A DNA stretch of 64,000 nt from Kordiimonas pumila (GTDB lineage Bacteria; Pseudomonadota; Alphaproteobacteria; Sphingomonadales; Kordiimonadaceae). The stretch is from positions 2,067,501 to 2,131,500 of the forward strand of contig NZ_CP061205.1 in NCBI RefSeq assembly GCF_015240255.1. The letters run 5' to 3'. Shown in pieces: positions 1 to 64,000 of this stretch. Position numbers and translations under genes: made by a program. Numbering within the stretch: the stretch's first letter is position 1; each line of letters begins with the position of its first letter. The notes beneath the pieces are model-generated. The model was not told where the DNA came from. It saw nothing but the letters and a program-made list of their open reading frames with translations, and ran no database searches.

Positions 1-5
1 CCGCC

Positions 6-35
6 GTGAGAGGGTTGTATTATCAATCCTCTCAC
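6..35. other. Hairpin, 8-bp stem
   Basis: Perfect inverted repeat: GTGAGAGG at 6-13 pairs with CCTCTCAC at 28-35 around a 14-base loop. CCGCC at 1-5 could also pair with GGCGG near 56-60. There is no T-run after it, so it is not an obvious intrinsic terminator. It may belong to a gene or RNA left of the window. Confidence 0.4.
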
Positions 36-81
36 ACACCTTCTTAGATTTGGCAGGCGGGGATGTTTGCCAAGGTGCAGA

Positions 82-107
82 AAGCCCCAGTCGCAAGACT
101 GGGGCTT
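82..107 (-). terminator. Hairpin terminator after ardC-like gene
   Basis: An 11-bp perfect stem (AAGCCCCAGTC at 82-92, GACTGGGGCTT at 97-107) with a GCAA tetraloop lies 15 bases beyond the stop of the minus-strand gene at 122-982. The T tract is short, so efficiency is uncertain. Confidence 0.6.
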
Positions 108-121
108 ATGTGTTTCTGTCC

Positions 122-982
122 TCATGTTGGAACGCCTGCTCCCGTTAGCAGGAAGGTCATGGCTTCTTGTGCTTTACCGGCAGCGGTGAAGACAGCCCGA
201 TTGTCGGAGCGCAGCAGGGCAAGCCAGTGTTCTATGTATGATGCATGGCGCAGTTGTCCCTCTATACCAAAGAAGGCACACAGGTAGGCTGACGTCAGCT
301 CGGCTATCAACTCTTCAGCCGCATAGGACTGCGTCCCAAACCGACCCGTGAGATCACGCCCTAGTCGCTTGGTATGCCCTGTTGCATGCCCATACTCATG
401 AAAGAGCGTTGCATAGTAATGGTCTGGGCTTTCAAACTGTGATGGCAAGGGCATGACAACGGCGTCATGACGTGGGTTATAGGCAGCACTGTCACTGCCG
501 TGGGCTACGTCAATGTCTGTTGCAGCAATAAAGCCTTCTATATCCTGCATACACTCATGATCTGGCAGCGGTTCATCCGGTGTAGTGTAGGCGTCCGGTA
601 GTTTCTCTAACTGGCAGAGGTTGAAGACAGCATAGGAACGGATAACGGGAATGACTTTCTCAGCGTCCTCATCATCCGTAACCTTGATCTCTTTGACATA
701 GACAATGCGGACGGCTTTTTCACCCTTGCGGACATAGGCTCCAAGGGCATGAGCCTGTTTGAAGGTGAGCCAGCCGGAGCGGATGTAGTTTCGCTCTGAC
801 GCCCGAACCCATAAAAGCAGGACATTGATGCCGCTATAGGGTCGTCCGGTCACTGCATTATGGGGAAAGACATGTTTGTCTGCGTTTCCACCTTGCCACG
901 GTTTTACCCACGGCGGTGTGCCTGCTTCCAGTTCCTCAATGATGCGGTTGGTAACAGACGTGTATATCTCCTGTGATTTCAT
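122..982 (-). CDS. ArdC-like antirestriction protein (zincin metallopeptidase domain)
   Basis: The 286-residue protein has the layout of plasmid ArdC proteins: an N-terminal single-stranded-DNA-binding domain (about residues 1-125, with the family start pattern of an amphipathic helix followed by PPWVKPW) and a C-terminal zincin-like peptidase domain. The zinc motif HEYGH is at 195-199, with a following EELIAEL helix that could give the third ligand. ArdC proteins protect incoming DNA from host restriction. An AGAGAGG Shine-Dalgarno precedes the ATG. It is the last gene of a minus-strand operon with a RuvC-like gene and an XRE regulator. Family assignment is firm; the substrate here is inferred. 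Confidence 0.88.
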   Translation of the reverse strand: MKSQEIYTSVTNRIIEELEAGTPPWVKPWQGGNADKHVFPHNAVTGRPYSGINVLLLWVRASERNYIRSGWLTFKQAHALGAYVRKGEKAVRIVYVKEIKVTDDEDAEKVIPVIRSYAVFNLCQLEKLPDAYTTPDEPLPDHECMQDIEGFIAATDIDVAHGSDSAAYNPRHDAVVMPLPSQFESPDHYYATLFHEYGHATGHTKRLGRDLTGRFGTQSYAAEELIAELTSAYLCAFFGIEGQLRHASYIEHWLALLRSDNRAVFTAAGKAQEAMTFLLTGAGVPT

Positions 983-1054
983 GACAGAAACCTCTCTTGT
1001 TGTTGAAAGAACAGATGGAAGCCAAGAGCGATGCTCCGGGCTTCCCGCTGTGTT

Positions 1055-1576
1055 TCAGCGGTGAGAGCTTCGTTGTGCCGAAGTGAGGTAATGTGTCAGC
1101 CCGAGGGAAGCCGCACTAAAGAAAGACATAGCCGCAGGTTCCGGGTCCCATAGCTTTCGTTTTGGTGGCACTAGAGATGACAGGATTGGTAAGGCTTCTG
1201 CGGTCTTTCCGGCAATTTCATGCTTAGTGGTTGCTCCAAACGGGTTAAAGGCTTCCCTGATCTGATCCCGGCTATAGAGATACACACGTATATTCTGTGT
1301 GGCGGCAATGCTGGCCAGAGACCTGATTAGGTCCGCAACACGGGGGCGGGCTTCAACCACATCTGACGGGATTTCTTCGAGTACAAGGGAGGCAGGTTTG
1401 TAATAGTTTATGAGGGTAATGAATTTGCGGGTACAGACCTTGTTTTTATCTTCCGTTGCCCACTTTATACCCCAGTCCAGCAGTGTGTCGGCGCTTGAAT
1501 GCACGGAATAGCCAAAGCCGATGCGGGTTGGAAATACGGTGAGTAACAGGTCTGGCCCTTTGTGTGATGTGGTCAT
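1055..1576 (-). CDS. RuvC/RNase H-fold-like protein, possibly inactive
   Basis: The 173-residue protein shows a faint RuvC-like pattern: a first strand VFPTRIGFGYS where Holliday-junction resolvases have I-D-P-G-x(4)-G, a central LVLEEIPS strand carrying the expected glutamate, and a late DPEPAAMSFFSAA helix resembling the final acidic helix. The first catalytic aspartate position is phenylalanine, so catalysis may be lost. It starts 12 bases after the XRE gene and precedes the ArdC-like gene, so the three are probably co-transcribed. It could be a DNA-structure-binding protein of the element; the fold assignment is by eye and moderate. Confidence 0.5.
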   Translation of the reverse strand: MTTSHKGPDLLLTVFPTRIGFGYSVHSSADTLLDWGIKWATEDKNKVCTRKFITLINYYKPASLVLEEIPSDVVEARPRVADLIRSLASIAATQNIRVYLYSRDQIREAFNPFGATTKHEIAGKTAEALPILSSLVPPKRKLWDPEPAAMSFFSAASLGLTHYLTSAQRSSHR

Positions 1577-1588
1577 AAAGCATGGTGG

Positions 1589-1888
1589 TTATGTGATAAT
1601 GGCCTTCAGGTGCTGCCGTTTATATGGACTGCCTCTATTTGTTTTAAGAAGTGCTCGAGCACGCTTTGTGATCTGCTTTTGCATGGTCCTGTACTGGTCA
1701 GGAAACAGGTCTCTTGCTGATGTACCATATATGATTTCAAGTGCAAGGACGGTCTCAAGAGGTGGCGTACGGGTACCGCGTTCGTAGCGGGTAACTTTTG
1801 TGCCGCAAACACCGCCAAGCAGAAAGGCAACTTCATCCTGAGTAAAATGGCAGCTTTTACGCTGTGAGCGAAGCGTGGTGAAGAACAT
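1589..1888 (-). CDS. XRE-family helix-turn-helix regulator
   Basis: A 99-residue protein with one Cro/CI-type HTH in the first 60 residues: LRSQRKSCHFTQDEVAFLLG, then a recognition-helix region with VTRYERGTRTPPLETVLALE. The C-terminal 35 residues are basic. It is first in a minus-strand operon with the RuvC-like and ArdC-like genes and probably controls them or the island. The roughly 190 bases upstream contain short GC-rich inverted repeats that could be operators, but none is convincing. Confidence 0.82.
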   Translation of the reverse strand: MFFTTLRSQRKSCHFTQDEVAFLLGGVCGTKVTRYERGTRTPPLETVLALEIIYGTSARDLFPDQYRTMQKQITKRARALLKTNRGSPYKRQHLKAIIT

Positions 1889-2079
1889 GGGTATGAGGTG
1901 TTATTGGTGTCTGTGCGCAACAAACAGCACCACATATATAAAAACGCCGAATGGTCGGCGGATGTAGGGATAGAAACCTGCCGGGTGCGGCAACCTGTGC
2001 AGTGAAGCGGATTACGTGTCCCCCACAAGGACAGCGCATGTCTGATATACGGTGTGTTATACCATGAAACTCCTATGTC

Positions 2080-2454
2080 TCACTGTTTCCATATTGCGTG
2101 AACTTTATGTAATTCATCAATCCAGCACTTTTGTTTGTCACTAATATCTCGACCCTTCGATTTAGCTAATTCATAGAAGCCTGGGCCGGGTTCCATATCG
2201 CCATGTTTATGCACAACTATAACAGTGAGGAGTCCCCTATCTTTTTTGTCTTCCTCTGACGATATTTCACCAAGCATGTGGGCTAATCTAACATCGTGTG
2301 GATCAAGTTTGATTGTTTGTGTTTGATGTACTAAATCCGAATAAGTAATCATTTGAAGGTTTTTTGCCGTGTTGATTAACAAGTGGCGCATTTCTTCTTT
2401 TGCAGCATTCCATTGTTGTTCTGAAAAACCATGGCGCATATTGTCTCTGATCAT
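2080..2454 (-). CDS. Conserved hypothetical protein
   Basis: A 124-residue soluble, charged protein. The N-terminal half (about 20-65) looks helical with an ITYSDLV segment of the winged-helix type; the middle has LLTVIVVHKHGD followed by PGPGFYELAKSKG. I recall a PG-x-GF-[FY]-x-LA pattern in small uncharacterised proteins of mobile elements but cannot name the family. It has its own promoter region (2455-2605) divergent from the ATPase gene at 2606. No signal peptide or membrane segment. Function unknown. Confidence 0.65.
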   Translation of the reverse strand: MIRDNMRHGFSEQQWNAAKEEMRHLLINTAKNLQMITYSDLVHQTQTIKLDPHDVRLAHMLGEISSEEDKKDRGLLTVIVVHKHGDMEPGPGFYELAKSKGRDISDKQKCWIDELHKVHAIWKQ

Positions 2455-2605
2455 CTCATTTCCCCGTGCTTTATCGCTTTGGATGATTATACCTTTTTAT
2501 AAATAAACAGCAGTTGTTATTTTTTGCCGCCCCCGGCAGGTTTCCTCTCCTATGGAAAACACACCACTTCCCTATGCTAAAGGGCATATTCGCTAACCAA
2601 CGCTT

Positions 2606-3886
2606 ATGTCAGATATACCAGCTTTTAAGCCTCTTAAGTCCGAGGAACTTGCCCATATCCTTGATCTAACCATCAAGCATGACAAAACCAACAAACTGAT
2701 AACTTTCTTATGTGCCCTGTCAGCATACACGGAGGATGATCAGCTAAATATTTCCTACAACGCCCCATCCTCAACCGGGAAAAGCTATATTCCCACAGAG
2801 ATCGTCAAACTCTTCCCCAAGGAAGACGTGATGCAAATGGGGTATTGCAGCCCGACGGCTTTCTTCCATGATGTGGGAGAACCGGATAAGGAGAAGAGGG
2901 GCCGGGTGGTCGTAGACTTATCGAGGCGCATATTAGTGTTCCTTGATCAACCTCATAATGATCTGCTGACCCGGCTACGCCCCCTTCTGTCTCACGATAG
3001 TAAAACTATCAATATTAAGATTACCGACAAGAGCCAGAAACAGGGCCTTCGGACCAAGGATATCCTTCTGAAAGGTTACCCGAGTATTGTTTTTGCAACC
3101 GCCCGATTATGCCTTGATGAGCAGGAAGCCACCAGAATGTTCCTGCTTTCGCCTGAGGTGTCTCAGGATAAAATCCGGCACAGCATTACCGAGGCCATCA
3201 AGCGGGAAACAGACCGTGTTGGATATGAGAGTATGCTGGCATCCCATGCGGGCAGGGCACACCTTATCAAGCGCATTGCTGCTATCAAGGCTGCTGGCAT
3301 TAAAACCATCAAGATTGACCCCAAACTGGAATCCGAGATCAAGCGGGTCTTTCTTGGTAAGGGCAAGGGTTTGAAGCCACGCTCACAGCGGGACATCAAA
3401 CGCTTTATTTCGCTCATGAAAGCCTTTGCCCTACTGAACCTCTGGTGGCGGGACCATAAGGAGCAAACCATCACTGTACACCCTGATGACTTTGCGGAAG
3501 CCTATGTCCTCTGGTCTGAGATCAGTGCCGCACAGGAACTGAACTTGCCGCCCTATATCTATACCCTGTACCGGGACGTTATTCTGCCAGCTTGGAATAC
3601 CAAGAATGAAGGCCGCAAGGTGCAGATTGGTTTGCTGCGGTCAGAGGTGCTGTCTCAGCATTATGCCCTTTATGGTCGTATGCTGGATGCCACACAGCTT
3701 CGCCAGCAAATCCTGCCAATGCTGGAGACAGCGGGACTAATTACCGAAGAACCGGACCCCCGTAACCGGCGGCGCAAGTATATATATCCCACAAATCCTG
3801 CACAGATTTCTGATAGTGGGGCGGGGGGTGGGGTACTTGACATACCCCCTCGGTCGATTCGTAATTTGGACGATAGCGCGTTATGA
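2606..3886 (+). CDS. P-loop ATPase with C-terminal winged helix
   Basis: A 426-residue protein. Walker A is APSSTGKSY (GKS at 58-60) and a likely Walker B is ILVFLDQPH (D114). A region near 330-410 ending DATQLRQQILPMLETAGLI then a basic wing looks like a winged-helix DNA-binding domain. The arrangement recalls AAA-type replication or partition ATPases of integrative elements. It overlaps the following small gene by four bases (ATGA type), which in turn overlaps a serine recombinase, so the three are probably one transcript. No clear Shine-Dalgarno precedes the ATG. Precise role is unknown; helicase loading or element replication are guesses. Confidence 0.65.
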   Translation: MSDIPAFKPLKSEELAHILDLTIKHDKTNKLITFLCALSAYTEDDQLNISYNAPSSTGKSYIPTEIVKLFPKEDVMQMGYCSPTAFFHDVGEPDKEKRGRVVVDLSRRILVFLDQPHNDLLTRLRPLLSHDSKTINIKITDKSQKQGLRTKDILLKGYPSIVFATARLCLDEQEATRMFLLSPEVSQDKIRHSITEAIKRETDRVGYESMLASHAGRAHLIKRIAAIKAAGIKTIKIDPKLESEIKRVFLGKGKGLKPRSQRDIKRFISLMKAFALLNLWWRDHKEQTITVHPDDFAEAYVLWSEISAAQELNLPPYIYTLYRDVILPAWNTKNEGRKVQIGLLRSEVLSQHYALYGRMLDATQLRQQILPMLETAGLITEEPDPRNRRRKYIYPTNPAQISDSGAGGGVLDIPPRSIRNLDDSAL

Positions 3887-4095
3887 TGCACGAGGCTCAG
3901 AATCACTCCCCTGCTAAAACCAAGGACTACCTTCTTTCGGAAGAATCCATAGAAGCTCTTACGGAACTGGCTCTGCTCATACGGGAAGTGCGCGCCTATC
4001 AGGCGCTTCATGAGCCCGATAAACTCCAGAAAAGTGATGAATTGTACAATAGATACAAAAACACTAAGGACGATAGAGGCAGGCGCGTTTCGTGA
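3883..4095 (+). CDS. Small helical protein preceding the serine recombinase
   Basis: A 70-residue protein starting within the stop of the upstream ATPase gene (translational coupling) and overlapping the start of the recombinase gene. Residues 18-36 (LSEESIEALTELALLIREV) closely resemble residues 2-20 of another small island protein at 7430-7630. The C terminus is basic. It may be a directionality or accessory factor for the recombinase, as small proteins next to recombinases often are, but this is inference. Confidence 0.6.
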   Translation: MMHEAQNHSPAKTKDYLLSEESIEALTELALLIREVRAYQALHEPDKLQKSDELYNRYKNTKDDRGRRVS

Positions 4096-5779
4096 GTATT
4101 ATCTTATCTATAACCGCAAGAGCACTGACGAACCCAACAACCAGAAAAACTCCTTGAACTATCAGCGCGCGGAAAACCTCAGGTTTGCGGAAAAGTCGGG
4201 TCTTTCTGTTGCATCCTTATCCATTGAAGGCTTTTGCACACAGGGTATTATCGCAGAGCGGCATTCAGGCTTTAAGGAAGACACGACAGTTAATGTGAAT
4301 AAAAAGGGCATGGTGCAACACACCATCGCACGCCCCAAGTTCAAACAGCTTATAACGCTTCTGAGCAGAGGGTATTTTAAAGGCATTATATGCCTGTCGT
4401 GGGATCGGCTTAGCCGCAACAAGGCTGATAACGCAATCATCTCGAAATTCATGCGGGCAGGGATTGATGTCCGCTTTGCCTACGCACAGTATGACAATAC
4501 AAGTGCAGGCATGTTGCATATGGATATTGATGGTATGTTTGCAGCCCACCATTCCCGTGTGACCAGTGAGAAAGTACGCATCACACAGTATAATTTGCGG
4601 GAACAGGGTATTTGCACCCATAGAGCGCCCATTGGGTATCTCAATATTGGCAAGTCCAATGATAAACCGATTGATCCTATACGTGGGCCTATCATCCGTA
4701 AGATGTTCACACTCTATGCACAGGGGAACATCGGTATATCTGAACTGACTCGTTGGGCCAACGAGCAAGGGCTGACATCATACCCGATGCGTAAACGCAG
4801 AACCCAACAGCAAATGCTGGATGACGGAGACGAGGTAACGCGCCCTCCCAAAGTCTGCTTGCCTGTCGGCAGAGGTACTGTACAGCGTATTCTTTCAAAC
4901 CCGTTTTATATCGGCCAAACACTGGGTAATCACGGCCTGAATGTGAAAAGCAAAAGCCACAAACCACTGGTGAGTGACAAGCTGTTTTACCAAGTGCAGG
5001 GCTTGTTAGGGAAAAAGCGCCCGAATATCAACTATGCCCAGAGAGCTGACATGCCGTTCCGCAAGATGATACGGTGCAGTCAGTGTGGTCGCACGTTCAC
5101 ACCCTATAAAACCAAGGGTGTGCATTATCTATCTGTTCACTGCGCGCCAACTTGCGGGAACTCTGTCAGAAACTACAAAGTGGCGGAGGTGGAGAAACAG
5201 ATCGGGGATATTCTTTCTGGATTTACTCTGACAGATGAAGAGCATGCAGAACTGGATGATCGGGTTTTAAACGAACATACCGTGCATGAAGAGAAAGCAC
5301 GTCACCGTAAAGAGAAGAATGGGCGTAAACAGTGTAAGGTGCGTGAAGACTTGGCTTATCTGCAAGACAACAAACTGATGCTGCTAAAAAACGGTGTGTA
5401 TGACGCAGCAAGCCTTGTTGCGGAGGAAAATAAACTGAAAAGCAGTCTGCTTGAATTACAGGAGGTGGATAAGGGAAATGAAGCCGAAGAACAGGAAATT
5501 TTGAAAGACCTCCTTAAACTTTCTGAACTCCTGAAAAGGGCGTATTTCTGCTATATTTCAGCAAATTCCTTCCAAAAAGCATGTTTTGCCGGAATAGTGT
5601 TTTCTGAACTTTCTCTCTCTGAAAATACGTTGAGTTATAAGGCTAAAAAAGGGTTTCAGGCGTTTGAAAGCCGTTCTGACTCATTGGGCGGACCCACTGA
5701 ATGGTTTTCTGAACTTTCATACCCTAGTGCGGTGAGAAAAAGTGTTGTGACGTTGGAGAAGGTACTTAAAGATTTTTAG
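4010..5779 (+). CDS. Large serine recombinase
   Basis: Up to 589 residues. The N-terminal resolvase domain carries the catalytic serine in YNRKSTDE (S38) and the conserved SWDRLSRN. A central recombinase domain (about 190-330) includes HRAPIGY and GTVQRILSNPFYIG. A zinc ribbon follows with CSQC at 356-359 and a later Cys pair in CAPTC, then a charged coiled coil (about 400-490). These are the standard parts of large serine integrases. ATG at 4010, GTG 4034 and ATG 4037 are all possible starts; none has a strong ribosome site. It is a second site-specific recombinase in the island besides the tyrosine integrase, suggesting nested elements or an independent module. Confidence 0.9.
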   Translation: MSPINSRKVMNCTIDTKTLRTIEAGAFREYYLIYNRKSTDEPNNQKNSLNYQRAENLRFAEKSGLSVASLSIEGFCTQGIIAERHSGFKEDTTVNVNKKGMVQHTIARPKFKQLITLLSRGYFKGIICLSWDRLSRNKADNAIISKFMRAGIDVRFAYAQYDNTSAGMLHMDIDGMFAAHHSRVTSEKVRITQYNLREQGICTHRAPIGYLNIGKSNDKPIDPIRGPIIRKMFTLYAQGNIGISELTRWANEQGLTSYPMRKRRTQQQMLDDGDEVTRPPKVCLPVGRGTVQRILSNPFYIGQTLGNHGLNVKSKSHKPLVSDKLFYQVQGLLGKKRPNINYAQRADMPFRKMIRCSQCGRTFTPYKTKGVHYLSVHCAPTCGNSVRNYKVAEVEKQIGDILSGFTLTDEEHAELDDRVLNEHTVHEEKARHRKEKNGRKQCKVREDLAYLQDNKLMLLKNGVYDAASLVAEENKLKSSLLELQEVDKGNEAEEQEILKDLLKLSELLKRAYFCYISANSFQKACFAGIVFSELSLSENTLSYKAKKGFQAFESRSDSLGGPTEWFSELSYPSAVRKSVVTLEKVLKDF

Positions 5780-5845
5780 TACCCCACGCTGCCCTCACTG
5801 TTTGGTTTCAATAAGCCAACTTAATTTGGTAAGCTTCCCAGCTTT

Positions 5846-6667
5846 CTAAAATGGACCCCACGAACCATCTTCTAGGCGAAATTCTATCAAACCATCCTTT
5901 CGCGTGGTTAACACCTTTCTAGTGCCATCTCTGAAAGGACCGCCTTTCGCGAAGGACTGGAACAAGGGTAGAGTCTGCTGAGTGTCATGCTGATAACCCT
6001 TGTCCGAGATAACTACATAGTAAACATTGGGAAAATATTTCCTATAAAACTCTCGGAAAAAGTCTCGATCAGATTCTTTAATGCGTCCATGATGAGGTGC
6101 AATTAAGATATTGGTTGCTGCCATCGCATTTCTAAATGACGCTTTTTGAACAAGATGTTCCCATCCTGCACGCTCTAAGTCTCCCGTGAAGAGGACTCCC
6201 GTGCCATTACAGTCAAGGAAATTGACAAGGCTTAGATTGTTCTCATCATCGAAATTTGGATAGGAACAAGAAAACTTCTCTCTTTGTAAACCTGAAAAAG
6301 TCGGAAGTGGGCTTGAGCCATCTCCTGTAAAAGTATGGTCAATTGCCTGACATAATTTCGCCATTCCATTTCCCATCCCATCTTCGCTTTTCAATTCTCT
6401 TAGATTGCCTGTCGAGACAGAGACATTTCTAGAAAGCCACGAGACATCTACTTGGTCTAGCAAGTTCTCAATTCCGCTAACGTGATCCTCGTCATAATTG
6501 GTGATGGCAAGCATGTCGAGCCGATGAATTCCGTTAGCTACCAAATAATCGCCAGGACGCCATCCGGTGGTAGCGTTGTGACCTGCATCCAACATTAACC
6601 GAGTATTGTCGTCACACGTTAGTAGTGCACATGCTCCATGCTCGACGTCAAAAATTTTAAGATTCAT
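5846..6667 (-). CDS. ComEC/Rec2-like metallo-beta-lactamase-fold hydrolase
   Basis: A 273-residue soluble protein with the MBL scaffold: FDVEHGACALL and LMLDAGHN at the start, a metal motif region NYDEDHVSG (57-65), VLFTGDLE (D163) and APHHGR (H192-H193). The usual H-x-H-x-D-H is N57-x-D59-x-D61-H62, so two metal-ligand histidines are replaced; D61, H62, D163 and H193 remain. Related domains occur in ComEC nucleases and in many conflict-associated proteins. It lies 9 bases after a membrane-protein gene on the same strand, so the two probably form an operon. The substrate is unknown; a nuclease or phosphodiesterase activity is inferred. Confidence 0.78.
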   Translation of the reverse strand: MNLKIFDVEHGACALLTCDDNTRLMLDAGHNATTGWRPGDYLVANGIHRLDMLAITNYDEDHVSGIENLLDQVDVSWLSRNVSVSTGNLRELKSEDGMGNGMAKLCQAIDHTFTGDGSSPLPTFSGLQREKFSCSYPNFDDENNLSLVNFLDCNGTGVLFTGDLERAGWEHLVQKASFRNAMAATNILIAPHHGRIKESDRDFFREFYRKYFPNVYYVVISDKGYQHDTQQTLPLFQSFAKGGPFRDGTRKVLTTRKDGLIEFRLEDGSWGPF

Positions 6668-6676
6668 AATTTTTCT

Positions 6677-7354
6677 CTATTTAATAGTTCGAATAATCTC
6701 AGCTTGAAAACTCCCTAAAAACTTCACAAACCGCACAAACATTCCTACGAACACGACTGCTGACACGAGTGTTAATTGCCAATACAATGCATCACCAGTG
6801 CACCATGCTTTCCATGTCAGTAACCCTGTAGCAATGAGAGCTACAAACGCAATATTGCGACAGAAGCCATATTGGTTGCGAAACTCGTCAATTCTTTGTC
6901 TTACGCCGTCCACTGAAAAAGACTTGCGAAAGGCAATTTGAAAAACATCTTCAGCATCATTCACCTCAGCCACAGTAACCCCTAGTTCAGAAGCGGCGCA
7001 CTCTAAAATTTTTGTGCGTGTCCGTAGAGGAAGCGGCTCGTAGTATCGACCAACTAATGACCCGAGGATACGTTCGAACCAGTTGGGGGCTACTGTTCCT
7101 AATTGAAGTGTCATAGGTTTTTCAAGGCAGCGGGACATTATAAATGTCTCTAAGACCGTCTGCGCTAGCATCGCAATCAAATGCCCTAAGATATAAGCAG
7201 CGACAATTGCTATTGTAATCTGAGCAAAACCCCACTCCCTCATATTCAAATATGTGGAGTCATTCAGAGTAAAGTCGATGATGGCTAGAAAAAGCCCTCC
7301 ACTTGCTAGATAAGCGTAGAAATCATAGTCGGTGAATGGAAAATAGTTTTTCAT
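6677..7354 (-). CDS. Four-helix membrane protein, partner of MBL-fold protein
   Basis: A 225-residue protein with two N-terminal membrane segments (about 13-31 and 44-68), a soluble middle of about 100 residues and two more membrane segments (about 168-188 and 192-212). The soluble part is charged and mostly helical (for example RTRTKILECAASELG and RQRIDEFRNQYGF). I do not recognise the family. It is the first gene of a two-gene operon with the MBL-fold gene, and the DNA is AT-richer than the transfer genes around it. It could be a membrane effector or anchor for the hydrolase. Confidence 0.68.
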   Translation of the reverse strand: MKNYFPFTDYDFYAYLASGGLFLAIIDFTLNDSTYLNMREWGFAQITIAIVAAYILGHLIAMLAQTVLETFIMSRCLEKPMTLQLGTVAPNWFERILGSLVGRYYEPLPLRTRTKILECAASELGVTVAEVNDAEDVFQIAFRKSFSVDGVRQRIDEFRNQYGFCRNIAFVALIATGLLTWKAWCTGDALYWQLTLVSAVVFVGMFVRFVKFLGSFQAEIIRTIK

Positions 7355-7429
7355 ATGCTCTACAGTGCGGTGGTTAAAGAGTTACAGTTATCGCACACAT
7401 AATATTGAAACACAAAGTGGATGAAATCT

Positions 7430-7630
7430 CTATAAAGTCTTCCTTCGTTTTCTCCTCAACTCCGCCACAGACTTCTTCTTCGGACGTCCGCGCTTCGGTT
7501 TCTGAGGTTCAGGAAAGACCATCCCTTCAGCCATCTCTATTGGGAGAAATGATACTTTATTCTCTATCTGTATTTTATGTACCAGTAGGGCTAGTTCTGT
7601 GAGTACATCGAGATTTTCTTGAGATAACAT
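7430..7630 (-). CDS. Small AT-hook protein
   Basis: A 66-residue protein. The N terminus LSQENLDVLTELALLVHKI matches 10 of 19 residues of the small protein at 3883-4095. The C terminus has KPKRGRPKKK, a classic AT-hook (G-R-P core flanked by basic residues), followed by RRKRRK. Expected to bind the minor groove of AT-rich DNA. It sits between the membrane/MBL operon and the divergent HD-Hsp90 gene and could regulate either. The shared N-terminal motif supports its being a real gene. Confidence 0.6.
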   Translation of the reverse strand: MLSQENLDVLTELALLVHKIQIENKVSFLPIEMAEGMVFPEPQKPKRGRPKKKSVAELRRKRRKTL

Positions 7631-7839
7631 ATAGTTTTATACTGCCTACTTCTAGAAGTATCAGATATGGAAGTGTACCATTACAAGTAAAGGACCTAGG
7701 TTAGATGAATTCACATATTAATAGAGACCGTAAAAGCACACGGAAAATATCACGATAAATATATAGAATATGAGTATATTGAATATATAAACTAAACGCA
7801 GTCAAGGCCATTAAAGTAATATACATTTATGGGGATAGC

Positions 7840-10488
7840 ATGAGTATAAAATATACAAAGTTGTGGGAGAAGGCGTTTAAAGTTCAAGAAAATGACCCAT
7901 TCAATGGTGCTCGTGATAAATTACGAAGCGCACATGAAGACTTCTGGAAAAATGCCACTGTCTTGTCTAATGAAATACAGAAATCCTTACCTCATTTAAC
8001 ATTGCATAATGAACAACATTTTGAAGCATTGTGGAGGTGCGCTGACCTTATTGCAGGAGAAAGACTTGAATTAACGCCTGTTGAAACATTTATATTTGGA
8101 GGAGCTGTCCTTATTCATGATGCAGCGAATTCTATTGCTGCATTTGATGGAGGAATAGATGAGATAAGTAATACTCCTGAATGGAGTGATGCTGTAGCTA
8201 GTTATGAAGCAAGATACTCCGATGAAGAAGACTCTAGTGATAATGACAAAAAGCAACAAACCATTCTACTAGAGACACTTCGGCATTTGCATGCGGTAAA
8301 GGCAGAAAGCCTATGTGGCATGCATGTAAAAGTTGGGAGCGAGACTTTTTATTTATTGCAGGACGATTTGTTGCGGTCACATTTCGGTAATGTAATAGGG
8401 CAAGTGGCAGCAAGTCATCATTGGGATATAGAGGATATACCTCGTAGGATGCAGTCTCGTATAGGTGCGCCATCGGGATTCCCTAATGAGTGGATTGTTC
8501 GCCCAGTTTTGATTGCATGTCTTATTCGTTGTGCAGATGCAATACAACTGGATCAATCTCGTGCACCTGATTTTTTGTATGGGTTATTGAAACTTGAGGG
8601 TATTTCAGAATTACATTGGAGAGCACAAAATAGAATAGCTGCTCCCATGCCTGATCCAGATGACACCTCGGCAATATTATTTACGTCAACAAAACCATAT
8701 CTGGAAGCAGACTCTGATGCTTGGTGGATTGCATATGATGCAATCAATATGGCTAGTAATGAGCTTTCAAATTCAAATGCCTTGCTAAAGGATGTAAATT
8801 TACCTTCATTTGCCATCAATCGTGTAAGTCATGCGAATTCACCTGAGCGTATGGCTCATCATATAAGAGTAGATGGATGGGAGCCTGTAAGGGCGAAGCT
8901 TCAAGTTTCAAATGTTGGTCGCATGGTAGATATGTTCGGAGGAGAGCAGCTATATGGTCATAAACCATATGTTGCTTTGCGTGAACTTATTCAAAATGCG
9001 GCTGACGCTGTCAGGTTGCGCCGTGGACTAGATGCCTCTAGTTCCAGTTACCGAGGCCAGATTACTGTAACTCTTGAACCTATAAATAATGAAGAGAATG
9101 ATGTTTGGCTGCATGTTGATGATGATGGCATAGGAATGTCACAAGATGTTTTGGTTGGGCCACTTCTAGATTTTGGGTCCAGCTATTTATCATCAGCCTT
9201 AGTCAAGTCGGAGCGCCCAGGCTTAGTGGGGCAAAAGTTGCGACGAGCGGGTAAATATGGAATAGGTTTCTTTGCAACCTTTATGTTGGGTGATTATGTT
9301 GAGGTGACGTCAAAGCCATTCGATACTGGGCTTAATAGTGCTAAAACACTGGTATTTCGCAATGGGTATAAACATAGGCCTATACTACAATCTAAAATCC
9401 CAAAAAACTTTGGAGCCAACAACTCTACGCGTGTTTCTGTAAAGTTATCTAGTAAGAAGTTTTCAGAGTTATTAAGTCATAGGGATATGTATGACTCTGG
9501 TGTGGAGGCACCTCTAGATAAATTAGTATCTGCACTTTGTCCGATGTTGGATGTAGATATTTTTGTCGAGAAAGATGGTGACCGCAAACATGCGCATGAC
9601 CAAAACTGGGAAACTCAAGACCCAGAGGTCTGGTTAAATTCAATTACGCTTCCTTCAGAGGTTGTAGGCGTGAGGGGAGAAAATATTGAAGAAAAAAGGA
9701 AAAGTGCATTAGAGTTTGCTGCGAAAAATTTAGAATTGATCGACCCAAATAACCCTTTCCTTGGTAGAGCATGTATCTCACTTGGTCTCACTATTGGAGC
9801 TAAAACTGTCGGCGGATTAGTTGCGCACCATGCATTTCAAAATCCAAATGAGAATTTCGTAGGTGCAATTGAGTATCATCCATCTGGTCCCATACGATCA
9901 GCTCGTAATTCTATCGCGGGCGATAAACTTGCACTTTGGGCAACTAGGCAAGCAAAGTCATTAGCTACCCAGAATTTAAGTGATCAAGAAAAGTTTCGTG
10001 TGGCAGTGAGGGTAACTCAGTTTGGTGGTGATGCTGAACCAGTTGCTGTGATGAATTTGAATCGCAAACCTTCAACTTTGCAGGATATTTATAAGCATTT
10101 ATTAAAAGGAAATATCATATTCGCCCCAATTAAAATGCCTAGGGAACAGACTCCTCCTATGATTACTCACGTAAGAGAAAATCATACTGGTTTGATAGAT
10201 AATTATCATACGAACGAATTAGAGTTCTTAGTTGATACGCTTGAGTCAATGCACGATGGCTCTGATGCTGACGTTTATTGTGCGGTTCCCGCTGAAGGAT
10301 TTGATGTAAAACTGGGATTTGTTACGTTGCTAAACAAGTATGCGAGCGAAAATGGAAAATACATAGAAGGTGAGTTTGTTCTTGGGGTTGAGTTTGCAAA
10401 ATATATTGGCGAAGCATCTCCTCGACAAGGTTTGGTGAAAGGAAAGATAATAAAAACTAATGGATTAAAGTTGCTAATCAAAAACTAG
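7840..10488 (+). CDS. HD-domain plus Hsp90-like (GHKL) ATPase protein
   Basis: An 882-residue protein of two recognisable parts. Residues about 1-250 look like an HD phosphohydrolase domain: H56, H93-D94 in LIHDAAN, H193-H194 and D233 in LIRCADAIQLD. Residues about 365-560 are a GHKL ATPase of the Hsp90/MutL type: N box RELIQNAADA (381-390), DDDGIGM (427-433) and GKYGIGFFATF (471-481). The remaining C terminus is not recognised. A GGGGA ribosome site precedes the ATG. The gene is AT-rich and follows a roughly 200-base AT-rich promoter region. HD enzymes often act on nucleotides and Hsp90-like ATPases are known in predicted conflict systems; a stress- or phage-sensing role is inferred. Confidence 0.85.
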   Translation: MSIKYTKLWEKAFKVQENDPFNGARDKLRSAHEDFWKNATVLSNEIQKSLPHLTLHNEQHFEALWRCADLIAGERLELTPVETFIFGGAVLIHDAANSIAAFDGGIDEISNTPEWSDAVASYEARYSDEEDSSDNDKKQQTILLETLRHLHAVKAESLCGMHVKVGSETFYLLQDDLLRSHFGNVIGQVAASHHWDIEDIPRRMQSRIGAPSGFPNEWIVRPVLIACLIRCADAIQLDQSRAPDFLYGLLKLEGISELHWRAQNRIAAPMPDPDDTSAILFTSTKPYLEADSDAWWIAYDAINMASNELSNSNALLKDVNLPSFAINRVSHANSPERMAHHIRVDGWEPVRAKLQVSNVGRMVDMFGGEQLYGHKPYVALRELIQNAADAVRLRRGLDASSSSYRGQITVTLEPINNEENDVWLHVDDDGIGMSQDVLVGPLLDFGSSYLSSALVKSERPGLVGQKLRRAGKYGIGFFATFMLGDYVEVTSKPFDTGLNSAKTLVFRNGYKHRPILQSKIPKNFGANNSTRVSVKLSSKKFSELLSHRDMYDSGVEAPLDKLVSALCPMLDVDIFVEKDGDRKHAHDQNWETQDPEVWLNSITLPSEVVGVRGENIEEKRKSALEFAAKNLELIDPNNPFLGRACISLGLTIGAKTVGGLVAHHAFQNPNENFVGAIEYHPSGPIRSARNSIAGDKLALWATRQAKSLATQNLSDQEKFRVAVRVTQFGGDAEPVAVMNLNRKPSTLQDIYKHLLKGNIIFAPIKMPREQTPPMITHVRENHTGLIDNYHTNELEFLVDTLESMHDGSDADVYCAVPAEGFDVKLGFVTLLNKYASENGKYIEGEFVLGVEFAKYIGEASPRQGLVKGKIIKTNGLKLLIKN

Positions 10489-10580
10489 GCTGTGGCTACA
10501 ATTAACCCGGTAGACAAAAGATATATCTGTACGTGACTTCAGACCCTAGCGGAGGGATGTTATTCAATAATAATTAAAGA

Positions 10581-11744
10581 ATGTTTTCCCAAGTCACTCA
10601 CATCGCTCATGCCACCCTCCGCAATAAGCGAACCCTGTTCGGAATTAAACAGCCTGATCGCCTATCTCACACCTACATCATCGGGAAAACAGGTACAGGT
10701 AAGAGTAGTTTGCTGTTTAACCTCATCAAGCAGGACATAGAAGCTGGTAGAGGTCTCGTTCTTCTTGATCCACATGGCGACTTGGCAAACAAGGTCGCTC
10801 AGAGTATGCCGCAACACCGTCGTTTAGACATGGTGTATTTTAACACGACAGACCCACATATGCCCTACGGCTGCAATCCCCTGCGGTATGTATCTCCTGA
10901 AAAACGGCCCTTGGTGGCGTCTGGTGTGCTTGAAGTGTTCAAAAAACTATGGAGTGGAAATAACTGGGGTGTGAATATGGAACATATTCTGCGGAACTGC
11001 CTGTTAGCACTATTAGAAGTGCCACATGCAACACTGGTAGATATTCCCCGCTTGTTAACAGACAAGATATTTCGGGAAGAAGTGATAGAGCAGATTACCA
11101 ACCCACAGGTGAAGGTGTTTTGGGGGCGGGATTTTAGCGCCTGCGGCTTTGACCGTCCTGCTGCCCTGTCCCCCGTGCTGAACAAGGTGGGAGCGTTTCT
11201 GGCAGACCCCATGCTCTACCGTGTGTTAACAGCGTCAGAGAAACCGCTGTCTTTCCGGTCCCTTATGGATCAAAAGAAGGTGCTGGTGGTTAATCTGGCA
11301 AAAGGCCAAATTGGGGAAGATGCCTCTTCCCTGCTTGGTGGGCTGTTGGTGTCTATGGTGACGTTGGCGGCATTCAGTCGGGCAGATGTGGCTGAGGAAC
11401 AGCGCACTCCGTTTTTCCTTTATGCAGACGAGTTCCAGAATTTTGCAACAGAAAGCTTTGCGGATGCAGTGTCAGAACTACGGAAGTATGGTATTGGGCT
11501 TATCCTTGCCCATCAACATTTGCATCAGGTGCCTGAGCGTATTCACAGTGCGATACTTGGGAATGTGGGAACGCTGATATCGTTTCGGGTGGGAGCAAAG
11601 GACGCACCTTATATGGCGCGTGAGTTTCACCCGGTGTTTTCTCAGGAAGATATTGCAGGGCTGCCCAATTACCAAATGTACCTAAAACTGATGATTGACG
11701 GGGTGCCATCGAAGCCGTTCAGTGCTGAGACAATGGGGTTTTAA
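10581..11744 (+). CDS. VirD4/HerA-like DNA-transfer ATPase
   Basis: A 387-residue P-loop ATPase. Walker A is GKTGTGKSS (35-43), followed by VLLDPHGDLA typical of TraD/VirD4/HerA coupling-type ATPases; Walker B is FLYADEFQNF (D283, E284). A late LAHQHLHQVPE segment matches the region where these enzymes carry sensor residues. No membrane helices are present, so it would be a soluble coupling-type ATPase. It resembles the ATPase core of the 837-residue protein at 13630-16143, which suggests duplicated or paired DNA pumps. A role in moving island DNA is likely; no relaxase is visible. Confidence 0.8.
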   Translation: MFSQVTHIAHATLRNKRTLFGIKQPDRLSHTYIIGKTGTGKSSLLFNLIKQDIEAGRGLVLLDPHGDLANKVAQSMPQHRRLDMVYFNTTDPHMPYGCNPLRYVSPEKRPLVASGVLEVFKKLWSGNNWGVNMEHILRNCLLALLEVPHATLVDIPRLLTDKIFREEVIEQITNPQVKVFWGRDFSACGFDRPAALSPVLNKVGAFLADPMLYRVLTASEKPLSFRSLMDQKKVLVVNLAKGQIGEDASSLLGGLLVSMVTLAAFSRADVAEEQRTPFFLYADEFQNFATESFADAVSELRKYGIGLILAHQHLHQVPERIHSAILGNVGTLISFRVGAKDAPYMAREFHPVFSQEDIAGLPNYQMYLKLMIDGVPSKPFSAETMGF

Positions 11745-11764
11745 TAAAGGATCCCTTGTTGTGA

Positions 11765-12040
11765 TTACCAAGGGACTGCATCGAATGGCAGTCCTCTTTT
11801 TTTCAACTCAGCTTCAAATTCATCAGATTGTTGCTTCCAATCGGAAGTGGCACGTACCCGATATACTTTTTCCTCTTCGGGAGTAGATTCATCCTTAATC
11901 ACACAATCACGCATAGCGAGATGAAGGCTCTGTAATCCGTTATCACTTAACTTACTAATATCCATAAATATTCCCCAATCGTTCTTAATCTGGACCAAAT
12001 AGTCCTTTGATTCACTTAGATTTTTCAATGTCGTCATCAA
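11765..12040 (-). CDS. Small hypothetical protein
   Basis: A 91-residue acidic protein, helical in the middle (SKLSDNGLQSLHLAMRDCV) and ending in KKRGLPFDAVPW. No known domain recognised. Its start overlaps the end of the membrane-protein gene at 12012-12506, so it is the last gene of a three-gene minus-strand operon with a secreted protein and a membrane-anchored protein. Convergent with the ATPase gene ending at 11744. Confidence 0.55.
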   Translation of the reverse strand: MMTTLKNLSESKDYLVQIKNDWGIFMDISKLSDNGLQSLHLAMRDCVIKDESTPEEEKVYRVRATSDWKQQSDEFEAELKKRGLPFDAVPW

Positions 12041-12506
12041 TTGCTTTTCGGACGCGGGCCTTCAAAATGTCATGACCTTCCTCGAGAGTGACATAGTATA
12101 TCTTAGGCAGATTGAACTTACTGTTAGGCGGCACAATGGTTGCAGATAACACCCCTGTCTGCCTATACTGTATTAGATAGCCTTTGTATGTTTCTTCAAA
12201 CCGTAATTTGTCCCCCTTTTTGACAATTTTTCTTCGGAGAGGACACCGCGCCATTTTATAGGCAGAGCGAGTGTTAAACTCATAGGTTCTTTCAAGTATG
12301 TCAAAGCCCATCCAATATTTACATGTTATGAAAGCTATCTTAAATGGATCATCCATGGTTGGTGTTAATTCTGATGCTTCCCAAGTTTCGACTTCTTTAT
12401 CTTGCCAGATCAAAAAGCCTTTACCTGTAGTCAAAACTATAAGAAGGGCAACTGCAACAAAGCTTGCAAAAATTGCTAATGTTTTTTTCAATCTAACCGG
12501 TCCCAT
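12012..12506 (-). CDS. Single-pass membrane protein, unknown
   Basis: From the ATG at 12506 the protein begins MGPVRLKKTLAIFASF and has one hydrophobic segment (about residues 8-30) followed by a soluble, probably periplasmic, domain with two cysteines. An in-frame ATG at 12578 would add 24 residues but overlaps the upstream gene by 44 bases and has no ribosome site, so the shorter form is preferred. It sits between a secreted protein gene and a small cytosolic protein gene. Entry exclusion or envelope modification by the island are possible but unproven. Confidence 0.55.
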   Translation of the reverse strand: MGPVRLKKTLAIFASFVAVALLIVLTTGKGFLIWQDKEVETWEASELTPTMDDPFKIAFITCKYWMGFDILERTYEFNTRSAYKMARCPLRRKIVKKGDKLRFEETYKGYLIQYRQTGVLSATIVPPNSKFNLPKIYYVTLEEGHDILKARVRKAIDDDIEKSK

Positions 12507-12534
12507 TCTGTAAGCAGGTCTTCTCAGTAACGCT

Positions 12535-12966
12535 TTATCCGCCTGTGCAATGTAAATAAGTGAAGACTGCGATTTCATCTACATTGAAGTAGCGTTTGGT
12601 GAGGGCGAAATGTTCAACCATTTGAGAGGTGCACATTGTGTATCTCGCAAATCGGTCATTAAATGCGACGTCGCAAGTAGCTCCATAACTGTGATTGCCG
12701 TTTGCCGTGCCAGCTGCGAGGTGAACAAAATTTTTACATTCTTTCATCTGCCCTCCAGGAAATCTTGATAAAAACTCTCCCTCGATGGCCTTTTTCATTT
12801 TTTCTTCGAATTCAGGGGTCCACTTCTGAGACCTATAAACATAGCCGCATGCTTCGTATGTGCATCCATTTGGTTCCATTTCAGGGTAATCACCCGCCTG
12901 TGCAGCAGTAAATACTGTGCCAGCCAAGTATATAGAAGACAGCAGTGTGAAAAAGCATCTCATCAT
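12535..12966 (-). CDS. Secreted small cysteine-rich protein
   Basis: A 143-residue protein with a signal peptide (about 1-24, cleavage likely after AQA). The mature part contains seven cysteines, hinting at disulphides, and no recognised domain. A GGGGG ribosome site precedes two consecutive ATG codons; the second (12963) has the better spacing. It is first in a three-gene minus-strand operon. Function unknown; a periplasmic or surface protein of the mobile island. Confidence 0.6.
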   Translation of the reverse strand: MMRCFFTLLSSIYLAGTVFTAAQAGDYPEMEPNGCTYEACGYVYRSQKWTPEFEEKMKKAIEGEFLSRFPGGQMKECKNFVHLAAGTANGNHSYGATCDVAFNDRFARYTMCTSQMVEHFALTKRYFNVDEIAVFTYLHCTGG

Positions 12967-13111
12967 GTTCCCCCAATCAAATAGTTATACGGCGTTCACA
13001 ACTATAATGACTCAACAATACATATTTATTGCCCTGTGGGTACTATTGTTTGTAGAGTTTCTGTGCAGTTTTGAGTCCACACCTTAACTGATGCACATAA
13101 CGGGGGTTATC

Positions 13112-13630
13112 ATGGAATTACTGTTCGAGCGCGAGCAAGGGTCGCGTGAGTTTGGCGGCGTTTACTTCAAACTTATTGGCAAACTGGAATTTGGTGAAGA
13201 AGAACAGGAACTCATCAAACGCTATAAGTTTGACCAAGCTGTTCTTATTGAATCCTATCAACCTAAATTATTACAACAATCAGCCCTCAGGGGGCTGGGT
13301 GTTTTGGTGCTTTCGTGGCTTCTCTATTTCTTCATGTTTGAAGCCGGAAACTTTGCCCTTATCTTAGCAGTTATCACAGGCGGTGGTTTTGGCTACTGGT
13401 ATTATCACCAGAACCGCCAGACCATCTATGTCCGTGACCTGATGCATGGTCGTCATTTCTTATGCGAAAGCGTGGTGGAACTGGCCCGCAAGGAAGCATG
13501 GCTGGAACTGATCTGCTCCTTCCTCCGTCAGGTGATGGAAAGCGCCAAGCACTGGGATGGAGCAACCCATGTACCTATTGAAGCCCTACCAAAGGATGAA
13601 GCGAAACAGATCATTATCAAGGGCATCTAA
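13112..13630 (+). CDS. Membrane protein coupled to the large transfer ATPase
   Basis: A 172-residue protein with two adjacent membrane segments (about 62-80 and 83-100) flanked by soluble, charged parts. The ATG at 13112 is chosen over 13091 because GGGGG lies at the right distance before it. Its stop overlaps the ATG of the 837-residue ATPase by one base, so the two are translated together and probably form a complex, with this protein acting as membrane anchor in the way VirB10/TraG-type partners serve coupling proteins. Family not recognised. Confidence 0.68.
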   Translation: MELLFEREQGSREFGGVYFKLIGKLEFGEEEQELIKRYKFDQAVLIESYQPKLLQQSALRGLGVLVLSWLLYFFMFEAGNFALILAVITGGGFGYWYYHQNRQTIYVRDLMHGRHFLCESVVELARKEAWLELICSFLRQVMESAKHWDGATHVPIEALPKDEAKQIIIKGI

Positions 13631-16143
13631 TGTATCTGCATATTGCTGCCCGTTTTCATGCCTTTGTGAATGGCCTCTTTCGGCCTTCAGAGGAGCGCAA
13701 GACATGGTTTCTGTATCACAGGGTTCTGCTGAGGCTTAAACAGCAGGGCCTTGAGGACCAGTTAGGCCGTGTTGGATGCGCACTTATGCTCGCTAGCGAC
13801 ATAGCAGATGGTTTTGGTATGTCAGAAGACCATCCACACCGGGAGAAACTTGAAGAACTGGTGGCTCAGATATTGGACTATGAAGACCTGTTTCTCCTCC
13901 CGCACATAGACTGGGGGATGCCGCATACAACAGCAGAGTATTTTGACTTGAGGGCGCAAATCCGTACCCAGCTTGGCTATGTGCAGGACTTTAAGGCCAC
14001 CTACCAGCGTATGTTGGATGTAATAACAGAGTCCCTGAATGCCCTTTATTCTGCACCATCCCCATCTCCCAAGCGGGACGGAACGGGCGGACAGGTCTTC
14101 TATGCTGATTTGCTCGATAGCCTGCCAGACTGCGGCGCTATTGTGGAAGGTATGATCCTTCCCTTCTATGATAAGGATATCACCGAGAAAGAGTTGTTCA
14201 GTCGGCTGCGGCACAGGTTTGACAGCAACCTTGAGCAAGCGTCCGGTAAATATCCGGAAGCGTCGCCTATCAAAGACCCGAAACAACTCACACGGACATA
14301 CTTTGCCGGAACGCCGTTTCTTCCTTTCATGGATGATGAGGTGGTTGTGACCATTCCGCAGCAGACCCGCTTTGAGCATACCCATATCCTTGGCGGCACA
14401 GGCCACGGCAAAACACAACTCTTGCAGCAGCTTATTCACCGGGACATCGTGGCAGCCAAAGAAGAGACAACGTCTGTCATTGTGATCGATAGTCAAGGGG
14501 ATTTGATCCGGAATCTGTCCCACCTCAAGCTCTTCAGCACTGAGGGTGAAGACGCATCTCTGGCTGACAAGCTTATCATCATCGATCCAACAGATATTGA
14601 ACATCCGCCAGCCCTCAACTTGTTTGATGCAGGGTTGGAGCGGATGGAAGACTATACGCCACGGGAGCGGGAGTTGGCCTTCAATTCCCTCGTGGATATC
14701 TATGGCCGTTTCTTTGGGGCGCTACTCGGGGCTGAACTGACCGCCCGGCAGGGTGCAGTGTTTCGCTATATCGCTCGCCTGATGCTGACCATTGACGGAG
14801 CCACCATCCATACGATGATAAAGCTGATGGATGATATCCGCCCTTTTGAAGCCTACATTAAGAAGCTTGATCCAACTGCCAGACAGTTTTTTAAAGAGGA
14901 GTTCTCAAGGAAAAGTTACAACCCTGTCCGCCAGCAGATCAAGCAGCGGCTTTATACGGTCCTCTCTATCCCGACCTTTGACCGGCTTTTCTCCGCCCCC
15001 AAGTCAAAGATCAACTTCTTTGATACCCTGAATGCTGGGTCTATTGTTCTGGTGCATACCGCCAAAGACCTTCTTAAAACAGATGGGGCGGCTATCTTCG
15101 GGCGGTTTATCCTGTCGCTTATCGAACATGCCATTATGGAGCGAGCTACGCTCAAGGAAAGTGAACGCACCCCTACCTTCCTTTATGTGGACGAAGCGCA
15201 AGACTATTTTGATGAAACCATCGAGACCTTACTGGTGCAGGGCCGGAAGCAGCACTTTGGCCTTATCCTTGCCCACCAGAGCCTTGCACAACTTACGACA
15301 CGGCTCAGAGCTGTTCTGATGGCAAACACCAGTATCAAGCTGGTAGGCGGTATCAGCAACAGTGACGCACGAGAGCTTGCAAATGATATGCGCACCCAAG
15401 CAGACAGGCTACTTTCCATGAGGAAGCATGAGAGCGGCAGTGAGTTCGCCCTGTCCGTCCGTAACCTGACCCGGCATGCGGTGAAAACACAGATTGACTT
15501 CGGGCTACTCGAAAAAGAACCAACGCTGACACCAGAAGAGTATGAAAGCCTTATTGCTGCCAACCGGGAACATGTGACCTACAAGCCTGCCAAGGACGAT
15601 GTGCCGCAGGCAGTCCCAGAGCCAGAACCGCCCACTGAGGCCACAGAAACGGCTGACAGTGCTTCAGAAACAGAAAATGCAGGCCATCGCACCCTTCAGG
15701 AAGATATCGCCAGACAAGCCAAAAAACATGGCTTTGTGGCTAGCGTGGAATATCTGCTGCCGGATGACAAACGCATCGATGTGGCATTATTCGGCCATGG
15801 TCAAAAAGTGGCTGTCGAGGTGTCTGTTACCAACCGAGAAGACTATGAACTTTCTAATATGGAGAAGGCTCTTGAAGCTGGCTTTGACACCGTCTGGATG
15901 GTGGCTCCTGATGCAGCACACCTTGAAAAGCTGGAAGCTCATATCCGTGACAGGCTGGCAGCGGACAAATGGTCCAAGGTGCTGTTCGGATCGCCAAAGG
16001 AGGTCACAACGTGGCTCAAGCGGTATAAGGCACAGCCGAGGAACAGTTCCAAGGTAGCTGGGTATGAAGTGGAGGTAGTATATGCTTCGTCAGACAGCGA
16101 TAGCGATTCACAGTTTCGCTTAGGCCGTCTATGTGACTTATAA
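13630..16143 (+). CDS. VirD4/HerA-like ATPase with C-terminal nuclease-like domain
   Basis: An 837-residue protein. The N-terminal 230 residues are mostly helical and unassigned. The ATPase core has Walker A GGTGHGKTQ (255-263), VIVIDSQGDLIRNL, and Walker B FLYVDEAQDY (D521, E522), followed by LAHQSLAQL. After an acidic, alanine- and glutamate-rich linker (about 655-685) a C-terminal domain carries RIDVALF (D717) and KVAVEVSVT (E730), the D...E-x-[KS] spacing of PD-(D/E)XK nuclease folds, though the final lysine is serine. It overlaps the upstream membrane-protein gene by one base. Probable DNA pump of the island with a nuclease or DNA-end-binding tail; the tail assignment is inference. Confidence 0.78.
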   Translation: MYLHIAARFHAFVNGLFRPSEERKTWFLYHRVLLRLKQQGLEDQLGRVGCALMLASDIADGFGMSEDHPHREKLEELVAQILDYEDLFLLPHIDWGMPHTTAEYFDLRAQIRTQLGYVQDFKATYQRMLDVITESLNALYSAPSPSPKRDGTGGQVFYADLLDSLPDCGAIVEGMILPFYDKDITEKELFSRLRHRFDSNLEQASGKYPEASPIKDPKQLTRTYFAGTPFLPFMDDEVVVTIPQQTRFEHTHILGGTGHGKTQLLQQLIHRDIVAAKEETTSVIVIDSQGDLIRNLSHLKLFSTEGEDASLADKLIIIDPTDIEHPPALNLFDAGLERMEDYTPRERELAFNSLVDIYGRFFGALLGAELTARQGAVFRYIARLMLTIDGATIHTMIKLMDDIRPFEAYIKKLDPTARQFFKEEFSRKSYNPVRQQIKQRLYTVLSIPTFDRLFSAPKSKINFFDTLNAGSIVLVHTAKDLLKTDGAAIFGRFILSLIEHAIMERATLKESERTPTFLYVDEAQDYFDETIETLLVQGRKQHFGLILAHQSLAQLTTRLRAVLMANTSIKLVGGISNSDARELANDMRTQADRLLSMRKHESGSEFALSVRNLTRHAVKTQIDFGLLEKEPTLTPEEYESLIAANREHVTYKPAKDDVPQAVPEPEPPTEATETADSASETENAGHRTLQEDIARQAKKHGFVASVEYLLPDDKRIDVALFGHGQKVAVEVSVTNREDYELSNMEKALEAGFDTVWMVAPDAAHLEKLEAHIRDRLAADKWSKVLFGSPKEVTTWLKRYKAQPRNSSKVAGYEVEVVYASSDSDSDSQFRLGRLCDL

Positions 16144-16164
16144 CGGATTTAAATGGACATATAA

Positions 16165-17148
16165 ATGATACGAGTTGAGCACTTATTCGATAGTTTGTTA
16201 TTAATACACAAATCTGCGTCTGCTGTTGAACCTAGCAGAAGAGCAGTCCGCTATCATCTCGATTCCAAGAGTGCTTCAAATAGAATTGAAGTTCTTTTTT
16301 ACAGAGCCTTCTCTCGTTTATCATTGTTGTCTTATGGTGCGGCATGGGAACATACCATATCCAACAGCAATGAAGTACCTAGCCCCTCTAGAGACGATAC
16401 TGTAAACTTTTATTTTCATGATTTTAATGCCTTGAAAGAAGGTGGTGCCATCACAAAAAATGGTGATTTTTCTTCATGGCTATCAGGACAAATACTGCGG
16501 GATTTCAGCGAGTATTTCGCATTTCACCTGCTGGAAGTTTACGAAGTATGCGTACTGTTAAAACAGCATAATACAGAACTTTCGGAAGATGATGTCTCAC
16601 TAGCGAAAGAAGAAGTTTTAAGCTTTGAAAGAGCCAGTATAAAAGATAGGCTAAAAAGGCTGCACAAAGAGTTTCAGATCAGTATCCCTTTCAAGAAGGA
16701 AATTCTAAGCCTCTATGAAGCAAGAAATATACTTGCTCACGCCAACGGATTAGTTGAGAAAAAGCACTACAACAATGTCAAAAACCTGCAAATACAGTGG
16801 CCTGTGAACAAATACTATTTAGTGAGAAGAGATACAGGCAAAAAAATTCCGTATAATCGAGTTTCAAAGCCCTTTTTAAGTGAAAAGTATGGCAAAGTTG
16901 AAATTAACTGGTTGAGTAAATTTCGTAAAGTTACTTATTCAGCAGGCGAAAAGATTTCCCTTGAGAATCGGGACTTTCAAGATCTCGTATTTTTCTACCT
17001 TCACGTAGTAGAAAAAATGCAGCTCCAAATCGTCGAACTCTTTTTGCAACATGGCATATTCGTATCACCTGTAGAAACATACACAGGCACCATCTCTGGA
17101 CAATTTATAGGGGAAGATATTCCCGATGAACATAGTGACAGTGATTAG
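16165..17148 (+). CDS. HEPN-like protein (R-x4-H motif)
   Basis: A 327-residue soluble protein, AT-rich gene. The segment LYEARNILAHANGLV carries R187-N-x3-H192, the R-x4-H signature of HEPN ribonucleases, within a helical context as expected for the fold. The rest is not recognised. The last 23 bases overlap the start of a polytopic membrane-protein gene, so the two are co-translated. HEPN proteins act as RNases in toxin-antitoxin and abortive-infection systems; with a membrane partner and a position beside the integrase this is a plausible defence module, which is inference. Confidence 0.62.
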   Translation: MIRVEHLFDSLLLIHKSASAVEPSRRAVRYHLDSKSASNRIEVLFYRAFSRLSLLSYGAAWEHTISNSNEVPSPSRDDTVNFYFHDFNALKEGGAITKNGDFSSWLSGQILRDFSEYFAFHLLEVYEVCVLLKQHNTELSEDDVSLAKEEVLSFERASIKDRLKRLHKEFQISIPFKKEILSLYEARNILAHANGLVEKKHYNNVKNLQIQWPVNKYYLVRRDTGKKIPYNRVSKPFLSEKYGKVEINWLSKFRKVTYSAGEKISLENRDFQDLVFFYLHVVEKMQLQIVELFLQHGIFVSPVETYTGTISGQFIGEDIPDEHSDSD

Positions 17149-18511
17149 TCAGATACAAGATACGTTCAATAACCGCGAAATTGCGATTGCTATTTGGATA
17201 TTAATTCTCTTGGGTTGGGCCTTAACGAAAAGAGATGTCGCTGAGAGTGTATTCTCATTTCTACAAAGCTTGTTTGAACCAGCAATCATAACAACGATCA
17301 TGCTAGCGACCGCCTATATTCTGTGTGTAATTTTAGTGCTACGGAAAGTTGGCTATTGGGATATCACACTTCTTAAAATGACACTAATGTGGTCTCTGAC
17401 AGCATTGGGGGTGTTGTTTTCTAAAATACAGCCCCTCGCACAAAAGCGAGGTGCTTTTAGGGGAGCTATCATCGAGAATTTTAAGATTATTACTATAGTA
17501 GAGTTTATAACCCACCTATATGCATTCTCACTCATTACCGAATTAATACTTGTGCCTGTGACAGTAATATTAGCCATGTTACAGGCATATAATCACGCGA
17601 AAGATCAAAGCAAAAGTCTCGATAAACTGCTTTCATTCATATTTACTGCTTTCGGGATATTTTTATTCTATAATGCGTTGTCCAACATATGGAATAATAC
17701 AGATCAGTTTTTCACCAAAAATACGGCAAACGAGTTCACAATCCCCCTTGTGCTCTCAACTGCTTTTCTACCTTTTGTATATACAGCAAGCTTATATCTA
17801 AAATATGATTCCCTTATGTGTCAGTACAAACGCTACTTACCAGATGACACTGAATACACAAAAGCGGCCTTACATTACATATTCTGGCAGGCACTGATAT
17901 CCTTTAGAGGTAACAAAGAAGCGTTTAAGTTACTTAATACAAACCTCACTGTAGATGCCGCTTCATCAATAAAAGGTATCACCAAAGAAATTCGAGAAAT
18001 TAAGAAGCTGCTGCAAGCAGAAAAAAACAGCTCGCCGATAGATATAGAAGATGGCTGGTCACCTTATCAGGCCCGACGATATCTTGATGAATGTGGCTTT
18101 GAAACAGACTACTACCATGCGGTTATGGACGGTGAATTCGGGTGGTGCAGTGGATCAAACACAGTTTACATTGAGAATAGCGGATATCCGAAAAGTACTT
18201 TATATTATTATGTTTCAGGGACGGAATTCCTCGTCACATCCCTCAAGTTATCCCTCTACATAAAAAACATAGAGACTGAAGTGGAAGCAAAGGAGCGTTA
18301 TCTCGCCCTATCATCAATCCTTTTTCTTCAGGCATTTATGAAAGAGATTCCCCTTAAAGCTTTAAAGGGTATTAAGGCAGGAAAACCCTTTAAAACCTAT
18401 ATGCAGGGAAAAGTCATAGAGCTCCAGAAAGAAAGTTTACCGTTCATTGATCGAGATGATTACGCTCTACACCTCTATATCCGAAACCCTGATGCAGAGC
18501 ACTATCACTAG
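17126..18511 (+). CDS. Six-helix membrane protein, NNRE / DGWSP family
   Basis: A 461-residue protein: N-terminal NNREIAIAIW (15-24), about six membrane segments in residues 18-225, then a soluble domain of about 230 residues with DGWSPYQA at 309-316. It is homologous over its length to the 445-residue protein at 41286-42623, which has NNRELALVIW at 11-20 and DGWSPYFA at 299-306 with similar spacing. I recall related proteins starting NNRE in accessory regions of many bacteria but know no function. It overlaps and follows the HEPN-like gene, so it may be the membrane sensor or effector of a two-gene system. Confidence 0.72.
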   Translation: MNIVTVISQIQDTFNNREIAIAIWILILLGWALTKRDVAESVFSFLQSLFEPAIITTIMLATAYILCVILVLRKVGYWDITLLKMTLMWSLTALGVLFSKIQPLAQKRGAFRGAIIENFKIITIVEFITHLYAFSLITELILVPVTVILAMLQAYNHAKDQSKSLDKLLSFIFTAFGIFLFYNALSNIWNNTDQFFTKNTANEFTIPLVLSTAFLPFVYTASLYLKYDSLMCQYKRYLPDDTEYTKAALHYIFWQALISFRGNKEAFKLLNTNLTVDAASSIKGITKEIREIKKLLQAEKNSSPIDIEDGWSPYQARRYLDECGFETDYYHAVMDGEFGWCSGSNTVYIENSGYPKSTLYYYVSGTEFLVTSLKLSLYIKNIETEVEAKERYLALSSILFLQAFMKEIPLKALKGIKAGKPFKTYMQGKVIELQKESLPFIDRDDYALHLYIRNPDAEHYH

Positions 18512-18528
18512 CTCCTATTACTAATACT

Positions 18529-19503
18529 TTACTCCAGCATCGCCGCCAGTTCTGTCGCGCTTTCATTATAATAGACCATCAGGTTCTTGATGTCCCTATG
18601 CCCCACCATCCGTGCTAAGGCCAACACATCCAATTTTTTGGAAAGTCTCGTAATGGCTTCATGCCGTGTGTCGTGAAAATGAAGGTCTTTAATTTCAGCC
18701 TGCCGTGCGGCGTTACGAAATAAGGCAGAGGCAGTGGGAGACGATACTCGTTGGTCTGTTTCAAGAAAATGCTGTGCGAGTTCTATCGCTCTGGAAGAGA
18801 GCGGTACCTGTCGACGATCTCCATTCTTGGTGTGATGAAGTTGAATGTATTTTTTGGATAGGTGTACAGATGTATGATCCATACGACATAATTCGCCAAG
18901 TCGCATGCCGGTTTCAATCGCTAGCAGAAAGAAAAGCCCGACCAGTTGTGTACTATTTTGAATAGGGCCGTCAGAGCTATACCCAAGTGCAAGAGTGACC
19001 CTCTCCATTTCATCCTGCATGATGAGGCGGTCACGAGGGCGCGGCTGTTTGGGGCGATCAAGCTCGGATACAGGGTTTTTCTCCAACCAGCCCCATTCTT
19101 TGCGAGCCTTGGTAAAGACTGCTGAAATTGTATTCAGGTTACGATTAACCGTAGCGGGGCTTACTTTCTTTAAGCGGCGGTCACGGTAGTCGGCTACGTG
19201 CTGGGTGGTAAGTTCGTGTAGGCGTACCTTGGTGAGTGGGTCACGTTGCATGGATCGAAAGAGTACTTGTTCCCATCGTCCCCCAAGTTTAGTAGGGGAT
19301 ACTTCTTCTCCATATCGTTTGAAGGCATCGCTGACTGTTTTTGTTTTTGGCATGCTTGAGGTTTTTCCGGCAACAATTTCTGCTTCTTTTATTATTGCCC
19401 ATTCTACAGCCTCGGCTTTTGTGTTAAAGGATGCAGATACAAACTGGCCTTTTTTACGAACCTCTACTCGCCATTTGTTGCTACGTTTCCTGTACGTTGC
19501 CAT
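18529..19503 (-). CDS. Tyrosine site-specific recombinase (island integrase)
   Basis: A 324-residue phage-type integrase: N-terminal AT-type arm-binding region (1-60), SAM-like core-binding domain (about 60-150) and catalytic domain with R201 (TGMRLGEL), K226, H277-x2-R280 (HDTRHEA), H302 (GHRD) and Y311/Y312 (VYYNES). All catalytic residues are present, so it should be active. It is the outermost gene on the right of the island and is followed by core genes, the usual position for an integrase next to its attachment site. Two 10-bp direct repeats lie just upstream of its start. Confidence 0.93.
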   Translation of the reverse strand: MATYRKRSNKWRVEVRKKGQFVSASFNTKAEAVEWAIIKEAEIVAGKTSSMPKTKTVSDAFKRYGEEVSPTKLGGRWEQVLFRSMQRDPLTKVRLHELTTQHVADYRDRRLKKVSPATVNRNLNTISAVFTKARKEWGWLEKNPVSELDRPKQPRPRDRLIMQDEMERVTLALGYSSDGPIQNSTQLVGLFFLLAIETGMRLGELCRMDHTSVHLSKKYIQLHHTKNGDRRQVPLSSRAIELAQHFLETDQRVSSPTASALFRNAARQAEIKDLHFHDTRHEAITRLSKKLDVLALARMVGHRDIKNLMVYYNESATELAAMLE

Positions 19504-19522
19504 TGTTTTCTCCTATCAAATC

Positions 19523-19543
19523 TTGGCGTAATTTTGGCGTAAT
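19523..19543. repeat. Tandem TTGGCGTAAT direct repeats before the integrase
   Basis: TTGGCGTAAT occurs at 19523-19532 and again at 19534-19543, one DNA helical turn apart, 20-40 bases upstream of the integrase start. Repeats at this position commonly serve as arm-type integrase or excisionase sites, or as an autoregulatory operator. The exact role is inferred. Confidence 0.5.
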
Positions 19544-19728
19544 ACGACCAAATATTTACGCTTTAGACTCAATAGAGAATACTAGTAGATGAGGGTGGTG
19601 TGTAAATGTAACTATTTGAAATTATTGAAAATAATACAAATAACTACAATTTACCTTTCTTGTTTGACCCGCTGGTCGCGGGTACCACTTCAAAGAAACT
19701 TTACCTATTTTATACGGCCTATTTAAAA

Positions 19729-19748
19729 AGGGCTGGTTTCCCAGCCCT
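19729..19748 (-). terminator. Intrinsic terminator of the TonB receptor operon
   Basis: Perfect 8-bp stem (AGGGCTGG at 19729-19736 with CCAGCCCT at 19741-19748) and a 4-base loop. Read on the minus strand it is followed by TTTTT, 35 bases after the receptor stop codon. Confidence 0.8.
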
Positions 19749-19782
19749 GTTATAGTTTTTAAATATAAAGCTTCAGCGCAGT

Positions 19783-21924
19783 CTAAAATTCCATGCGCAT
19801 GGAAACTTTAATATTTCTGCCAGGCAAGGGTGCCAGTTCTTTTAGGAAGCTGGTGTGCTGGCGTGCTTCAGCGTTTGTCAGGTTCGAACCGCGCAGTTCA
19901 AGGCTTAGGTTGCGGCTTTCAAAAGGTCGCACCGTTACATAGGCGTTCAGAAGCAGATAATCATCTGTTGGCAGTTCATAGTCGCTCACGCGGGTTTGCT
20001 TGGCGGCATATTCCAGCTCGGTGCGCACATCAACGCTGGTTGTGCGGGCTTCCACGCCAAACAAGGCGCTCATGGGGGGAATGCGGGGCAGGTTCTCGTC
20101 TGTGCCCTTCAGTTTGGCCCGTATCATGTCAAGCTGTCCGTCGAGGTGTATATCAATATCGCCCAGTGTTTCGGTGCTTACTGTACCTGCGTGATATTCT
20201 GTTTTGGTTTCAAAACCATAGAGGGTTGCGTCGCTTGCTGTAAATTCGAACACATCCAGCCCGTCTATCTGTGTGCCGAGGTTCGCTTCATAGATGAAGT
20301 CATCATATGAGGTGACATAGCCATTTACCACAAAGCTTATGGGGCCAGCGACATAGCTAAAGGTTGCCTCGACACCGAGGGCGGTTTCCTTGCCAAGCGT
20401 TGCATCACCCAGTTCATATGATTTTGTCGCAAGGTGTGCACCGTTTGAAAAAAGTTCCTCGGTTGATGGTGCGCGTTCTGTGCGTGAAACTGTAATGCCA
20501 ATAAAGGCTGCTTCGCTTAGGTCGTAGCCTGCACCGGCTGATGCGCTAAAGTTTGTGAACTCGCGGCTTGTATTGATGCTGTCTGCTGTGTGTTTGGTGT
20601 GCTCTAACCTACCGCCTACATCAAGCTGCCACGGGCCTGTTGAATATTCTTTCACACTGTAGAGGCCGTATTGCCGACTAATGGTGGCAGGTACAAACGC
20701 TTCGTCGCCAATCGCTTCAAAATCGCGGTACTTAACGTGCACACCTGTTGCACCACCCCAGTTACCACGATCCTTTTCGATCATGTCAAGGCGGCCCTCA
20801 TAGCCCTTATTGAGGAAGACGGTGCCAATTTCATCACCTTCAAGCTCTGTATGCTTATAGTCAGCATAGCCAAAGCGCAGCTTGGCCTTTTTGAAAAGAC
20901 CCATGTCAGCCTCATATTCGCCGTTCAGGTCATAGCGGGTTTGCTTAAGGTCAATCGCGACAGATTCTTCTTCATGCTCATGGTCTTCTTCTGCATGATC
21001 TTCTTCACCTTCTTCGTGGCTGTGGCCCGGCACGCCGTAATTACTGTCCAGCTTGTGAACATTAAAACCGATAAAGCCATTATCAAAGATGGCAGAAAGC
21101 CCAACCGAACCACCTTTGGTTTTTGTGGCGGTGTTTGGCACTGTGCCGTAAGCTTCTTCTTCCTCTTCGTGGGCACCGCCTTCGTCGGCTTCTTCTGCTT
21201 CTTCTGCAGCGCGGAATTGTGCAGATTCAGCGTAACCGGGGATATCATAGTCGTCAGTGGTGCGGTACATGCCATCAGCATGAATAACAAACTGGGCTTT
21301 GCCTTTTTCGTTTAAAAGCGCATTCACAGCACCTGATACTTCGTCGCCGTTGTTTACGGTGGTGTGGCCGTAACGAATGGCACCCTCGACGCCGTTTTCC
21401 GGCACGCTTGTTGGTATGCGGCCATCAATCACGTTTACAACGCCGCCTGCAGCGCTGCTGCCGTACATAAGCATGGCTGTACCGCGTAAAATCTCGATAC
21501 GCTCTGCCATGGCAGGCTCAACCGCAACTGCATGGTCAGGGCTGGTGGAAGAGGCATCAATAGAGCCAAGGCCATTATCCAGTATGCGGATACGGTCGCC
21601 GCCGAGGCCGCGAATGATGGGGCGGCTAGCGCCCGGCCCAAAGAAGGTGGATGAAATACCGGGCTGGCGGCGCAGTGTTTCACCAATAGACCCGTCAAGC
21701 TGGCGTTCAATTTCTTCCTGCCGCATCACGGTGGCACCAAGGATTGTTTCGCCCACTTTGCGACCCTCAAAAGCGCCAGATACAACAATTTCTTCAACCT
21801 GTTTGCTTTTAGGTGGGGCTTCTATGGCATGTGCAGGCACATAAACGCCAGAAAGCAATATGGTGGAAGTGGCAAGAATGGTTTTTGCGTGTGTACGCTT
21901 TATATGAAAAAAAGTGCTGAACAT
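19783..21924 (-). CDS. znuD: ZnuD-like TonB-dependent outer-membrane receptor (probable zinc)
   Basis: A 713-residue receptor: signal peptide (1-33), TonB box-like EEIVVSG (44-50), plug domain with LRRQPGI, RPIIRGLGGDRIRILDN and ERIEILRGTAMLMYGSSAAGGVVNVI, then a 22-strand-type barrel ending in aromatic phenylalanine (MRMEF). Extracellular loops near residues 235-260 and 300-325 are packed with His, Glu and Asp (for example GHSHEEGEEDHAEEDHEHEEE at the second), as in ZnuD zinc receptors. It follows a small histidine-containing exported protein, and a Zur-like site lies upstream of that gene, supporting zinc-starvation control. Zinc specificity is inferred; copper or another divalent metal is possible. 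Confidence 0.85.
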   Translation of the reverse strand: MFSTFFHIKRTHAKTILATSTILLSGVYVPAHAIEAPPKSKQVEEIVVSGAFEGRKVGETILGATVMRQEEIERQLDGSIGETLRRQPGISSTFFGPGASRPIIRGLGGDRIRILDNGLGSIDASSTSPDHAVAVEPAMAERIEILRGTAMLMYGSSAAGGVVNVIDGRIPTSVPENGVEGAIRYGHTTVNNGDEVSGAVNALLNEKGKAQFVIHADGMYRTTDDYDIPGYAESAQFRAAEEAEEADEGGAHEEEEEAYGTVPNTATKTKGGSVGLSAIFDNGFIGFNVHKLDSNYGVPGHSHEEGEEDHAEEDHEHEEESVAIDLKQTRYDLNGEYEADMGLFKKAKLRFGYADYKHTELEGDEIGTVFLNKGYEGRLDMIEKDRGNWGGATGVHVKYRDFEAIGDEAFVPATISRQYGLYSVKEYSTGPWQLDVGGRLEHTKHTADSINTSREFTNFSASAGAGYDLSEAAFIGITVSRTERAPSTEELFSNGAHLATKSYELGDATLGKETALGVEATFSYVAGPISFVVNGYVTSYDDFIYEANLGTQIDGLDVFEFTASDATLYGFETKTEYHAGTVSTETLGDIDIHLDGQLDMIRAKLKGTDENLPRIPPMSALFGVEARTTSVDVRTELEYAAKQTRVSDYELPTDDYLLLNAYVTVRPFESRNLSLELRGSNLTNAEARQHTSFLKELAPLPGRNIKVSMRMEF

Positions 21925-21947
21925 AATGTTTCCTGTTCCCTAAAACG

Positions 21948-21987
21948 CATGAACATTACGTAGCTGGTTATGCAGCTAATGCTCATG
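21948..21987. promoter_or_regulatory. Long imperfect inverted repeat before the TonB receptor
   Basis: CATGAACATTACGTAGCT (21948-21965) pairs imperfectly with AGCTAATGCTCATG (21974-21987) around a short loop. It lies 24-63 bases before the receptor start and after the upstream gene, so it may act on processing, attenuation or translation of the receptor message. There is no T-run. Confidence 0.4.
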
Positions 21988-22025
21988 CCACATACAGATG
22001 TATGTGTTTGTAAATATGACTGTTT

Positions 22026-22364
22026 TTATGGTGTTGGGTGTGAAAGGGCAGGAGGTGCGCGAATGGGTGTGGTTAATGCCACAACAACATGCGGGGGTAG
22101 AGAAGTGCTTATTTCATAGAGAAAATTGTCAGCTTCAATGGGGGGTAGTGTAATAGCGGGTGTAATATCAAGCTGCTGTATTTGGCTACAGGTGGCACTA
22201 ATAATACAGGGCTGGCCGCCGTGACTGTGGCGGCTTTCACCGTAAGCCGCTGTGTGAAACGCGCCAATTAGCTGGGCAAGCAGAAAAACGGCAACAAAAA
22301 GCGTGTTCTTGCTTTTGTATAGCCGCCACCTTGATGCAATGTTTTTACGCTGCACGCTTGTCAC
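22026..22364 (-). CDS. Small exported histidine-containing protein
   Basis: A 112-residue protein with a basic start, one hydrophobic segment (about 22-42, signal peptide or anchor) and a HSHGGQPC motif just after it, which could bind metal. The C terminus is proline-rich. The pattern resembles DUF2946-type small proteins found beside TonB receptors for metals. GTG start preceded by GGTAG. It lies about 100 bases before the ZnuD-like receptor gene on the same strand and behind a Zur-like site, so it probably takes part in zinc uptake, as inference. Confidence 0.6.
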   Translation of the reverse strand: MTSVQRKNIASRWRLYKSKNTLFVAVFLLAQLIGAFHTAAYGESRHSHGGQPCIISATCSQIQQLDITPAITLPPIEADNFLYEISTSLPPHVVVALTTPIRAPPALSHPTP

Positions 22365-22409
22365 TACTACCTATTCCCGCACGGATATTTATATCTTATG
22401 CGGTTATTA

Positions 22410-22424
22410 TAGTATAATATAACA
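22410..22424 (-). promoter_or_regulatory. Candidate Zur operator
   Basis: TAGTATAATATAACA at 22410-22424 matches 13 of 15 bases of the palindrome TGTTATAATATAACA, the Zur box form known to me from proteobacteria. It lies 46-60 bases upstream of the small exported protein gene that precedes the ZnuD-like receptor, the position expected for repression by zinc-loaded Zur. Confidence 0.55.
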
Positions 22425-22465
22425 TATATCAAGGGGCGGCTTTAAAACTAAACTATTGTTTTATT

Positions 22466-22957
22466 TTAGGCATCGAGACTGCCAATAACCAGCATGATTT
22501 GCCTGATTTCACTGCGCTTGAAATACAGCAGCCTGTCAGGGTTAAATTGGCGCAGACAAAGGGTTTCACCTTCCCATTTTACAAACTGTTTTATCAGGCC
22601 TTTATGCTCTGCGGTTTCGATCAGAACAAAACGGCCTTTTCTAGGGCTGGTTGTCGGGTGAATATAGGCAAGGTCTTGGTCTTTATACTTAGGGGCCATT
22701 GAATCGCCTGTGACAAAAACGGCAAAAGCGCCTTGCACGCCTTGCAGGTCTGCAGGGCGAAAGGTCCAGTCAATCGGGTTTTCTTCAATCGTTAGGTTGC
22801 CATTGTCGCCGCCTTGAGCGCGGCCAAGTACGGGCAGGTCTTTGTGTGAACTAAACATTGATTTGTGCGGCGCCCCATGCTGCCACAGTTGCCCTATGCT
22901 TTTATGAGCGGGCATATATGAAGGTGTTATTCTCGAAGCAGGGATTATGTGTTTCAT
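22466..22957 (-). CDS. S24-family (LexA/UmuD-like) peptidase domain protein
   Basis: A 163-residue protein containing a peptidase S24 domain: VTGDSMAPKYKDQD (nucleophile serine in GDSM) and GLIKQFVKWEG with the general-base lysine. A DNA-binding helix-turn-helix is absent, and the 60-residue N-terminal part is short and unusual, so it is closer to UmuD-like or truncated CI-like proteins than to LexA. The Shine-Dalgarno AAAGGAG lies within a perfect GTTC-N7-GTTC box, suggesting LexA control. No umuC follows; upstream is the divergent flgK promoter region. Confidence 0.8.
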   Translation of the reverse strand: MKHIIPASRITPSYMPAHKSIGQLWQHGAPHKSMFSSHKDLPVLGRAQGGDNGNLTIEENPIDWTFRPADLQGVQGAFAVFVTGDSMAPKYKDQDLAYIHPTTSPRKGRFVLIETAEHKGLIKQFVKWEGETLCLRQFNPDRLLYFKRSEIRQIMLVIGSLDA

Positions 22958-22964
22958 ATATTTT

Positions 22965-22979
22965 GTTCTCCTTTTGTTC
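22965..22979. promoter_or_regulatory. SOS-type box GTTC-N7-GTTC
   Basis: GTTC at 22965-22968 and 22976-22979 with exactly seven bases between is the direct-repeat operator used by alphaproteobacterial LexA. It begins 8 bases upstream of the S24 peptidase start and covers its Shine-Dalgarno sequence, so bound LexA would block this gene. Part of the match comes from the ribosome site, so chance is possible. Confidence 0.5.
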
Positions 22980-23044
22980 TTTATTATGCCACTGTTTGGG
23001 CAAAAGAAAAGGCTAAAAATTACTAATTTTAAGCTTCGGTTGTG

Positions 23045-23060
23045 TTGGCATGTTCTTTGC
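23045..23060 (+). promoter_or_regulatory. Sigma-54 promoter before flgK
   Basis: TTGGCA at 23045-23050 and TTGC at 23057-23060 place the invariant GG and GC exactly 12 bases apart, matching the -24/-12 consensus TGGCA-N-TTGC. The predicted start near 23072 leaves a leader of about 205 bases before flgK. Apart from this promoter and the SOS-type box, the 320-base gap 22958-23277 shows no other recognised feature. Sigma-54 control of late flagellar genes is known in alphaproteobacteria. Confidence 0.68.
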
Positions 23061-23277
23061 TTATTTAGGGTGAGAAATAACGATAGCGCCCGAAAAATAA
23101 TAGGCGGTCAGGTAAGGTACATGTGGGTTAACATATTGAAATTAAAATATAGTTTTGACGATGTTAGTTTTAAGGGTGAAGGGTTTCTCTTTACCGCTAC
23201 CGCCTTTCCTATTCAGGCTGCTCGGCAATATGTGCCAACGATCTCAGCATATGTGTGCAACTGCGGGGAGGTAAAAT

Positions 23278-25398
23278 ATGTCGCTTAGTAATATTATTTC
23301 CACCTCGCTTTCCGGGCTGTTTGTAAATCAGTCTGCCATGAAGGTGACATCAAACAATATTGCAAACGTCAATACACCAAACTATGCCCGTTCGGTGATT
23401 GAACAAAAGGCGCTTGTTACACAGGGGCAATCTGCGGGCGTTGGCATTGCCAATATTTCAGCGGTTATTGATGAGTTTTTATCGACAGCTTACCGGAAGG
23501 CCCAATCAAACACGTCTGAATTTTCTGCCCAGCGCGAGTTCCATGACAGATTACAAGGTGTACTTGGTGACCCTGCTGCTGATAGTTCACTTTCGGCGCG
23601 TATGGATCAGATATTCCAAAGCGTGGCTGATTTAAGCCTGAACCCGGCTGATGTTCTGCGGCGGCAACAAAGTTTATCTGAAACGCAAAGCTTTTTGGAT
23701 CAATTGAAGCTTTTCCATTCGGAAGTGCAGAACTTACGCGGTGAAGCAAGCCAGCAGATATCAGAAACTGTTGATGCCATTAACGAGCAACTGCAGCGTA
23801 TTAACGACCTTAATCCTTTGCTGGTTAAGCAAAAGGCTTTAGGGCAGGACACGGGGGGTGTTGAAGGGCAGATGTCTGATGCGCTCGCCACACTTGCTTC
23901 TTATATCGATATCAGGGTTGATAAGCAGCCAACGGGCGCTTTGTATATTTCTACGGCAAGTGGCTATCCGCTTGTGGATACAACACTTTCCCAGCTTAAA
24001 TATAATGCGCCAGGTATTGTGGGTGCAGGTACTGTTTTCCCACCCATCACGGTTAGTAGGGTGGATAAAGATACATTAGAGGCTATATCTTCTGTGACAG
24101 ACCTTAGTGCGCACATACAATCAGGCCGGTTGGCGGGTCTCCTTGATATGAGAGACAATCAGTTGACGGAGCTTTCTGTTTCCTTGGGCGAACTTGCAGC
24201 CCATGTTGCTGATGAATTTAACGCCATTCAGAATGAATATTCTGCAGCACCACCCCCAAATAGCTTAACGGGCAAACAAACACTGGTGGATGGTAGCTAC
24301 GCAACAAACTTTACCGGCGTTGTGACCTTTGCTGTGGTTGACGGTGATAATGAACTGGTGGCAACAACTACAGTAGATTTTGACAGTAGCCCCCCAGCAG
24401 ACTTTGATGCCCTTGTGGCGCAAGTAAATGCAGGCCTTGGCGGCAATGGCACTTTAAGCCTTGTTGATGGTGTGATGTCTCTGACCGCAACAAATGCATC
24501 TAACGGCGTTGTGATTGCCAACGACCCTGATACACCAAGCGACCGAGCGGGGCGCACATTCAGCCACTTCTTCGGCATGAACGACCTCATTACATCAGAT
24601 GTGCCCGGAATATATGAAACTGGCCTAGACGGCACAGAGGCCCACGGTATGGGGTCTGGTGAAACTATTCAATTCAAACTAACAGATGCGTCCGGCCGTG
24701 AAGTTACAACGGTAACAGTGCCAGTTACCGGTACAACATATAACGATATGATTGGCGCCTTAAATAACCTGTCAACAGGGCTTGGGGCATATGGAAGTTT
24801 TGCGCTCGATAGCAGCACAGGTGCGCTTTCATGGTCAGCCAATAGTAATTATAGCTCTATAAAGCTTGAGGTTACTTCTGACACCACACAGATTGCAAAC
24901 ACGGGCTTGTCGTTTACAGCGGCCTTTGGTGTTGGTGATCAATACAGAGTAAATGCTGCCAGAAACATTAATATTGTTGAAGCTATTGCTGAAGACCCTG
25001 ATCTTTTAGCTTTAAGCGTTTTTGATCTAAGTGGCAGCGTCGGTGATATCGTGCTTACAAACGGTGATCAACGCGGTGCTCTTGCCTTGCAGGCGCTGGA
25101 GACAACCCTTGTTGGTTTCAGTGATGCTGGTGAACTTAAGGCATCGAACGTTACACTAACCCAGTATGTATCCCGCTTTTTGGGTAATGCTGGGTTGCAG
25201 GCTAGCCGTGCTTCAAACTTTGAAGAAGATAACATGGCATTGCTTCAAGAAATTGGGCAGCGCAACTCTGATGTTTCGGGGGTTAATCTGGATGAGGAAC
25301 TTGCCAATCTGGTTATTTATCAGAACGCCTATAACGCGGCGGCGCGCATACTGTCTAGTGTGCAAGAACTTTACGATTCCCTGCTGGCTGCAGTGTAA
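23278..25398 (+). CDS. flgK: Flagellar hook-associated protein 1 (FlgK)
   Basis: A 706-residue hook-filament junction protein. The N terminus SLSNIISTSLSGLFVNQ followed by TSNNIANVNTPNYAR is the flagellar rod/hook family signature, and the C terminus VNLDEELANLVIYQNAYNAAARI with terminal VQELYDSLLAAV is typical of FlgK. The middle (about 310-580) is a long variable domain, making it larger than enteric FlgK. A GGGGAGG ribosome site precedes the ATG. flgL follows after 12 bases, so the two are one operon under the sigma-54 promoter. Confidence 0.95.
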   Translation: MSLSNIISTSLSGLFVNQSAMKVTSNNIANVNTPNYARSVIEQKALVTQGQSAGVGIANISAVIDEFLSTAYRKAQSNTSEFSAQREFHDRLQGVLGDPAADSSLSARMDQIFQSVADLSLNPADVLRRQQSLSETQSFLDQLKLFHSEVQNLRGEASQQISETVDAINEQLQRINDLNPLLVKQKALGQDTGGVEGQMSDALATLASYIDIRVDKQPTGALYISTASGYPLVDTTLSQLKYNAPGIVGAGTVFPPITVSRVDKDTLEAISSVTDLSAHIQSGRLAGLLDMRDNQLTELSVSLGELAAHVADEFNAIQNEYSAAPPPNSLTGKQTLVDGSYATNFTGVVTFAVVDGDNELVATTTVDFDSSPPADFDALVAQVNAGLGGNGTLSLVDGVMSLTATNASNGVVIANDPDTPSDRAGRTFSHFFGMNDLITSDVPGIYETGLDGTEAHGMGSGETIQFKLTDASGREVTTVTVPVTGTTYNDMIGALNNLSTGLGAYGSFALDSSTGALSWSANSNYSSIKLEVTSDTTQIANTGLSFTAAFGVGDQYRVNAARNINIVEAIAEDPDLLALSVFDLSGSVGDIVLTNGDQRGALALQALETTLVGFSDAGELKASNVTLTQYVSRFLGNAGLQASRASNFEEDNMALLQEIGQRNSDVSGVNLDEELANLVIYQNAYNAAARILSSVQELYDSLLAAV

Positions 25399-25410
25399 GG
25401 AGAGAGTGAA

Positions 25411-26334
25411 ATGACAAGAGTATCAAGTTTTGGTCAACAACAGGTTCTTCTGCGGTCCATCATGGATAATCAGAAAAGCGTCTTTGAAGCACAGCGGCAA
25501 ATTTCAACGGGTAAAAAAACCGATGAATACCGTGGCTTGGCAGGGCAAACAAACACTGTGCTTGGTGCGCGCTCTTTCATGTCACGTATAGAAACATATC
25601 AGCAATCCATTGCTACTATTCGCGGGAAGCTGGATGCTAATGATGTTCAGGTCAACGGCGTTATTGGAAGTATGGAATCTTTCCAGAAAACTATTCAGGA
25701 TAGCCTTGCTAATAATCAGGCTGAAGGTTTTGCTGAAACGCTGGATCAGACATTTAAATTTATTGTTAATGCACTCAATACCAATTTTGATGGAACCTAT
25801 CTGTTTTCTGGTGCGGAAACTGGCACAAAGCCAGTGAATATTACGTCACTTTCTGAACTGGCGGCGCTTGGCTCTGTAAATGAGGCTTTCGATAATGCTT
25901 CCTTGTCTTTTGAAGCGCGGATTGCAGACGGTGTTAGTCTTGATTTTGGGTTACTTGCCAATGAAGTGGGTGGGTCTGCTTTTCAAGAAATGCTCGACAT
26001 TTACAATGAAATTAATGGCCCTAATGGCCCTTATGAAGGTGAACTTGATGCGACCCAGTTTGCTTTTTTGCAAAGCAAGCTAACATCGCTTAGCGCTGCT
26101 ATTGATGATGTGCGGCAGGTTCAGGTGTCAAACGGTCTTGCTTATGAGCGTCTTGATGTCGTGGCTGACCAGCATGCTGATAGCCTTGTTTTTCTTGAAA
26201 CCTTTATTGCTGATATGGAAGATGTTGATATTGCAGAGGCTGTTACGCGTCTCAATAACGATCAGGTTGCACTTGAAGCCTCTTATCAAGCAATTTCTTC
26301 TCTTAGTAATCTATCGTTGTTGAAGTTTTTATAA
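25411..26334 (+). CDS. flgL: Flagellar hook-associated protein 3 (FlgL)
   Basis: A 307-residue flagellin-like protein: N-terminal coiled coil with QRQISTGKKTDEY, LANNQAEGFAETLDQ and the TYLFSGAETGTKP motif, and a C-terminal helix ending AVTRLNNDQVALEASYQAISSL (shown here only as the family signature LNNDQVALEASYQA). It forms the hook-filament junction next to FlgK. AGGAGAG ribosome site. Last gene of the flgKL operon; no other flagellar structural genes follow in this window, so the main cluster is elsewhere. Confidence 0.95.
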   Translation: MTRVSSFGQQQVLLRSIMDNQKSVFEAQRQISTGKKTDEYRGLAGQTNTVLGARSFMSRIETYQQSIATIRGKLDANDVQVNGVIGSMESFQKTIQDSLANNQAEGFAETLDQTFKFIVNALNTNFDGTYLFSGAETGTKPVNITSLSELAALGSVNEAFDNASLSFEARIADGVSLDFGLLANEVGGSAFQEMLDIYNEINGPNGPYEGELDATQFAFLQSKLTSLSAAIDDVRQVQVSNGLAYERLDVVADQHADSLVFLETFIADMEDVDIAEAVTRLNNDQVALEASYQAISSLSNLSLLKFL

Positions 26335-26429
26335 CAGTATTCACGAGCACGGCTTGCACTTGATGAAAGGCGTTGTATTTCCAGCTAACCTGTTTAAATT
26401 GTTGCGACGTTAGTCTGGAGCCTAAAATA

Positions 26430-26930
26430 ATGACTGTAAATGCAGAGCAATTTCGCCAAGGGATGCGCCGCTTGGGCGGTGCTGTTAATATTGTAACCAG
26501 CGCCCATGAAGGTATATATGCAGGCCTTACAGCAACCGCCGTCACCTCTCTTTCTGCGGAGCCTCCAAGACTTTTAACCTGCATTAACAGGGCTGGTGTA
26601 ACGTATGAAACCATCTCAAAAGGCCGTAGTCTTGCGATTAATGTTCTAGGAACTCAGCATAAAGATCTGGCAATTCTATTTGCAGGGTTAAGTGGGCAGC
26701 CGGAAACTGAGCGTTTTTCCTCGATTGAATGGAATGTTGGCGTGGGTGGTGCACCGCTATTGCCTGACGCTCTTGTCAGTTTCGACTGTGAAGTTGAGAG
26801 CATTTTAGATGCCGGCAGTCACGGCATTGTTATTGGCCTAATCCGCTCTATTGTTGTTGGCGGCAATTCCGGTGACACACCGCTCTGTTATTTGGATGGT
26901 GACTGGGCAACCATGACCAATTTTTCCTAA
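26430..26930 (+). CDS. Flavin reductase-like domain protein
   Basis: A 166-residue protein of the flavin reductase (DIM6/NTAB, split-barrel FMN-binding) family: QFRQGMRRLGGAVNIVT at the start, GLTATAVTSLSAEPP and SKGRSLAINVLGTQHKDLA in the middle, and CYLDGDWA at the end. Such proteins supply reduced flavin to monooxygenases or act alone with NAD(P)H. ATG at 26430 is chosen because GGAG precedes it; an in-frame ATG at 26373 has none. It stands alone between flgL and a DUF2336 gene, so its partner is unknown. Confidence 0.85.
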   Translation: MTVNAEQFRQGMRRLGGAVNIVTSAHEGIYAGLTATAVTSLSAEPPRLLTCINRAGVTYETISKGRSLAINVLGTQHKDLAILFAGLSGQPETERFSSIEWNVGVGGAPLLPDALVSFDCEVESILDAGSHGIVIGLIRSIVVGGNSGDTPLCYLDGDWATMTNFS

Positions 26931-26962
26931 TATTTGTCGGTTACGTGCAAAAAAGTGCATGT

Positions 26963-26977
26963 TTAATAAAAAATTAA
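26963..26977. promoter_or_regulatory. CtrA-type site TTAA-N7-TTAA
   Basis: TTAA at 26963-26966 and 26974-26977 with seven bases between is the CtrA full-site consensus. The surroundings are very AT-rich, so a chance match is likely enough to keep confidence low; the nearby DnaA boxes and histidine kinase gene make it worth testing. Confidence 0.35.
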
Positions 26978-27053
26978 TCTTTTTTTTAACCTTTCGAATC
27001 GCAATATGTTGACTCTGCGAATCAAATAGATTCGATATCTTGTGTTTTGCGAC

Positions 27054-27086
27054 AAGGTTATCCACAGGGTGTCTGTGCATAACCTT
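27054..27086. promoter_or_regulatory. Inverted pair of consensus DnaA boxes
   Basis: TTATCCACA (27058-27066) and, on the other strand, TTATGCACA (27074-27082) both match the DnaA box TTATNCACA perfectly. They are embedded in a 13-of-14 bp inverted repeat (AAGGTTAT-C-CACAG against its mirror). It lies 120 bases before the DUF2336 gene. Confidence 0.6.
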
Positions 27087-27206
27087 GCTAAAGTGTTGAT
27101 TCTTAGTATAGAATCTATAAACTATAGAGTTACGTGTCCGGTGAAGGGGTAAAAGCGGGTTTAAAAGGAACCCGTGAAGCAGATTTAACCGGCTAGGAGA
27201 TGGCCC

Positions 27207-28325
27207 GTGGTCAGTAAGGAGCTGCAGGATTTACTGTTGTTGGCGAAAGAAAAATCGTCGGATGCCAGGTCACGTCTTGTAGAGAATATTACAGATCTAT
27301 TTTTATCAGATGATGGTCGTCTGAGTGAGCATGAACGCGCCTTAATGTCAGACATCCTTGGTAAGCTTGTTAGCCAGGTTGAGGTTGAGATTAGGAAAGA
27401 GCTTGCTCATACACTTGCGAACTCCGATATTGAACTTGCTGAAATTGCAAAGTTTCTAGCGAGTGATGAAATAGAAATTGCCCGCCCTCTGTTGGAGCGC
27501 AGTAATCTTTTAAAAGACCCCGAACTTATTGAAATCATTCGCATGCGGACAGATGAGCACCGGATGGTCATCGCTATGCGGGATGAAGTTTCTGAACAGG
27601 TAAGTAATGCTCTTGTTGAGTATGGTAGTGAAGATGTCATCGAGGCGCTTCTTAATAATCATGACAGTAATCTGTCGAAACGTGCGATGGAATATTTGGT
27701 TGCGGAATCTCGCCGGGTAGACAGGTTTCAGGAGCCGCTTTTGAACCGCACTGATTTGCCGGGCGATTTGGCTTTCCGAATGTATTGGTGGGTTTCAGCC
27801 GCGCTCAGAAAAAAGATTTTGACCGAATATAATGTTGACCCGATTGTTTTTGAAACAGCCGTGAAGCGAGCCGCGCGTACAGCGATGGTTGAGCAAATGG
27901 ACGATCAAAGTGCCTATATTCGGGCACAAAAACTGGTTAGGCGCATGCTGGAAAACGGCGAACTGAGTGTGCAGTTTTTGCTAACGGCACTGCGACAGCA
28001 ACGGATTGCAGTTTTTGTGGCGGGAATGGCTGAACTTTCGGGCGTTAGCTTCCGTGTTTCATGGCGTATTTTTTCTGATAAAGGCGGTGAAAGCTTTGCC
28101 GTTTTGGCGAAGGCGGTGGGTATAGACCGCTCACAGTTTACTAATATTTATTTGCTTGTTGTACAGGCGAGAGAAGGGGGCAGTGTGAAAGCCCCCGGTG
28201 TGCTGAAAGAGATTCTTGAACTTTTTGATTCCACCTCTGAGGAAAATGCGAAGGGGGCTTTGCAGGTGTGGCAGCGGGATTATGCCTATCAGGAAGCAAT
28301 AGAAGAACTGGATAAGGTGAGTTAA
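27207..28325 (+). CDS. DUF2336 protein (alpha-helical repeat-like)
   Basis: A 372-residue soluble, helical protein. The opening ELQDLLLLAKEKSSDARSRLV and the repeated pattern of short helices (for example LAHTLANSDIELAEIAKFLA and ALLNNHDSNLSKRAMEYL) match DUF2336, a HEAT-like family common in alphaproteobacteria. GTG start with TAGGAGA before it. It ends 41 bases before a PAS histidine kinase gene, so both are likely one operon behind the DnaA-box region. Molecular role of DUF2336 is unknown; a scaffold in signalling is a guess. Confidence 0.85.
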   Translation: MVSKELQDLLLLAKEKSSDARSRLVENITDLFLSDDGRLSEHERALMSDILGKLVSQVEVEIRKELAHTLANSDIELAEIAKFLASDEIEIARPLLERSNLLKDPELIEIIRMRTDEHRMVIAMRDEVSEQVSNALVEYGSEDVIEALLNNHDSNLSKRAMEYLVAESRRVDRFQEPLLNRTDLPGDLAFRMYWWVSAALRKKILTEYNVDPIVFETAVKRAARTAMVEQMDDQSAYIRAQKLVRRMLENGELSVQFLLTALRQQRIAVFVAGMAELSGVSFRVSWRIFSDKGGESFAVLAKAVGIDRSQFTNIYLLVVQAREGGSVKAPGVLKEILELFDSTSEENAKGALQVWQRDYAYQEAIEELDKVS

Positions 28326-28366
28326 TCGATCACAGATATGTGACGAGGGTTGTAGGGAGGCCCGCT

Positions 28367-30070
28367 ATGGTTGAAAGACCAATGAAAGATGACAAGGTTG
28401 TGGATTTGGCAACCCACAGAGCTGAAGGGCAGCCAGACCGGGAAGCATTTGGTGTTTCCATACAACGGTTTGCAGGCCACGCTGTAGCCGCCAATGAGAC
28501 TATATTGGCTATGCTTGAAACCATTGTGGTTGACGAGGCCTTGCCGTTTTATATGGCATCCCTTGATGGTACAGTTATTCATGTGAATGATCATTATACG
28601 GTACTTGATGCCGCACTCGTGGATAAGCCGTTGGCTGCAGGAAGCGCAGCGCACGCGGGCAAACACCAGATTCCATCTTTAATGCCCGTGATTGATGATG
28701 TTCTAGCATGTAATACTACTGTGCGCGCAGAAGAGGTTGTGCGCATAAATGGCAGGGACCGTATTTTTCTGGGGCGGCATTCTCCTGTACGAAATCGTGA
28801 AGGCCATATGATCGCGATTGCGGGTACTTATGAAGATGTTACCGCACAGGTGCGGGGTATTGAAGAAGCGAATAAAACTCAGGCACAATTTCAGGATTTT
28901 ACCCGAGCAAGCTCTGACTGGTTTTTTGAATGCGACAGCGATATGCGTATCCGTTCCCTTTCTGAGCGTTTTACAGCGATCGTTGGCCAGCCTGCATCCC
29001 TGTTTATTGGTTCGCGGTTCGAGCAATTTGGCCGTTTAGAGAAAAACCTCAACGATAAACAGGAAGGCCCTCGTGCTATTCAAATGCGAAAACCGTTTCG
29101 CGAGCAGCTATTTATTGTATCAGAGCCAAGCGGTAAGGAATTGAAATTCCATTTGTCAGCCGTTCCGGTTTTTGACCGGCAATCTGGCGACTTCCGGGGC
29201 TATCGCGGTGTTGGGATGGATGTAACCACACGGTATAAGCAGGCTGATGAAGCTGCTGCTGTTAGGGTTAATCTTGAAGCACTGTTAACCGAGCTAACAC
29301 GTAAAAATATGGCGCTCGATATTGCAAGCGAGCAGGCAACCAGTGCTCTGCGTGCCAAAAATGAATTTCTGGCAGCAATGAGCCATGAGCTTAGGACGCC
29401 GCTTAATGCTATTATTGGCTTTGCTGAAGCCTTTGTGCGCCAAACTTTTGGTGCGCTTGATGCAACATACATTGGTTATGCTGAGGATATCCACAAATCA
29501 GGGCAGCATTTGCTGGAATTGATCAATGATATTCTGGATGTTGCAGTTATTGAAAGTGGCGGCCTTTCTTTGCAGGTAGATGAGCTGGATCTTAACCAGA
29601 TTATTCTTAAAGCAACGCAAATGAATATAGCTGCTGCGCGGAGCAAGGGTATCAGTGTTGATGCCTTAGCTGTGAAAACCGAGGCTTTAGTTAAGGTTGA
29701 TGACCGCCGGATGACACAAATTTTAGTAAACCTATTGTCCAATGCAGTGAAGTTTACGCCGACAGGCGGCGCTATTGGTATGGAGGTTTCAAGCGCTGAT
29801 GACGACCAAATCGCTGTAACAGTCTGGGATACAGGGATTGGCATTCCGCCAGAGCATCAGTCTAATATTTTTGAAAAATTCCATCAGGTAACAGAGCATA
29901 TATATTCCCGTACACAAGAGGGCACTGGCCTTGGGCTGCATATATCACGTGAGCTTGCCCGCATGATGGGGGGCGATATTGTGGTTAAAAGCAAGGCAGG
30001 TGCTGGTAGCAGGTTTACTGTAACGGTCCCTCTTGCGGATGGAACAGCAGGGGATGGCAACTTTATTTAA
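28367..30070 (+). CDS. Cytosolic PAS-domain sensor histidine kinase
   Basis: A 567-residue kinase without membrane helices. Two PAS-like domains (about 45-160 and 170-290; PAC motif RNREGHMIAIAGTYEDVT and FRGYRGVGMDVT) precede a HisKA domain with the phospho-acceptor histidine H340 in AMSHELRTPLN. The HATPase has NLLSNAVKFTP (N box), DTGIGIPPEHQ (G1) and GTGLGLHISRELA (G2). ATG at 28367 is preferred for its AGGGAGG site. No receiver domain or response-regulator gene is adjacent. Domain order resembles alphaproteobacterial cell-cycle kinases such as DivJ/PleC, which is suggestive only. Confidence 0.9.
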   Translation: MVERPMKDDKVVDLATHRAEGQPDREAFGVSIQRFAGHAVAANETILAMLETIVVDEALPFYMASLDGTVIHVNDHYTVLDAALVDKPLAAGSAAHAGKHQIPSLMPVIDDVLACNTTVRAEEVVRINGRDRIFLGRHSPVRNREGHMIAIAGTYEDVTAQVRGIEEANKTQAQFQDFTRASSDWFFECDSDMRIRSLSERFTAIVGQPASLFIGSRFEQFGRLEKNLNDKQEGPRAIQMRKPFREQLFIVSEPSGKELKFHLSAVPVFDRQSGDFRGYRGVGMDVTTRYKQADEAAAVRVNLEALLTELTRKNMALDIASEQATSALRAKNEFLAAMSHELRTPLNAIIGFAEAFVRQTFGALDATYIGYAEDIHKSGQHLLELINDILDVAVIESGGLSLQVDELDLNQIILKATQMNIAAARSKGISVDALAVKTEALVKVDDRRMTQILVNLLSNAVKFTPTGGAIGMEVSSADDDQIAVTVWDTGIGIPPEHQSNIFEKFHQVTEHIYSRTQEGTGLGLHISRELARMMGGDIVVKSKAGAGSRFTVTVPLADGTAGDGNFI

Positions 30071-30094
30071 AAATAATCCCATAAGGGACGGGTG

Positions 30095-30130
30095 AACAGG
30101 CCTTCGTACTTTATTGTGCGGAGGCCTGTT
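30095..30130 (+). terminator. Hairpin terminator after the histidine kinase gene
   Basis: AACAGGCCTTCG (30095-30106) pairs with CGGAGGCCTGTT (30119-30130) with one mismatch and a 12-base loop. It lies 25 bases after the stop. The T tract is short (TTTGATTT). Confidence 0.6.
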
Positions 30131-30158
30131 TGATTTCAGGCAGAACGAGGAGAAGATG

Positions 30159-30917
30159 TTAATATACAAACTGTTCGGTAAAGATACGTTCAGCCAGTGT
30201 ATGTTCTGGGTCAAACAGAATGGGTAGGTCTTTGCTTCTATCTTCTTCAATAATAACATGGCGCACATCGCGCACTTCGTGCATATCAGCAACGGCTGAA
30301 ACAGGTCGTTTCTGAGGCTGGTTTATCGTTAGCTCAACTGTTACGTCATGCGGCAGCAAAGCTCCGCGCCAGCGCCTAGGCCTGAAAGCTGAAAGCGGCG
30401 TTAAGGCCAATAGGTTTGATTCAAGCGGAATAATAGGCCCGTGCGCGGACAGGTTATAAGCGGTGCTACCGGCAGGTGTCGCGACAAGAACACCGTCCCC
30501 AACCAATTCAGGCAAGCGTACCTTGCCGTCAATCGCGACCCGAATATTTGCAGCTTGCCGGGTTTCCCGGAGAAGAGAAATTTCGTTGATAGCCAGATAT
30601 TCAACGACTTCGCCGTCGCAGCGTGTTGCCCGCATTTTTAGCGGGTGAAGCGTGAAAGTATCAGCGTTTTCAATACGTTCAATAAGGTTGTCTTCAGAAA
30701 AAGAGTTCATCAGAAAACCAACAGTGCCTTTATTCATGCCGTAGATAGGTTTGGTATGCCCCATATAGGTATGCAGCGTTTGCAACATAAAACCATCACC
30801 ACCAAGCGCTACGATCACGTCTGCTTCACGTGCACTAACCGCACGGTAGCGGCTGCGCAGTGTTTTTGCAGCCTGTGATCCTTCACCAAATTCACTAGCT
30901 ATAATAGCTATTTTCAT
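30159..30917 (-). CDS. nadK: NAD kinase
   Basis: A 252-residue protein that phosphorylates NAD to NADP. The GGDGFML motif (39-45), [12 protein letters not shown] and the substrate loop [13 protein letters not shown] followed by [19 protein letters not shown] are all present, as is the usual bacterial length. It is transcribed alone, opposite to the kinase gene before it, with moaA downstream in the reading direction of the same strand but starting 75 bases upstream. Confidence 0.95.
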
Positions 30918-30991
30918 TGTGTCGCTCCTACTATTGGCGGACAGTATAATTGAAATGCTAACTTGTGCGAGTAGATTATTTTAGTAGGGGG

Positions 30992-32020
30992 TCATCCGCC
31001 AGTTTGGCTCATATGGCGGTTCACCTTGCCTATCATCTTACCGTTAGACATGGCAAAATCATGGCCCTTGGGTTTTAGGCCCATGGCAAGGTCGAGGCAG
31101 GCAGATAAGGCCTGCTCGGGGGCATCCGACCTAAGGGCTGCGCGAAGGTCAACGTGATCATCTTGTCCTAGGCACATATAAATACGCCCTGTGCATGTAA
31201 CGCGCACACGGTTGCAGCCATCGCAGAAATTATTTGTCAGCGGTGTAATAAGGCCAAGTTTTTGGCCCGTGTTACCAACGGTAAAATAGCGAGCAGGCCC
31301 GCCTGTGCGTTTGTCGCTTGGTGTCAGGTCAAACACTGTATCAAGTTTTTCTTTTACGGCAGTTAGCGGCAGGTATCCGTCTTCGCGTGGGTCAGAGGTG
31401 TCACCGAGGGGCATGGTTTCAATAAGGGTTACATCCATACCGTTTTGGCTGGTCCAATTAAGAATATCGGGAATTTCATCTTCATTCATGCCGCGCATGG
31501 CAACGGTATTGATTTTGACTTTAAGACCTGCAGATTTCGCGGCCTCAATACCGTCTAGTACAGTATCCAACTGATCGCGGCGCGTTATTTTATGGAACAG
31601 ATCTTTTTGCAATGTATCCAGTGAAATATTCACGCGGCGAATACCTGCTTTATAGAGGTCTACCGCCATGCTGGGTAACTGTGTGCCGTTTGTCGTAAGT
31701 GTTAATTCATCAAGCGAGCCATTGCCAACACAGTAACCAAGGCGGTCAACAAGCCAGAGAATGTTTTTGCGAACAAGTGGTTCGCCGCCAGTAAGACGGA
31801 TTTTCCGAACACCACGTGCAATGAAGGCTGTACATAGCTCTAGCATCTCTTCAAGGCTTAGAACTTCTGACTTAGGTAGAAAGGTCATTTGTTCTGCCAT
31901 GCAGTATGTGCATCTAAGGTCGCACCGGTCCGTGACAGAAAGGCGCAAATAGGTAATCTTGCGACCAAACTGGTCACGTAATGTTTTGGGCGATTTGATA
32001 TTTACGGCATTGTCTGGCAT
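30992..32020 (-). CDS. moaA: GTP 3',8-cyclase MoaA (molybdenum cofactor step 1)
   Basis: A 342-residue radical-SAM enzyme. The N-terminal cluster motif CDLRCTYC and GGEPLVRK, plus the C-terminal second cluster CDGCNRVRVTCTGRIYMC, are intact, and the C-terminal GG needed for activation is present. It makes the first precursor of molybdopterin with MoaC. No other moa genes are adjacent; a MobA-like gene and an XdhC-family gene lie at 59-61 kb. No molybdenum-cofactor riboswitch is visible upstream. Confidence 0.95.
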   Translation of the reverse strand: MPDNAVNIKSPKTLRDQFGRKITYLRLSVTDRCDLRCTYCMAEQMTFLPKSEVLSLEEMLELCTAFIARGVRKIRLTGGEPLVRKNILWLVDRLGYCVGNGSLDELTLTTNGTQLPSMAVDLYKAGIRRVNISLDTLQKDLFHKITRRDQLDTVLDGIEAAKSAGLKVKINTVAMRGMNEDEIPDILNWTSQNGMDVTLIETMPLGDTSDPREDGYLPLTAVKEKLDTVFDLTPSDKRTGGPARYFTVGNTGQKLGLITPLTNNFCDGCNRVRVTCTGRIYMCLGQDDHVDLRAALRSDAPEQALSACLDLAMGLKPKGHDFAMSNGKMIGKVNRHMSQTGG

Positions 32021-32116
32021 ATGGCTAATGTCAGCATCCTGAGGGAGGAAGTCAAGATATTGCTGTATAATTGATGGATAGAATTACTTTATGTATTGCT
32101 CAGACATAAGTTTCAC

Positions 32117-32440
32117 TTATCCATTATCGTCCAGAAGGGTGCCTAGTGTTTCATCTATGCGTTTAAAGGCCTCGGCGTTTGCTTTGAAAGCCTGTTGTTC
32201 GGCTCTTAAATCGACAAGATGCTGTAGAATATCGCCGTAGCCTGCAGATGCAGTGTTGAGGCCAAAAGCCTGGCTTGATTCTGTTTCAGTAATAGTGGAG
32301 GTGGGCGTGTTTGGTACATCGCTTTCAAGCGTGAACGACGCTGCTGCAGCACTTGCGGTTAAAATTTCCTTGGCAATATCAGTTGCCCGTCTTTCAGACT
32401 GCAATAGACCAGTTGTGGTTGTTTTCAGTGCATCAAGCAT
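32117..32440 (-). CDS. Flagellar rod/hook-like short protein
   Basis: A 107-residue protein whose ends look like flagellar axial proteins: an N-terminal helix with LLQSERRATDIAKEIL and a C-terminal helix HLVDLRAEQQAFKANAEAF, close to the conserved last helix of FlgB/FlgC/FlgK-type proteins. The middle is short and Ser/Thr-rich. Such short orphan proteins are often annotated as flagellar basal-body-like in alphaproteobacteria. It stands alone on the minus strand, between moaA and a divergent DsbA-like gene. Assignment by end helices only. Confidence 0.6.
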   Translation of the reverse strand: MLDALKTTTTGLLQSERRATDIAKEILTASAAAASFTLESDVPNTPTSTITETESSQAFGLNTASAGYGDILQHLVDLRAEQQAFKANAEAFKRIDETLGTLLDDNG

Positions 32441-32542
32441 CTTCTTTACCCCGTTACAGGAAACTACTATAGATTCAACCCCTGAAAAAGCTGTAAAAAT
32501 ATAGATACAATTTTATCTAATGTACCCTGCGAGGCCAAAACC

Positions 32543-33166
32543 ATGAAAATTGACGCTGTGATCGATGTCGTATGTCCTTGGTGTTATGTTGGTAAGCGCC
32601 AGCTTGACCTTGCGCTTTCGGCGCGACCTTCCCTAAAGGCAGATGTATGGTGGCGGCCCTATCAGTTAGGACCAGATACCCCCAAAGAAGGTATCGACAG
32701 GAAAAGCTATTATGCCAAAAAGTTTCCCGACCAAGCTCGGTTAGCCCAGATGCGCGAACACTTAAGCGATTTAGGCAAATCACTGGGCATTACATTTGAT
32801 TTTGAATCAGAGTGCCTGATTGCCAACACACTTGATGCGCACCGTCTGATACGCTGGGCGCGAGCAGACGGCGTGCAGGATGCTGTGGTAACAGATTTAA
32901 TGCAGCGCTATTTTGAAGATAGCGCTTTTTTAGGGGCGCATGAGCTTCTGGTCGACGTTGCTGCAAAAGCAGGCATGGATGCCAAGGTTGTTGCCGATCT
33001 CTTAAATACGGAGAGAGATAATGACTTGGTACAAAGTGAGATTGCACAGGCGCGCAAGCTTGGGGTGCAGGGAGTGCCGGTGTTTATCATTGACGGTAAG
33101 GCTGCCATTTCAGGGGCGCAAGGGGTAGATGCTATTACAGATATGATAGATAAGCTTAAAGAATAG
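32543..33166 (+). CDS. DsbA/FrnE-family thioredoxin-fold oxidoreductase
   Basis: A 207-residue protein with a CPWC active site (11-14) right at the N terminus (DVVCPWCYVGK), a helical insertion of about 100 residues, and the cis-proline segment GVQGVPVFIIDGK near 170-182. The layout is that of FrnE and 2-hydroxychromene-2-carboxylate isomerase-like proteins of the DsbA superfamily. No signal peptide, so it is cytosolic and probably handles thiol-disulphide exchange or glutathione chemistry. Divergent from the flagellar-like gene; followed by a strong terminator. Confidence 0.88.
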   Translation: MKIDAVIDVVCPWCYVGKRQLDLALSARPSLKADVWWRPYQLGPDTPKEGIDRKSYYAKKFPDQARLAQMREHLSDLGKSLGITFDFESECLIANTLDAHRLIRWARADGVQDAVVTDLMQRYFEDSAFLGAHELLVDVAAKAGMDAKVVADLLNTERDNDLVQSEIAQARKLGVQGVPVFIIDGKAAISGAQGVDAITDMIDKLKE

Positions 33167-33167
33167 A

Positions 33168-33195
33168 AAAGAGGATGGCTTGCACCATCCTCTTT
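33168..33195. terminator. Bidirectional intrinsic terminator
   Basis: An 11-bp perfect stem (AAAGAGGATGG, CCATCCTCTTT) with a 6-base loop stands between the convergent DsbA-like and beta-barrel genes. Short T/A runs flank both sides. Confidence 0.8.
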
Positions 33196-33247
33196 CTCAA
33201 ATCACATACTCAAAACGCAGGCCATAGTGAATTGAGAGCTATTCATA

Positions 33248-33799
33248 TTAGAAGCTTACCAATACGCCAGCTTTTGTTTGCCACGCATTTTCATCATTGC
33301 CGTATGTTGTATAATCAGCGCCAAGACGCATGCTTAGACGCTCGTTAACAGCACGCTCGTAGCCGCCGCCAAAGCGCCAGCCACCTTCACCGTAGCTGTC
33401 ATCATCAGCAGGGGTGGCGTCAAAATTTGTTCGTACATAACCAGCTTTACCATATAGTAGGTTTGTGCCGTCCTGACCGAATGCTTTACCAAGTATTAGG
33501 GAAGCGCTCCATTCATAATTAGAATGTGTGCCAGTCAGGTCGTTCTTGTAGCCTGTGTCACCGAAGCTACCTTCAATGCCGGTCACAATACCGCTATCCA
33601 TTTGATTGCGAAAACCTATGACGCCGCCGTAATAAAGGCTGTTGTCGCTATTTGAATCGATTGCGAGTTCAGTCCAGTCCAAGCCACCTTCAATACCAAC
33701 ATATGATCCATCAAAGTATTTGCCGTCTTGTGCAAGTGTGGCTGTCGCTGCAGTCAAAGAGACGATTGATGCTGCAATAATTGTTTTTGTAATAGACAT
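33248..33799 (-). CDS. Outer-membrane beta-barrel protein
   Basis: A 183-residue protein with a signal peptide (1-23, cleavage after TLA). Mature part starts QDGKYFDGSYVGIEGGLDW, the pattern of small eight-stranded OmpX/Lom/opacity-type barrels, with alternating hydrophobic strands and the C-terminal phenylalanine (VLVSF) recognised by the assembly machinery. Tyr- and Gly-rich strands such as LLYGKAGYV support this. Stand-alone gene with a leader of about 150 bases. Role is structural or adhesive; not further resolved. Confidence 0.85.
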   Translation of the reverse strand: MSITKTIIAASIVSLTAATATLAQDGKYFDGSYVGIEGGLDWTELAIDSNSDNSLYYGGVIGFRNQMDSGIVTGIEGSFGDTGYKNDLTGTHSNYEWSASLILGKAFGQDGTNLLYGKAGYVRTNFDATPADDDSYGEGGWRFGGGYERAVNERLSMRLGADYTTYGNDENAWQTKAGVLVSF

Positions 33800-33960
33800 A
33801 GATTCCTCCAGTGTTAATGCGACCCAGCGATAATTTCCGGTGTCGACAAAACAGAATTTGGCCTCGAACTAAGGCGGTGGAGAGGAGGATATGTGTCAGA
33901 AAAGTGAAACATTAAGGCATATTAGGGCAGGTAGATGAACAGAGATCTATTCATAAAAAA

Positions 33961-33979
33961 AGGAGGCGCTAGGCCTCCT
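33961..33979 (-). terminator. Intrinsic terminator of nhaA
   Basis: AGGAGGC (33961-33967) pairs with GCCTCCT (33973-33979) around GCTAG. On the minus strand it is followed by seven T residues, 27 bases after the nhaA stop. Confidence 0.8.
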
Positions 33980-34005
33980 TAAGGTATTGATATTTCATTA
34001 TAACT

Positions 34006-35160
34006 TTAGGTTATAGTAGCTGGTTTTTTCCAAGAAAGGACAACCCACCCAAGAATAACGGATAGGGTGCTGGCTGCCAGTACGCCAATGCGTACATCCG
34101 CATTTGTTTCAGGTGCCTCAAAAGCAAGACTGCCGATAAACAGGCTCATGGTAAAACCAATGCCGGCTAGATGGCCAGCCCCCCAGATGTGGCGAAGCTT
34201 CAGAGTGCCAGGTAGAGCTGCTCTGAAAAGATATATAGCGCATAAGGAGCCCGCTAATACACCTATGGGTTTGCCGATAGCAAGCCCTGTTAGAACACCA
34301 AAGCTGATACCTTCCGCTAAGCTTGCGAAGCTGAAGCCTGTAAGAGAAATTCCTGCGTTTGCGAGCGCAAACAGAGGTAGTATCATTAGGGAAACAGGTG
34401 CATGGAGGCTGTGTTCCAGATCTTCCAGAATGGAATGGCCCTCTTGGTCTTTACAGGCGGGAATGGCAAAGCCAACAGCAACGCCAGCAAGCGTTGCATG
34501 CACACCTGATTTGAGCACGCAGACCCAAACAATAATACCAATAAACATATAGGCCGGAACGCTGCGTACATTAAACCGATTTAACAGGAACAGGGCTGCG
34601 CAGCCAGCAAGCCCAAGGGTAAGGGACAAAGTTGACAGGTCATCTGTATAAAAAGCTGCAATAATTATAACCGCGCCTAGGTCATCTAAAATAGCAAGCG
34701 TTAACAGAAAAACCTTTAACTCAGTTGGGACGCGTTTTGAGAGGAAGGCCAAAACGCCAATAGCAAATGCTATATCTGTTGCTGTTGGAATTGCCCACCC
34801 TGCCATAGCTGAAACATCACCGGCAACAGCAGCCCAATAGATAAGTGCAGGAATTGCCATGCCGCCAATTGCGGCCATACCAGGTAATATGATGTTTTTA
34901 GGGTTCGCCAGCGAACCATAAACCATTTCTCTTTTTAGTTCTAAGCCAACCAGTAAAAAGAAAATGGCCATAAGGCCTTCATTGATCCACAGCAGCAAAG
35001 ACTTTGAAAGGCCATAACTCCCAATTGATATAGTGCCTTGCATGCCAAGCAGGGAATCATAAAGCGGGGCGGCGGCTGAGTTATTAAGGATTAGGGCTAA
35101 AGCAGTTGCTGCAATAAGCATCAGTCCACTGATAGCATCAGCGGATAAGTTCAATTTCAT
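34006..35160 (-). CDS. nhaA: Na+/H+ antiporter NhaA
   Basis: A 384-residue antiporter that exchanges sodium for protons across the inner membrane at alkaline pH. About 12 membrane segments; AILDDLGAVIIIA carries the paired transport aspartates and ATDIAFAIGVLA the unwound helix IV. The ATG at 35160 is chosen because GGGAGA precedes it; an in-frame ATG at 35214 adds an unlikely 18 residues. Together with NhaB at 61050 it points to a sodium-rich habitat. Its terminator lies at 33961. Confidence 0.95.
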   Translation of the reverse strand: MKLNLSADAISGLMLIAATALALILNNSAAAPLYDSLLGMQGTISIGSYGLSKSLLLWINEGLMAIFFLLVGLELKREMVYGSLANPKNIILPGMAAIGGMAIPALIYWAAVAGDVSAMAGWAIPTATDIAFAIGVLAFLSKRVPTELKVFLLTLAILDDLGAVIIIAAFYTDDLSTLSLTLGLAGCAALFLLNRFNVRSVPAYMFIGIIVWVCVLKSGVHATLAGVAVGFAIPACKDQEGHSILEDLEHSLHAPVSLMILPLFALANAGISLTGFSFASLAEGISFGVLTGLAIGKPIGVLAGSLCAIYLFRAALPGTLKLRHIWGAGHLAGIGFTMSLFIGSLAFEAPETNADVRIGVLAASTLSVILGWVVLSWKKPATIT

Positions 35161-35232
35161 CGATATCTCCCAATATTGTAATGTCCATATTGGGATGCAA
35201 CACCCGTTTTTCAAATAAAATCGGTATAGTTG

Positions 35233-38200
35233 CTAACGGTTTTCTTCTGCTATGCTAGCCAGCTTTCTGGTTAAAGCTGCAATGGTCTTTAATCTGACAC
35301 CAATTTTTTCCATTTTAGCATAATAAACCAGCTTTTGATCTGGGCGAACTTTTGCGGTATTTCCTGTTGCAGATATGAACTCAATAAGGGATGCCGGGTT
35401 TTCAAATTTATCATCTTTAAAGCTGATAACAACGCCCTTGGGGCCCGCTTCCAGCTTTTCAATGCCGGCACGTTTGCTATAGCCTTTAATGATCATAACC
35501 GCGGCAAGTTGCTTTACTTCACCCGGAAGCGGGCCAAAACGGTCTATTAACTCAGCGCAGAAGGTATCCACATCTTCTCGGGTAACCAAATCAGCAAGCC
35601 GGCGATAGAGGGCCATACGCTGCGTGAGGTCCGGCACATATTTTTCCGGGATCATAACCGTAGCCCCAAGATTAATTTGCGGTGACCAGTCACTATCCAT
35701 CAAATCATCATCGCTGCTACCAGCGCGTGCTTCAGCAACGGCTTCCTCAAGCATTTTCTGGTAAAGCTCAACACCCACTTCGCGGATATGACCTGATTGC
35801 TGGTCACCAAGCAAATTACCAGCCCCCCGAATATCCATATCATGGCTGGCAATAGTGAAACCTGCACCGAGCGTATCGAGAGCAGATAAAACCTGAAGAC
35901 GCTTGGTAGCATTTTCGTTTAAAATGCGACCAGACGGTGTTGTGAGGTAAGCATATGCACGGGTCTTTGACCTGCCCACTCGGCCCCGAAGTTGGTACAA
36001 TTGAGCAAGGCCAAACATATCTGCTCGGTGTACAATCATGGTGTTGGCAGTTGGTATGTCAATGCCGGATTCGATAATAGTGGTAGACAAAAGCACGTCA
36101 TAACGGCCTTCGTAAAAGGCTGTCATCACGTCTTCAATTGTTGTTGGTGTCATTTGTCCGTGGGCGATAACATATTTTACCTCAGGCACATGATCGCGCA
36201 GATAAGCAGCGGCTTCTTCAATGTCGGCAATACGGGGGCAGACATAAAAGCTTTGGCCGCCACGATAATGTTCGCGCAGCAAGGCCTCACGCACAACCAC
36301 ATGATCAAATGGCATCACGTAGGTCCGAATAGCAAGCCTATCTACAGGCGGCGTTGCGATAAGAGAGAGGTCACGAATGCCCGACATGGCCATTTGCAGC
36401 GTGCGCGGAATTGGTGTGGCTGTCAGGGTTAGAACATGCACATTGGCTTTTAGTTCTTTAAGCTTTTCTTTGTGGCCCACACCAAAATGCTGTTCTTCAT
36501 CAACAATCAAAAGCCCTAAATCTCGGAATTCAATGCCTTTTGCAAGCAGGGCATGAGTGCCAATGATAATATCAACCGTGCCCTTGGTCATTTCATCTTT
36601 GGTTGCCTTGGTGTCTTTGGCAGAAACCAACCGGGAAAGTTGGCCAATGCGCACAGGCAAGCCTTTGAAACGCTCGGTAAAATTAAGATAATGCTGGCGA
36701 GCGAGAAGGGTGGTGGGGGCAACAACAGCGACCTGATGCCCGGCCATAACAGCAAGAAAGGCTGCCCGCAGGGCGACCTCGGTTTTACCAAAGCCAACAT
36801 CACCGCACACCAGCCGGTCCATCGGTTTACCAGATGCCAAATCACCTGCAACATCAGCGATTGCACGAAGTTGATCATCGGTTTCTGTGTAAGGGAAGCG
36901 GGCGCAAAACTCATCATACATGCCCTCAGGTGTTATGATGGTTAGGCCTTCTTTAAGGGCGCGTTCAGCCGCAAGCTTAATAAGCTGGTCTGCCATAATG
37001 CGGATGCGCTCTTTAAGCCGTGCTTTTCGCGCCTGCCATGCAACGCCGCCCAGTTTGTCAAGCTGAGCTTCAGCATCCTCACTGCCATAGCGGGATAGGG
37101 TTTCGATATTTTCAACTGGGACAAAAAGCTTGTCACCGCCCGCATAGGTTATGAGCAGGCAGTCGTGCGGTGCACCTGATACCGTTACGGTTTCAAGGCC
37201 TTCAAACCGGCCGATGCCGTGGCTGGTATGAACAACCAGATCACCGGGATTAAGGCCAGAGGCTTCTTTTAGGAAATTATCGGCTTTTCTGTTACGGCGT
37301 GACTTTCGAACAAGCCTGTCGCCAAGCACATCCTGCTCTGAAATAACAGTTAAATCATTGGTTTCAAATCCAGTTTCAAGAGGAAGGACGGTTACGGCAA
37401 TAATATGTTTTGGCGCCGTTCGAATATCCTGCCAAGTAGCCGCTATGCCAACAGGCGTTAGGTCGTGATCTTCCAGAACACCTTTCATCCGGTCGGCAGA
37501 GCCCGCAGAATAGCAGGCAAACACAACGCGCTTGCCAGTTTTTCGGGTATCTTCTACATGGCTGCGAACCGCATCATAGATGTTTATATCGCGGGCATTA
37601 CGTTCTGGTGCAAAACTGCGGCCTTGCCGTGCGCCAAAACTAACAACACCAAGTGCTGGGGGCTCTTCAAATGGTGAAAACCGGCGCGCATTAAGCTTTT
37701 CAAGGAAGCTATCCCACTCGCCTTTTTGTATATAAAGGCTTCTGATAGGCACTGGTTTATAAGGCGGCGCACTGATGGCACTGTGTTGTGCCTTTTGTGC
37801 ACTGTGCATGTCATGGGCGCTTTTACGGGCTGTGTAATAATCTTCAAGCGCTTTGAAGCGTTCGTGGGCCGCTTCATCGGCCTGATGGTCCATGCTAAGA
37901 AGCGCGTTACCAACGTAATCCAGCAGGGTGGCCATAGTATCATGAAAAAAAGGCAGCCAGTGTTCAGCGCCCTGAAATTTACGGCCTTCGCTTATGGCTT
38001 CATATAGAAGGTCGTTCCCCTTGGCAGGACCAAATGTGGCTGTATAGTTTTTACGAAACCGCGTGATAGCATCTTCCGAGAGAGCATATTCGCTTGCAGG
38101 TTTCAGGTGAAGTCGGTCAGCCTTGCCTATGGTCCGCTGGTCAAGCGGGTCAAACAGGCGGATAGTATCCAGATCATCGCCAAAAAAATCGAGCCTTAAA

Positions 38201-38748
38201 GGGTGTTCGTAGCCTGAAGGGAAAATATCAATAAGGCCACCACGCACGGCAAATTCGCCCGGCTCCATAACTTGGCCTGTACGGTTATAGCCGTTTGCCG
38301 CCAGAAAGCTTGCCAGTGCCTGCATGCTAACTGTATCACCGGGTTTGGCATCAAACGTTGCATCTCTCACGGCGGATAGGGGTGGTACGCGCTGTAAAAC
38401 TGCATTCACGGTGGTGAGAATAATGCGCGGGCCTTTTTGTCGGCTGCTGGCAAGGGTTGAAAGTGCAGCCATACGGCGGGCAACAATATCACCTTGCGGG
38501 CTAACCCGGTCGTAAGGCAAACAGTCCCATGCGGGAAAGCTGATAATATCTATATCTGGGTCAAAAAACCGTATAGCGCTTTCAAGGGCCGTCATGCGCG
38601 CATCATCGCGGGCGATATGCAGAATGGGGAGTTTTTTGTCGGCGAACAGTCGGCCAGCGCTGGTTGCAAGCAGCATAGCATCATAACCACCGGGTATACC
38701 GCCCGCCAGAAGTGGGTAATCTTCAGTAATAAATGCGTCTAGGGGCAT
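35233..38748 (-). CDS. mfd: Transcription-repair coupling factor Mfd
   Basis: An 1171-residue SF2 translocase that removes stalled RNA polymerase and recruits UvrA. UvrB-like N-terminal region, the RNA-polymerase-interacting domain around residues 500-560 (DLVVHTSHGIGRFEGLE), helicase motif I GDVGFGKTEVALRAAF, motif II DEEQHFG, motif III TLTATPIPRTL and motif VI QLRGRVGRS, and a C-terminal TRCF domain. Full length for the family. It sits directly after sdhE on the minus strand, 12 bases apart, the mfd-sdhE-recG arrangement common in alphaproteobacteria. Confidence 0.97.
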   Translation of the reverse strand: MPLDAFITEDYPLLAGGIPGGYDAMLLATSAGRLFADKKLPILHIARDDARMTALESAIRFFDPDIDIISFPAWDCLPYDRVSPQGDIVARRMAALSTLASSRQKGPRIILTTVNAVLQRVPPLSAVRDATFDAKPGDTVSMQALASFLAANGYNRTGQVMEPGEFAVRGGLIDIFPSGYEHPLRLDFFGDDLDTIRLFDPLDQRTIGKADRLHLKPASEYALSEDAITRFRKNYTATFGPAKGNDLLYEAISEGRKFQGAEHWLPFFHDTMATLLDYVGNALLSMDHQADEAAHERFKALEDYYTARKSAHDMHSAQKAQHSAISAPPYKPVPIRSLYIQKGEWDSFLEKLNARRFSPFEEPPALGVVSFGARQGRSFAPERNARDINIYDAVRSHVEDTRKTGKRVVFACYSAGSADRMKGVLEDHDLTPVGIAATWQDIRTAPKHIIAVTVLPLETGFETNDLTVISEQDVLGDRLVRKSRRNRKADNFLKEASGLNPGDLVVHTSHGIGRFEGLETVTVSGAPHDCLLITYAGGDKLFVPVENIETLSRYGSEDAEAQLDKLGGVAWQARKARLKERIRIMADQLIKLAAERALKEGLTIITPEGMYDEFCARFPYTETDDQLRAIADVAGDLASGKPMDRLVCGDVGFGKTEVALRAAFLAVMAGHQVAVVAPTTLLARQHYLNFTERFKGLPVRIGQLSRLVSAKDTKATKDEMTKGTVDIIIGTHALLAKGIEFRDLGLLIVDEEQHFGVGHKEKLKELKANVHVLTLTATPIPRTLQMAMSGIRDLSLIATPPVDRLAIRTYVMPFDHVVVREALLREHYRGGQSFYVCPRIADIEEAAAYLRDHVPEVKYVIAHGQMTPTTIEDVMTAFYEGRYDVLLSTTIIESGIDIPTANTMIVHRADMFGLAQLYQLRGRVGRSKTRAYAYLTTPSGRILNENATKRLQVLSALDTLGAGFTIASHDMDIRGAGNLLGDQQSGHIREVGVELYQKMLEEAVAEARAGSSDDDLMDSDWSPQINLGATVMIPEKYVPDLTQRMALYRRLADLVTREDVDTFCAELIDRFGPLPGEVKQLAAVMIIKGYSKRAGIEKLEAGPKGVVISFKDDKFENPASLIEFISATGNTAKVRPDQKLVYYAKMEKIGVRLKTIAALTRKLASIAEENR

Positions 38749-38760
38749 GGGCAGGGAACT

Positions 38761-39063
38761 TTACTTTGCCTTCAGGATCATGAAATCAAGCTTTTGCAGG
38801 CGGTCCATCAGCGCACCTTGAAATTCTTGTGGTACATTCTCGCCAGAGGTAACCCAACCTAAAATTTCATGATCTTGCTCTTCATACAGCTTTTCAAACC
38901 ATTCACAGTCTTCATGGGTAAAGCTTGCATGGTTGGCCTCGACAAAGTTACCAAAAATAAGGTCCAGTTCTTTAATGCCGCGATGCCATGACCGAAACAA
39001 AAGCCTGCGCTTGCGGTTTTCAAGGTCAAGTTCACCGTGGGGGTTATAGTCTGGAGTAACCAT
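38761..39063 (-). CDS. sdhE: Succinate dehydrogenase flavinylation factor SdhE
   Basis: A 100-residue protein of the DUF339/SdhE family. The conserved RGIKELDLIFGNF region (the RGxxE flavinylation motif, here HRGIKELD) and YEEQDHEILGWV are intact. It helps attach FAD to SdhA. It is divergent from recG by 115 bases and 12 bases ahead of mfd, so it is probably co-transcribed with mfd. Confidence 0.92.
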   Translation of the reverse strand: MVTPDYNPHGELDLENRKRRLLFRSWHRGIKELDLIFGNFVEANHASFTHEDCEWFEKLYEEQDHEILGWVTSGENVPQEFQGALMDRLQKLDFMILKAK

Positions 39064-39178
39064 TATTTCTTTCCAGTTTATCGTATTTCTTATCTAGCTT
39101 CTTTTCGGGCGGCACACCATAGGCTATGGTCATGCATCATTAAAGCGAAACTTTTGTCTATTTTGGGGAAAATGCCGC

Positions 39179-41263
39179 ATGCGGCCTGAATTACTGTTTG
39201 ATTATTTTGCGGATATTGAACGTTTGCCGGGTATTGGTAAACGCACGAAACCTGCGTTGGAGCGTCTTGCCGGTACCAGAACAGTTGACCTGCTGCTCCA
39301 TAGACCAGTGGGGCTCATTGACAGGCGCTACCGGCCCAAAGTTGCAGATGCTGTGCCGGGGTCAATTGTTACACTTGAGGTTACTGTCGTTGAACACAGA
39401 CCTGCACTGAACAAGCGCACACCTTACAGGGTGGTATGCCGTGACAGTAGCGGTGATGTGATCCTTGTTTTTTTCCATCCCCGGCCAGACTGGATTAAAA
39501 AACAGCTACCAGAAGGTGAAACCCGCATCATTAGTGGCAAACTGGAACATTACGGTGATCAGGCCCAGATCACGCACCCTGACTATATGGTAGACCCGAA
39601 TAGTCCGGCTGATCTGCCGCTCCTTGAAACTGTTTATCCTTTAACGGCGGGTGTTTCGCTTAAAATGCTGCGAAAAGCGATTTTGGCAGCGCTTGAAACT
39701 GTGCCTGCGCTGCCTGAGTGGCATGACAGTGCCTTGCTGGCGCGGGAAAAGTGGCCAAGTTTTCTGGAGGCCTTAAAGCAGCTTCACAGCCCTGATACGT
39801 TAGAAGATATTGCACCAAACAGTTTGGCCCGCAGGCGGCTTGCGGCGGACGAGCTTCTTGCGACCCAGCTTGCGCTTATGGTGGTGCGCGACCGTACCCG
39901 CCGTAAACGGGGTAGGGTGCTGAAAGGTGATGGGCGCATCCGCAAAAAAATTATGGCGGCCCTGCCATTCAACTTTACAGGTGATCAGCAAACAGCGCTT
40001 GCAGAGATAGTCAGCGATATGGAAAGCGAGCGTGCCATGCTGCGCCTTATGCAAGGTGATGTGGGCAGTGGTAAAACGGTGGTGGCGCTTATGGCCGCCG
40101 CCGCTGCCACGGAAGCAGGCGTACAGTCTGCTATTCTTGCCCCTACTGAAATTCTCGCAAACCAGCATTTAGCCACTATTCAGCCACTGGCAGAGGCTGG
40201 AGGCCTTAAAGTAGCGTTGCTTACAGGCCGCAATAAAGGTAGGCCCCGGCAAGCCATACTAGAGGCGCTTGCAAATGGTGACATTGATATACTTATTGGT
40301 ACCCATGCCCTTATTCAGGATGATGTGGTGTTCAAAGACCTTGGTTTTGCGGTGATTGACGAGCAGCACAGGTTTGGGGTGCAGCAGCGTTTGGCTTTGT
40401 CAGCGAAAGCAACGGCGGGCATTGATGTGCTCGGGATGACAGCAACCCCCATTCCGCGCACCCTTACGCTCACGGTTTACGGCGATATGGACACCTCGCT
40501 TATCCGCGAAAAACCACCTGGCCGTTTGCCGGTGGATACGCGGGTTGTGTCACTGGACCGGCTTTCTGATGTGGTATCGGGTATTAGCCGTGCAATAAGC
40601 GCTGGTGCGCGGGTGTACTGGGTGTGCCCCTTAGTGGAAGAAAGCGAACTGCTGGATGTCGCGGCTGCGGAAGAACGTTTTGTTGCCCTTAAAAAGCTGT
40701 TTGGCGGGCGTGTGGGCCTTGTGCACGGTAAAATGAAGGGCACAGAAAAAGATGCTGTTATGGCGCAGTTTGCCAGCGGCGAAATCAGCGTGCTTGTATC
40801 CACTACCGTGATTGAGGTGGGCGTGAATGTGCCGGAGGCCACCATTATGGTGATTGAGCATGCAGAGCGTTTTGGCCTTGCGCAGCTTCACCAGCTAAGG
40901 GGCCGTGTGGGCCGAGGGACAGATAAATCAAGCTGCATTTTGCTGCGCACCAACGCGGTGGGCGAGGTGGCGCGGGCGCGGTTGCAGATTATGCGCGACA
41001 CAGAGGATGGCTTCCTGATTGCGGAAGAGGATTTGCGGCTGCGCGGCGGCGGCGAAATTTTAGGCACCAAGCAAAGCGGCCTGCCGGAATTTAAAATGGT
41101 GGACTTTGCCGAGCACGCAGACCTGATCGCCATGGCCCGCGACGATGCTAAGCTGATTGTGGCAAAAGACCCTGAGTTAAAGGGGGAGCGCGGCAAGGCG
41201 TTGCGGCATTTGCTCTATCTGTTCGAGCGCGATGAAGGCATAAGATTGATGGGGTCTGGTTAG
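39179..41263 (+). CDS. recG: ATP-dependent DNA helicase RecG
   Basis: A 694-residue fork-remodelling helicase. N-terminal wedge OB domain (about 60-150, with RRYRPKVADAVPG), motif I GDVGSGKTVVALMAAAA, motif II DEQHRFGVQQR, motif III GMTATPIPRTL, motif VI QLRGRVGRG and the C-terminal LRGGGEILGTKQSGLPEF. All motors motifs complete. GGGGA precedes the ATG. The downstream AT-rich membrane-protein gene begins only 22 bases after its stop, which is not the usual neighbour. Confidence 0.97.
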   Translation: MRPELLFDYFADIERLPGIGKRTKPALERLAGTRTVDLLLHRPVGLIDRRYRPKVADAVPGSIVTLEVTVVEHRPALNKRTPYRVVCRDSSGDVILVFFHPRPDWIKKQLPEGETRIISGKLEHYGDQAQITHPDYMVDPNSPADLPLLETVYPLTAGVSLKMLRKAILAALETVPALPEWHDSALLAREKWPSFLEALKQLHSPDTLEDIAPNSLARRRLAADELLATQLALMVVRDRTRRKRGRVLKGDGRIRKKIMAALPFNFTGDQQTALAEIVSDMESERAMLRLMQGDVGSGKTVVALMAAAAATEAGVQSAILAPTEILANQHLATIQPLAEAGGLKVALLTGRNKGRPRQAILEALANGDIDILIGTHALIQDDVVFKDLGFAVIDEQHRFGVQQRLALSAKATAGIDVLGMTATPIPRTLTLTVYGDMDTSLIREKPPGRLPVDTRVVSLDRLSDVVSGISRAISAGARVYWVCPLVEESELLDVAAAEERFVALKKLFGGRVGLVHGKMKGTEKDAVMAQFASGEISVLVSTTVIEVGVNVPEATIMVIEHAERFGLAQLHQLRGRVGRGTDKSSCILLRTNAVGEVARARLQIMRDTEDGFLIAEEDLRLRGGGEILGTKQSGLPEFKMVDFAEHADLIAMARDDAKLIVAKDPELKGERGKALRHLLYLFERDEGIRLMGSG

Positions 41264-41285
41264 CTTACTTACTAAATCTTAGTGT

Positions 41286-42623
41286 ATGTTGGGGCATGAA
41301 GTTGTGTTTACACTTAATAATCGTGAATTAGCTTTAGTCATTTGGCTGGGTATTTTTTTACTTTGTTGCCTCGCTAAAACTGAAATTCGTCACAGTATTT
41401 GGGCTGCTCTTAAAAGTGCTATGACACCGACCTTAGTTAAGTTGGTGTTGCTCATATGCCTTTATGTTGCTCTGCTAGTATATGGCCTCAGCCTTATAGG
41501 TTTGTGGGAATCCTCCGGTTTAAAAGTGACGGTCCTATGGGTTATGACATCGGGTATAGTGGTATGTAGCAAGACTGACGCAATACGCACCGATGAACAG
41601 TTTTTTAAAAAACAAGTGTGGGCAAATGTTAGTGCCGTTACTTTGTTTGAGTATATAGTTGCATTTCAGCCATTTAGTTTGAGTATAGAACTAATTGTAT
41701 TTCCTTTAGTTGTAGTCATATCGGTATGGTATGCTGTTGCAGCACAGGATCACAAAAATAAGTCCGTAGAAAACTTGATGATTACACTGCTTTTAATATG
41801 GGCATGTGTTTCATTTTATCATTCAGTTGATTACATAATTCACCAAGAACAGGCAGGTTTAGTGCTTGAAACCGCATATGATTTAGTTTTTCCATTAATG
41901 ATGACAGTGTTGTTCTTACCGTTTCTTTATATTTTGAGGTTTTATGTTGTTTATGAAATTGTTCTGATACGTATAGGGAATACTATGCCAGACAAGCTCA
42001 GAAGATGGGCATGTATAGAGGCAATAAAGGCGTTCAAATTTGATACTTTCCTCCTTGACCGTTGGAGCAATTCAGTTGTTTTGCGTAGGCTGACTACCAA
42101 AAAAGAAGTTATGATGTTAATTAATGAACAGTTCGTCTTACATAAACACGAACAGCAGCCGCACTTTATCCATCATAGTGATGGTTGGTCACCATATTTT
42201 GCACAAAAATTCCTCTCAATAGTAGGTTTGGAAACAAATAGTTACACATATTATTATGAAGAAGAGTGGGGTGCTTCATCTCCGCCTTTAAAGTTTGGCG
42301 ATCGCTTAAAGTCTAATAGTATATCATATTTTATAACCGGTGATCTTAAGGCGGCTAAAAATCTAAAAGTTATGACAAGTATCCATGATATACATAGGGA
42401 AGATGAGGCAAAAAAAAGATTACTAGAGGCATCAGAGTTACTAACTACAAAAGCTATAAAGCGTGACATGCCTCTTAACATAAGAGCAGCCATTTTAGCT
42501 GGGAAAGGTCAAGAAGAGAAAGTTGATGACAAGAAGCTCATGGTAAGCCGTATTGATTGGTCAAATATAAACTCTGCAGGTTACACAATGAATTTTAGTG
42601 TTGAGCATATTGATCGAAGTTAG
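41286..42623 (+). CDS. Six-helix membrane protein, NNRE / DGWSP family (second copy)
   Basis: A 445-residue protein homologous to the island protein at 17126-18511: NNRELALVIW at 11-20, about six membrane segments before residue 225, then a soluble domain with DGWSPYFA at 299-306 and a following LETNSYTYYY region matching FETDYYHA. No HEPN-like partner is present; it stands alone 22 bases after recG and before a toxin-antitoxin pair. The gene is clearly AT-richer than recG and sulP, suggesting lateral arrival. Function unknown; the pairing in the other locus suggests a conflict-related role. Confidence 0.75.
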   Translation: MLGHEVVFTLNNRELALVIWLGIFLLCCLAKTEIRHSIWAALKSAMTPTLVKLVLLICLYVALLVYGLSLIGLWESSGLKVTVLWVMTSGIVVCSKTDAIRTDEQFFKKQVWANVSAVTLFEYIVAFQPFSLSIELIVFPLVVVISVWYAVAAQDHKNKSVENLMITLLLIWACVSFYHSVDYIIHQEQAGLVLETAYDLVFPLMMTVLFLPFLYILRFYVVYEIVLIRIGNTMPDKLRRWACIEAIKAFKFDTFLLDRWSNSVVLRRLTTKKEVMMLINEQFVLHKHEQQPHFIHHSDGWSPYFAQKFLSIVGLETNSYTYYYEEEWGASSPPLKFGDRLKSNSISYFITGDLKAAKNLKVMTSIHDIHREDEAKKRLLEASELLTTKAIKRDMPLNIRAAILAGKGQEEKVDDKKLMVSRIDWSNINSAGYTMNFSVEHIDRS

Positions 42624-42789
42624 ATATTTTTAAATGATCTAGTAACTATATTTAACACCAAGATGAATAGTTAAGGATGCAATCTCTTACATACTCACAC
42701 CCCTTCTGCATCTTCATTGGATTAATTGTGAATAATATTGAATATATGGTTTACACATAGTATTCTATATCCATTAGAAGGAGTTGACT

Positions 42790-43035
42790 ATGTCAGACAG
42801 TGTGAATGTACGGGTTACGGGTGAGCTTAAAAATCATTTGCAGCAACAGGTTGGCGAAAGTGGCCTTTATGAAAACGCCAGTGAATATATTCGCTCCCTT
42901 ATTCGGGCAGACCTGATGAGTTCCAAGGAAAGCTGGCAGTGGTTGAAAGGCCAACTTGAGCCTTCCCTGCGGCTTGCGGAAGAGGATTTTGTCAGCGTGA
43001 GCGCTGATGACGTGATTAGCCGCAATAAGGTTTAG
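42790..43035 (+). CDS. parD: ParD-like antitoxin (ribbon-helix-helix)
   Basis: An 81-residue protein with an N-terminal ribbon-helix-helix: SVNVRVTGELKNHLQQQV then SEYIRSLIRADL, typical of CopG/ParD antitoxins, and a flexible C terminus that would wrap the toxin. ATG at 42790 has AAGGAG before it; the TTG six bases upstream is not needed. The toxin gene starts five bases after the stop. The 166-base AT-rich region upstream probably holds the autoregulated promoter. Confidence 0.85.
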   Translation: MSDSVNVRVTGELKNHLQQQVGESGLYENASEYIRSLIRADLMSSKESWQWLKGQLEPSLRLAEEDFVSVSADDVISRNKV

Positions 43036-43040
43036 GCCCC

Positions 43041-43403
43041 GTGGTAAGCTCTGGGGCACGTTTTGTTTTTTCACCAATTGCCGATAAGGCGCTTGATAAA
43101 ATCTGGCAGTATACAGAAGCTGAATGGGGCAGGGCACAGGCTGAAACCTATGTTCGAGAGATGATGACGCACTTGGGTGCTGTTGCAGAAAAGCGCCATG
43201 TTTGGCGCGTGTTGCCGCGCAAACTAGTCGTGCCGCTTGATCTGGATATGGATGTATATATGAGCCGTTACGGCAAGCATGTTATATTCTTTAGGGAGCT
43301 GCCTTCGAGGAAAGTGGGGGTTCTTGCCATTCTCCATGAAAAAATGGATATGCCTGCACGGCTTGCTGGCGATTTGCGCAAGCTGGATGCCGGTACGGGC
43401 TAA
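43041..43403 (+). CDS. parE: ParE/RelE-family toxin
   Basis: A 120-residue protein with the RelE/ParE fold pattern: FVFSPIADKALDKIWQYTEAEWG, then a late basic strand YGKHVIFFREL and VGVLAILHEKMDMPARL, the usual C-terminal ParE ending. ParE toxins poison DNA gyrase. GTG start five bases after the antitoxin stop, so the two are coupled. Located next to an AT-rich acquired gene, consistent with an accessory insertion between recG and sulP. Confidence 0.85.
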   Translation: MVSSGARFVFSPIADKALDKIWQYTEAEWGRAQAETYVREMMTHLGAVAEKRHVWRVLPRKLVVPLDLDMDVYMSRYGKHVIFFRELPSRKVGVLAILHEKMDMPARLAGDLRKLDAGTG

Positions 43404-43461
43404 GTGCTTAGGGCTGAGAGCAGTGGTTTGGTTTTAAATTATACATACTGACGCGCATAAA

Positions 43462-45135
43462 ATGGATCTTTACATGGCTTCGCAAGACTTTACCCCCAAA
43501 TTATGGACGCTTCTGCGCGGTGGGTACAGCATGCAAAACTTGCGGGCGGATTTTACAGCCGGCCTGACCGTTGCAGTGGTCGCCTTGCCGCTTGCCATGG
43601 CCATTGGGATTGCAAGCGGTGCCTCGCCCGATAAGGGGCTAGTGACAGCGATTGTGGCCGGGTTCCTTATTTCCCTGCTCGGGGGCTCGCGTGTGCAGAT
43701 TGGTGGCCCAACGGGGGCCTTCATTGTGGTTGTGTTTAATGTGATTGCCGAGCATGGCTATGACGGTCTTTTGTTGGCAACAATACTAGCCGGTTTTATT
43801 TTGATATTGGCTGGTTATGCCCGTTTTGGACAGGTTATACGGTATATTCCGTACCCTGTTGTAACTGGTTTTACGGCGGGTATTGCTGTCATTATTGCCT
43901 CGTCGCAGGTTCAGGACTTTTTTGGCCTTTCACTTGATGCTGTGCCCGCTGAGTTTTTGAGCCGCTGGGCTGCTTATGTGCATGGTTTTCCCAGCATGAG
44001 CATGGTTGCTGTTGTTGTTGGCCTTTCAGCCCTTTTCATTATTTTGGGGTTCAGGAAATGGGCACCGTCTGTTCCCGGTAATTTGGTGGCTGTGGCGGTT
44101 GTGTCCCTTGGGGTTTATGCTTTTCATATGCCGGTGGAAACAATCGCGGACCGTTTCCCGAATATAGCGGTGGGGTTGCCCACGCCGCAGTTGCCCGCGT
44201 GGGATTATGCAAAGTTTTTGGAAATTATCCCCTCTGCTTTTACGATTGCCTTCCTTGCTGGGATTGAGGCGCTTTTGTCGGCTATGGTGGCGGACGGGAT
44301 GACAGGGTACCGGCACAGGCCGGGACAGGAACTGGTGGGGCAGGGCGTTGCTAACATTGTCTCAGCTCTGTTTGCAGGATTACCCGCAACAGGGGCAATT
44401 GCGCGGACAGCTGTGAACATTAAATCGGGCGCAAAAACCCCTATTGCAGGCATGTTTCATGCGGCCTTCATACTTGCTTTTGTGGTGCTGGCTAGTGATG
44501 TGATGGGTTTTATTCCACTTGCGGTATTGTCTGCTATTTTATTCGTGGTCGCCTGGAATATGAGCGAAGTGCATCATTTTGTGCATATTCTGAAAATGCC
44601 GAGTAATGACCGTTTCATTTTACTGCTGACCTTCTTTTTAACTGTGCTGGTTGATTTGACGGTTGCAATTGGGGTGGGGGTTACACTGGCATCTTTGCAG
44701 TTCCTGTATGAGATGAGTAAATCTGAAAGCTTGCATGTACAGGGGCGAAAAATTCGTGATGATGAGGCTTTGATACCAGAGGATGTTCACCAGCGGGACG
44801 CGTTACCTGAAGGTGTTGAAGTGTTCCGTTTTATGGGGCCTATATTTTTTGGCATGGCTGACAGGTTAGCAGATAAGTTTCAGTCTATGGTGACAGCGCC
44901 AAAGGTGCTGATTGTGCGGATGAAGCTGGTGCCTTATATGGATGTGGCAGGGGTGCGGGTGATTGGTAACCTCGTGGCGCATTATAAAACTAAGGGCACA
45001 GTGATTATTTTTACGGGGCTTCAAGCACAGCCAAAAGAGATTCTGGAAAAGGCCGATATCCGCCCCACTGCACTGGATGTTCTATTTATTGACAGATACG
45101 AGGATGCTGTTAGGCGGGCATGTGATCTCGTTTAA
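43462..45135 (+). CDS. SulP-family anion transporter with STAS domain
   Basis: A 557-residue protein: LRADFTAGLTVAVVALPLAMAIGIASG (family signature, first membrane helices), about 12-14 membrane segments to residue 410, and a C-terminal STAS domain (about 440-550, with KVLIVRMKLVPYMDVAG). Members carry sulfate, bicarbonate or dicarboxylates; the substrate here is not determined. ATG at 43462 or 43474, neither with a clear ribosome site. Its stop overlaps the stop of the convergent GNAT gene. Confidence 0.9.
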   Translation: MDLYMASQDFTPKLWTLLRGGYSMQNLRADFTAGLTVAVVALPLAMAIGIASGASPDKGLVTAIVAGFLISLLGGSRVQIGGPTGAFIVVVFNVIAEHGYDGLLLATILAGFILILAGYARFGQVIRYIPYPVVTGFTAGIAVIIASSQVQDFFGLSLDAVPAEFLSRWAAYVHGFPSMSMVAVVVGLSALFIILGFRKWAPSVPGNLVAVAVVSLGVYAFHMPVETIADRFPNIAVGLPTPQLPAWDYAKFLEIIPSAFTIAFLAGIEALLSAMVADGMTGYRHRPGQELVGQGVANIVSALFAGLPATGAIARTAVNIKSGAKTPIAGMFHAAFILAFVVLASDVMGFIPLAVLSAILFVVAWNMSEVHHFVHILKMPSNDRFILLLTFFLTVLVDLTVAIGVGVTLASLQFLYEMSKSESLHVQGRKIRDDEALIPEDVHQRDALPEGVEVFRFMGPIFFGMADRLADKFQSMVTAPKVLIVRMKLVPYMDVAGVRVIGNLVAHYKTKGTVIIFTGLQAQPKEILEKADIRPTALDVLFIDRYEDAVRRACDLV

Positions 45136-46265
45136 ATCTTTTTCTCATACACCCGGTAGGTTTTATAAATAACGCAGCCGATTTCTTCTAGAATAGAGCG
45201 CATGCCGTCATTGTCTTCCAGAATCCAGCCAAGTTCGCCGAAGTAAGCGCCGCGTTTTTCAACATGCTTGCGGCTTTCATCTATCATCCACATGGCCATA
45301 GCTGCGCCCAGAGGGCCGCGCTGGAACTTTTTGCGCACACCCATCAGTGGCACGCGACAGCGGTCCTCACGGCCATTCAGCATGCGCCACAGAAGCTTGA
45401 AAATGCCGAAGGGCAATAGCTTACCGCCCAAATCGCGGATTTTATGGTTCACATCAGGGATTGTAACCATAAAGGCAACGGGTACATCGTCATACTCGCA
45501 GATATAAGTGCGGTAAGGTTTTACAATCTGTTTTAGGCTTTTAGCTGTATGGTCTACTTCTTCCTGAGTAAACTGCACATAGCCCCAATTGTCCTGCCAT
45601 GCTTCGTTGAAAATATCCATGATCACCTTTAGCTCGGCGTCATATTTTTTCATATCGATAGGCCGCAAGGTTACTCGCTGGTTTTTCTGGGCCATTTTAA
45701 CAATGCGTTTGGCACGGTCAGGCAGAGGGATGTTCAGGTCAAGCGAATAGGCAAACATGTCTTTTGCTTTTTCAAGGCCGTTTTCCTTGATCCAACTGTC
45801 ATAAGCGGGCAAGCCGTGCGGCATGAGTATGCAAGGTGGGGTATCAAAACCTTTAACAAGCGTACCGGTTTCCATGTTGGCAGAAAAAGACCAAGGCCCT
45901 TGCATGCGAACACAGCCGCGTTCTTTTAGCCATTTTTCTGCTGTTTCCAGAAGGAGGCCGGCTGTTTCCTGGTCTGCTGCTTCAAAAAAGCCAAAATGCC
46001 CCAGATTAGGGCCCCACTTTTCCTGCGCTAGTGAATCGATTTGTGCGCTAATTCGGCCAGTGGCTTTGCCGTCACGTTCTGCTAGAAAAAGGGCGACATC
46101 AGCATGCTTGAAATAGGGGTTGTTTTCGGGAAGTAGAACGTCCATGCGTTCTATCATCAAGGGCTGAATCCAGTTTGGATCATCTTTATAAACCGTTTCT
46201 GTCACCAGAACGAATTGTTTTAGATCATCTTTATCGGTTATTTGCCTGATAGTCAGTTCGCCCAC
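45132..46265 (-). CDS. GNAT-fold N-acyltransferase, candidate bacterial ceramide synthase
   Basis: A 377-residue protein of the YghO-like GNAT group: VYKDDPNWIQPLMIER near the start, GRISAQIDSLAQ, a central MQGPWSFSANMETGTLV and DTPPCILMPHGLPAYDSWI, and the late VPLMGVRKKFQRGPLGAAMAMWMID. As I recall, the Caulobacter ceramide synthase belongs to this group and acylates the sphingoid base amino group. Position at the edge of the sphingolipid genes (flippase, LptFG-like, kinase, SPT) supports that here. Soluble. Substrate is inferred from context. Confidence 0.7.
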   Translation of the reverse strand: MGELTIRQITDKDDLKQFVLVTETVYKDDPNWIQPLMIERMDVLLPENNPYFKHADVALFLAERDGKATGRISAQIDSLAQEKWGPNLGHFGFFEAADQETAGLLLETAEKWLKERGCVRMQGPWSFSANMETGTLVKGFDTPPCILMPHGLPAYDSWIKENGLEKAKDMFAYSLDLNIPLPDRAKRIVKMAQKNQRVTLRPIDMKKYDAELKVIMDIFNEAWQDNWGYVQFTQEEVDHTAKSLKQIVKPYRTYICEYDDVPVAFMVTIPDVNHKIRDLGGKLLPFGIFKLLWRMLNGREDRCRVPLMGVRKKFQRGPLGAAMAMWMIDESRKHVEKRGAYFGELGWILEDNDGMRSILEEIGCVIYKTYRVYEKKI

Positions 46266-46347
46266 GGGCGTATCCTTCCCAGTTTATTCTTTGGTACTCT
46301 TGGATAACGAAGCCAAGAAATTTTGCAAGTTATAAAACGCCTTGTGG

Positions 46348-47886
46348 TCATGATGTTTTTTTAGTTTTTTTACGTTTGCCAATTTTGCCCAAGGCGGCTG
46401 CGTCCTCAGGCGCTAGCCCAAATCTTATTATGCCAACAAGGCCCACAAGGAGCAGGAAAAGGGCTGTAACGATGCCGTAAGGTGGTTGCCACTGGAAGCT
46501 GTAGGGCACAAGCGCTAGCAAGATGCCCGAAAGCAATATGGCTGCTGCCATGGGGCGCAGCATTTGGCGATTATAAGGGGTAAGGCCAAAGAGAAATTTG
46601 GCTTGTATAAGGCTAAGGCCTGCTGTGGTGTTTAGGCCGCAGGCTGCCGCGATTGCTGCGCCAGTAACGCCGTAAAGTGGAATGAGGTGAAAGCCAAGGG
46701 CTAGCATCACAATAAGGCCAGCCATACCATTTGCGGGTGGTAACAGGCGGTGACCCAGCATCTCAATGATGGAAGACGAGGGGCCTGTGGCTGCTTCAAA
46801 CACACGGCCTGCACATAAAATGGCAATAGCGGCTGTCGCGGCTTCGAATTCTGGGCGCATGGCAGCTAGAATATCATGCCGGGCCAAAATAAGGGCAGCG
46901 CCAAAGGGCAGCGCTATTGTAACAGAAAGCCGGGTGGCATAGCCATACATGCTATCAAGTGCCTTGCGGTCACCGTGGCCTTCCTTTTCTGCCGCTAACG
47001 GTGCCATAACATATTCAAATGTCATTCTAACAGCTTGCAGGGCGCTGGCTATTTTCCGAGCGACAGAATAATAACCTCCAGCCGCAGCACCTTGTGCCCC
47101 CGGCAGCATGAAGTTCAGGAACATAACAGGGAATTCACTAAACAGACGCTTGATAAGGTTTGCCGGCATAATCGCATAGCAGTATTTTAATATTTCCTTT
47201 GGCGTTTCGCCTTGCAGTGGGGCTTTTATAATGGCTCTAAAGTTATAATGTTTTGCGACAAGTTTGAGCGCAAGTATGGCGGCGGCAATAACACTGAGAA
47301 GGTGTGCCAGAAAAAGACCGTATGTGAAAAGCCCAAGGGCTGCAAACGCCATCGCTGCAACAAGCCGTATGCCCTGTTCATAAAAAATACGCACCTTGAT
47401 TTCAGGGCCAAAGTTTCGTGTTGCTCTCACAGCAGCGGTTGCTACCTCAACCACAGTCCAGAACGGCAAAACCCATGCATAGAGGCGCATGACAGTGACC
47501 AGCTTTTCAGCGTCTGCATCAGCGGCACTAATGAAACCGGCAAGGTAGGGGGCAAAAAGAGTTATAGGCAGCGCAATAATGCAGCCAAAGAAAAAGCTTA
47601 TTTTTAGGGCAAAGCCTGTAATGTTGTCTGCATCTGCTCCTGCTTTTGGGATGTAACGCTGCAAGGCTGTTGGCATTGCAGCCTCGGCTATACCCGTCGC
47701 GACCTTTATATAGCTCCAGAGTACGGCATAGAGACCAAAGGTGGCTGCGCCGTATGCCCATGTAAAAGCAATAACGGAAGCAACTTCAATAAGCGCCCCC
47801 ATGCGGCCGACAAAAGCGAGGCCCGCGCCGCCTGCAATTCGTTCTTCGTGGCTTTTAAGGGGGGCGCTGTTTAGGGGGTCAGTCAT
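46348..47886 (-). CDS. Wzx/MurJ-like lipid flippase
   Basis: A polytopic protein of about 512 residues from the ATG at 47886, with around 12-14 membrane segments and no soluble domain, of the polysaccharide/oligosaccharide transporter (MOP) superfamily. That start overlaps the LptG-like stop by eight bases (ATGACTGA), indicating coupling; an upstream in-frame ATG at 47952 would overlap by 74 bases and is rejected. MOP proteins flip lipid-linked precursors across the inner membrane. Its place among sphingolipid genes suggests a sphingolipid or glycolipid substrate, which is inference. Confidence 0.75.
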   Translation of the reverse strand: MTDPLNSAPLKSHEERIAGGAGLAFVGRMGALIEVASVIAFTWAYGAATFGLYAVLWSYIKVATGIAEAAMPTALQRYIPKAGADADNITGFALKISFFFGCIIALPITLFAPYLAGFISAADADAEKLVTVMRLYAWVLPFWTVVEVATAAVRATRNFGPEIKVRIFYEQGIRLVAAMAFAALGLFTYGLFLAHLLSVIAAAILALKLVAKHYNFRAIIKAPLQGETPKEILKYCYAIMPANLIKRLFSEFPVMFLNFMLPGAQGAAAGGYYSVARKIASALQAVRMTFEYVMAPLAAEKEGHGDRKALDSMYGYATRLSVTIALPFGAALILARHDILAAMRPEFEAATAAIAILCAGRVFEAATGPSSSIIEMLGHRLLPPANGMAGLIVMLALGFHLIPLYGVTGAAIAAACGLNTTAGLSLIQAKFLFGLTPYNRQMLRPMAAAILLSGILLALVPYSFQWQPPYGIVTALFLLLVGLVGIIRFGLAPEDAAALGKIGKRKKTKKTS

Positions 47887-49036
47887 GGGAGGCGTGATGC
47901 TTTCCTCTTGGACGGGTGCCTTCTTCGGTATGAAAGATGACCGAGTATCCAACCAGCAGGAATAAGAAGAACGGCGCCCATGATGCTAGAAATGGTGGTG
48001 CAACGCCAAATTCTCCCATCGCCAGCATGAAATTGTCAGCGACAAAAAAGCTAAAGCCTAAGGCCATGCCAAACACCAGCCGGACAGCAAGATTGCCAGC
48101 GCGCTGAATGCCAAAGGCTGCAACAGCGGCAAGCAAAGGCATCAGTAGGGTTGAGGCCGGGCCTGCAAATTTTTGCAAAAAGCTCGACATCAGCCTGTCT
48201 GTTGGCAGGCCTTCTTGCTTCAGCCGGTTCATGGATCGCCACAACCCAACAAAAGAAACATGGTCAGCTTTTACTGTAAGGGCCAGAAAACGGTCTGGCT
48301 GGCTTTTGATATCCCATGTCATGGTGGGGTGTATTGTTAGTTCGTGGGAGTCTGCATTAAACCTGCGCACTTCGTGCAAGGTCCACACACGGTCCTGATA
48401 CCATGCAAAATCAGCGCTAACCATGGCAGTGAGTTTGCGGTTTTGGTCGCGCTCGAAGATAAATACTTTATCGAGTACAAGGCGTTCGCCGTGGCGGCTT
48501 ACAGCCTGTGCCATAATAATATTATTATCTTCCTTAACCCAGACGCGACCAGAAAGCGCGGTGCTGGGGGGAAGGTCAACGGCGTAGTTATTATCTTGCC
48601 AGTAATCGAGCGCAGCATTGCCTTTGACGACAATTGTTTCATTAAAGGCAAAATGGCACAGGGCAACAATAAGGGAGGCAAGGCCCAGAGGTAGCAAAAT
48701 ACGGTGTGCAGATAGCCCGCTCGCTTTCATAATAATAACTTCGCTGTGCTGGTTGAGTGTCGCCAAGGTGAGAAGTGTTGCCAGCAATGCAGTGAACGGT
48801 GAAAACTGTGAGATTAACTGCGGGGCTCTGAGGCTTACGTATGAGACAAGCGAGGTCCATGTGGCACCGTCTGCCTTCATGATATCATCGGAGGTGGCGA
48901 GCAGGTCGAGGAATTGCAAAACTGCAGTGAGGCCAATGAGCATGCCCAGAAAGCGGCCAAGGTACATTTTCACCATATAGCGAGCGATGGTACGGGACGG
49001 GAAAAATAGACGTCTTATTTGACGGATAAGGGTCAT
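47879..49036 (-). CDS. lptG: LptG-like permease of a lipid-export ABC system
   Basis: A 385-residue YjgP/YjgQ-family protein: two N-terminal membrane helices with MVKMYLGRFLGMLIGLTAVLQF, SFSPFTALLATLLTLATLNQHSEVIIMKASGLS (family signature region, positions about 75-110), a large periplasmic domain and three C-terminal helices with LLAAVAAFGIQRAGN. Forms a heteromer with LptF and LptB for lipopolysaccharide transport. It overlaps the LptF-like gene by four bases and the flippase gene by eight. Separation from the usual lptD neighbourhood and placement in a sphingolipid locus suggest a paralogue for another lipid. Confidence 0.82.
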   Translation of the reverse strand: MTLIRQIRRLFFPSRTIARYMVKMYLGRFLGMLIGLTAVLQFLDLLATSDDIMKADGATWTSLVSYVSLRAPQLISQFSPFTALLATLLTLATLNQHSEVIIMKASGLSAHRILLPLGLASLIVALCHFAFNETIVVKGNAALDYWQDNNYAVDLPPSTALSGRVWVKEDNNIIMAQAVSRHGERLVLDKVFIFERDQNRKLTAMVSADFAWYQDRVWTLHEVRRFNADSHELTIHPTMTWDIKSQPDRFLALTVKADHVSFVGLWRSMNRLKQEGLPTDRLMSSFLQKFAGPASTLLMPLLAAVAAFGIQRAGNLAVRLVFGMALGFSFFVADNFMLAMGEFGVAPPFLASWAPFFLFLLVGYSVIFHTEEGTRPRGKHHASHD

Positions 49037-50226
49037 AAATCATCCATCCCCATGATTTTTTTACTAAGCTTTTTAATGGGCCCACTGATAGCTCCCCATA
49101 TGCTGTCAATAAGGGCGAGCGGTTCCCCGCCTGCTCTGAATGCAGCAATATGGAAAAAGAAGAAACTAAGGCCTGCAAACCCAGCAAACAGAAGCCATAT
49201 AGACGAGTAAGGCGAGGCACCATGATGGACGGCGGTTTCCATTGCTTCCATAAATTCGTTGTAAACAATCAAGAGTGACAGGCCTATCACTATGCCCGTT
49301 CCCCGGCCTGTTCTCTTATTGGTAATACCCATAGGTACTGCCAGAAAAGGAATAACAAAAAAGGATAAGCTATGCATTAGGCGCCAATGGAAATTACCAT
49401 TAAAGGCAGCGCGCATTTCTGCTGACTGGAGAGGGTTATTTCGCTCCACATATAATTCGGGCAAGGTTAGCTCAAGCTCTTCCCCGCCGCGTTCGCGAAA
49501 ACTATCGCGTGCGGGAAGGTGAATTTTAAGATCTTGTCGATCAAAGCTTAAGACACGTGGTTTGTTTTGTCGTTCGTTTAAATCTACAAGTCTACCGTTA
49601 TAAAGGCGTAACAGAATGGTTTGATCGTCCCCTGTCGCATAAAAACCACCTCGTTCGGCGGTTATTGCCATGCTGCCACGTTCATTGCGCCGTTCCATGA
49701 AAATACCGTGCAGTTCAGCACCTTTTTTATGGGATTCTTCAACAAGCAAGGTGATGTCGTCACCAAGGTCGATAAACTCCCCAACACGGATGCTGGCACC
49801 AAGGGCACCGCTTCTTAGGTCGAAGACCAAACCTCTATATGTATAGCGGCTATAGGGCTGAACCCAGCCGACAAGAATAGTGTTAATAACGGCAAGGAAC
49901 ATGGCCAACAATAAAAGAGGGCGCATCAACCGCATCAGGCCAATACCCGACGATGTTATGGCATCAAATTCACTTGATAGTGATATTTTTCGGAATGCGA
50001 GTAAAATGCCCAGTAATAACCCAACAGGCAGAGCAAGGCCTAAATAGTGCGGCGTTAGGTTTGCCAGCATTTGAAAGACAATGTTCGCGGGTCCGCCTTG
50101 ATTAACGACAAAATCAAACAACTTGAGCATTTTCTCAAGAATCAACAATAGAGCCGCTACGCCTAAGGTAGACAACAAAGGCATCATTACCTGACGCAAG
50201 AGATATCGGTCTATTTTTGTAAACAT
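49033..50226 (-). CDS. lptF: LptF-like permease of a lipid-export ABC system
   Basis: A 397-residue YjgP/YjgQ-family protein: RYLLRQVMMPLLSTLGVAALLLI opening, ALPVGLLLGILLAFRKISLSSEFDAITSSGIG (family signature near 60-95), periplasmic domain (about 125-290) and C-terminal helices with PMGITNKRTGRG. Partner of the LptG-like protein, whose ATG overlaps this stop. No LptB, LptC or LptA gene is adjacent, so the ATPase would be shared or elsewhere. Expressed toward the flippase and divergent from the DUF2141 gene by about 180 bases. Confidence 0.82.
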   Translation of the reverse strand: MFTKIDRYLLRQVMMPLLSTLGVAALLLILEKMLKLFDFVVNQGGPANIVFQMLANLTPHYLGLALPVGLLLGILLAFRKISLSSEFDAITSSGIGLMRLMRPLLLLAMFLAVINTILVGWVQPYSRYTYRGLVFDLRSGALGASIRVGEFIDLGDDITLLVEESHKKGAELHGIFMERRNERGSMAITAERGGFYATGDDQTILLRLYNGRLVDLNERQNKPRVLSFDRQDLKIHLPARDSFRERGGEELELTLPELYVERNNPLQSAEMRAAFNGNFHWRLMHSLSFFVIPFLAVPMGITNKRTGRGTGIVIGLSLLIVYNEFMEAMETAVHHGASPYSSIWLLFAGFAGLSFFFFHIAAFRAGGEPLALIDSIWGAISGPIKKLSKKIMGMDDL

Positions 50227-50408
50227 ATGTTGGCGCTACACCGGTTACAGGATTGATTCAAGTGTCTTTTTAGCTCATTGTGGCGCCAAACACGGCAAAT
50301 GCATGTTGTGTTATACATGATTTAAGGTCATATGGGACATAATTTCGCCACCATCAGGTTGCATTTGCTGTATAAATCTTGCAGGCGTTTTATAGCCGGG
50401 AGTACTGA

Positions 50409-50984
50409 ATGTATTGTAAATTTTACTACAGGGTGTTGCTATTAATCGCAACCTTTGTATTCAGTTCCCAGTCAGGATGGTCTTTTGATATTAAAAGTCA
50501 GGAAATTCTAGATGAACAGGAAATTAAGTCTGACCCTGTTCATGTTGCTGAAGGGGATTGTTCCAAGAACGCTGCTGGGCCGGCTGTTTTGGTGCGAGTA
50601 GAAAATATTAAAGATGTTGAGGGGAATCTGCGCGCTCAGGTTTATGGGCCGAACCCTGATGATTTTTTGGAGAAAGGTAAAAAACTGGTCCGAGTGGATG
50701 TCCCGGTAACGTCTGAAGGGGAACAGGAAGTATGTGTGCCTTTTCCTAGTGTTGGCCAGTTTGCTTTAGTCGTGATGCATGACAGAAACGCGAATGGTAA
50801 GGCTGACTTTTTCAGCGAAGGCTTTGGTTTTTCAAATAATCCCAAGCTAAAATTGGCAGCCCCTGACGGTGAAGATGTGATGTTTACTGTTGTTGAAGGC
50901 ATTAGCAAAATGACAGTTGAGTTGAAATATATTTTTGGATCAGATGAAAAACAGGAAAAGCGCCGTAAACTAAAACGCCGTTAG
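50409..50984 (+). CDS. DUF2141 periplasmic protein (CpgA-like)
   Basis: A 191-residue exported protein: signal peptide (1-25), then a DUF2141 domain with VRVENIKDVEGNLRAQVYG, the acidic FALVVMHDRNANGKADF loop resembling a calcium-binding motif, and a very basic C terminus (KQEKRRKLKRR). GGGAG before the ATG. From memory, the Caulobacter locus for anionic ceramide-phosphoglycerate has a DUF2141 protein beside the ceramide kinase; the same order (DUF2141, lipid kinase, NTase-like, SPT region) is seen here. Function unresolved. Confidence 0.72.
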   Translation: MYCKFYYRVLLLIATFVFSSQSGWSFDIKSQEILDEQEIKSDPVHVAEGDCSKNAAGPAVLVRVENIKDVEGNLRAQVYGPNPDDFLEKGKKLVRVDVPVTSEGEQEVCVPFPSVGQFALVVMHDRNANGKADFFSEGFGFSNNPKLKLAAPDGEDVMFTVVEGISKMTVELKYIFGSDEKQEKRRKLKRR

Positions 50985-51081
50985 TGTTGAAAAAAGATCA
51001 AAACCCGGTTATGTAGTGCCGCGTCATTAATTTGTCATGTAGGGATTTGCCCTGATATCTGTGTAACCGGAGCTGAATTGC

Positions 51082-52080
51082 ATGCAGCTGGATAAAACAA
51101 ACCTGAAATCGGGTGCTGTTGTACCGCTGGTGGCAATTGTCTCTAATCCATTGAGTACGACAAACGCTGGTGGCATGCACGCCATTCGCAAGCTTCTTAA
51201 TGAAAGTGCAAATGTTGTTCACTTTGAGCTGAACGGCATAGAAACTGTTGACGAAGCCCTAAGCTTGTTTGGTAAAGCCAACCCTGCAATGCTAATTATT
51301 AATGGCGGTGATGGTACTATCGGGGCGGTCCTTGCCTCTATTGTGCATAAAAACCCTTTCAAAGTCATTCCGCCGATTGCCTTTATGCCTGGCGGTAAAA
51401 CTAATATGACGGCTTCTGATTTAGGCTTTAAAGGCCGGCCTATTCGGGTCTTGAAAAAGCTTTTGCTGCTGGCAAAAGAAGGACGGATACCTGAGCACTT
51501 GACGACAAGAAGCGTTATTGAAATGGATTTAGGTGACGGGGAATTGCCTCGCGTTGGAACTTTTTTTGGAACAGCGGGTGTTGTTAAGGGTATTTTTTGG
51601 TGCCGTGAGAATGCCTATTCCATGGGGTTGCCAAATACGCTTGCGCACTTTGTGTCTTTCACAAAGCTTCTGGTGTCGGCAATTGGTTTTGGCCGTGAAA
51701 AAAATCTTCTGGTCTCTGACCCAATGACGATTAGCATCCCTGGTAGTGGTAGAATGGCTGGTCAGTATGCTTCTGTTGTGGCGACTACACTTGATAAGCT
51801 TTTATTAGGGTTGCGGCCTTATGGAAAAGAGGGCGTCGGTGGCTTGGGCTTCTCTGCTATTGAATCAGGAAGTGGTAACCTTTTTAGGGCCTTTAAAGGC
51901 TTGGTGACAGGTAGTTTTGGCACCAAAACTATTCATGGTAGCCATGTAAGGCGTAGCAACGAGATTAGAATAGAGGGCACAGACCCTGTTACGCTTGACG
52001 GCGAAATTTATCATCCGATTGCAGGTATACCAATAACGCTGCGGGGAAGCACGGCTCTTACCTTTATTTCACTAAAATAG
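51082..52080 (+). CDS. Diacylglycerol-kinase-fold lipid kinase, candidate ceramide kinase (CpgB-like)
   Basis: A 332-residue protein with the DAGK catalytic fold: VAIVSNPLSTTNAGGM start and the nucleotide-binding INGGDGTIGAVL (GGD at 75-77), FMPGGKTNMTASDLG and the late GSHVRRSNEIRIEG followed by TLDGEIYHP, matching bacterial lipid kinases. No membrane segments. Between the DUF2141 gene and an NTase-like gene, opposite the SPT operon. In Caulobacter the equivalent gene phosphorylates ceramide; the same role is inferred. Confidence 0.78.
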   Translation: MQLDKTNLKSGAVVPLVAIVSNPLSTTNAGGMHAIRKLLNESANVVHFELNGIETVDEALSLFGKANPAMLIINGGDGTIGAVLASIVHKNPFKVIPPIAFMPGGKTNMTASDLGFKGRPIRVLKKLLLLAKEGRIPEHLTTRSVIEMDLGDGELPRVGTFFGTAGVVKGIFWCRENAYSMGLPNTLAHFVSFTKLLVSAIGFGREKNLLVSDPMTISIPGSGRMAGQYASVVATTLDKLLLGLRPYGKEGVGGLGFSAIESGSGNLFRAFKGLVTGSFGTKTIHGSHVRRSNEIRIEGTDPVTLDGEIYHPIAGIPITLRGSTALTFISLK

Positions 52081-52087
52081 GACAATC

Positions 52088-53017
52088 ATGCCCACTTCAA
52101 CACATGCGGCTGTGGTGAACTTTATTCATCATGAATGGCAGCGCTCAGTGCCTGAACCAGTTATGTTGGCAGCTGCTGATATTGCTTCAAATTATGGTGA
52201 TGCTGTGGTTGGAGTTTTGTTTTATGGATCTTGCCTTAGAACTGGTGAAATTGAAGATAAGGTTCTGGATTTTTATGTCATTGTTGATAGCTACAAGGCG
52301 GCCTATAAAAAACGTTGGTTAGCAATTGCCAACAAAATGCTTCCTCCAAATGTATTTTATCATGAAATGGACGCTTGCGGTATTAAGGTTCGGTCGAAAT
52401 ACGCTGTTTTATCGCTTCATGATTTGGGTTTTAGAGTTAGCTCAGAATGCCTGAATGTATCGGTTTGGGCGCGTTTCTGCCAACCATGTTATTTGCTGCA
52501 AGCAACGGATGCCAATACCCGGTCTGTAATTGAAGGCTATGTTGCTGATGCAGTGATAACAATGCTTTCAAACATACTGAAATTAAAGCCCACATTACGT
52601 GTCTCGCGTGATATGTGGGTCGCGGCATTCGAGCAGACATATGCTGCTGAATTGCGCTCGGAACGTAAAGGTAAAGGACTGGAGATATATCTGCTGGATC
52701 AAGAGCGTTATGATATGCTTACCCCAGTTGCGTTTGATGCTCTGGGGCTTGGACCGCAAGTAAAGCAGCCAAGTCGGATAGCTGCTTTGAAGGCACAAGT
52801 CATATGGGCGCTTCGGCGCTGGAATGGCAAGATTGTTAGTTTTCTGCGTCTTATAAAAGCATCTATGACTTTTGATGGTGGAATTGATTATCTGGCATGG
52901 AAAATTAAACGTCATTCTGGCGTTGAGATAGAAGTTACAGACTGGATGCGCAAACACCCGGTACTTGCTGGGGTTACGTTGTTCTGGAGGCTTCGAAAAA
53001 AAGGTGCCTTCAAGTAA
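52088..53017 (+). CDS. Nucleotidyltransferase-fold-like protein (candidate CpgC-type)
   Basis: A 309-residue protein. VGVLFYGSCLRTGEIEDK then VLDFYVIVDSYK resembles the G-S...D strand pattern of polymerase-beta-type nucleotidyltransferases, though the second acidic residue is not obvious. The C-terminal half is basic and helical with WKIKRH and an amphipathic end. Seven bases after the lipid kinase gene, so they are co-transcribed. By position it matches the third gene of the Caulobacter ceramide-phosphoglycerate set, as I recall it. Function inferred from context only. Confidence 0.6.
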   Translation: MPTSTHAAVVNFIHHEWQRSVPEPVMLAAADIASNYGDAVVGVLFYGSCLRTGEIEDKVLDFYVIVDSYKAAYKKRWLAIANKMLPPNVFYHEMDACGIKVRSKYAVLSLHDLGFRVSSECLNVSVWARFCQPCYLLQATDANTRSVIEGYVADAVITMLSNILKLKPTLRVSRDMWVAAFEQTYAAELRSERKGKGLEIYLLDQERYDMLTPVAFDALGLGPQVKQPSRIAALKAQVIWALRRWNGKIVSFLRLIKASMTFDGGIDYLAWKIKRHSGVEIEVTDWMRKHPVLAGVTLFWRLRKKGAFK

Positions 53018-53018
53018 A

Positions 53019-53040
53019 AAGCCAGCGAAAATGCTGGCTT
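53019..53040. terminator. Bidirectional intrinsic terminator
   Basis: Perfect 8-bp stem AAGCCAGC / GCTGGCTT with a 6-base loop between two convergent operons. On the minus strand it runs into TTTTTAC, serving the SPT operon; on the plus strand a looser T-rich tract follows. Confidence 0.85.
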
Positions 53041-53064
53041 CTTTGTGGTTTTAAAAATCTGTGA

Positions 53065-54261
53065 TTAAAAGTCCATATTGATAATTTTTGCCGTTCGTAT
53101 AAAGCGGGCAATTATTTCGTCTATTTGCTCTGCAGTGTGCTGTGCACAAACGCTGACACGCATTAAAAAGACACCGGAGGGCGTTGCTGGCGGGGCTGCC
53201 ATGTTGGCATAAACGCCTTCCATAAGCAGTTGTTCCCAAAAGCGTGTACCAATCATAGGGTCAGGTAAATGTACCGCAATAATAGGGCTTTCTGCTTCTG
53301 CCGTTGCTAAGTTAAAGCCTGCTTTTTTCAAACCTGCATGCAGGCGGCGGGCATTTTCCCAAAGGTGAGCACGGCGGTTGCCGTTATTCTTGATAGCCTT
53401 AATAGATGCTGTAGCCGTAGCCACCACACTTGGTGGCAGGCTTGCTGTAAAAATATAAGGGCGTGATACAAACCGAAGGACGTCAAACTTCGGGTGGTTT
53501 GATACGGCAAACCCACCGATGGTGCCAACTGATTTAGAGAAGGTGCCGACGATAAAGTCAGCAAGGTGTTCCACCCCTAGTGCTTCAGCTACCCCGCGGC
53601 CATTAGGGCCACAAAAGCCCATAGAATGAGCTTCATCCACTAGGGTCATGCAGCCATATTTTTTAGCTACTTCAAGCATTTCTTTTAAGGGGGCTGTGTC
53701 CCCCAGCATTGAGTAGATACCTTCAACAACAACAAGTTTTCCGGCATCAGCAGGTAAGCGTTTCAAACGCCGTTCCATGTGATCAACATCATTGTGTTTG
53801 AAGCGCACTATAGTGGCATTGCTCATGGAGCAGCCATCATAGATGGATGCATGGCTATCAGCATCGATAATAATGAAGTCATCTTTGCCGCCAAGGGCAG
53901 AGATCATGCCCAAATTAGCTTGGTAGCCTGTTGAAAACACCATGCAGTGTTCCATGCCGTAAAAGTCGGCAAGGGTTTCCTCTAAGAGCTTATGGCCACC
54001 ATATGTGCCATTAAGAACACGAGATCCTGTGGTGCCTGTACCAAACTTTTCAAGTGCCTCTTTACCAGCAGCGAGGGCATCTTCATGAAATGTCATGCCC
54101 ATATAGTTATTAGTGCCAGCAAGGATAGTTCTGCGCCCATTAATGACGGCTTCAGTTTCGGAGAGAATTTCATCCATAACTACTTTAAAGGGATCGGCTT
54201 TTTCAAATGGCAAGGATGTGCGCAAGGCAACAATTGAATCAAATTTATCCAGTAAGTCCAT
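53065..54261 (-). CDS. spt: Serine palmitoyltransferase (SPT)
   Basis: A 398-residue PLP-dependent alpha-oxoamine synthase that condenses serine with a long-chain acyl thioester. Seen: TNNYMGMTFHEDA, the glycine-rich FGTGTTGSR, H137 in DSHASIYDG, VDEAHSMG (D209, H212) and the PLP lysine K243 in GTFSKSVGT. BioF and KBL share the fold, but the adjoining ACP, reductase and fatty-acyl ligase genes make SPT much the best call. It is the last gene of a minus-strand operon (ligase, reductase, ACP, SPT), ending before a strong terminator. Confidence 0.88.
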   Translation of the reverse strand: MDLLDKFDSIVALRTSLPFEKADPFKVVMDEILSETEAVINGRRTILAGTNNYMGMTFHEDALAAGKEALEKFGTGTTGSRVLNGTYGGHKLLEETLADFYGMEHCMVFSTGYQANLGMISALGGKDDFIIIDADSHASIYDGCSMSNATIVRFKHNDVDHMERRLKRLPADAGKLVVVEGIYSMLGDTAPLKEMLEVAKKYGCMTLVDEAHSMGFCGPNGRGVAEALGVEHLADFIVGTFSKSVGTIGGFAVSNHPKFDVLRFVSRPYIFTASLPPSVVATATASIKAIKNNGNRRAHLWENARRLHAGLKKAGFNLATAEAESPIIAVHLPDPMIGTRFWEQLLMEGVYANMAAPPATPSGVFLMRVSVCAQHTAEQIDEIIARFIRTAKIINMDF

Positions 54262-54265
54262 AGTA

Positions 54266-54514
54266 TTAGCTGCCTTTGTTGACGATTTTTTCTACAGCGT
54301 CGGCCACATGTTCAATAGTTTCCAAATCAGGAAGAATATTAAGCGGCAGGATAATGTCGAATTCGTCTTCGATCTCGGCGACTAGGTCCATCACAGTCAG
54401 GCTATCAAGCTCAAGGTTTGATGCAAATGTGGTTTTTGGAGAAAGCTCAATCCCTTTTTTGTTGAGGGGAGCAATAAGCTGGTAGATTGTTTCTAGTGTT
54501 TGGGCGTTAGCCAT
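54266..54514 (-). CDS. Acyl carrier protein of the sphingolipid operon
   Basis: An 82-residue ACP with the phosphopantetheine serine S38 in LELDSLTVMDLV and the following acidic helix. It is not the housekeeping fatty-acid ACP by sequence or position; it lies four bases before the SPT gene. It probably holds the acyl group that the ligase loads and SPT consumes. Confidence 0.88.
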   Translation of the reverse strand: MANAQTLETIYQLIAPLNKKGIELSPKTTFASNLELDSLTVMDLVAEIEDEFDIILPLNILPDLETIEHVADAVEKIVNKGS

Positions 54515-54580
54515 ATATCCGCGTGCCTTCTATTATGAGGTTACGTTGTCTTTAGTCGTCTTATATCGGTAGAAAGCTTT

Positions 54581-55534
54581 TCATAAAAGCCCGTTTTTTT
54601 TGTACCAGTCAATAGTGTTGCTTAACCCAGCTTTAAGATCAAAGTGTGGCTTCCACAATTTAAGCTTTGGTAGCAGCTGTTGTCTTACTGTCCAATCAGG
54701 ATGGCACAAATAGCGTGCGGTGGAAAGTGTGAGCATGGCAGGGCGGTGGATTGCGTTTGCCATCATGCCGTTGATGACGCCTACTGTGCCGAGGATGGCA
54801 AAGGGTAACGAAAATACTTTTGGTGTTTTTTTACCATCAAAAGTTAGAGCCTCTGCCACATCTTTAAGCTGGTACCCGCGTGATTTCCCATCATCTATTT
54901 CCAAAATTTGGGCTCTGTGCGGTTCTTCAATCAGTGCAACGATTGCGGCGGCCAAGTCAGCTGCATGAATCATGGAAAATCGGTTATTTTTATTGCCAGG
55001 TGCCGGTAAAATACCAAACTTTGTTGCCTTTAAAAGCTTGAGTATTTCTTTGTCGCCTGGGCCGTATATGGCTGGTGGTCGTAAAATAGTCCAAGAAAAA
55101 GGCCATTTTCGTGCTGTTAATAACAATTCAGTGCCAGCTTTGCTCGCACCGTAATGGGATAACCGTGGTTCTCGTGCCGCGAGGCTGGAAATATGAATAA
55201 CCTGCTTTATGTTTTGTGCGGCTGCACAGTCAAAGAGCGACAGGCTTCCTGCGACATTCACATCAAAAAAGGCATCACGGTTTAAGGCTTTGGTGAGGCC
55301 CGCCAGATGGATAAGGACATCCGCACCTTCGCAGAGGTTAAGGAGGCTTTCCTGTTCTGACAGTGCACCGTGAACCCATTCGACATTGGGAGTACTGGGT
55401 TGGCGCTTGCGGGTAAGGGCTTTTATCTGATAGCCCGCGGTAACCAAGGCATTAAGCACATGACCACCCAGAAAGCCGGTAGCGCCGGTCAGTGCGATAA
55501 CTTGACCAGTTGGACTGCCTTTTTCTGATGGCAT
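54581..55534 (-). CDS. NAD-dependent epimerase/reductase, candidate ceramide reductase
   Basis: A 317-residue extended SDR: GATGFLGGHV (17-26) for the cofactor, VLIHLAGLTKA, and the catalytic HYGASKAGTEL (Tyr and Lys with a preceding serine in IHISSLA). A C-terminal region of about 120 residues would bind substrate. In Caulobacter an SDR in the same position reduces the 3-keto group of the ceramide pathway, as I recall; that is inferred here. Follows the acyl ligase gene with a one-base gap and precedes the ACP gene by 66 bases. Confidence 0.78.
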   Translation of the reverse strand: MPSEKGSPTGQVIALTGATGFLGGHVLNALVTAGYQIKALTRKRQPSTPNVEWVHGALSEQESLLNLCEGADVLIHLAGLTKALNRDAFFDVNVAGSLSLFDCAAAQNIKQVIHISSLAAREPRLSHYGASKAGTELLLTARKWPFSWTILRPPAIYGPGDKEILKLLKATKFGILPAPGNKNNRFSMIHAADLAAAIVALIEEPHRAQILEIDDGKSRGYQLKDVAEALTFDGKKTPKVFSLPFAILGTVGVINGMMANAIHRPAMLTLSTARYLCHPDWTVRQQLLPKLKLWKPHFDLKAGLSNTIDWYKKNGLL

Positions 55535-55535
55535 G

Positions 55536-57284
55536 TTAACTGGCCACGGCTTGCAGGTTTCCTGCTAGGTACTGGATTCTAGCTTTCGTCCTACTTAGTT
55601 TTCCTGATGAGGTTCTGGGTAGTGATTTGGGAGAAACAAGTTCAATAAGGCAGTTTACGCCCGTGGAGTTTTGCACCTGACGTTTCATTTCTTCCACAAG
55701 TTTAGCGCGGTCTGCCGGATCAGAAAGCCTGCACTGTGCCAGTATGAGCGGCACTTCTTCAGCATTATCACCCGGAATGGAAATAGCGGCAACATCACCT
55801 GTTTTAACACCGTCAATTTGCTCTGCTGCCCATTCAATATCTTGTGGCCAATGGTTTTTACCATTCACAATGATCATGTCTTTAGCTCGGCCGACAATGA
55901 AAATATCACCGTTTTTCATGTAGCCCATGTCGCCAGTGTCTAGCCAGCCTTCTGGGCTAAGCACGGCACGTGTTGTCTCTGGGTCATTGAAATATTCCCG
56001 CATAACAGACGTGCCGCGCAAATGCACACGGCCTACTTGACCAGTTGGTAATGCGTGATCATCTTCGTTGCGGATTTCAATCTCATATTCAGGTAGTGGT
56101 GTACCACAGTTGACAACTTCACGGACACGGCTACCTGCAACGCCGTTAACAAGCACATGGCGGTCACCCGTTAAAAGGGCTTCTTCAACAAGGTCGATCT
56201 CAATGCCTTTGCCAACTTTACCAAAGCTAACACCAAGGGTGCATTCCGCAAGGCCGTAGCTCGGGAGAAAAGCTTTGTCGGAAAAGCCAATTGCCTCGAA
56301 AGTTTCATGGAACTTCCGCATAACATCAGGGCGGATCATTTCAGCACCAATGCCTGCAATACGAACGCTTGACAGGTCCAAGCCTTCCATCGCAGTTGTT
56401 CGCATTGCTGCACGGCGTGTGCATATATCAAAGCCGAATGTAGGGCTATATGTCAGAGTGCCCTTATTTGCTGTAATGACCCGTAACCAACTTAAGGGGC
56501 GACGCGCAAATTCTTCTGTTGGTATAAAGTCAACAGATACCTGACAGGTGATTGTTGTAAGAAGTGTGCCAACAAGACCCATATCATGGTAAAAGGGTAG
56601 CCATGAAACACAGCGGTCACTCTCGATAAGCTCTACGCCGTATTTACCCATACCGTGGGTATTGGATAGCAAAGACCTATGCGTAACAGCGACACCGTGT
56701 GGGAACCGTGTACTGCCAGAAGAATACTGCAAATAGGCAAGGTCATCAGGCGAAGGGTATAGAAGTTCTGCGCCGTCTTCAGCTTGCATATAGTCTTCCA
56801 TAGAGCCGCTAAACACCAGATTCAGACCACTGGTAGCTTCAGCAATAATGTCGGCCATAAAGTCAGGCGCCATTATGCCATTTGCTGCACAGCTCTCCAT
56901 TTGCATTTGCAACTGAGATACATAACCCTCTTTGCCACCAAAAGATGTTGGTAAAGGGAGGGGGACAGGCAGCACGCTTGCGTACTGGCAGCCCATGAAA
57001 AAGCACACAAAGTTTGCACTGGTTTCTGCGATTAAGGCAATCCTGTCGCCCTTCTTGAATCCAAGGCCAACAAGCTTTTTGCCAATGGCGATAGCGCGAT
57101 CACGTGCTTCTTTCCAAGAAAGGACTTCGACAACGTCGCCCTTTGCATTGAAGAAATTTGCACCGCGTTTACCCTGTGCGGCATACTCGATGGCGTCAAC
57201 AAGTGTATCAAAATCCGAAAACCGCCGAGGTAGCCCTGGATCGTGTGTAGGTGTAACTACAGTCATTGCGTCCGCTTCAACCAT
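55536..57284 (-). CDS. Fatty-acyl-AMP/CoA ligase of the sphingolipid operon
   Basis: A protein of about 582 residues from the ATG at 57284, in the adenylate-forming family. The core motif YLQYSSGSTRFPHGVAVTH, the DTGDMGYMKNGDIFIVGRAKD hinge region (family motif positions about 425-445) and the C-terminal SGKLSRTK lysine are present. It resembles FAAL-type ligases, which pass acyl groups to an ACP, as the adjacent ACP gene suggests. Start at 57284 chosen over 57395 by position of GGGAC; 57266 is also possible. First gene of the SPT operon, divergent from the aminotransferase gene. Confidence 0.82.
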   Translation of the reverse strand: MVEADAMTVVTPTHDPGLPRRFSDFDTLVDAIEYAAQGKRGANFFNAKGDVVEVLSWKEARDRAIAIGKKLVGLGFKKGDRIALIAETSANFVCFFMGCQYASVLPVPLPLPTSFGGKEGYVSQLQMQMESCAANGIMAPDFMADIIAEATSGLNLVFSGSMEDYMQAEDGAELLYPSPDDLAYLQYSSGSTRFPHGVAVTHRSLLSNTHGMGKYGVELIESDRCVSWLPFYHDMGLVGTLLTTITCQVSVDFIPTEEFARRPLSWLRVITANKGTLTYSPTFGFDICTRRAAMRTTAMEGLDLSSVRIAGIGAEMIRPDVMRKFHETFEAIGFSDKAFLPSYGLAECTLGVSFGKVGKGIEIDLVEEALLTGDRHVLVNGVAGSRVREVVNCGTPLPEYEIEIRNEDDHALPTGQVGRVHLRGTSVMREYFNDPETTRAVLSPEGWLDTGDMGYMKNGDIFIVGRAKDMIIVNGKNHWPQDIEWAAEQIDGVKTGDVAAISIPGDNAEEVPLILAQCRLSDPADRAKLVEEMKRQVQNSTGVNCLIELVSPKSLPRTSSGKLSRTKARIQYLAGNLQAVAS

Positions 57285-57560
57285 ATTTGTCCCAGTACTT
57301 ATTATAGAGTAGCCGGACCTTATAAAAACAACAACCCTAAGCCCACACATTAAAAGTGTAGGCTTTGCATTCTTTAAACTAGGCGTATCATACACTAAAG
57401 ACTATAAATCGCTTGCATCGATTATACATAGCCTGTTCAGTTATACGTTAAAACGCCTGAATATTACGGCTGGATTACCGTTTGTTGCCAAATTTCGCAA
57501 GAGAATTTTGGTATATTCATTATATAAGTTGATTGATTAAGCATGGATTGCGGCTAAAAA

Positions 57561-58757
57561 ATGACACTTGAAGTCCCTTATTTTACACATGAAGAGATTA
57601 TGCAATTAAGGCAGGATACACAAGGAGCTGGAGGGCGTGTGCATCTGGATAATTGTGGCTCATCCCTTATGCCTAAACCGGTTATTACAGCTCAAATTGC
57701 CCAATTGAACCTAGAGGCGCAATTCGGTGGATATGTGGCGCAAGAGCAACAGTTGGGCGCACTGGAATCTGTTTATGCGAGTATATCGACTTTAATAGAG
57801 TGTTCTGTTGATGATGTTGCATTAACGACAAGCGCCGTGGATGCATGGACAAAAGCATTTTATAGTATTCCCATGAGTGCGGGTGATACGGTGATCACAT
57901 CGCCGGGCGAGTATTGCAGTAATTATGTTGCTTTTTTGCATCGTCAAAAAAACGATGGCATCAAAATTCGTGTCGCAGAAGCAACAGTGGATGGGGGTGT
58001 TAATATTGATCATTTGGAGAGCCTGATTGATGAGAGCACGAAACTTATAAGTTTGACCCATATTCCTTCATCAAGCGGGGCTATATTGCCTGCTTATGAA
58101 GTTGGCGCTATTGCGCGACAGCATAATGTTTTATTTTTACTCGATACCTGTCAGTCTATTGGCCAAATACCTGTGAACGTTAAAGATATTGGCTGTGATA
58201 TTGCGACAGCAACGGGCCGCAAGTTTTTAAGAGGACCGCGAGGTGTAGGCTTTTTATACATGAACAGCCGTGCACGAGAGGGTATGAACCCTGTTGTTAT
58301 GACAAACCAAGGTGCAGCATGGGATAGCCACAACACCTATAAATTGAGGTCTGATGCCAGAGTTTTTGAAGCTTGGGAACGCAGTGCGGTAAATATTTTA
58401 GGCCTTGGGGCTGCTGTTGAATATATGCAGAGCCTTGGGGTGAATAGAACGACAGGGCAAACCTTGCATCTGGGTCGTAGTTTGCGTCAACAGCTTAGGG
58501 GTATTAAAGGCGTCAGGATTGAATGCCCAAGTGCTGCTGAAGCAGCTATTATTACATTTAATAAAACCGGCTATACGGCTGCAGAAATCAAGAAGCATAT
58601 GGAACAACAGAATATAGCGGTACAGATTGCCAGTGTTGTGCATACAAGGCTGGACCTTGAAGCGCGAGGGATTGATAGCGCTGTGCGTGTGTCACCACAT
58701 TATTATAATAATCAAGATGATTATGACCGTTTCTTGACTGTTCTTGAGGATATGTAG
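57561..58757 (+). CDS. Class V PLP aminotransferase (cysteine-desulfurase-like)
   Basis: A 398-residue enzyme: HLDNCGSSLMPKPV start, SPGEYCSNYVAF, the LISLTHIPSSSGAILP strand, LLDTCQSIGQIPV and the PLP lysine in ATGRKFLRGPRGVGFLYM. This arrangement is that of fold-type I class V enzymes related to isopenicillin-N epimerase and cysteine desulfurase-like proteins. Divergent from the sphingolipid operon and overlapping recX by one base. Its substrate is unknown; a link to sphingolipids is not shown. Confidence 0.82.
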   Translation: MTLEVPYFTHEEIMQLRQDTQGAGGRVHLDNCGSSLMPKPVITAQIAQLNLEAQFGGYVAQEQQLGALESVYASISTLIECSVDDVALTTSAVDAWTKAFYSIPMSAGDTVITSPGEYCSNYVAFLHRQKNDGIKIRVAEATVDGGVNIDHLESLIDESTKLISLTHIPSSSGAILPAYEVGAIARQHNVLFLLDTCQSIGQIPVNVKDIGCDIATATGRKFLRGPRGVGFLYMNSRAREGMNPVVMTNQGAAWDSHNTYKLRSDARVFEAWERSAVNILGLGAAVEYMQSLGVNRTTGQTLHLGRSLRQQLRGIKGVRIECPSAAEAAIITFNKTGYTAAEIKKHMEQQNIAVQIASVVHTRLDLEARGIDSAVRVSPHYYNNQDDYDRFLTVLEDM

Positions 58758-59308
58758 TGGAGCAAAAGCCTGCAAAAAAAGTAACGGAGGGCTACCTTGA
58801 GCGTGCCGCTCTGCATTATTTGGGGCGTTTCAGTAGCACAGAGGCAAACCTAAAGGCGGTTTTGGCTCGTAAAGTGCGCAGGCGCAACGAAGACAGCGCC
58901 CCGCCATCACCTGAGCAGATGCAATGGATTGTAGCGGTTGCCGCTAAATGCGTGCGTTTGGGGTATGTGGATGACAATTTTTATGCTCGCCAACGTTTCA
59001 GAGGGCTGCAATTAAAGGGGAAACCACTTCGCATGATAGCGCAGGATTTGCACTACAAAGGTGTGCCTGCACATATTGTAAAGGCTGTCTTGGATGAAGC
59101 ACAGAAAGAGGAGGGGGTGAACCCAGATATGGCAGCAGCGGCATGCTATGCAAGACGGCGCCGTTTTGGCCCCTTTCGCCGCCCAGACACCCCACCGGAA
59201 AAAATTGAGAAAGAGAAGGCAGCCATGATGCGCGCTGGTTTCCCGTATGCGCTTATTAAACAGGTTATGGATAGTAGCGTTGATGATTTGTTAGCTCTTA
59301 TTCCGTAA
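58757..59308 (+). CDS. recX: Regulatory protein RecX
   Basis: A 183-residue protein of helical RecX repeats: LERAALHYLGRFSSTEANLKAVL, CVRLGYVDDNFYARQRFRG and RRFGPFRRPDTPPEKIEKEKAAMMRAGFPYALI (pattern spread over 120-175). It modulates RecA filaments. GTG start overlapping the aminotransferase stop; not next to recA. Its end overlaps the convergent MobA-like gene by 11 bases. Confidence 0.88.
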   Translation: MEQKPAKKVTEGYLERAALHYLGRFSSTEANLKAVLARKVRRRNEDSAPPSPEQMQWIVAVAAKCVRLGYVDDNFYARQRFRGLQLKGKPLRMIAQDLHYKGVPAHIVKAVLDEAQKEEGVNPDMAAAACYARRRRFGPFRRPDTPPEKIEKEKAAMMRAGFPYALIKQVMDSSVDDLLALIP

Positions 59309-59897
59309 ACCGGTATTGGTTTAGGGCTTCTGGTGTATCTAGGTCAATTAGAATACCTTGATCAATAACAGGAACTTCAGCGATGGTGTCTTCATGGTTT
59401 AGAATGATACTTCTTCCACCTATATCAGCGTTCAACAGCGCAAGTTCATGAAATTGGCTTTGGCGCCATAAAACAGGATTGCCACGTTTACCCTTATATG
59501 TTGGTATAAAAATATCTTTGCTGGCTGTTTTGTGAGCCGCTATTAAAAGCGCTTTATAGGTGCTTTCTTTTACAAAAGGCATATCTGCGAGGCATATAAA
59601 TACGAGGCTTATGTACGGTGGTAGGGCTTTAATACCTGCCGCAATACTTGTGCCTATACCATCTTTATAGGTATGATTTTTTATAATGTGCACATCGGCA
59701 GGTGTAAGGCTTTCTAAGGGGCTTTCCATATGGCCTGTTACAATATAAATATGGGAAATTATCGATGCTCTAACCCCATCAAGTGTTGTTTCAAGAACGG
59801 TTTTGCCGTTTTGTTTAGCTAGCAGTTTATTCTGTGTGCCTGAGCGAGAAGAGAGACCTGCCGCAAGAATAAGGGCTGCCGCCGTCTTATTTGGCAT
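59298..59897 (-). CDS. MobA/MocA-like nucleotidyltransferase
   Basis: A 199-residue NTP-transferase: LAAGLSSRSGTQNKLLAKQNGKTV (glycine-rich loop and lysine, positions about 12-33), FICLADMPFVKESTYKAL with the metal aspartate, and RGNPVLW. Members such as MocA and MobA add CMP or GMP to molybdopterin. It overlaps the XdhC-family gene by 11 bases on the same strand, fitting maturation of a molybdenum hydroxylase. Cytidylyl versus guanylyl specificity is not resolved. Confidence 0.82.
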   Translation of the reverse strand: MPNKTAAALILAAGLSSRSGTQNKLLAKQNGKTVLETTLDGVRASIISHIYIVTGHMESPLESLTPADVHIIKNHTYKDGIGTSIAAGIKALPPYISLVFICLADMPFVKESTYKALLIAAHKTASKDIFIPTYKGKRGNPVLWRQSQFHELALLNADIGGRSIILNHEDTIAEVPVIDQGILIDLDTPEALNQYRFTE

Positions 59898-60849
59898 CTG
59901 TGCCTCGTTTAACTGCTATTATTTCAGCCATAATAGAAACTGCTATTTCCTGTGGGCTTTTTGCCCCGATATTCAAACCAACTGGGCCGTGAATGCGGGC
60001 TAGGCTAGTGTCGGGTATTTCTTGAGCTTTAAGCCGTGATATGCGTGTGGCCTGTGTTTTTTTGCTGCCAAGTGAGCCAATATAAAAAACATTGCTTTCC
60101 AGCGCCATTATGAGGGCGGCATCATCAATTTTGGGGTCATGGGTTAAGGTTACAAGCGCGCATTCACTGTCTAGAGGGTTGGCGCTAAAATATTCATCTG
60201 GCCAGTCACAGACAACTGTCACGCCGCCGTAGCCGTGGTTTTCCGTAAACATACCACGTGGGTCAATGACGGTAACATCAAAACCACATTGCCCAGCGAG
60301 TGGTGCCAGTGTTTCAGCAATGTGTACTGCGCCAGTGATATAAAGCCTTTGCTTGGGACTTAGGGTTAAGTCAATATGGGTGTCTGTTTCTGTCACCGCA
60401 GATTCTGCTACATTGGAAAGGCAAACTGCATCACCGCTTTGCTTGATTAAGCGTAAGGTGCACTTTTCGCGTGCTGTACCTGTTTTATGTAAGCTCTCTT
60501 CTATAGCGGCAATATTATCGGCGCGAAGTGAAAACAGAATTATCCTTATCTCACCGCCGCAGGCGAGCCCGACTTGCCAAGCTTCATCTGGGCCCACTTT
60601 GTAATTCAGCGTTTTACAGTAAGATGCGGTGCTATCCGCAAGTGTCGATGAAAGAGCTTGTGCTTCTGCAATAACGGCACCTTCTACACAGCCGCCAGAT
60701 ACAGAGCCTGAAAAATGACCGTGTTCATGAACCACCATAAGGCTGCCCGTTTGCCGGGGGGCAGAGCCCCATGTTTTGGCAACCACGGCGAGGATAACGC
60801 GGGACCCTTCTGTAAGCCACTTTTTAGCGATTCTTAGTTCTTCATTCAT
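59887..60849 (-). CDS. xdhC: XdhC/CoxI-family molybdenum-cofactor insertion protein
   Basis: A protein of about 320 residues from the ATG at 60849. The XdhC N-terminal domain has VVAKTWGSAPRQTGSLMVV and the SGGCVEGAVIAEA motif with the conserved cysteine; the C-terminal Rossmann domain has YITGAVHIAETLAPLAGQCG and YIGSLGSKKT. XdhC guards and inserts sulfurated cofactor into xanthine-dehydrogenase-type enzymes. A TTG at 60909 is in frame but less likely. No xanthine dehydrogenase gene lies in the window. Confidence 0.85.
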   Translation of the reverse strand: MNEELRIAKKWLTEGSRVILAVVAKTWGSAPRQTGSLMVVHEHGHFSGSVSGGCVEGAVIAEAQALSSTLADSTASYCKTLNYKVGPDEAWQVGLACGGEIRIILFSLRADNIAAIEESLHKTGTAREKCTLRLIKQSGDAVCLSNVAESAVTETDTHIDLTLSPKQRLYITGAVHIAETLAPLAGQCGFDVTVIDPRGMFTENHGYGGVTVVCDWPDEYFSANPLDSECALVTLTHDPKIDDAALIMALESNVFYIGSLGSKKTQATRISRLKAQEIPDTSLARIHGPVGLNIGAKSPQEIAVSIMAEIIAVKRGTDAK

Positions 60850-61049
60850 AGGTTTACCGTCTTCAAGTTGATGTGCGGCCACCCTAGTGGCAGAAATAGG
60901 GGGCTGCAAGCAGATCAGTTGACTTATTTAATAGGACAGTTTTTTTATGTACTGATTTTATCCAGTTTGCCTTGATTTGCCGTATTTGCATCAGTACAAG
61001 CATATCCTATAGTGCCTAGTGTTGGCTAATAAGTTATGAGGGAATTCAT

Positions 61050-62648
61050 ATGTCGCTTTTTGCGAAGCCTGCAGGGAGAAACTTCCTTGGCAATTCTGCA
61101 GAATGGTACAAGATGACCATTCTGGGATTTTTAATCTTAAACCCAATTTTATATTTTTATGTAGACCCTTACGCTGCAGGGTGGGTTTTAATCCTTGAGT
61201 TTATTTTTACGCTTGCGATGGCCTTGAAATGTTATCCTTTGCAGCCTGGGGGCCTTTTGGCGCTTGAGGCTGTCTTTATAGGGATGACATCTCCGGCAAC
61301 CGTAAAGCACGAAATCGAAGCCGGTCTTGAAGTTATCCTTCTGCTGGTTTTTATGGTGGCTGGTATTTATTTCATGAAAAACCTGCTGCTATTTGTGTTC
61401 ACAAAGCTTCTGGTGAACGTTCGTAGCAAGATTGCGCTTTCGCTTCTCTTCTCATTTGCTGCTGCGTTTTTGTCTGCTTTTCTGGATGCGTTGACAGTAA
61501 CCGCTGTAGTGATTTCAATTTCTGTTGGCTTTTACTCGATCTACCACAAAGTGGCTTCGGGTAAAGATTTTCACCACGATCATGACCATCTGGATGACGG
61601 AAAACTGGAAAAGCTAAACGAGGAAGACCTTGATGGCTTTCGTGCTTTCCTAAGAAGTCTGATGATGCATGCTGCGGTGGGTACGGCACTAGGTGGTGTT
61701 ATGACAATTGTGGGCGAACCTCAAAACCTCATGATCGGTGAGCGTGCACATTGGCAGTTTATTGAGTTTTTCTTGCGTATGTCGCCCGTAACGATACCTG
61801 TTTTCTTCACAGGGTTACTGGTTTGCGTATTTGTTGAAGTGACAGGCTTGTTTGGCTACGGCGGGAAAATACCGCCAAAGGTTCTGAATATTTTGAAAGA
61901 TTATGACATCTATCAAACTAAGCGCAGAACAGCCTCTGATAATGCTGCGTTGATCGCACAGGGTATTGTGGGAATATGGCTTATTATTGGCTTGATGTTC
62001 CATTTGGCACCTGTTGGTCTGATCGGCCTTTCTGTGATTGTTTTAACAACAGCATTCACGGGTATTACAGAAGAACACCAGATTGGTCACGCTTTTGAAG
62101 AGGCATTGCCTTTCACCGCACTTCTTGTGGTGTTTTTTGCTGTTGTAGGCGTTATCAATGACTTGGCTTTGTTCAAGCCAATCATTGATTTTGTTCTCAG
62201 CCTTGAAGGCCATAACCAGATTACTGCCTTCTATGTTGCGAATGGTGTGTTATCCGCTATTTCAGATAATGTTTTTGTGGCAACCGTTTATATTAGCGAA
62301 GTAGCAAAAGCACTTATCGCCGGTGTTGAGAATGGCGGCATTGACCGGGATACGTTTGATTTGATGGCTGTTGCTATTAATACCGGAACAAATATTCCGT
62401 CGGTTGCAACACCTAATGGTCAGGCTGCATTCCTATTTTTACTGACATCAGCGTTAGCGCCCCTTATTCGCCTTAGCTATATGCGTATGGTGGTTATGGC
62501 GCTGCCCTACACGATAGCAATGTCTATTGTAGGCTACATAGCTGTTGCTGTTTGGCTCGTGCCTGTTACCCAGCATATGTACGATACTGGGTTGATTACA
62601 CACCACTCCCAGAAGGATATCAGTGATATCATGGGGCCAAGCCATTAA
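61050..62648 (+). CDS. nhaB: Na+/H+ antiporter NhaB
   Basis: A 532-residue antiporter: [19 protein letters not shown] start, about 12 membrane segments, a His/Asp-rich loop ([12 protein letters not shown] near 170-182), [18 protein letters not shown] and the [20 protein letters not shown] region. These are the hallmarks of NhaB. Extrudes sodium using protons; complements NhaA in marine bacteria. It is followed by a strong terminator. Confidence 0.93.
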
Positions 62649-62682
62649 AAAACTCCCCCTAAACAAAGGGTTGGACAATAGG

Positions 62683-62717
62683 CACCCGCAACGAAAATAG
62701 TTGCGGGTGTTTCTTTT
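62683..62717 (+). terminator. Intrinsic terminator of nhaB
   Basis: Perfect 10-bp stem CACCCGCAAC (62683-62692) with GTTGCGGGTG (62700-62709), then TTTCTTTTT. It lies about 35 bases after the nhaB stop. Confidence 0.9.
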
Positions 62718-62770
62718 TGGTATTAGCATCGCTTTGTTAACGACTGTTAATGTGTAAAAGGGGGTATGGT

Positions 62771-63322
62771 ATGGACAGCAATTCGTTTGCTAGTCCGGAA
62801 GCTAGCACCGAAGAACTGGGTGATATGCTTACCGGAAAGGTGAAGTGGTTTGATGCTGTCAAGGGGTACGGCTTTATTGTACCAGACGATGGCGACGGAG
62901 ACGTTCTGCTGCATTTTTCAGTGCTACGTGAGATAGGCAGGCGGTCAGTCCCTGAAGGTACAACGGTTGTTTGTAATGCAGTTGGTCGTGACCGGGGCAG
63001 GCAGGCTACACGGGTACAATCCCTTGATCTTTCTACGGCAGTAGCACCTGAAGATATCGGCCGGTCTTCTTTCTCACATCCAGGTATGGATGTTGAGGTG
63101 TCGAGTGATTTTGAAGATGTTCAGGTTAAATGGTTTAACCGAACCAAAGGGTATGGCTTTGTGTCCCGAGGTGAGGGAATGCAAGATATCTTTGTTCACA
63201 TAGAGACCTTAAGGCGAGCGGGTCTTACTGATCTTGAGCCGTCTCAGCATGTGCGTGTACGCATTGGAACGGGCGAACGTGGCCCACTTGTTGCGCAGAT
63301 AGCACTGCCTGGCGACGCTTAA
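62771..63322 (+). CDS. Double cold-shock-domain protein
   Basis: A 183-residue protein with two CSDs: [19 protein letters not shown] (about 23-90) and [19 protein letters not shown] (about 118-180), each with the RNP1 motif KGYGF and RNP2-like (VLLHFSV, IFVHIET). A linker of 30 residues joins them. Start at 62771 has AGGGGG before it; an ATG at 62750 would add seven unlikely residues. Double-CSD proteins of this type are usual in alphaproteobacteria, where they act as RNA chaperones in cold or stationary phase. Confidence 0.9.
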
Positions 63323-63325
63323 AGT

Positions 63326-63817
63326 ATGCGAACTATAATTTTTCATAAGATTGCAGTAATAGCGCTGCTGATTTGGGCTGGCTCCTCTTCTGCTGCGGCG
63401 CTCTCGGAGAGTGCAAGTTCGCTGACAATTGAAACAGCTAATCAGCATGAAGTGCATCACTTTACTGTTGAGCTTGCACTTTCGAATAGCCAACGCATAC
63501 AAGGATTGATGTATCGAACCGAGTTAGGCTCTGATCAGGGCATGCTTTTTATTTTCCCTGATACAGACATGCGTAGTTTCTGGATGCGTAATACTTTGAT
63601 TCCTCTTGATATTATTTTTCTGAAATCGGATGGCACTATTATCAATATTATTGAAAATGCTGAGCCAGAGACAGAAACGCCACGGCGATCGGAAGCACCA
63701 GCAAAAGCGGTTCTTGAAATTGCAGGGGGGCACTCTGCTAAACTTGGGCTGTCTGCAGGCGATATTGTGCGGCATGTGTTGCTTGGTAACCTTATTAAGG
63801 GTAAGGACAGCCAGTGA
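63326..63817 (+). CDS. DUF192 exported protein
   Basis: A 163-residue protein with a signal peptide (1-24, SSSAAA region) and a DUF192 domain: LMYRTELGSDQGMLFIFPDTDMRSFWMRNT (signature region about 72-100), PLDIIFLKSDGTI and VLEIAGGHSAKLGLSAGD. The conserved FxMRNTxxPLDI pattern is complete. Begins three bases after the cold-shock gene stop, so the genes are likely co-transcribed. Its end overlaps the next GTG start. Function of the family is not established. Confidence 0.85.
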   Translation: MRTIIFHKIAVIALLIWAGSSSAAALSESASSLTIETANQHEVHHFTVELALSNSQRIQGLMYRTELGSDQGMLFIFPDTDMRSFWMRNTLIPLDIIFLKSDGTIINIIENAEPETETPRRSEAPAKAVLEIAGGHSAKLGLSAGDIVRHVLLGNLIKGKDSQ

Positions 63818-64000
63818 CGGCACGTAGGGCTACACCAGCAATGATAGTAGAGGCTAATCCACCTGCTGGCTTTGAGCCGATTCTGTCAAACTCTGAGTTT
63901 GGATGGTTAAATGGCCCAATGTTTGAAAAAAGCGATGAAGCTGGTTGGCGTCGAGGATTCCGAGTAACCCAAAAACATGCCAATGTTGGGGGTAATTGTC
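63814..64000 (+). CDS. PaaI-type hot-dog thioesterase, 5' fragment
   Basis: GTG at 63814 overlaps the DUF192 stop (GTGA), and the frame stays open to the window end. The 62 residues visible contain SEFGWLNGPMFEK and FRVTQKHANVGGNC, the approach to the NxxGxxHGG motif of the PaaI thioesterase family. The gene is cut by the window end, so the catalytic core is not seen. Confidence 0.65.
   Translation, partial: MTARRATPAMIVEANPPAGFEPILSNSEFGWLNGPMFEKSDEAGWRRGFRVTQKHANVGGNC

Follow-up and report, generated by a model that had tools for sequence, protein, structure and literature searches.

The LptFG export machine is usually reserved for lipopolysaccharide, which raises the question of what it would carry in a bacterium whose only LptFG genes lie inside a block for sphingolipid synthesis. 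Such a block is found in Kordiimonas pumila (GCF_015240255.1, NZ_CP061205.1, 2,067,501-2,131,500, forward strand; this stretch of 64,000 nt is called the window). Eleven genes, every one an open reading frame, occupy positions 45132-57395 of the window. The block had been reported at 45132..57284 in a sequence-only reading, and its eleven frames were confirmed in place, with domains assigned by Pfam and NCBIfam:

45132..46265, minus strand: GNAT-like N-acyltransferase, candidate ceramide synthase (CerS, CC_1154 position); PF00583
46348..47952, likely start 47886, minus strand: MOP/MATE-superfamily flippase; MatE PF01554, 30.7 bits
47879..49036, minus strand: LptG, sphingolipid-locus type; TIGR04408, 283.6 bits (cut-off 240)
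49033..50226, minus strand: LptF, sphingolipid-locus type; TIGR04407, 238.6 bits (cut-off 230)
50409..50984, plus strand: DUF2141 protein with a polybasic C-terminus; PF09912, 77.1 bits, and alignment
51082..52080, plus strand: ceramide-kinase-like lipid kinase (CpgB position); DAGK_cat PF00781, 46 bits
52088..53017, plus strand: 309-aa protein of predicted nucleotidyltransferase fold, closest to Tam41 (CpgC position)
53065..54261, minus strand: serine palmitoyltransferase (SPT); NF047599 above cut-off, GTFSK at 239
54266..54514, minus strand: acyl carrier protein (AcpR); PF00550, DSL at 37
54581..55534, minus strand: SDR reductase (CerR); SDR/epimerase PF01370, 85 bits
55536..57395, minus strand: fatty acyl-AMP ligase/acyl-ACP synthetase (AasR); PF00501, NF006624 at 795 bits (cut-off 600)

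Position 57395 is the first start of the AasR frame and 57284 a plausible later one. Among 22 loci from Kordiimonads or close relatives (L009-L029 and L033, each retrieved via the 309-aa protein), 19 contain all eleven genes in identical order, and this conservation of gene set and order argues that the block is more than a chance arrangement.

Ceramide synthesis and candidate head-group genes

By gene content the ceramide locus is complete, with aasR, acpR, cerR, spt and cerS all together, and the domain and family models uphold the ceramide-synthesis part of the sequence-only reading. The SPT passes its equivalog model (NF047599, 601.5 bits against a cut-off of 500), scores below the cut-off of the sister SPT model (NF047603, 623.7 against 670) and falls short of the cut-offs for BioF (326 against 426), glycine C-acetyltransferase or KBL (320 against 460) and ALAS (255 against 339); the protein therefore does not group with BioF or KBL by these models. 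The GNAT match of the candidate CerS is weak (21.5 bits, cut-off 20.7), and its gene stays adjacent to the flippase and LptFG genes in the Kordiimonad loci and in loci of the order.

The lipid kinase contains GGDG at position 75 and lacks CxxxCxxC, as is also described for CpgB in the available text of PMC10331486. The 309-aa protein has no Pfam family match; the Pfam Tam41 model matched 1 of 15 members of its family (E 0.016), and its profile gave a weak best match among PDB sequences, a nucleotidyltransferase (E 0.02). Its AlphaFold model (pLDDT 89.1) is closest in the PDB to the CTP-bound Tam41 CDP-diacylglycerol synthase (7ecd, E 9.5e-7), although with 10% identity, TM 0.47/0.52 and rmsd 6.4; the remaining eight matches within E 0.001 all belong to aminoglycoside/kanamycin nucleotidyltransferases. 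Position and predicted fold thus suggest a CpgC-like protein, and together with the kinase it favors the acidic head-group route proposed earlier, by a chemistry that would resemble that of ceramide phosphoglycerate (CPG).

The description of the locus as near-complete was too strong. With tblastn queries taken from two other loci (L036 and L092, counterparts by Pfam domain rather than Caulobacter proteins), five accessory protein types of other sphingolipid loci (CDP-alcohol transferase, CpgD-like, CofC-like, phosphoesterase and fatty-acid hydroxylase) had no match within the 64-kb window; they include the counterparts of CpgA, CpgD and CC_1153, which concern a second phosphoglycerate. From these gaps, which include the CPG2 genes, we would guess a single phosphoglycerate as head group. 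One candidate for CpgD, a MocA-like protein at 59298, was dropped: its best NCBIfam match is MocA/YgfJ (140.9 bits, below the cut-off of 186) and it adjoins XdhC. Additionally, five loci of family f8 possess LptFG and the kinase and lack the 309-aa protein, so the cargo is not necessarily CPG everywhere.

The LptFG pair and its genomic context

Both permeases pass their Pfam and NCBIfam cut-offs, and their genes overlap by 4 bases. With a start at 47886 the flippase gene overlaps the LptG stop by 8 bases, as read from the junction sequence, and a crude scan gives the flippase nine hydrophobic stretches. Genome-wide, PF03739 is found in two genes only, both in the sphingolipid block, which makes them the sole LptF and LptG. 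LpxC and LpxB, lipid A synthesis genes that would be expected in a genome with an LPS exporter, were not found in this genome, and the positive controls matched. The proposal that ties the flippase and Lpt-like permeases to the lipid is supported, and its permease part becomes stronger than the window could show, because the pair is the only one and LpxC and LpxB are absent.

Of the Lpt trans-envelope machine, one LptD is present (G000:C1:2535787-2536899). It follows pepA after a gap of 158 bp and is itself followed by surA-pdxA-ksgA-gmk; lptFG is missing between pepA and lptD, whereas it stands there in an LPS genome used for comparison. This pepA-lptD junction was found in 2 of 7 LptD neighbourhoods from LpxC-less genomes. 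Among 118 sampled genomes of the order, LpxC and LpxB were absent from every one (controls matched) and LptD was found in 112; more than two LptF/G copies occur in 14 of the 109 that carry LptF/G.

The DUF2141 protein had been assigned to the head-group set. This was not borne out, as its gene accompanies the LptFG pair, lying within 450 bp of it in all 40 matches, at least two of which are one genome counted twice. Judged from its N-terminus, the protein might be exported, and a crude hydropathy scan of it gave no segment above threshold. Its model consists mostly of strands (mean pLDDT 73.5) and matched nothing in the PDB within E 0.001, so the fold gave no function.

In the LptG tree, 43 sphingolipid-type rows separate from 16 canonical rows with a split support of 100/100. 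The corresponding split in the LptF tree has a support of 80/69 (14 of 15 canonical rows cluster at 100/99 and the fifteenth, L104, is a very long branch), and the distinction of two types is therefore based on the LptG tree and the HMMs. Both permeases belong to the same family as the enterobacterial LptB2FG LPS exporter (6s8g, 6mhu; LptG E about 2e-27, LptF E 1e-17 to 1e-20). Residues described in the available text of PMC6744409 as contacting the lipid A phosphates were tried as a cargo marker and rejected: lysine at E. coli LptG position 34 (K34) occurs in 0 of 16 canonical and 0 of 43 sphingolipid-type rows and arginine at position 136 (R136) in 0 of 16 canonical rows, so that residues missing from canonical alphaproteobacterial LptG as well do not discriminate the types. 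Separately, arginine stands at LptG 43 and at 44 in 13 of 16 canonical rows each, aspartate being commonest there in the sphingolipid type, and tryptophan at 135 in 36 of 43 sphingolipid-type against 0 of 16 canonical rows.

A class-wide sample of 193 genomes, in which LpxC was the lipid A gene scored outside the order, gave the following raw counts, uncorrected for shared ancestry. SPT is present in 31 genomes and LpxC absent from 27, namely from 19 of the 31 SPT-positive genomes against 8 of the 162 others. The LptFG types are partitioned: the sphingolipid-locus type occurs in 28 of the 31 SPT-positive genomes and was seen in none of the other genomes of the sample (14 judged by HMM, the remainder by score). 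At least one of cerS, SPT, the kinase and the 309-aa gene lies around it in 27 of the 28, the last being on a 3.6-kb contig. One LptD together with sphingolipid-type LptG is found in 18 of the 19 LpxC-less SPT genomes.

A proposed export route and its alternatives

We consider it likely that the bacterium has lost its lipid A and that the block is a unit for making and exporting sphingolipid, in which an acidic phosphosphingolipid passes via the sphingolipid-type LptFG to the single LptD. AasR would load AcpR with a fatty acid, SPT would join it to serine, and CerS and CerR would complete dihydroceramide. The kinase would then form ceramide-1-phosphate, which the Tam41-like protein may activate with CTP toward CPG. 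The MOP flippase would turn the lipid over; LptFG, with an LptB presumably encoded elsewhere, would pull it from the inner membrane and deliver it by way of the Lpt bridge to the LptD that in other organisms takes LPS.

It is unlikely, although it is the best of the alternatives, that the Lpt machinery moves some other surface lipid, either a glycolipid or a lipid A whose enzymes escaped recognition, and that the sphingolipid neighbourhood is historical. LptF/G-family matches also appeared in the controls Thermus, Deinobacterium, Thermotoga and Synechococcus, one locus (L082) has LptFG and no sphingolipid gene in a 20-kb stretch, and among the lpx and Kdo genes the search covered LpxC and LpxB; against this stand the joint lack of LpxC and LpxB throughout the sampled order and the confinement of sphingolipid-type LptFG to SPT genomes, nearly always beside sphingolipid genes. 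Less probable still is that the sphingolipid reaches the outer membrane otherwise (AsmA/TamB, Mla or Lol-like), LptFG and LptD being kept for other needs. One genome (G164) indeed has SPT and lacks LpxC, LptFG and LptD, and transport was not tested in the available text of PMC11324152, but the near-constant LptD of LpxC-less SPT genomes contrasts with its presence in 3 of the 8 LpxC-less genomes without SPT (several of which are small).

The kind of cluster described here is already known from Caulobacter crescentus, where CC_1168-CC_1152 form a ceramide, CPG2 and LptC2F2G2 region (PMC11324152, available text). Ceramide genes, kinase, CC_1161 adjoining spt, LptF2/LptG2 and flippase share one region there as well, and published gene numbers (not sequences) give the same order, cerS-LptG-LptF followed by kinase-CC_1161-spt-acp-cerR-aasR; unlike in Caulobacter, the flippase here stands between cerS and lptG. 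That this is an ordinary Caulobacter-type CPG2 cluster in a new host is very improbable, even though that text proposes a matching gene set (LptC2, LptF2, LptG2, flippase CC_1166), since LptF2/G2 are second copies in Caulobacter, which has LpxC (control match), whereas K. pumila has no LptFG but this pair, no LpxC or LpxB, and in the window no CpgA- or CpgD-like genes. The novelty lies in the genomic context. The same source gives Zymomonas mobilis CPG genes and no CPG2 genes, and spreads the sphingolipid genes of Z. mobilis and Sphingomonas wittichii over 6 to 10 regions, in contrast to the one block here.

Sphingolipids and the probable loss of lipid A

The replacement of LPS by sphingolipids is itself known, since Sphingomonas koreensis is named as a sphingolipid former without LPS (PMC11324152, available text). 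In the open-licence PMC literature, as far as its accessible text goes, that paper alone came near the point of treating sphingolipids together with Lpt or LpxC, and others may exist in print elsewhere; it states the route of bacterial sphingolipids to the outer membrane as unknown. Kordiimonas pumila provides a natural setting in which this transport question can be put cleanly: LptFG and LptD are kept, LpxC and LpxB are gone, and the sole extractor lies in the sphingolipid block.

With somewhat less confidence than for the export route, we lean toward the view that LptFG comes as an LPS and a sphingolipid extractor type sharing one outer-membrane gate, with DUF2141 as a candidate accessory of the latter. 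Genomes with both lipids would have both extractors and one LptD, and lineages with the sphingolipid type could drop lipid A and canonical lptFG, so that the outer membrane would be free of LPS in at least 12 alphaproteobacterial families. A 2020 taxonomy paper describes sphingolipids as apparently restricted to Sphingomonadales (PMC7179689, available text); the prediction here is that they occur in many families beyond it. If true, this would help to explain how lipid A is lost in nature.

Layout of the locus and its conservation

The genome under study is a single contig of 4.04 Mb, the window being G000:C1:2067501-2131500, and the host is read as a Kordiimonad; among named genomes, the closest kin of the 309-aa protein are found in Kordiimonas, Eilatimonas and unclassified alphaproteobacterial MAGs. 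The eleven-gene sphingolipid locus (window 45132-57395) consists of three blocks on alternating strands:

Block 1, minus strand: lptF-lptG-flippase-cerS
Block 2, plus strand: DUF2141-kinase-309-aa protein
Block 3, minus strand: aasR-cerR-acpR-spt

In block 1, lptF and lptG share 4 bases, and the flippase gene, if read from its likely start, shares 8 bases with the end of lptG. The sequence-only reading had taken the synthase for an SPT, and this identity holds: of the two proteobacterial SPT models of NCBIfam the protein is over the cut-off of one, NF047599, and it is below the NCBIfam cut-offs for BioF, KBL and ALAS. The kinase has the GGDG motif and lacks CxxxCxxC, the same two motif states given for the ceramide kinase CpgB in passages of PMC10331486, a comparison at the level of motifs. 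Outside the locus lie a ParE-like toxin (PF05016; window 43041-43403, plus strand) and, following recG, a 445-aa protein (41286-42623, plus strand) with no Pfam or NCBIfam match.

Among 22 loci of Kordiimonads and near kin retrieved via the 309-aa protein (L009-L029, L033), 19 carry the eleven genes in the same order. Three are incomplete: L021 is on a short contig, L027 is a MAG contig from which the flippase, LptG and spt block are missing, and in Kordiimonas marina (L029) neither LptF nor DUF2141 is present at the locus. In the latter (L029 7414-8981) the kinase directly follows LptG, with no N runs where the two genes are missing. Additionally, 20-kb stretches round LptFG from 20 genomes, chosen non-randomly for spread over seven families of the GTDB order, contained cerS in 19, SPT in 18 and the 309-aa protein in 12; cerS and SPT are both absent from one stretch (L082), and another (L090) has cerS and no SPT.

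All 40 DUF2141 matches lie at most 450 bp from an LptF or LptG of the sphingolipid type, a count made in stretches retrieved round LptFG or the 309-aa protein, with at least two genomes counted twice (L028/L074, L051/L086) and with DUF2141 frames that run into LptF owing to a false early start in L009, L079 and L080. This closeness also holds where the gene order differs (L126). Caulobacter CC_1157, labelled probably unrelated in a passage of PMC11324152, matches the position of DUF2141 here, and our guess is that it is a DUF2141 protein.

Lipid A genes and the place of LptFG

The genome under study has exactly two PF03739 (LptF/LptG family) genes, both inside the sphingolipid block, and a single LptD; genome searches gave no match to LpxC or LpxB. 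The same searches, for which E. coli and Caulobacter controls give matches, found LpxC and LpxB in 0 of 118 sampled genomes of the order, LptF/G in 109 and LptD in 112. LptF/G matches number two in 94 of these 109 genomes, one in 1 and three to five in 14 (G058, G064, G076 and G090 included).

Canonical lptG is located near lptD, with ~0.9 to 1 kb between matched stretches, in 11 LPS genomes compared by coordinates (G118, G124, G132, G136, G145, G146, G148, G155, G156, G159, G165). The genome under study shows the order pepA-lptD-surA-pdxA-ksgA-gmk (NCBIfam names, LptD by Pfam; surA is presumed from usual gene order), where the pepA and lptD frames are 158 bp apart; both permeases occupy that place in G118. 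The gap is 308 bp in the LpxC-less G141. These two genomes account for the pepA-lptD junction in 2 of 7 LpxC-less LptD neighbourhoods (L163-L167, L169, L170), and pepA had no match in the other five as fetched.

Two types of LptFG across the class

In 193 class genomes of completeness 95 or more, LpxC was absent from 27 (20 listed, and 7 by elimination against the 166 listed with a match); beyond the order, lipid A absence is read from LpxC only. SPT was found in 31 at E 1e-100, 30 of them above the cut-off and G296 slightly below it with a partial match; 30 is the safe count, since E. coli also matches at E 1e-100, below the cut-off.

SPT and LpxC in 193 class genomes
SPT present, LpxC absent: 19
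SPT present, LpxC present: 12
SPT absent, LpxC absent: 8
SPT absent, LpxC present: 154

SPT is associated with LpxC absence (Fisher p 2e-12, uncorrected for ancestry), and the 19 genomes with SPT and no LpxC are spread over 12 GTDB families. Family f26 harbors both states (G232 with SPT and without LpxC, G135 the reverse), as does f75 (G184, G266); provided that these families are natural groups, the switch has occurred at least twice. One SPT genome, G164 (5.4 Mb, one contig; L139, G164:C1:1500000-1519900), has no LpxC, LptF/G or LptD match and is possibly an LPS-free, Lpt-free diderm; L139 17123-19903 holds a frame that seems, by motif, to begin in the manner of Cas9.

In the LptG tree, 43 sphingolipid-locus and 16 canonical rows fall either side of a single branch with support 100/100; in an earlier set the split had support of 100/100 for LptG and 80/69 for LptF. 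HMMs of the two types, trained on the first set and applied to later loci (L111-L162), separate LptG by at least 90 bits, except for the G296 pair in L156 (G296:C92), which is intermediate (161 v 104 bits). G296 also has a canonical pair (L157). The top 26 matches to the sphingolipid LptG profile all come from SPT genomes, and the lower-ranked matches of G214 and G301 are of sphingolipid type by HMM; this type is present in 28 of the 31 SPT genomes. Fourteen SPT-less genomes are all canonical by HMM (L124, L125, L135, L136, L151-L155, L158-L162), and the remainder of the 162 were typed by score alone, tree members apart. A second, highly divergent LptFG-like pair was seen near a remote SPT-like synthase (29%) in L104 (G131:C2:491000-510900), from a genome with LpxC.

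Among the 18 genomes with SPT and sphingolipid-type LptG and without LpxC, the LptG profile matches twice in G184 and once in each of the other 17; PF03739 genes total two in G000, G005, G012, G141, G143, G157 and G170 and three in G019. The 10 that have LpxC as well show two or three LptG-profile matches each, with a canonical partner present in six (by HMM in G133, G134, G186 and G208; as a second listed LptG match in G236 and G284); G231, G245, G286 and G301 are judged by match count alone, and SPT-less genomes also reach two, as LptF or a fragment can match. LptD is single in 18 of the 18 LpxC-less genomes and in 11 of the 12 with SPT and LpxC, with two in G284 (10% contamination). Since LptD stays single despite two LptFG types, one LptD seems to serve both the canonical and the sphingolipid extractors.

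Cargo, head group and relation to known systems

At least one of cerS, SPT, the kinase and the 309-aa protein lies in the sphingolipid-type LptFG stretch in 27 of 28 genomes. In the three SPT genomes without this type (G164, G173, G296), the kinase and the 309-aa protein are absent round SPT (20, 20 and 8 kb), which points to a phosphorylated lipid rather than bare ceramide as the cargo. Against this, five loci of family f8 (L084, L085, L087-L089) have sphingolipid LptFG together with a kinase, at 24-26% identity and a profile score of 301-325 bits, and their fetched stretches hold no 309-aa protein; a different head group is likely there.

The AlphaFold model of the 309-aa protein (mean pLDDT 89.1) has Tam41 with CTP as top PDB match (E 9.5e-7, TM 0.47 of query, rmsd 6.4), and the remaining eight matches at E of 0.001 or less are aminoglycoside/kanamycin nucleotidyltransferases. 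On this model a nucleotidyltransferase fold is a safe assignment and kinship to Tam41 is likely. For CC_1161, the Caulobacter gene at this position (CpgC), a passage of PMC11324152 gives a CDP-DAG-synthase InterPro domain, and part of a 2026 preprint (PMC13228409) describes the CpgC mechanism as unidentified. We propose that the 309-aa protein would carry out CTP-dependent activation of ceramide-1-phosphate. Queries from L036, L085 and L092 for a CDP-alcohol transferase, CpgD-like and CofC-like proteins, a phosphoesterase and a fatty-acid hydroxylase had no match in the 64-kb window; the predicted head group is thus CPG rather than CPG2 (one rather than two phosphoglycerates), unless such genes are encoded elsewhere.

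The locus itself is of a known kind. Passages of PMC11324152 propose LptC2/F2/G2 and CC_1166 as movers of phosphosphingolipids, a proposal untested there, and mention a Sphingomonas that forms sphingolipids and has no LPS. As far as our literature search reaches, the new points are a Kordiimonad whose only LptFG is of the sphingolipid type and which has no LpxC or LpxB, a pepA-lptD site that lacks lptFG, and the way the LptFG types are partitioned across the class.
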